The notes beneath the pieces were generated by a model that made no database searches, had not been told where the DNA came from, and saw only the letters and a program-made list of their open reading frames with translations. Source: an uncultured Halomicronema sp. (lineage in GTDB: Bacteria; Cyanobacteriota; Cyanobacteriia; Phormidesmidales; Phormidesmidaceae). From it: a stretch of DNA of 15,766 nucleotides. Position numbers and translations under genes: made by a program. The stretch lies in NCBI GenBank assembly GCA_937897665.1, contig CALCPB010000129.1:1-15766 (forward strand), read 5' to 3'. This document shows, one piece after another, positions 1 through 15,766 of the stretch; within the stretch, counting starts at the first letter, position 1; each line of letters starts with the position of its first letter.

Positions 1-1
1 G

Positions 2-646
2 CCCGGTACGTTGGTCGCCGCTGAAACCGCCGCGCTGACCACGGTGCTAGAGCTAGTACGCGAAATCGGCACGCCCGTTCATCTGATGCGCCTATCGACC
101 GCCCGCAGTGTGGAGCTAGTGCAGGAGGCCCAAGCGGCGGGACTACCCGTCACCGCCAGCACCACCTGGATGCACCTGCTGTTTTCCACTGCCGATGCCT
201 TGAGCTATGACCCCAATTTGCGGTTGGAACCGCCTCTGGGGAATCCAGCCGATCAGGCAGCGCTGATTGCCGGGGTGAAATCCGGCGTACTGAGTGCGAT
301 CGCGATCGACCACAGCCCCTACACCTATGAAGAAAAAACGGTAGCCTTTAGCGATGCGCCACCGGGGGCGATCGGGTTGGAGCTAGCGCTACCGGTGCTC
401 TGGCAACGATTCGTCGCCACCCATGACTGGACACCGCTGGAACTGCTGCAGGCCATGAGCGGTGGCCCCGCCCACTGTTTAGGTATCGCCCCACCCACCA
501 TCGCAGTAGATCAGCCCGTCGAAGCATTTGTGTTAAATACGGCCAAGACGTGGCGGGTGGAGGCAACCAAGTTGAGATCGCCCGCCCGCAATACGCACTT
601 CCTCATACAATACCAACTGGGCAAGGTAATCAGGGTTGTGCAGTAG
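2..646 (+). CDS. pyrC: Dihydroorotase, 3' part (5' end outside window)
   Basis: This is the C-terminal half of a class I-type dihydroorotase, which closes carbamoyl-aspartate to dihydroorotate in pyrimidine synthesis. The frame is open to the left edge of the window (P-G-T-L-V-A-A-E), so the TTG at 11 is only an internal codon. The visible part carries the family blocks HLMRLSTARSVELV, the ASTTWMHLL stretch, the DPNLRLEPPLGNP stretch and IAIDHSPYTYEEKT, which holds the catalytic Asp and metal-site surroundings. PGAIGLELALP and a C-terminal LRSPARNT segment follow. These blocks are typical of the cyanobacterial branch. It converges on the toxin-antitoxin pair, with only 16 bases between the stop codons. 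It has no evident link to the betaine genes and most likely marks the edge of the conserved chromosomal backbone. Confidence 0.9.
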   Translation, partial: PGTLVAAETAALTTVLELVREIGTPVHLMRLSTARSVELVQEAQAAGLPVTASTTWMHLLFSTADALSYDPNLRLEPPLGNPADQAALIAGVKSGVLSAIAIDHSPYTYEEKTVAFSDAPPGAIGLELALPVLWQRFVATHDWTPLELLQAMSGGPAHCLGIAPPTIAVDQPVEAFVLNTAKTWRVEATKLRSPARNTHFLIQYQLGKVIRVVQ

Positions 647-662
647 GCATCTAAAACTGGCT

Positions 663-998
663 TTATAGGGGGATTTTGGCAATCCGGTCAATCCATTCTG
701 CTGCTGTCGTGACCGACCAGATTAAGATCAATTCTTCAATGACGATTTCCAAAGCGGTTTTTCGAGACACAATCAGCACACCTGAGCTTTGGCTATTCGC
801 GATGAATTCGGCAAACTCAGTCGGCATTGTTCTTCGATCATGAGTGACCAAAATGCGCTGCTGCTTTGCTGATCGAGCCAATACTTCGGCATCTCTCAAT
901 CCTGCCAAACCTGCTTCAGTCGCGGGCTGACGGTGGATAGTTCCCGTCACGATTACTTGATTTAGGTCGGCATCAGCCTGAAACTGAATCACTGCCAT
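663..998 (-). CDS. DUF5615 PIN-like toxin-type protein
   Basis: A 111-residue protein that fits the DUF5615 PIN-like family, the usual partner of DUF433 proteins in cyanobacteria and thought to be an RNase-type toxin. Visible family marks are an N-terminal FQADADLNQ stretch (acidic residues D9 and D11), RDAEVL (D36, E38), ILVTHDRRTMP (D54) and a C-terminal LILIWSVTTAAEW segment. These acidic residues would form the metal-binding nuclease site by analogy with PIN domains; activity is inferred, not shown. The start ATG shares one base with the stop codon of the upstream DUF433 gene (TAATG), a classic translationally coupled arrangement. The region between the ADLN and AGL motifs looks slightly shorter than in many relatives, but no residue of the acidic set is missing. 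Confidence 0.8.
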   Translation of the reverse strand: MAVIQFQADADLNQVIVTGTIHRQPATEAGLAGLRDAEVLARSAKQQRILVTHDRRTMPTEFAEFIANSQSSGVLIVSRKTALEIVIEELILIWSVTTAAEWIDRIAKIPL

Positions 999-1321
999 TA
1001 CGCCTGTTGTGCTGACTCCTTAGCCGCAAGCAACTTTTGATACAAAGCAGGAGCATCGCCTTGTAAAGGTTGTGGCATGGTGTCAAATGCCTGCTCTGCT
1101 GATAGAAGATAAACATCAATATTCGAGCGATTGGCTAGGTAGAAGGTGATTGCCCCGTATACCTTCTCTAGATCAAGTAACGGAAAGGATTGGGCAATCC
1201 TTTCCGGAGGCAATCCTTGATGAAAGGCATAAACAATAGAATCCAAGGAAATTCGAGTACCGATAATCCAGTACCCTTCGTTTTTGAACTCTATATAGGG
1301 CTTGATAGCGATTGTGGTCAT
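998..1321 (-). CDS. DUF433 antitoxin-type protein
   Basis: A 107-residue DUF433 family protein, the presumed antitoxin and DNA-binding partner of the overlapping DUF5615 gene. The protein begins MTTIAIKPYIEFKNEGYWI and contains the diagnostic GTRISLDSIVYAFHQGLPPERIAQSFPLLDLEKVYGAITFYL segments, a helix-turn-helix-like module that recognises its own promoter in related systems. It ends in a short charged and Ala/Gln-rich tail that may bind the toxin. The frame continues upstream to a TTG at 1387, but that extension (IDIRLSIRVGYDCVECFSLIV) is unlike the family, so the ATG at 1321 is preferred. No strong Shine-Dalgarno sequence is visible before it. The pair sits between pyrC and the regulator of the betaine island. 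Confidence 0.78.
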   Translation of the reverse strand: MTTIAIKPYIEFKNEGYWIIGTRISLDSIVYAFHQGLPPERIAQSFPLLDLEKVYGAITFYLANRSNIDVYLLSAEQAFDTMPQPLQGDAPALYQKLLAAKESAQQA

Positions 1322-1412
1322 AACAATCAAGCTGAAACACTCAACACAATCATATCCAACGCGTATAGATAGGCGGATATCTATCAATGCTCAGCAGCCT
1401 TACCCTGGCAAG

Positions 1413-2168
1413 TTAGGGAATGACCTCAACTTCGGCGGTGTAGCAAGTCCAGTCAGAGCGCGATAGGGTTTTGCCACAGACGACAGGCTGTCGATCGCCC
1501 TGATAGGCCAAATAGTTAAACACCAGCAGCGGCATCCCCAGCGGTACCGCCAAATATTCGCTGAGTTCATAGGTGGCGGGCACACTCTCTAGTCTCACTG
1601 CTGCTGCAGTGAGGGTGATGCCGCCCTGCGCCAAGGTGCTGTAGGTGAATCCCTGCTGCAGTTCACTGGTGAGGGACGTCGCGATCGCCGCTGGATAGTA
1701 AGCAATGTCGAGGGCGATCGGCGATTCGGCGGCATAAATAATTTTCTCTTGCCAATACACCGTGGCGGATGGCTCAGTCAGCTGTAGTTGACGGCTCACC
1801 TCTGCGGGCGCCTCAATGGGCTGAAACCGCAGCGAATGCACGCGTGCCTCGTAGCCCTGTTGCTGCAGCGCGGCATCAAACTGCATCAGCGGATTCGACA
1901 TTGAAAAGCTGATCTTGTGCTGCTCGGTGCCAAAGATGCCTTTACCTTGTTGGGTGGTGACAAGACCTTGCTGCGTCAGGTTAGCGATCGCCTTGCGGAT
2001 TGTTGTCCGGCTCACCTCAAAAATTTCGCCCAAATCAAACTCGCTCGGCAATCGGCTGCCTGGCTCGTATTCTCCCGCTTCAATTTTTTGCTTCAACTGT
2101 TCCGAAATTACGACATGCAGAGGCTGATTATCTGAAAGCTGTTCACTCGGAACCATAAAAAATGTCAT
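1413..2168 (-). CDS. GntR family (HutC/UTRA type) transcriptional regulator
   Basis: A 251-residue regulator. Residues about 16-80 form the winged helix-turn-helix of the GntR family (LPSEFDLGEIFEVSRTTIRKAI with the recognition helix around SRTTIRKA, then the wing GLVTTQQGKGIF). Residues about 85-245 form a UTRA ligand-binding domain, which places it in the HutC subfamily, whose members usually sense small molecules of the pathway they control. It lies 133 bases downstream of the sarcosine oxidase gene and on the same strand, so it could be co-transcribed with it or have its own promoter. Position suggests it controls betaine use, with betaine or a demethylated intermediate as effector; this is inference. 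The start at 2168 is the longest ATG; an ATG four codons later is possible, since neither has a clear ribosome binding site. Confidence 0.85.
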   Translation of the reverse strand: MTFFMVPSEQLSDNQPLHVVISEQLKQKIEAGEYEPGSRLPSEFDLGEIFEVSRTTIRKAIANLTQQGLVTTQQGKGIFGTEQHKISFSMSNPLMQFDAALQQQGYEARVHSLRFQPIEAPAEVSRQLQLTEPSATVYWQEKIIYAAESPIALDIAYYPAAIATSLTSELQQGFTYSTLAQGGITLTAAAVRLESVPATYELSEYLAVPLGMPLLVFNYLAYQGDRQPVVCGKTLSRSDWTCYTAEVEVIP

Positions 2169-2301
2169 CGTTTGCTGACCGTCCCTGACATCTTATCGAC
2201 ATTTGCAGAGGAACCTACTGGCAGAAAATGGCCTCACACCTGGCATAAAGCCTCAAAATTTCCGCCCGAGACGATTCCCCCTTTTACTGCCCCCCTGCTG
2301 G

Positions 2302-3459
2302 CTACGCCGCAATCAGCTGAAATCGCGACAACTTGAATAAATTCGTGTCGTGGGGCGTCTTACCCTCGACGGCTAAATCGGCCAGCATTTTGCCCATCAG
2401 CGTGGTGAACTTAAAGCCATGTCCCGAAAAGCCGGCACCGATGACCACATGGGGATAGTCGGGATGCTGATCAACCACAAAATCCTTATCGGGAGTCACG
2501 GTGTAGAGGCAGCGGCGGGTGTAAAGCAGCGGACCAGCGGCGCCGGGTAGGTATTGGTTAGCCCAATTACGAATGCGCTCGGTCCACGCCTGACTGGGGG
2601 TATAGTCCACCTCGCTGGGTTTATCCACGGTGTCCCAACCGTAAAACGTGGTGATTTTGACGCCGATACTGGGATCTTCGTGAGGAATGCCGTAGGGCAT
2701 TTCGCCGTAGTCGCCGTTCATATGGGCAAAGAACACGGGGAATTTGCCGGGTTCAAAGTCGGCGGCGTTTTTCGGTTCATAGAAGCCAAGCTGGCAGGGC
2801 ATGATTTTGAGCGGCAGATCAATCCCTTGTTCTGCCAGCAGGCCTTTGGCCCAGCTCCCCACGGTCAGCACGATGCGATCGCACCCGTAAGTCTCCGTCT
2901 CTGTCTGCACCTCAACGCCACTTTCTGAAGGGATGATTTTGAGCACGGGGGTCTGATCAATCACGGTCGCGCCCCTGGCCTGAGCCAGTCGCGCATGGGC
3001 GAGCACACAACGCGAGGTTTTGAGCAAGCCCCCATCAGGGTTAAACAGACCGGCCATCCCATCTTCGAGTGCAAATTGCGGGTACCGCTGAGCGATTTCA
3101 GCTTGGGAGAGATACTCATATGGCAAGCGCGATTCATCCAAGCTGGCTTTCATGCGTTGAAAGGTATCCGTTTCGGGAAAGCCAAAGTCGAGGCCGCCGG
3201 TCTTCACATAAAGTTTTTCGCCTGCTTCTTCCTCTAGGGCAAACCACAGGGGGTAAGCATCCCGCATCAAGTCAACGTAGGTCGGATTGTCGTAGGTGTA
3301 GCGAATCACCCGCGACTGACCATAGGAGCTGCCGTTTTGGTGGTCTAGCTCAAACTGCTCTAGCAATAGGACTTTTTGTCCGGCCTTAGCCAGATAGTAA
3401 GCAGCGGCACTGCCCACGCCGCCAGCACCCACCACGATCGCGTCAAACTGCTTCACCAT
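2302..3459 (-). CDS. Monomeric sarcosine oxidase-like FAD oxidase
   Basis: A flavoprotein of the monomeric sarcosine oxidase / N-methyltryptophan oxidase / PIPOX family (about 385 residues, normal length). Expected reaction: sarcosine + O2 to glycine + formaldehyde + H2O2. Numbering from the TTG two codons upstream: dinucleotide-binding GAGGVG at 13-18, GSSYGQSR at 45-52, the O2-activating Lys equivalent K270 (GVKI), the covalent-FAD Cys at 319 in RRCLYT with Y321 after it, and the C-terminal GAGFSGHGFKF signature at 343-353. Two conserved active-site histidines are replaced: the His before GQSR/GDTR is Tyr48, and the His four residues after the Lys is Phe274. Substrate preference may therefore differ from classical sarcosine oxidase. 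Start: AGGAG lies 11 bases before the ATG at 3459 and 5 bases before a TTG at 3465, so both are possible. Confidence 0.85.
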   Translation of the reverse strand: MVKQFDAIVVGAGGVGSAAAYYLAKAGQKVLLLEQFELDHQNGSSYGQSRVIRYTYDNPTYVDLMRDAYPLWFALEEEAGEKLYVKTGGLDFGFPETDTFQRMKASLDESRLPYEYLSQAEIAQRYPQFALEDGMAGLFNPDGGLLKTSRCVLAHARLAQARGATVIDQTPVLKIIPSESGVEVQTETETYGCDRIVLTVGSWAKGLLAEQGIDLPLKIMPCQLGFYEPKNAADFEPGKFPVFFAHMNGDYGEMPYGIPHEDPSIGVKITTFYGWDTVDKPSEVDYTPSQAWTERIRNWANQYLPGAAGPLLYTRRCLYTVTPDKDFVVDQHPDYPHVVIGAGFSGHGFKFTTLMGKMLADLAVEGKTPHDTNLFKLSRFQLIAA

Positions 3460-3670
3460 TGCCAATCAAACTCCTAGCGAAAAGTCAGGGGATATCCAAA
3501 ATTTGCAACCGTCGGGCAGCGGGCGAGATCGCGCTCTGCCTCTGCGGCAAGGCTTGATAGAGTTTGCTCAGAATGGTTGCCCGATTTTTGGAACAGGTTG
3601 GTGATCGCCCCACGCAGCTTTGCTCGAATCTTGACTCGCTGAAAATTCAACCGGCAAATGTCAGTCTCGC

Positions 3671-3903
3671 TAAGGAGGCGTCATCAAGGTCTGTGTTCAG
3701 TGTCCAGCGGCTACCGATCCCCCTCAATCCCCCTTGAAAAGGGGGACGCCTAAGCCCGTGAGTTGATCGCCCCTTTCTTCTAGCGAAGCCTTAGCACAGC
3801 CATACCCGCAGGGTTATTGCCCGAAGGGCTTTAGGGGGCGGCGACAGCGGGGGATCCTACGAGCGCGCTAAACAGATATTCATCAAGGGATGACGCCTCC
3901 TTA
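3671..3903. mobile_element. MITE-like element with TA-flanked terminal inverted repeats
   Basis: The sequence TAAGGAGGCGTCATC at 3671-3685 recurs as its exact reverse complement at 3889-3903, so a 233-base stretch is bounded by 15-base perfect inverted repeats. If the outer TA is taken as the duplicated target, the repeat proper is AGGAGGCGTCATC (13 bases) with TA on both sides, the pattern of small non-autonomous elements mobilised by IS630/Tc1-type transposases. Inside are a second pair of inverted ends, GATCCCCC at 3716-3723 and GGGGGATC at 3849-3856, and an unrelated palindromic segment around 3780-3833. It therefore looks like nested insertions. It encodes no transposase and splits the minus-strand transporter/sarcosine oxidase unit. 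Confidence 0.65.
3728..3746. repeat. CCCCCTT/AAGGGGG hairpin of a dispersed cyanobacterial repeat
   Basis: TCCCCCTT at 3728-3735 pairs with AAGGGGGA at 3739-3746 around a 3-base loop, a strong 8-bp stem. It belongs to the GATCCCCCT...CCCCCTT...AAGGGGG repeat type scattered in many cyanobacterial genomes. In the minus-strand transcript it would lie between the transporter and sarcosine oxidase coding regions, where it could act as a processing, stability or attenuation element. That role is inferred only. Confidence 0.6.
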
Positions 3904-3925
3904 AGAGCCAAAAAGCAAACCCTTC

Positions 3926-5599
3926 CTAGGACGCGATCGCTTTTTCGGCAGCTTCCGAGTCTTGCAGCACCTTTTTCACATGCACCACATCATGCTCGTA
4001 CCGCAGCCCTTTGTAGATGCTGTAGCACATGATCAACAGCACAATCGCAAAGGGGAAACCCGTAGCGATCGAAGCCGTCTGTAAAGCGCCTAGACCGCCA
4101 CCCAACAGTAGAGCTGCCGCCACGACTCCCTCCATCACCGCCCAAAAGACCCGTTGCGGTACAGGCGATTCGAGCTTGCCGCCCGAGGTCAAGCTATCCA
4201 CCACGAGCGAACCGGAGTCAGAAGAGGTGACGAAGAAGACCACCACCAACACGATGCCCACAAAAGTCGTGATGCCGGTGAGCGGCAGTTGCTGCAGCAT
4301 GACAAACAAAGCGGTTGACACGTTGTCACCCACGGCGGTGCTAATCACGCCTGCCGTGGCTTCATTCAGCTCAAAGCTGAGGGCGGTGCCGCCAAAGACT
4401 GACATCCACAAAAAGGTCAGCATGGAAGGCAGCAGCAGCACGCCCAAGATGAATTCCCGCACGGTGCGTCCCTTGGAGACACGGGCGATGAAGATGCCCA
4501 CAAAGGGCGACCAAGACACCCACCAGCCCCAGTAGAAGACCGTCCAGCTGTTTTGCCAGCTAGTACCCGAGAACGTTTCCGTCCAAAAGCTCAGTGTGGG
4601 TAGGGAAGCGGCATAGTAGCCCAGAGTTTCCACAAACGAATTGAGGATAAACAGGGTCGGCCCAACCAGCAGCACAAAGGCCATGAGCACTGCCGCCAAA
4701 GTCATGTTCAACTCGCTCAAGCGGCGGACCCCATTGCCCAAGCCAGAGACCACAGACGCCGTGGCAAAGCCCGTGATAATGAAGATAAGCCCCACTTGAA
4801 CTGGGGTACTAATTTGTAGACCAAACAAGAAGTTGAAGCCCGCGTTGACCTGTTGAACGCCAAACCCGAGGGATGTGGCGAGACCGAACAGTGTGGAGGC
4901 CACGGCCAAAATGTCAATCACATTCCCCGGCCAGCCGTAGATCTTTTCCCCCAGTAAGGGATAGAACACTGAGCGGATGGTCAGCGGCAGGCCCCAGTTA
5001 AAGGCAAAAAAGGCGAGCGATAAGCCCACCAGCGCGTAAATGCCCCAGGCATGTAAGCCCCAATGGAAAAAGGTGATGCCTAAAGCTTGCTTGGCCGCAT
5101 CGGCGGTATTTGGGGTGATGTCCCCCAGCAAAGCAGGCGGATCTTGGAAGTGGAAAATCGGTTCGGCCACACTCCAAAACATGAGACCAATCCCCATCCC
5201 CGCGCTGATCAGCATCGCCACCCAGGCGAAGGTGGGAAATTCTGGTTTGGCGTCGGGGCCACCGAGACGGACTTGCCCCAGCTTACTGAACGCCAGAAAG
5301 ATGGTGAAAATCAAGAATAGGGATACTGAAAGGATGAAAAACCATCCCAAAGAGCCCGCGATAAACCCCTGAACTGCGCCAAAAGCCGTCTCGGCGGGTT
5401 CTTGAAAAATCAGGGTAAACACCACAAACAGCAGGATCAACCCACCGGACACGAGGAAGACCTCGGGATGAAAATCAAAGCCATTACCAGTGATATTGCG
5501 ATCGCCAGGGCGGCGCCTAATGTGGCGCGTGGGAGCATGCTCGGGCATCACAAATGGATGCTCGTCATGGCTCCCCTGCCCATTATTCTGAGTAGTCAT
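3926..5599 (-). CDS. BCCT family glycine betaine transporter
   Basis: A 557-residue secondary transporter of the betaine/carnitine/choline family with about 12 membrane segments between residues 45 and 530. The glycine-rich substrate and ion stretch GMGIGLMFWSVAEP is at 134-147; its glycine pattern is that of Na+-coupled betaine carriers. The aromatic box is intact: W180, W185 and Y188 in HWGLHAWGIYAL, and W359, W360 and W363 in the family signature WWVSWSPFVGIFIARVSKGRT. The N-terminal tail is about 45 hydrophilic residues and the C-terminal tail only about 28, short for an osmosensing domain of the BetP kind. This suits a nutrient-uptake role rather than a strictly osmotic one (inference). 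It is the first gene of the minus-strand unit and diverges from the Rieske gene. Choline or carnitine as substrate cannot be excluded. Confidence 0.92.
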   Translation of the reverse strand: MTTQNNGQGSHDEHPFVMPEHAPTRHIRRRPGDRNITGNGFDFHPEVFLVSGGLILLFVVFTLIFQEPAETAFGAVQGFIAGSLGWFFILSVSLFLIFTIFLAFSKLGQVRLGGPDAKPEFPTFAWVAMLISAGMGIGLMFWSVAEPIFHFQDPPALLGDITPNTADAAKQALGITFFHWGLHAWGIYALVGLSLAFFAFNWGLPLTIRSVFYPLLGEKIYGWPGNVIDILAVASTLFGLATSLGFGVQQVNAGFNFLFGLQISTPVQVGLIFIITGFATASVVSGLGNGVRRLSELNMTLAAVLMAFVLLVGPTLFILNSFVETLGYYAASLPTLSFWTETFSGTSWQNSWTVFYWGWWVSWSPFVGIFIARVSKGRTVREFILGVLLLPSMLTFLWMSVFGGTALSFELNEATAGVISTAVGDNVSTALFVMLQQLPLTGITTFVGIVLVVVFFVTSSDSGSLVVDSLTSGGKLESPVPQRVFWAVMEGVVAAALLLGGGLGALQTASIATGFPFAIVLLIMCYSIYKGLRYEHDVVHVKKVLQDSEAAEKAIAS

Positions 5600-6196
5600 A
5601 AGGGTGATTCAGTTTTCAACACATCAACGAACGGCAAACAGATCTCTGCAAGAAACACCCGTCGTAGCACTGCAATGTTTCTTAAACAGAGAGTTTCGTG
5701 AGCCGGAATCACAGCAAACTACTGCGCAATTCCGTACACTGACGCCGCCACTTCTTGCCTGCCAATCATGTTGCCTGTGAACACTTTTCAGCAGGAATCA
5801 CACGATTGTCAAGAAATCACAACACCCCGTAACAGGGTTCTGTGGGACTAGCTTAGGCAGCGATCGCAATATCTCAGCTCGCAAACATCTTTTTTCTTCA
5901 GCAAGGCAACACTCTCCCAGCTATGTCAAGCAACCGAGAAACTCTATCGAGAACGAACTTAAGCCGCACCACCCTAAAAGACTGTCATTGCCGATACCAT
6001 TGTTGCGATAAGTCTTGAAATCTTGATTTTTAACAGAAGACATAGCGACTGCAGCCTCCCAAACTGTCGCCTTCAGGCGCTGAAAAGCCTTTCCAAAGAG
6101 GGTTTTGCTTGATCGGAGAACTTCTACAGAAAAGTTTTGAAATTGTAAAACAGAAAACATAAAAAGTATTTTCGCGCCTTTATGGTCTCTTCTATG

Positions 6197-6232
6197 ACTT
6201 GTGATGACATGTTTGAAACACTTGTAATGACA
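6197..6232. promoter_or_regulatory. Tandem TGT-N4-ACA boxes, candidate operator
   Basis: ACTTGTGATGACA at 6197-6209 and ACTTGTAATGACA at 6220-6232 match at 12 of 13 positions and are 23 bases apart, about two helical turns. Each contains a small dyad TGT-N4-ACA with the GT-N-AT-N-AC outline. GntR/HutC regulators commonly bind short dyads of the GT-N-TA-N-AC type, so these are candidate sites for the regulator encoded at 1413-2168. They end about 60 bases upstream of the proposed -35 of the Rieske gene. The link to that protein is inference. Confidence 0.4.
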
Positions 6233-6293
6233 ACATCCATTAGGTCGTTTTTGGATGGACGTCTGAGTTGCCCTATGCGTCTGCAGTGGGTCT

Positions 6294-6323
6294 TTGATTA
6301 CAGGTGAAGTGCCCCAATAAAAT
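6294..6323 (+). promoter_or_regulatory. Candidate sigma70-type promoter for the Rieske gene
   Basis: TTGATT at 6294-6299 and TAAAAT at 6318-6323 are separated by 18 bases. They match the -35 consensus at four of six positions and the -10 consensus at five of six. Transcription would begin around 6330, leaving a leader of about 20 bases before the ATG at 6350. The assignment is by eye only. Confidence 0.3.
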
Positions 6324-6349
6324 TCGTGCAAGTGCCACAGAGGCAGAGT

Positions 6350-7570
6350 ATGACTCAGGAAAAAATTGTTGCTTCCCCGCCTGAACTGACTCTGGTAGAC
6401 CCATGCAGTCGTTATCAGGAGCTGAATCCAGCAGCGGAATCAGCTGTGATCCATCTGGATGACTATCGGCAGCCCGGTTTGCCGGGTAAGGCGTATACCA
6501 GTGCTCAGTCTTTAGACCAAGAGCGGCAAACGGTGTTTAGTCGCTATTGGGTCTGTGTCGGTTTAGCGTCAGACCTGCCGAATCCAGGGGATGTGTATCC
6601 AACGGATGTGGCCGGGATGCCGATCGTGCTAGTGCGCGATCGTGCGGGTCAGCTGGGAGCCTTTCACAATATCTGTAGCCATCGCGGCCTGCAGCTGGTC
6701 GAGCAGCCCTGCAACGTGCAAGCACACCTGCGCTGCCCCTATCACTCCTGGACTTACAAGCTCGACGGTAGCCTGAAAAATACGCCCCATTTTGGCGGCT
6801 ACTACAAAGATTCCTACGAGGGCTTCGATCGCGACAAGCGCGGCCTGCAGCCCATTCGTTCTGATCAGTGGCTCGACCTGATCTTCGTCAATTTGTCGGG
6901 CGATGCGCCGCCCCTGGCGGAGTATTTGCAGCCGGTTCGAGATCGCTGGGCCATGTACGACCTGAGCCTGTTGCGTCATGAGCCTCGCGAAGTCTCGCTG
7001 CAGTGCAACGCCAACTGGAAGCTGGCCGTCGAAAACTTTTCAGAAAGCTATCACTTGAGCTGGGTGCATCCCGCCTTGAACAGTTGCTCTCGCATGGAAG
7101 ATCACTTTGCCTTCGAGGTCGGCGATATCCATGTCGGTCAAGGCAGCCTGCTATACAAAAGCGGTGAGATTGAAGGGCGATCGCTGCCGTGTCTGCCCGA
7201 TTTGGCCGCTCATCAAAAAACCACCGTGGCCGAATACATCACCGTGTTTCCCAACCTGATGTTAGGCGTGCACCCTGACTACTTTTTGGCGTTTACCGTC
7301 AATCCCCTCAGTCCCACTCAAACGCAAGAGCGCCTAGCCTTCTACTTCATGGGAAATGAGGCCATGACGCCCGAGAACCAAGCGCTGCGCAACCTGCCCA
7401 TTGCCCTCTGGCGCGAGACCAATGACGAAGACATCGCCATGATCGAGCGCCTGCAGGCGGGCCGCAACTCGCCCCGGTTCGATGGCGGCTGCTTTTCTCC
7501 CGAGTTAGAACAGCCAGTCTACCGGTTTCAGCAGATGGTTGCCCGCGCGATCGAAGAGCTCACCCCTTGA
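6350..7570 (+). CDS. Rieske non-haem iron oxygenase, probable glycine betaine demethylase (GbcA-type)
   Basis: A 406-residue alpha subunit of a Rieske oxygenase, of the betaine/choline/carnitine monooxygenase group. Expected reaction: betaine + O2 + 2 electrons to dimethylglycine + formaldehyde. The [2Fe-2S] motif is C109-x-H111 (NICSHRG) and C129-x2-H132 (CPYHSW). The mononuclear iron site is in NWKLAVENFSESYHLSWVHP: H235 and H240, with E228 in the bridging-acid position as in this subgroup, and D361 (NDEDIAMIE) as the carboxylate ligand. The start is the ATG at 6350, with GAGG ending six bases before it; a GTG at 6326 in frame lacks such a site. No reductase gene follows. Choline monooxygenase or carnitine monooxygenase remain alternatives, but adjacent dimethylglycine and sarcosine oxidases favour betaine. 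Confidence 0.85.
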   Translation: MTQEKIVASPPELTLVDPCSRYQELNPAAESAVIHLDDYRQPGLPGKAYTSAQSLDQERQTVFSRYWVCVGLASDLPNPGDVYPTDVAGMPIVLVRDRAGQLGAFHNICSHRGLQLVEQPCNVQAHLRCPYHSWTYKLDGSLKNTPHFGGYYKDSYEGFDRDKRGLQPIRSDQWLDLIFVNLSGDAPPLAEYLQPVRDRWAMYDLSLLRHEPREVSLQCNANWKLAVENFSESYHLSWVHPALNSCSRMEDHFAFEVGDIHVGQGSLLYKSGEIEGRSLPCLPDLAAHQKTTVAEYITVFPNLMLGVHPDYFLAFTVNPLSPTQTQERLAFYFMGNEAMTPENQALRNLPIALWRETNDEDIAMIERLQAGRNSPRFDGGCFSPELEQPVYRFQQMVARAIEELTP

Positions 7571-7810
7571 CCCCGCTCCCGAACCAGCAGCGACAGCCAT
7601 CAAATCACAACCGATTCCACGATGAGCCTTGCCCCCAAACCAAAGTGCCGAACTGAGGGAATTTCTGAGAAAACATAACTCCGCCAGGCTCCACTCTGAT
7701 CGCAGCCCCAAAGCATCTCCAACCCTGAACCCTCCACCCTCTACTCTCGCCCCTCCACTCCCCATCTCTCGACTTCCTCCCATTCACGTCCTAGCCCTCG
7801 GAGCCTACCC
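7571..7810. other. 240-base gap between Rieske and dimethylglycine oxidase genes
   Basis: No gene is supported here. The right half is a C-rich, CTCCACCCT-type dispersed repeat (see 7724-7764). A GGAG seven bases before the ATG at 7811 is the ribosome binding site of the next gene. The gap is long for a tight operon, so the downstream genes may have a separate promoter. Confidence 0.5.
7724..7764. repeat. Dispersed CTCCACCCTCTACTCT repeat, copy 1
   Basis: Bases 7724-7747 match the reverse complement of 14003-14026 at 23 of 24 positions, and the match resumes with CCACTCCCC after a small gap. This pyrimidine-rich type is common between genes in filamentous cyanobacteria. The two copies are in opposite orientation and enclose the dimethylglycine oxidase to serine dehydratase block. 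Confidence 0.7.
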
Positions 7811-10234
7811 ATGAAAACTCACGCCACCCTCGTCGTCATTGGTGCTGGTATCGTCGGCTGCAGTACCACTTACCACCTCGCCAAACAAGGCTGGAAAGAC
7901 ATTGTCGTCGTGGAACAAGGCCCCCTCTTTGCCACAGGCGGTTCCACGTCCCATGCTCCCGGTCTGGTGTTCCAGACCAACGCATCGAAAACCATGACCA
8001 AGCTGGCCCAGTACACCATCGACCTGTACAGCCAGCTCAGCACTGACGAAGGCCCCGCCTACTACCCCTGCGGCGGCATCGAAGTCGCCTACACCGAGGA
8101 GCGCATGGCAGAACTCCAGCGCAAACTCGGCTGGGCCAAGTCCTGGGGGGTGGATGGGGCGACCTTGCTGCCGCCAGCAGAGGTGAAAGCGAAAGTTCCC
8201 ATGATGGACGAAGCTAAGATTCTTGGCGGCTACTATGTGCCCACCGACGGCATCGCCAAGGCGCTACGGGCAGCGGAGGCATTAGCAAATCATGCAACAG
8301 CAGCCGGAGCCGCTGAGTTCTACGGCAACACCACCGTCATGGATATCGAAGTGGTGGAGGGTCAAGTGCAGGCAGTGATCACGGACAAGGGCCGCATCGA
8401 AACCGACAAAGTGCTCGTCTGTGCAGGCATTTGGGGGCCGCGTATTGGCCGCATGGTGGGCGAAGTGATTCCCCTGACGCCCGTGCAGCATCAGTATGTG
8501 AAAACCGCCCCGATTGCTGAACTGGCAGGCGAAACCGAGGAAGTCAACTTCCCGATGGTGCGCCACCAGGATCACGCCATGTATTTCCGGCAGCACGGTG
8601 ACTGCTGGGGCATTGGGTCTTACCAGCACGAGCCGCTGTTGGTGGATCCGGACAACATTCTGCCCTATGCCGAAGCGCCCGTCATGCCGTCGGTTAAGCC
8701 CTTTACCGAAGAGCACTTTGGCCCTGCCTGGGAATCAACCACCGAGTTATTCCCCGCGCTACAGGGTGCAGAACTGCCCTACAAAATCAACGGCATGTTT
8801 TCCTTCACGCCCGACAGCGGTTCCGTCATTGGCGAATCGACCAAGGCCAAAGGCTTTTGGGTAGCCGAAGCGGTGTGGGTCACCCACGGCGGTGGGGTCG
8901 GCAAAATCGTGGCGGAACTCATGACCACCGGGGTGCCCAGCCTCGACATTCACGAAATGGATATCCACCGCTTCCCAGAAGTCTGCAAGAGTAGCGACTT
9001 CATCACCCGCGCGGGTGCCCAGCAGTACGACGAGGTGTACGACATCATTCACCCGCTCGATCAGCAGACCCATTCGCGGGAGCTGCGGGTCAGTCCCTTT
9101 TACCCGCGCCTGAAAGAAATGGGGGCCCAATTCATTTTCAGCGCTGGGTGGGAGCGGCCCCAGTGGTTCAAGTCCAATATTGCGTTGTTGGATGAGTACG
9201 ACGTGCCGCCCCGTCATGGCTGGGAGGCAAAGCACTGGTCACCGATTCAGGGGGCAGAGCACTTAGCCACCCGCGATCGCGTCGCCCTTTACGACCTCAC
9301 CCCCTTCGCTAAATTTGAAATCACCGGCCCTGGCGTGGTGGACTATCTGCAATCCCTCTGCGCCAACAACGTGGACAAGCCCGTCGGCAAGGTGATCTAC
9401 ACCGCAATGCTGGACGAGAACGGCGGCATCATGTGTGATCTGACGGTCAGCCGCTTAGGGGCGGAAAAATACTGGGTGGTGACAGGCGGTTCCGTCCACG
9501 GGCACGATTTGGCTTGGATGCAGGCGCATCTGCCGGACGATGGTTCTGTCCGCATCACGGATGTGTCCTCCAGCTATTGCTGTGTCGGGCTGTGGGGGCC
9601 AAAAGCCCCGGCGGTGCTGCAAGCGGTCACCCAGACCGACGTGTCGAAACCGCAGTTCAAATTCTTTACCAATCAGCAGATCCGCATCGGCAATATTCCC
9701 GTGCTGGCGGTGCGGGTGTCTTACGTCGGGGAAGAGGGCTGGGAAATCTACGCCCCCACGGAGTGCGGTCTGAAGCTGTGGGATACCCTCTGGGGCGCTG
9801 GTCAGTCACACGGCATGATCGCTGCCGGTCTGGCGGCGTTTGAAACCCTGCGGTTGGAGAAGGGCTTTTTGCTGTGGGGCACCGACATTCACACCGAATA
9901 CGACTCTTACGAAGCGGGTTTGGGCTTTGCGGTGAAGCCGAATCAGGGCGACTTCATCGGTAAAACCGCTCTGCTGCAACGAAAAGAATACGCTAGCCGG
10001 AAGCTTTGCTTCCTCACGCTAGATGATCCGACGGCAGTGGTGATGGGCAAGGAACCCGTGCTAGCGGACGGCAAGGTGCTGGGCTATGCGACTAGCGCAG
10101 GCTATGGCTACAGTCTGGGGCGCGGCGTCGTGTATGCCTATCTGCCGCTGGGCTATGCCAAGCCTGGCACGTCGGTCACGGTGGAGTACTTCGGTAAAGC
10201 CCTGGCCGCGACGGTAGTTGAGAAATTGCTTTAG
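7811..10234 (+). CDS. Dimethylglycine oxidase/dehydrogenase, FAD and folate-binding two-domain enzyme
   Basis: An 807-residue protein closely resembling actinobacterial dimethylglycine oxidase (about 830 residues). It should convert dimethylglycine to sarcosine and hand the methyl carbon to tetrahydrofolate as 5,10-methylene-THF. Residues 6-370 are a DAO-type FAD domain with GAGIVG at 11-16 and GSTSHAPGL, whose H48 matches the covalent-FAD histidine of dimethylglycine dehydrogenase. HQYVKT (H227) and AMYFR (Y258) match substrate-site residues. Residues 430-560 and 590-800 are GcvT and GcvT C-terminal barrel domains; D543 in GGIMCDLTVSRL matches the folate-site Asp. The GGAG-7-ATG start is clear. 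The EamA gene follows after 65 bases. Sarcosine dehydrogenase is the main alternative, but the HAPGLVFQTN and HQYVKT signatures favour dimethylglycine. Confidence 0.9.
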   Translation: MKTHATLVVIGAGIVGCSTTYHLAKQGWKDIVVVEQGPLFATGGSTSHAPGLVFQTNASKTMTKLAQYTIDLYSQLSTDEGPAYYPCGGIEVAYTEERMAELQRKLGWAKSWGVDGATLLPPAEVKAKVPMMDEAKILGGYYVPTDGIAKALRAAEALANHATAAGAAEFYGNTTVMDIEVVEGQVQAVITDKGRIETDKVLVCAGIWGPRIGRMVGEVIPLTPVQHQYVKTAPIAELAGETEEVNFPMVRHQDHAMYFRQHGDCWGIGSYQHEPLLVDPDNILPYAEAPVMPSVKPFTEEHFGPAWESTTELFPALQGAELPYKINGMFSFTPDSGSVIGESTKAKGFWVAEAVWVTHGGGVGKIVAELMTTGVPSLDIHEMDIHRFPEVCKSSDFITRAGAQQYDEVYDIIHPLDQQTHSRELRVSPFYPRLKEMGAQFIFSAGWERPQWFKSNIALLDEYDVPPRHGWEAKHWSPIQGAEHLATRDRVALYDLTPFAKFEITGPGVVDYLQSLCANNVDKPVGKVIYTAMLDENGGIMCDLTVSRLGAEKYWVVTGGSVHGHDLAWMQAHLPDDGSVRITDVSSSYCCVGLWGPKAPAVLQAVTQTDVSKPQFKFFTNQQIRIGNIPVLAVRVSYVGEEGWEIYAPTECGLKLWDTLWGAGQSHGMIAAGLAAFETLRLEKGFLLWGTDIHTEYDSYEAGLGFAVKPNQGDFIGKTALLQRKEYASRKLCFLTLDDPTAVVMGKEPVLADGKVLGYATSAGYGYSLGRGVVYAYLPLGYAKPGTSVTVEYFGKALAATVVEKLL

Positions 10235-10299
10235 CGCATCGCGATTATCCAGGCACCCCTCTATGCTGCTAGAGAGTGGGCTTCAACGAGGCTTGAAAC

Positions 10300-11235
10300 A
10301 TGCACCTAATCGGATTGGAATTATTGTTTGTGGTGCTCTGGAGTTCCGGTTTCATCGGGGCCAAGTATGGGTTGCCCTATGCCGGGCCGTTCACTTTGCT
10401 GTTTGTTCGATATGTGAGCGTCGCCGTCTTGTTGTTCATCTGGCTCCGCTATCGCCGCCAATTGCGATTCCCGAGTCGAGCGGCGCTCGCCCGTTCCGCC
10501 ATGATTGGTCTGCTTGCTCATGCCATTTGGCTCAGTGCGGTGTTTGGCGCGATCGCCCTCGGCGTTTCACCGTGGATTGTGGCCCTCATCACGGCGTTGC
10601 AGCCCATGGCAACTAGCGTCTTATCTGGCCCGCTGTTGGGGGAATCAATATCGCCCGTGCAGTGGTGGGGCTTGGGCATTGGTTTAGTCGGGGTGGTGTT
10701 GTTGGTCGTCACCAAACTAGATGGCGCGGCAGGGGTTTCGCTGGTCGGATATGTCCTGCCCTTTCTCGCGGCGGCCAGTATGACCCTGGCAACGTTGTAT
10801 CAGCGGCATCTCAACCGCAACCAAGCAGGACAGAATTTGTCGGTCATTCCCAGTTTATTTGTGCAGGCAGTGGCCAGCGCGATCGCCCTGTGGCCCTTGG
10901 CAGTGTTGGTCGAGGGCTTGAGCATCCAGTGGAGCGGGCAGCTCATGTTGGCCCTGGCCTGGTTGACCATCGTGCTTTCAATCGGGTCTTACGGGCTGAT
11001 GCTAAAGCTGTTGGAATATCGCACAGCGGCCCGAGTGTCTAGTTTGATGTATCTGTCCCCACCCACAACCTTGTTGCTGGGATTTCTCCTATTCAACGAC
11101 CAAATCGCTTGGGTCGATGCAGCGGGTCTGTTGATTACGGCGATCGGTGTGACCTTGGTTTACCGGGGAGGAACTGATAGCACCAAGGATGGGCGCAATC
11201 CTGACACCAGAAATTTACGCAGCATGATGCCTTGA
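10300..11235 (+). CDS. EamA/DMT-family transporter
   Basis: A 311-residue membrane protein made of two EamA repeats, about ten hydrophobic helices (first repeat residues 3-130, second about 147-290), ending in a short hydrophilic tail. The start LIGLELLFVVLWSSGFIGAKYGLPYAGPF is the usual first repeat opening, and ALGVSPWIVALITALQPMATSVLSG is the helix 3-4 region. The DMT superfamily includes exporters of amino acids and metabolites. Its place between the dimethylglycine oxidase and MTHFR-like genes suggests export of an overflow product such as glycine, serine or a methylated amine, but the sequence does not show the substrate. GAGG lies eight bases before the ATG, and the next gene begins 30 bases after its stop, consistent with one transcript. 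Confidence 0.87.
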   Translation: MHLIGLELLFVVLWSSGFIGAKYGLPYAGPFTLLFVRYVSVAVLLFIWLRYRRQLRFPSRAALARSAMIGLLAHAIWLSAVFGAIALGVSPWIVALITALQPMATSVLSGPLLGESISPVQWWGLGIGLVGVVLLVVTKLDGAAGVSLVGYVLPFLAAASMTLATLYQRHLNRNQAGQNLSVIPSLFVQAVASAIALWPLAVLVEGLSIQWSGQLMLALAWLTIVLSIGSYGLMLKLLEYRTAARVSSLMYLSPPTTLLLGFLLFNDQIAWVDAAGLLITAIGVTLVYRGGTDSTKDGRNPDTRNLRSMMP

Positions 11236-11265
11236 GCTGACCCATTTTTTCCGCAGGTTGACGCC

Positions 11266-12048
11266 ATGCAGTTTTCCATCGAAGTGACGCCGAAAGTGGA
11301 TGTCTCAACATTGCCGAAGGGCATCCGGGAGGTGTCGATCACGTACTTGCCAGGGGCGGACGATCTCGATGTAGTCGCACAAGCGGTAAGACTGCGGCAG
11401 TTAGGATTTGACCCGATACCTCACGTTCCGGCGAGAAGCATCCGCGATCGCGCTCACCTCACTCGCTATCTCTCTGAACTTAAAACCGAAGCCGACATTC
11501 GCCAAGTCCTACTCATCGGCGGCAGTCCCGATCTCCCCGTTGGCCCCTTCGCTTCCACCCTAGATTTGTTGGAAACGGGACTCTTTGACGGGCTGCGGGT
11601 TGGCGTAGCGGGACATCCCGAAGGCATGCCTGTGCTAAGTGAGCAGGAGTGCGATCGTTTTTTAGCTCTGAAAAATCAGTACGCCCGCGACACCGGCACC
11701 GAGATGTTCGTCATGACTCAGTGGTCATTGGATGTGGCGACCATTCACCGCTGGCTTGATCGCATCGAAGCGTTCAATACCCTGCCCATCTACCTCGGCA
11801 TTCCTAGTCCCACGTCCCCTGCCACGCTGTTGAAATTTGCCCACATCTGCGGCGTCAAAACCAGCCTGCTAGGATTGCGGAATCAATCCGGTCGCCTCGG
11901 CAAACTGCTCACGGTGCAAACGCCCGATTATCTGGTGGATGGTTTGGCTGGACGCATCGACCATTTTCATCTCTATACCTTTGGCGGCATTCAGAGATCG
12001 GGCGACTGGCTGGCGACGCGCCAATCCGACCTTGCCATTCCAGCGTGA
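11266..12048 (+). CDS. Compact methylenetetrahydrofolate reductase-like protein
   Basis: A 260-residue single-domain protein of the MTHFR (FAD-linked TIM barrel) superfamily, which interconverts 5,10-methylene-THF and 5-methyl-THF. Marks: an N-terminal FSIEVTPK with E6 in the place of the catalytic Glu of [22 protein letters not shown] (81-95) in place of the usual RGDLPPG loop; [12 protein letters not shown] (111-122); FVMTQWSLD with Q152; and [10 protein letters not shown] near the end. It is shorter than E. coli MetF (about 296 residues), mainly at the N-terminus and between blocks, and may be a specialised paralogue rather than the housekeeping enzyme. In this operon it could process C1 units released by dimethylglycine oxidase. 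No strong ribosome binding site is seen; only a weak CAGG lies upstream. Confidence 0.75.
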
Positions 12049-12166
12049 CATATCGGTTTCCCATCAATATTTCGTACGGAATTTCATACGGACGAAGCAT
12101 TTTGGCCCATGCCCGATATCCCCAACCACGAGCGTACCCGTCCACCCAATTACCCTGACCCCCAAA

Positions 12167-13558
12167 ATGTCTACCAGCGTTTTCGACATCTTCAAAATCG
12201 GCATCGGCCCTTCCAGTTCCCACACGGTTGGCCCGATGAAGGCGGCACAACAGTTCGCCCAGGGGTTGGCCAGGGATGGCTTGCTGAATCAGATCCGGCG
12301 CATCCAGATTGACCTGCACGGATCGCTGGGGGCGACGGGACGGGGGCACGGCAGCGATCGCGCCATTCTGCTCGGCTTAGAAGGGGAATCGCCCGAATCG
12401 GTCAACACCGACCTGGTGGACGCCTATCTGTCCCGCATGCGCGCCCCCGGCTCGGTCTGGCTGCTGCGACAAAATGCTGTGCCCTTTGACGAAAAGACGG
12501 ACTTGAATTTTCACTGGCAGCCCCTGCCCTTTCATCCCAACGGCATGGCGTTCACCGCCTTTGATGCCCTCGGTGCCATGCTGCGATCGCGCACCTACTA
12601 TTCCATTGGCGGCGGCTTTGTGGTGGATGAAAATGCGGCCTGTATCGATCGTTTGCGGCTGCACCAATCCCCCGTGCCCTACCCGTTCACCACAGCGGCA
12701 CAACTGCTGGACTATTGCCAACAAGGCGGCATCGCCATCAGCGATCTGATGCTGCAAAACGAGCAGGTGTGGCGCTCAGAGGCAGAAATTCGGGCCGAAC
12801 TGCTGCGTATCTGGCGAGTCATGCAGGACTGTGTTTCTCGGGGCTGCCATACTGAGGGCACCCTGCCCGGCGGCCTCAAAGTCAAGCGCCGCGCTGCTGA
12901 CGTTTACCGACATTTGAAAGAACGCTCCGATTTTTCGCTGGCGGATCCGCTCACGATTATGGACTGGGTGAATGTCTACGCCATGGCCGTCAACGAAGAG
13001 AATGCCGCTGGGGGGCGTATCGTCACGGCCCCAACGAATGGCGCAGCGGGCATCATTCCGGCGGTGATGCACTACTACCATCGGTTTTGTCACATAGCGA
13101 GCGATGACGGCATTGTCCGGTTTTTGCTGACGGCGGGGGCGATCGCCATCCTCTATAAAGAAAACGCCTCGATCTCCGGTGCCGATGTGGGCTGCCAGGG
13201 CGAAGTCGGCGTCGCCTGCTCCATGGCGGCCGGAGCGCTGGCCGCAGTCCTCGGTGGCACTCCGGCACAGGTTGAGAACGCGGCAGAAATCGGCATGGAA
13301 CACAACCTCGGTCTAACCTGCGACCCCGTCGGTGGACTGGTGCAGGTGCCCTGTATTGAGCGCAACGCGATGGGTTCGATCAAGGCAATTAATGCCGCGC
13401 GCATGGCCCTCAAGGGCAACGGCGAGCACTGCGTCCACCTCGACAAGGTGATCAAAACCATGCGCGACACCGGACGCGATATGCACGAAAAGTATAAGGA
13501 AACCTCTCGCGGTGGTCTGGCGGTGAATGTGACTACTGTGAACGTGATTGAGTGTTGA
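12167..13558 (+). CDS. sdaA: L-serine ammonia-lyase, one-chain iron-sulfur type
   Basis: A 463-residue single-chain L-serine dehydratase (serine to pyruvate + ammonia). The N-terminal beta domain opens with the family signature [21 protein letters not shown]. The catalytic alpha domain (about 190-460) contains [30 protein letters not shown] and [21 protein letters not shown]343, C385 and C396 are in the positions of the [4Fe-4S] ligands, and the protein ends in Cys463, matching the tail-in-mouth C-terminal Cys of this enzyme type. The frame extends upstream to 11939 inside the preceding gene, but homology begins at the ATG at 12167. No good ribosome binding site precedes it. It follows the MTHFR-like gene by 118 bases and would complete betaine breakdown by turning the serine made from glycine into pyruvate. 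Confidence 0.92.
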
Positions 13559-13588
13559 CGAGAAGCGCGATCGCTGGGAATTTCGGTT

Positions 13589-13610
13589 TGGCCGCAAGGC
13601 CATCTTTATT
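13589..13610 (+). terminator. Candidate terminator after the serine dehydratase gene
   Basis: TGGCC and GGCCA form a 5-bp stem closed by a GCAA tetraloop (13589-13602), followed by TCTTTATT. It starts 30 bases after the stop codon. The stem is short and the T tract imperfect, so this is a moderate candidate for the end of the plus-strand betaine unit. Confidence 0.4.
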
Positions 13611-13676
13611 GGTCTATTGATCTAGGGGGTAGGGCTGCATGCGGTGTTTGGGGCGATGAGACAGTCAAAATTCGGT

Positions 13677-13937
13677 CTATACTCGACCGTCAAATCGCTG
13701 ATACCAAACCAGATTCATGACAGTGGTAATATCCAGGGCGATACCGCCCCCCGTCCACGCTAACGAGGGCTGATAGCCGCTGCGAGTCAAATTGGTCATC
13801 CACAAATGGGTGAGATCACTGCCCACAATCTGATCCGCCAGTGTTGGAAACAGATACATCAGCGCCGCGCCAACAATGAGCCAACCCACCATCGAAGCGA
13901 GTAAAAAAATGGTTTTAGCGGTGGATTGAGTGCCCAT
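13677..13937 (-). CDS. Small hypothetical membrane protein
   Basis: An 86-residue protein that I do not recognise. It has one clear hydrophobic helix near the N-terminus (FLLASMVGWLIVGAALMYLF, about residues 11-30) after a short polar start, then a polar stretch with SDLTHLWMTNLTRSGY. A second moderately hydrophobic segment (LAWTGGGIALDITTVMNLVWY, about 59-79) may be a second membrane helix. The ATG at 13937 is preceded by a HIP1-like GGCGATCGCC and no strong ribosome binding site. It is convergent with the serine dehydratase gene and diverges from the decarboxylase gene. The amphipathic layout and ordinary composition suggest a real gene, but no function can be given. Confidence 0.5.
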   Translation of the reverse strand: MGTQSTAKTIFLLASMVGWLIVGAALMYLFPTLADQIVGSDLTHLWMTNLTRSGYQPSLAWTGGGIALDITTVMNLVWYQRFDGRV

Positions 13938-13985
13938 GGGCGATCGCCTAAAGAGGTTGCTTAAGAGATTAGCATTTTGGCGAAT

Positions 13986-14026
13986 TGGTAAGGGGGGAGT
14001 GGAGAGTAGAGGGTGGAGAGTTCAGG
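13986..14026. repeat. Dispersed repeat, copy 2 (inverted relative to copy 1)
   Basis: Bases 14003-14026 are the reverse complement of 7724-7747 with one mismatch, and GGGGGAGTGG just upstream matches the continuation of copy 1. It lies in the 233-base gap between the small membrane protein and the decarboxylase. An open frame through it (13930-14193) encodes only repeat-derived residues and is not a gene. Confidence 0.7.
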
Positions 14027-14170
14027 TAACAACCAGAGTTGCCGGTACTGGAGAAGGCGAAAAACGAGGCTTTTGCCAGATTTTGCTCGCTAGAGTCAAC
14101 GCCAAACTGTCGGTTCGCTTTTGGCGGGCGGAATCATTCACAATCAGGGATGACGCGATGGAGTTAAAAC

Positions 14171-15604
14171 TTGGACTTTTCGAGGTTACCTGAGACTGCG
14201 TTTGTGCACCCACGGGGCGAGAATCGAGCGGCGATTGAGGCGTTGCTGAGCCAGGTCGCTACGCGAATTTTGGATTATTTGACTGGGGCGGCAGACCAGA
14301 CACCATTGCCGGAGTTGCAGACCTTATCCACGATCGCTCTACCCGAAAAATCGGGCGACGTTGCGACCCTGATGGCGACGCTAGACACCGTATTGAGCAC
14401 GGCCATGAATCCCGCTCATCCAGGCTATGTGGGGCACATGGATCCGTTGCCGACGACGGCTTCAATTGTCGGCGACTGGGTGGTAGCGGCGCTCAATAAC
14501 AACATGCTGAGCGTCGAGATGTCGCCGTTGTTTTCGCGGTTGGAGCCGCTGCTACTGCGCGAAATTGCACAGCTATTTGGCCTAGGCGATCGCGCTGGCG
14601 GGCTGTTGGTCAGCGGCGGCAGTTTGGCCAACCTGCAGGCCCTAGCCGTGGCCCGCAATGTCAAGCTCGGCACGCTCAAAACAGGGCTGCTGACTCAGGC
14701 GCAGCCTCCTGTTTTTTTCATGTCGGAAGCAGCGCATTCCTCAATCAAAAAGGCGGCAATGCTGCTGGGGTTAGGCACCGACGGCGCGATCGCGGTAGCG
14801 ACGAATGACCAGTCACAGCTGGATTTGCCAGCGTTGCACCAGGCGATCCACCAGGCCCAGCAGCAGGGCCAAAAACCATTTGCGTTGGTAGCGACAGCGG
14901 GCACCACGGTAACCGGCAACATTGACCCCCTGGTAGAACTGGCGGCGATCGCTCGCGAACATGACCTGTGGTTTCACGTCGATGCGGCCTACGGGGGAGC
15001 ACTAATGTTTACCGAGGCCTATCGCGATCGCCTGCAGGGCATTGAGCAGGCCGATTCCGTCACGTTTAATCCGCAAAAGTGGCTCTATGTTTCTAAAACC
15101 TGTGCCTCGGTGTTGTTTCGCGAGATGGACCAGTTGCAGCACCACTTTCAGGTCGCGGCCCACTACATGAATACGGAAGATGACTGGGTTAAACTAGGCG
15201 AAATTTCGGTGCCGGGCACCCGCCATGCCGACGTGCTGAAGCTGTGGCTGTCTTTGCAGCATTTGGGCCAGCAGGGCTATCGCGAACTCATCGCCGCTAA
15301 CTATGCCCTGACGACGCATTTCACCGCCGCCGTTAAAGCCCGACCCGAGCTGCAGTTGGCCAGTGAACCGGAGATGAATCTGGTCTGTTTTCGCGGTTGT
15401 CCCGAATGGCTGCCAGCCGACCAGTGGGACGACTGGAATCGCCGACTGCAGGCGCATCTGCTGCAGGAAGCGCGGGCCTTTTTGTCGCTACCGCGATATC
15501 GCGGCCACAACTGGCTCAAGGTGGTGCTGTTAAACCCTTACACAACCCTGGCAGAAATTGAGCGGATCTTTGCGGCGATTGATCAGTTCTTGGCCATTAC
15601 CTAG
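14171..15604 (+). CDS. PLP-dependent group II amino acid decarboxylase-like protein
   Basis: A 477-residue protein of the pyridoxal-dependent decarboxylase family (aromatic amino acid, glutamate, diaminobutyrate and related decarboxylases). It contains [11 protein letters not shown] (80-90), [11 protein letters not shown] (148-157), AAHSS with H189 stacking on [15 protein letters not shown] (242-253), HVDAAYGG with D271, and NPQKWLY with the Schiff-base lysine K303. Full length and intact. The start must be the TTG at 14171: an in-frame TAA lies two codons upstream, the next Met is far inside the protein, and GGAG ends seven bases before the TTG. The substrate is not readable from sequence; tyrosine, DOPA or cysteine-sulfinate-type acids are possible. 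It is separated from the betaine genes by the repeat and the small membrane gene and is probably independent. Confidence 0.88.
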
Positions 15605-15766
15605 CGATCGGCAAGGTAATATCGTTTCTCAATTTTGAGCCTGCTCATAACCTGTGAAAAGACCAGGTAGCCAAGGGACAGGGGGTTAGATTTACAGACG
15701 GCCAGGATGGCCATCAAACCAGAGGCGTTAATTCCAATTCTCTGAAACTGGACTACAGATCTTCCT
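15605..15766. other. Right-edge non-coding stretch
   Basis: After the decarboxylase stop there is a 12-base palindrome CTCAATTTTGAG (15628-15639) without a T tract and a GGCC-rich repeat pair near 15700. No gene start is recognisable before the window ends. Confidence 0.4.

Follow-up and report, generated by a model that had tools for sequence, protein, structure and literature searches.

Aerobic catabolism of glycine betaine of the Pseudomonas/Vibrio type, in the part of PMC12093977 available to us, depends on gbcAB, dgcAB and soxBDAG. In the open-licence literature that we searched, betaine catabolism is described for heterotrophs, and cyanobacteria appear as makers and importers of the compound. 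A dimethylglycine oxidase (DMGO) gene adjoining a BCCT transporter gene has been noted in haloarchaea (PMC3102087, in the portion available). Plant choline monooxygenase is listed among ferredoxin-dependent proteins, and is said not to occur in cyanobacteria, in the accessible part of PMC6006212.

Here we describe an island of eight genes in the window, by which we mean the whole stretch of 15,766 nucleotides that was analysed, from an uncultured Halomicronema sp. As in the Pseudomonas/Vibrio type, so far as the cited portion portrays it, the proposed route comprises three demethylations to glycine, with a Rieske oxygenase acting first, after which GlyA and serine dehydratase would lead to pyruvate. 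The components differ from that portrayal: the island oxygenase scores below the cut-off of the GbcA model and lacks an adjoining GbcB, a one-chain DMGO stands in place of DgcAB, a one-chain oxidase in place of SoxBDAG, and a GntR regulator in place of GbdR/SouR.

All eight genes named in the initial annotation are open at the positions and on the strands given in Table 1, and in our ORF check and profile search all match the families named, i.e. GntR-UTRA, DAO-type amine oxidase, BCCT, Rieske alpha subunit, DMGO, EamA, MTHFR (weakly) and L-serine ammonia-lyase. The core has GntR, a monomeric sarcosine oxidase (MSOX)-like oxidase and BCCT in one arm, with the Rieske oxygenase and DMGO divergent in the other; the EamA, MTHFR-like and serine dehydratase genes are accessory and lie outside the core. 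For the Rieske gene, the ATG at 6350 is a likelier start than 6326. For the serine dehydratase gene, whose longest ORF opens at 11939, 12167 is the likelier start, since that ORF matches TIGR00720 only from its residue 80 onwards.

Table 1. Features of the island and of its intergenic region, in window coordinates
Feature	Position	Strand	Family or evidence	Remark
Whole island, eight genes	1413-13558	two divergent arms	ORFs and family profiles	
GntR/HutC-type (UTRA) transcriptional regulator	1413..2168	-	PF00392 + PF07702	last gene of leftward arm
Monomeric sarcosine oxidase / N-methyltryptophan oxidase family FAD enzyme	2302..3465	-		proposed sarcosine to glycine
BCCT transporter	3926..5599	-	PF02028, 640 bits	proposed glycine betaine uptake
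Weaker third palindrome copy	6120-6135			
Two operator-like palindromes, ACTTGT-N4-ACAAGT	6197-6212 and 6220-6235	.		between divergent arms
Rieske non-haem iron oxygenase alpha subunit	6350..7570	+	PF00355 + PF00848	proposed glycine betaine N-demethylase (first step)
Dimethylglycine oxidase (FAD and folate-binding GcvT domains)	7811..10234	+	PF01266 + PF16350 + PF01571 + PF08669	
EamA-family transporter	10300..11235	+	PF00892	accessory; with 13/23 islands
MTHFR-like protein	11266..12048	+	weak MTHFR profile, 20 bits (cut-off 24)	accessory; with 13/23 islands
Iron-sulfur L-serine ammonia-lyase, single chain	12167..13558	+	TIGR00720	accessory

The window is one entire contig of a 1047-contig assembly, as might be expected were it heterotroph DNA misbinned into a cyanobacterial assembly. 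We reject this reading as extremely improbable: the HIP1 octamer GCGATCGC occurs 21 times in the window against 0.49 expected, dispersed along the contig, and closely related, orthologous islands lie on long contigs of named cyanobacteria, for example one of 6.1 Mb in Nodosilinea nodulosa PCC 7104. The cyanobacterial host originally proposed is thereby upheld; of the 'cyanobacterial repeats' said to mark it, HIP1 alone is confirmed, because searches of the window for tandem repeats, tRNAs and Rfam families gave no hits. Promoter and terminator matches in the window are at chance level.

The core, whole or cut by contig ends, is present in 23 cyanobacterial genomes with four family labels, N. 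nodulosa PCC 7104 among them, and so the clustering is not due to chance, the core being a genuine and conserved unit. Counted in the fetched DNA, in which some contigs are cut, the Rieske, DMGO and MSOX-like genes are each found in 22 of the 23 islands, BCCT in 21 and GntR in 19. One island without GntR (G386) is cut by a contig end; in three others (G170, G388 and G410) the fetched DNA extends past the oxidase gene but contains no GntR gene there, and each of these genomes has a 76% identical copy elsewhere. The co-occurrence expected of all eight families thus holds for the core, whereas the EamA, MTHFR-like and serine dehydratase genes go with 12-13 of the 23 islands. The DMGO gene follows the oxygenase gene in every island whose contig continues. 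Among nine named loci the flanks differ, and within their cores we found no extra non-overlapping ORF of at least 120 aa. Rieske protein and DMGO are also encoded on equal-sized contigs in each of Myxosarcina GI1 and Hyella LEGE 07179. The named carriers include Leptolyngbya sp. Heron Island J.

We consider it probable that in these cyanobacteria the island forms an inducible module dedicated to the use of glycine betaine, combining import with demethylation to glycine; we infer every substrate, of the enzymes and the transporter alike. The BCCT protein would import glycine betaine, the Rieske oxygenase would release one methyl group as formaldehyde to give dimethylglycine, DMGO would take the second and hand it to tetrahydrofolate (THF) as 5,10-methylene-THF, and the MSOX-like oxidase would remove the third to leave glycine. 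Glycine would then pass through serine to pyruvate and ammonium by way of GlyA, whose gene lies outside the island, and of serine dehydratase in those islands that have it. As originally noted, the island itself lacks a gene for GlyA; one copy lies elsewhere in each of the four genomes tested. The proposed end at pyruvate fared less evenly: the ammonia-lyase passes its model (TIGR00720, 721.3 bits, cut-off 345.1) and matches L-serine dehydratase PDB 4rqo (E 1.9e-160), but the gene accompanies only 12 of the 23 islands (some contigs being cut) and is missing from several uncut ones, and is therefore an optional extra.

The DMGO assignment is very probably correct. The protein matches PDB 1pj5, which we take to be the Arthrobacter N,N-dimethylglycine oxidase, over its full length (residues 6-805 of 807, E 6.1e-239), has the same DAO, FAO_M, GCV_T and GCV_T_C domains, and keeps positions His225, Tyr259 and Asp552, presumably the catalytic residues. 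The gene context of the Arthrobacter enzyme is, we assume, that of a tetrameric sarcosine oxidase. In the Rieske protein, C109, H111, C129 and H132 (taken to be the Rieske ligands) and H235, H240 and D361 (taken to be those of the mononuclear iron) are invariant in all 13 aligned proteins, a Cys/His and two-His/one-Asp arrangement common to Rieske oxygenases generally. On the GbcA equivalog NF058607 it scores 149 bits against a cut-off of 670; E. coli YeaW scores 154, an oxygenase adjoining stc4 498 and two Rhizobium proteins 414-416, so that the island protein resembles CntA in score, unlike GbcA. Given this score and the tree placement we reject orthology with GbcA, and of the betaine-type Rieske oxygenase first annotated the Rieske family is confirmed, while action on glycine betaine is a proposal. 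In the tree the protein clusters (99/100) with oxygenases adjoining aldehyde dehydrogenases; among the closest non-cyanobacterial relatives found, all of them plasmid records, an aldehyde dehydrogenase gene adjoins in 5/5 and a BCCT gene lies inside the fetched stretch in 3/5. Because the GbcA model failed and the relatives have such neighbours, we infer the oxygenase substrate from the adjoining genes. A Foldseek search with the predicted structure returned Stc2 or CntA at ranks 1-3 and 5-18 and a putative oxygenase at rank 4, at TM ~0.5, the model (pLDDT 64.8) being too weak for active-site reading. A homarine-operon clue to the substrate of the sister-clade oxygenases found no support in the open-licence literature searched.

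For the FAD oxidase, whose proposed substrate is sarcosine, the best PDB match is monomeric sarcosine oxidase 1zov (248 bits, against 179 for N-methyltryptophan oxidase (MTOX) 2uzz), but the NCBI equivalog that it passes is that of N-methyl-L-tryptophan oxidase (NF008425, 362 bits, cut-off 257), and it falls below the monomeric sarcosine oxidase model TIGR01377 (336.5 bits, cut-off 479.65). The positions of the flavin Cys and of the active-site Lys and Arg are kept in all 11 aligned island copies, and all 11 have Phe at the position aligned to MSOX His269; the functional roles of these four MSOX residues are assumed here. The transporter scores highest, of five BCCT models, on the glycine betaine model NF047988 (587.5 bits, below the cut-off of 650), and among PDB entries it comes closest to the trimethylamine transporter 8zw8 (562 bits; BetP, 326 bits). 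The MTHFR-like protein finds its best solved match, a likeness in sequence only, in the 5,10-methylenetetrahydrofolate reductase of PDB 7xg9, which we take to be Sphingobium S6MTHFR (E 7.8e-38; next 1v93, E 7.7e-5), and a separate canonical MTHFR is encoded in all four genomes tested. S6MTHFR runs backwards, from 5-methyl-THF (PMC12585457), whereas the island DMGO would give methylene-THF.

The palindrome between the arms is newly described here. It is present in 16/16 divergent regions examined (of the 23 islands), with 39 sites against 0.84 in dinucleotide shuffles, and has no match in the remaining 15,016 bp of the window; the site at 6197-6212 is the sole match to a stricter pattern in the whole genome of the window. 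A scan of 11 whole genomes gave 21 strand-matches, against 5 for a backward control, at 17 distinct places, 13 of them at islands; two of the four off-island places lie just upstream of GntR paralogues. The regulator has the GntR and UTRA domains of the GntR/HutC type, and the palindrome, placed at the genes that it would control, probably ties both arms to it. We predict that GntR binds these palindromes and, as it is itself encoded last in one arm, probably keeps both arms repressed until a compound of the pathway lifts the repression. The earlier description of a regulated cluster gains from this, both arms being likely regulated together through conserved palindromes found mostly at islands. 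Neither the operator nor the missing oxygenase reductase had been mentioned in the initial annotation.

In the nine named loci no reductase ORF (of at least 120 aa) was seen in the core, and no GbcB lies beside the oxygenase. The nearest GbcB candidate in the genome of the window is on another contig and scores 115.6 bits on the GbcB model (cut-off 500). A 442-aa FNR-plus-ferredoxin protein of that genome (flavohaemoprotein/GbcB-like) is matched at E <= 1e-40 in 6/19 island genomes against 3/44 others of the order (one-sided p 0.017; one of the three non-island matches is only 32% identical). Since it is enriched with the island, some hosts may use it; it is not required. A PF00175 search of seven of the 23 island genomes, which covered FNR-type rather than GR-type reductases, found model-confirmed PetH in six, as the sole match in G170 (99% complete) and G398 and with one to three further FNR-type proteins in G389, G391, G405 and G410; G399 gave no match at all, PetH included, so the search has misses. 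These observations suggest that photosynthetic ferredoxin supplies the electrons, in which case host ferredoxin and PetH would feed the oxygenase. By description only, and as far as the available part of PMC6006212 goes, the island enzyme resembles plant choline monooxygenase, a Rieske enzyme of quaternary-amine metabolism with a ferredoxin donor (here proposed); unlike that system, the island core is without an aldehyde dehydrogenase.

Haloarchaeal and Priestia plasmids, from heterotrophic hosts, carry oxygenase, solA-type oxidase, DMGO and BCCT genes together, with ilvA as well in both Haladaptatus records. They share enzyme kinds and transporter with the island, and their DMGOs are 46-48% identical to its own; their oxygenases are only 26-29% identical (two compared) and sit on other tree branches. 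As the oxygenases are so distant despite the same functional set, these look like independent assemblies around the same chemistry. DMGOs closer than these (57-63% identical) include one from a Latescibacteria MAG.

Several of these results count against the favoured reading: the oxygenase is far under the GbcA cut-off and clusters with those adjoining aldehyde dehydrogenases, the closest solved BCCT relative carries trimethylamine, the oxidase passes the MTOX model, fails TIGR01377 and has Phe for His269, the 442-aa GbcB-like reductase is enriched in island genomes, and a Haloterrigena record has DMGO, ilvA and BCCT with neither oxygenase nor solA in the fetched stretch. Much of this would suit an island directed at a different methylated amine, be it choline, a betaine other than glycine betaine or an N-methyl amino acid, attacked by the Rieske enzyme and then N-demethylated by the two FAD enzymes, and some JGI records do label the cyanobacterial oxygenase choline monooxygenase. 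We think this unlikely, since the absence of extra ORFs from the nine named cores leaves no aldehyde dehydrogenase there, the gene that follows the oxygenase wherever the contig continues encodes a full-length match to a characterised DMGO with its catalytic positions, and glycine betaine is the best-scoring BCCT equivalog, though under its cut-off.

It is doubtful, too, that the module serves osmotic balance rather than nutrition, clearing salt-accumulated betaine when salinity falls. Betaine is a cyanobacterial osmolyte (PMC4390839 and PMC7824335, in the parts available), at least one carrier goes by a marine name (Heron Island), and the accessory serine dehydratase is often missing; however, a GntR/HutC-type regulator and a mostly island-bound palindrome suit substrate induction better, and breakdown to glycine gives usable nitrogen and one-carbon units in either case.

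The betaine-to-glycine pathway favoured here is already known; its cyanobacterial version is new, no report of betaine catabolism genes in cyanobacteria appearing in the titles and abstracts of the matches listed from the open-licence literature. As a less probable extension, we hypothesize that certain benthic cyanobacteria may be light-driven betaine consumers, in which photosystem I, through ferredoxin, would drive a Rieske demethylase that can do without a reductase of its own. Under the control of a dedicated GntR switch, light would then power the demethylation of an osmolyte that neighbours release, and the cell would gain nitrogen and one-carbon units. The named carrier strains and the short predicted operator make the island directly testable, and a Rieske oxygenase that draws its electrons from photosynthetic ferredoxin, if true, would be useful for light-driven chemistry. 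If the module works as read here, some mat cyanobacteria are rivals of heterotrophs for one of the major organic nitrogen compounds, a point that bears on which organisms consume osmolytes in mats and reefs.

The eight genes named by the initial annotation, and their strands, are borne out by open reading frames and family matches. The window is the whole of contig G000:C129, from an assembly of 5.2 Mb in 1047 contigs (completeness 90%), and contains 21 HIP1 sites against 0.49 expected. Gaps between the rightward-arm genes measure 240, 65, 30 and 118 bp, and a divergent gap of 750 bp separates the arms. Of the neighbouring genes, the DUF5615/DUF433 pair looks like a toxin-antitoxin module; a longer open reading frame of the amidohydrolase occupies the equivalent place in a Halomicronema relative (L032). 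The PLP-dependent decarboxylase adjoins the island in only 2 of the 23 island genomes (>45% identity in the DNA examined), and is therefore not an island member.

Coordinates of additional features in the window and, for the stretch L044, elsewhere in its genome
Feature	Position	Strand	Basis or source
Amidohydrolase, 3' part, dihydroorotase-like by reading	2-646	+	ORF
DUF5615 and DUF433 genes, end to start	663-1387	-	Family matches
Palindrome, first copy	6197-6212		Divergent-region comparison
Palindrome, second copy	6220-6235		Divergent-region comparison
PLP-dependent decarboxylase, DABA/aspartate decarboxylase-like	14171-15604	+	Below model cut-offs
FNR and ferredoxin fusion, 442 aa, hydrophobic-looking N-terminus	L044:1129-2457	-	Window's genome

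With the Rieske protein as query, a scan of named genomes located nine loci, 69-93% identical and all with cyanobacterial titles (Halomicronema MAG, Leptolyngbya SIOISBB, Nodosilinea P-1105, Leptolyngbya DLM2.Bin27, Oscillatoria CS-180, Leptolyngbya Heron Island J, a Leptolyngbya MAG, cf. Phormidesmis LEGE 11477 and Nodosilinea nodulosa PCC 7104), among which the genes flanking the island vary. In overlapping samples of order, class and phylum, DMGO was found in 19 of 63 genomes and 7 of 14 genera of the order (whole-genome searches, E <= 1e-150) and in 2 of 386 genomes of the phylum (E <= 1e-60), and the Rieske protein in 22 of 388 genomes of the class (E <= 1e-80), of which 18 belong to the window's family and 4 do not. 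With at most four candidates scored per genome, 32 of the 386 phylum genomes passed E 1e-20 for the Rieske protein; only two of these were close, the window's own genome and a single congener (76%), the others being 27-35% identical. Of 968 relatives in the protein database (E <= 1e-30), those among the best 120 that bear organism names are cyanobacterial, save one titled only Leptolyngbyaceae bacterium. Because Myxosarcina GI1 and Hyella LEGE 07179 carry both Rieske and DMGO genes on equal-sized contigs, the island probably extends to that coccoid group; the Hyella DMGO is already named dimethylglycine oxidase by NCBI.

Joining the order DMGO set to the class Rieske set, apparently with the nine named loci among them, yielded the 23 island genomes. 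At >45% identity in the DNA examined, the core genes are present in 19-22 of the 23 (GntR 19, MSOX 22, BCCT 21, Rieske 22, DMGO 22) and the remainder in 12-13 (EamA 13, MTHFR-like 13, SdaA 12); these counts are lower bounds, since several contigs stop within the island. Uncut stretches in G399, G441 and G398 lack EamA, MTHFR-like or SdaA genes, which are therefore accessory. BCCT was not seen in G543 and is relocated and inverted in G441. The Rieske gene of G398 is interrupted by about 1.3 kb, and this strain may lack the first pathway step; the insert (L085:10027-11332) holds a 398-aa frame, transposase-like by eye. We conclude that the island is real and conserved.

The divergent regions share a conserved 16-mer, the palindrome ACTTGT-N4-ACAAGT. 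Its best sum across 12 regions was 25 mismatches, whereas the best of one shuffled window region reached 43. Requiring both half-sites and allowing at most two mismatches, 39 sites occur across 16 of 16 regions and none in the remainder of the window, against a mean of 0.84 and a maximum of 3 in 100 dinucleotide shuffles; this count is not independent, because the motif was derived from those same regions. The regions come from 16 of the 23 islands, and the one used for G441 and G543 runs between Rieske and MSOX. A more independent test, scanning 11 whole genomes of the 23 with ASTTGTNAYKACAWGT, gave 21 strand-matches against 5 for the backward control, at 17 distinct places, 13 of them within island divergent regions. 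Of the four off-island places, two (in G399 and G405) immediately precede a GntR paralogue that shares 40-41% identity with the island GntR; the others lie inside an ORF 6 kb from DMGO (G399) and with no GntR gene nearby (G405). In G170, G388 and G410 the regulator is detached from the island, and a 76% identical ortholog is retained elsewhere in the genome. GntR is thus the well-supported putative binder, and the arms are very probably co-regulated. The paralogue sites are mismatch-free (L182:4040, L184:4179), and the divergent genes there resemble, by eye, desaturase and homoserine acetyltransferase. Separately, a fragment at G000:C813:5000-5194 shares 78% identity with the island GntR over residues 185-249 of the latter and has one stop; it is a partial second copy or a strain variant.

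DMGO matches the solved N,N-dimethylglycine oxidase 1pj5 over its full length and retains the catalytic positions His225, Tyr259 and Asp552, although the 3gsi chain carries Ala at position 552. The MSOX-like protein matches monomeric sarcosine oxidase best in the PDB (248 bits; MTOX 179), passes the NCBI equivalog for MTOX and has Phe at the His269 position. For BCCT, the top equivalog is glycine betaine uptake, scoring under its cut-off, and the top PDB match a trimethylamine transporter. The MTHFR-like protein is closest to PDB entry 7xg9, presumably S6MTHFR. S6MTHFR oxidises 5-methyl-THF (PMC12585457). A canonical MTHFR is encoded separately in four of four genomes, each with a single GlyA.

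The Rieske oxygenase keeps all ligands of its two iron centres; its identity as GbcA was rejected on model score. In a 42-row tree, several deep branches of which are long and weak, the 16 island proteins group as a single clade (100/99). Its sister group (99/100) consists of the oxygenases of Pseudomonas MPC6, Cupriavidus, Oceanisphaera, Phaeobacter and Leisingera; these five come from plasmid records, and chromosomes outside the search may hold closer relatives. The stc4-adjacent oxygenase and the GbcA-like, CntA-like and haloarchaeal proteins fall outside both clades. An aldehyde dehydrogenase adjoins the oxygenase in all five sister-clade members (L045-L048, L130), followed in L045-L047 by two FAD enzymes and EutQ/cupin; the L045 FAD enzymes scan as NorW-like and pipecolate-oxidase-like, and the pathway of L045-L047 perhaps concerns methylated amines. 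Given the non-GbcA branch and these sisters, betaine as the putative substrate rests on the adjacent DMGO and oxidase, on BCCT, and on analogy with haloarchaeal and Priestia plasmid clusters (L050, L051, L052, L053). The latter have the same functional set with an oxygenase from another branch, and were apparently assembled independently. Haloterrigena has DMGO, ilvA and BCCT, with no oxygenase within the stretch examined. DMGO is described beside BCCT in haloarchaea, and two species as not helped by betaine or not growing on it, in the part of PMC3102087 consulted.

No further ORF of reductase size (>=120 aa) occurs in the island core of the nine named loci. The window's genome has two FNR-type matches, PetH and, on a different contig, the 442-aa fusion with a C-terminal ferredoxin domain. 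Proteins of this type are enriched with the island, occurring in 6 of 19 island genomes but in 3 of the 44 remaining genomes of the order; the fusion is a candidate alternative electron donor. In G170, which is 99% complete and has the island, the sole FNR-type match is PetH (723 bits, cut-off 600). Together with the cores that hold no such ORF, this makes ferredoxin/PetH the most probable donor for at least some of the hosts. The search, which covered FNR-type reductases, was not exhaustive, as further FNR-type proteins appeared in four of the seven genomes searched and no FNR-type match whatever in G399. An excerpt of PMC6006212 includes plant choline monooxygenase in a list of chloroplast proteins that depend on ferredoxin.

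Excerpts describe gbcAB and other betaine routes in heterotrophs (PMC12093977, PMC12478193), and betaine synthesis and uptake in cyanobacteria (PMC4390839, PMC7824335). The words degradation and demethyl are absent from the portion of PMC7824335 consulted, the portions of PMC5395565 and PMC4744692 contain nothing on cyanobacterial betaine catabolism, a term search of PMC10087775 gave no matches, and the literature matches listed include no paper on genes for it. The island most likely serves glycine betaine; this kind of pathway is already known, and what is new is its host, the oxygenase branch, the absent reductase and the palindrome.
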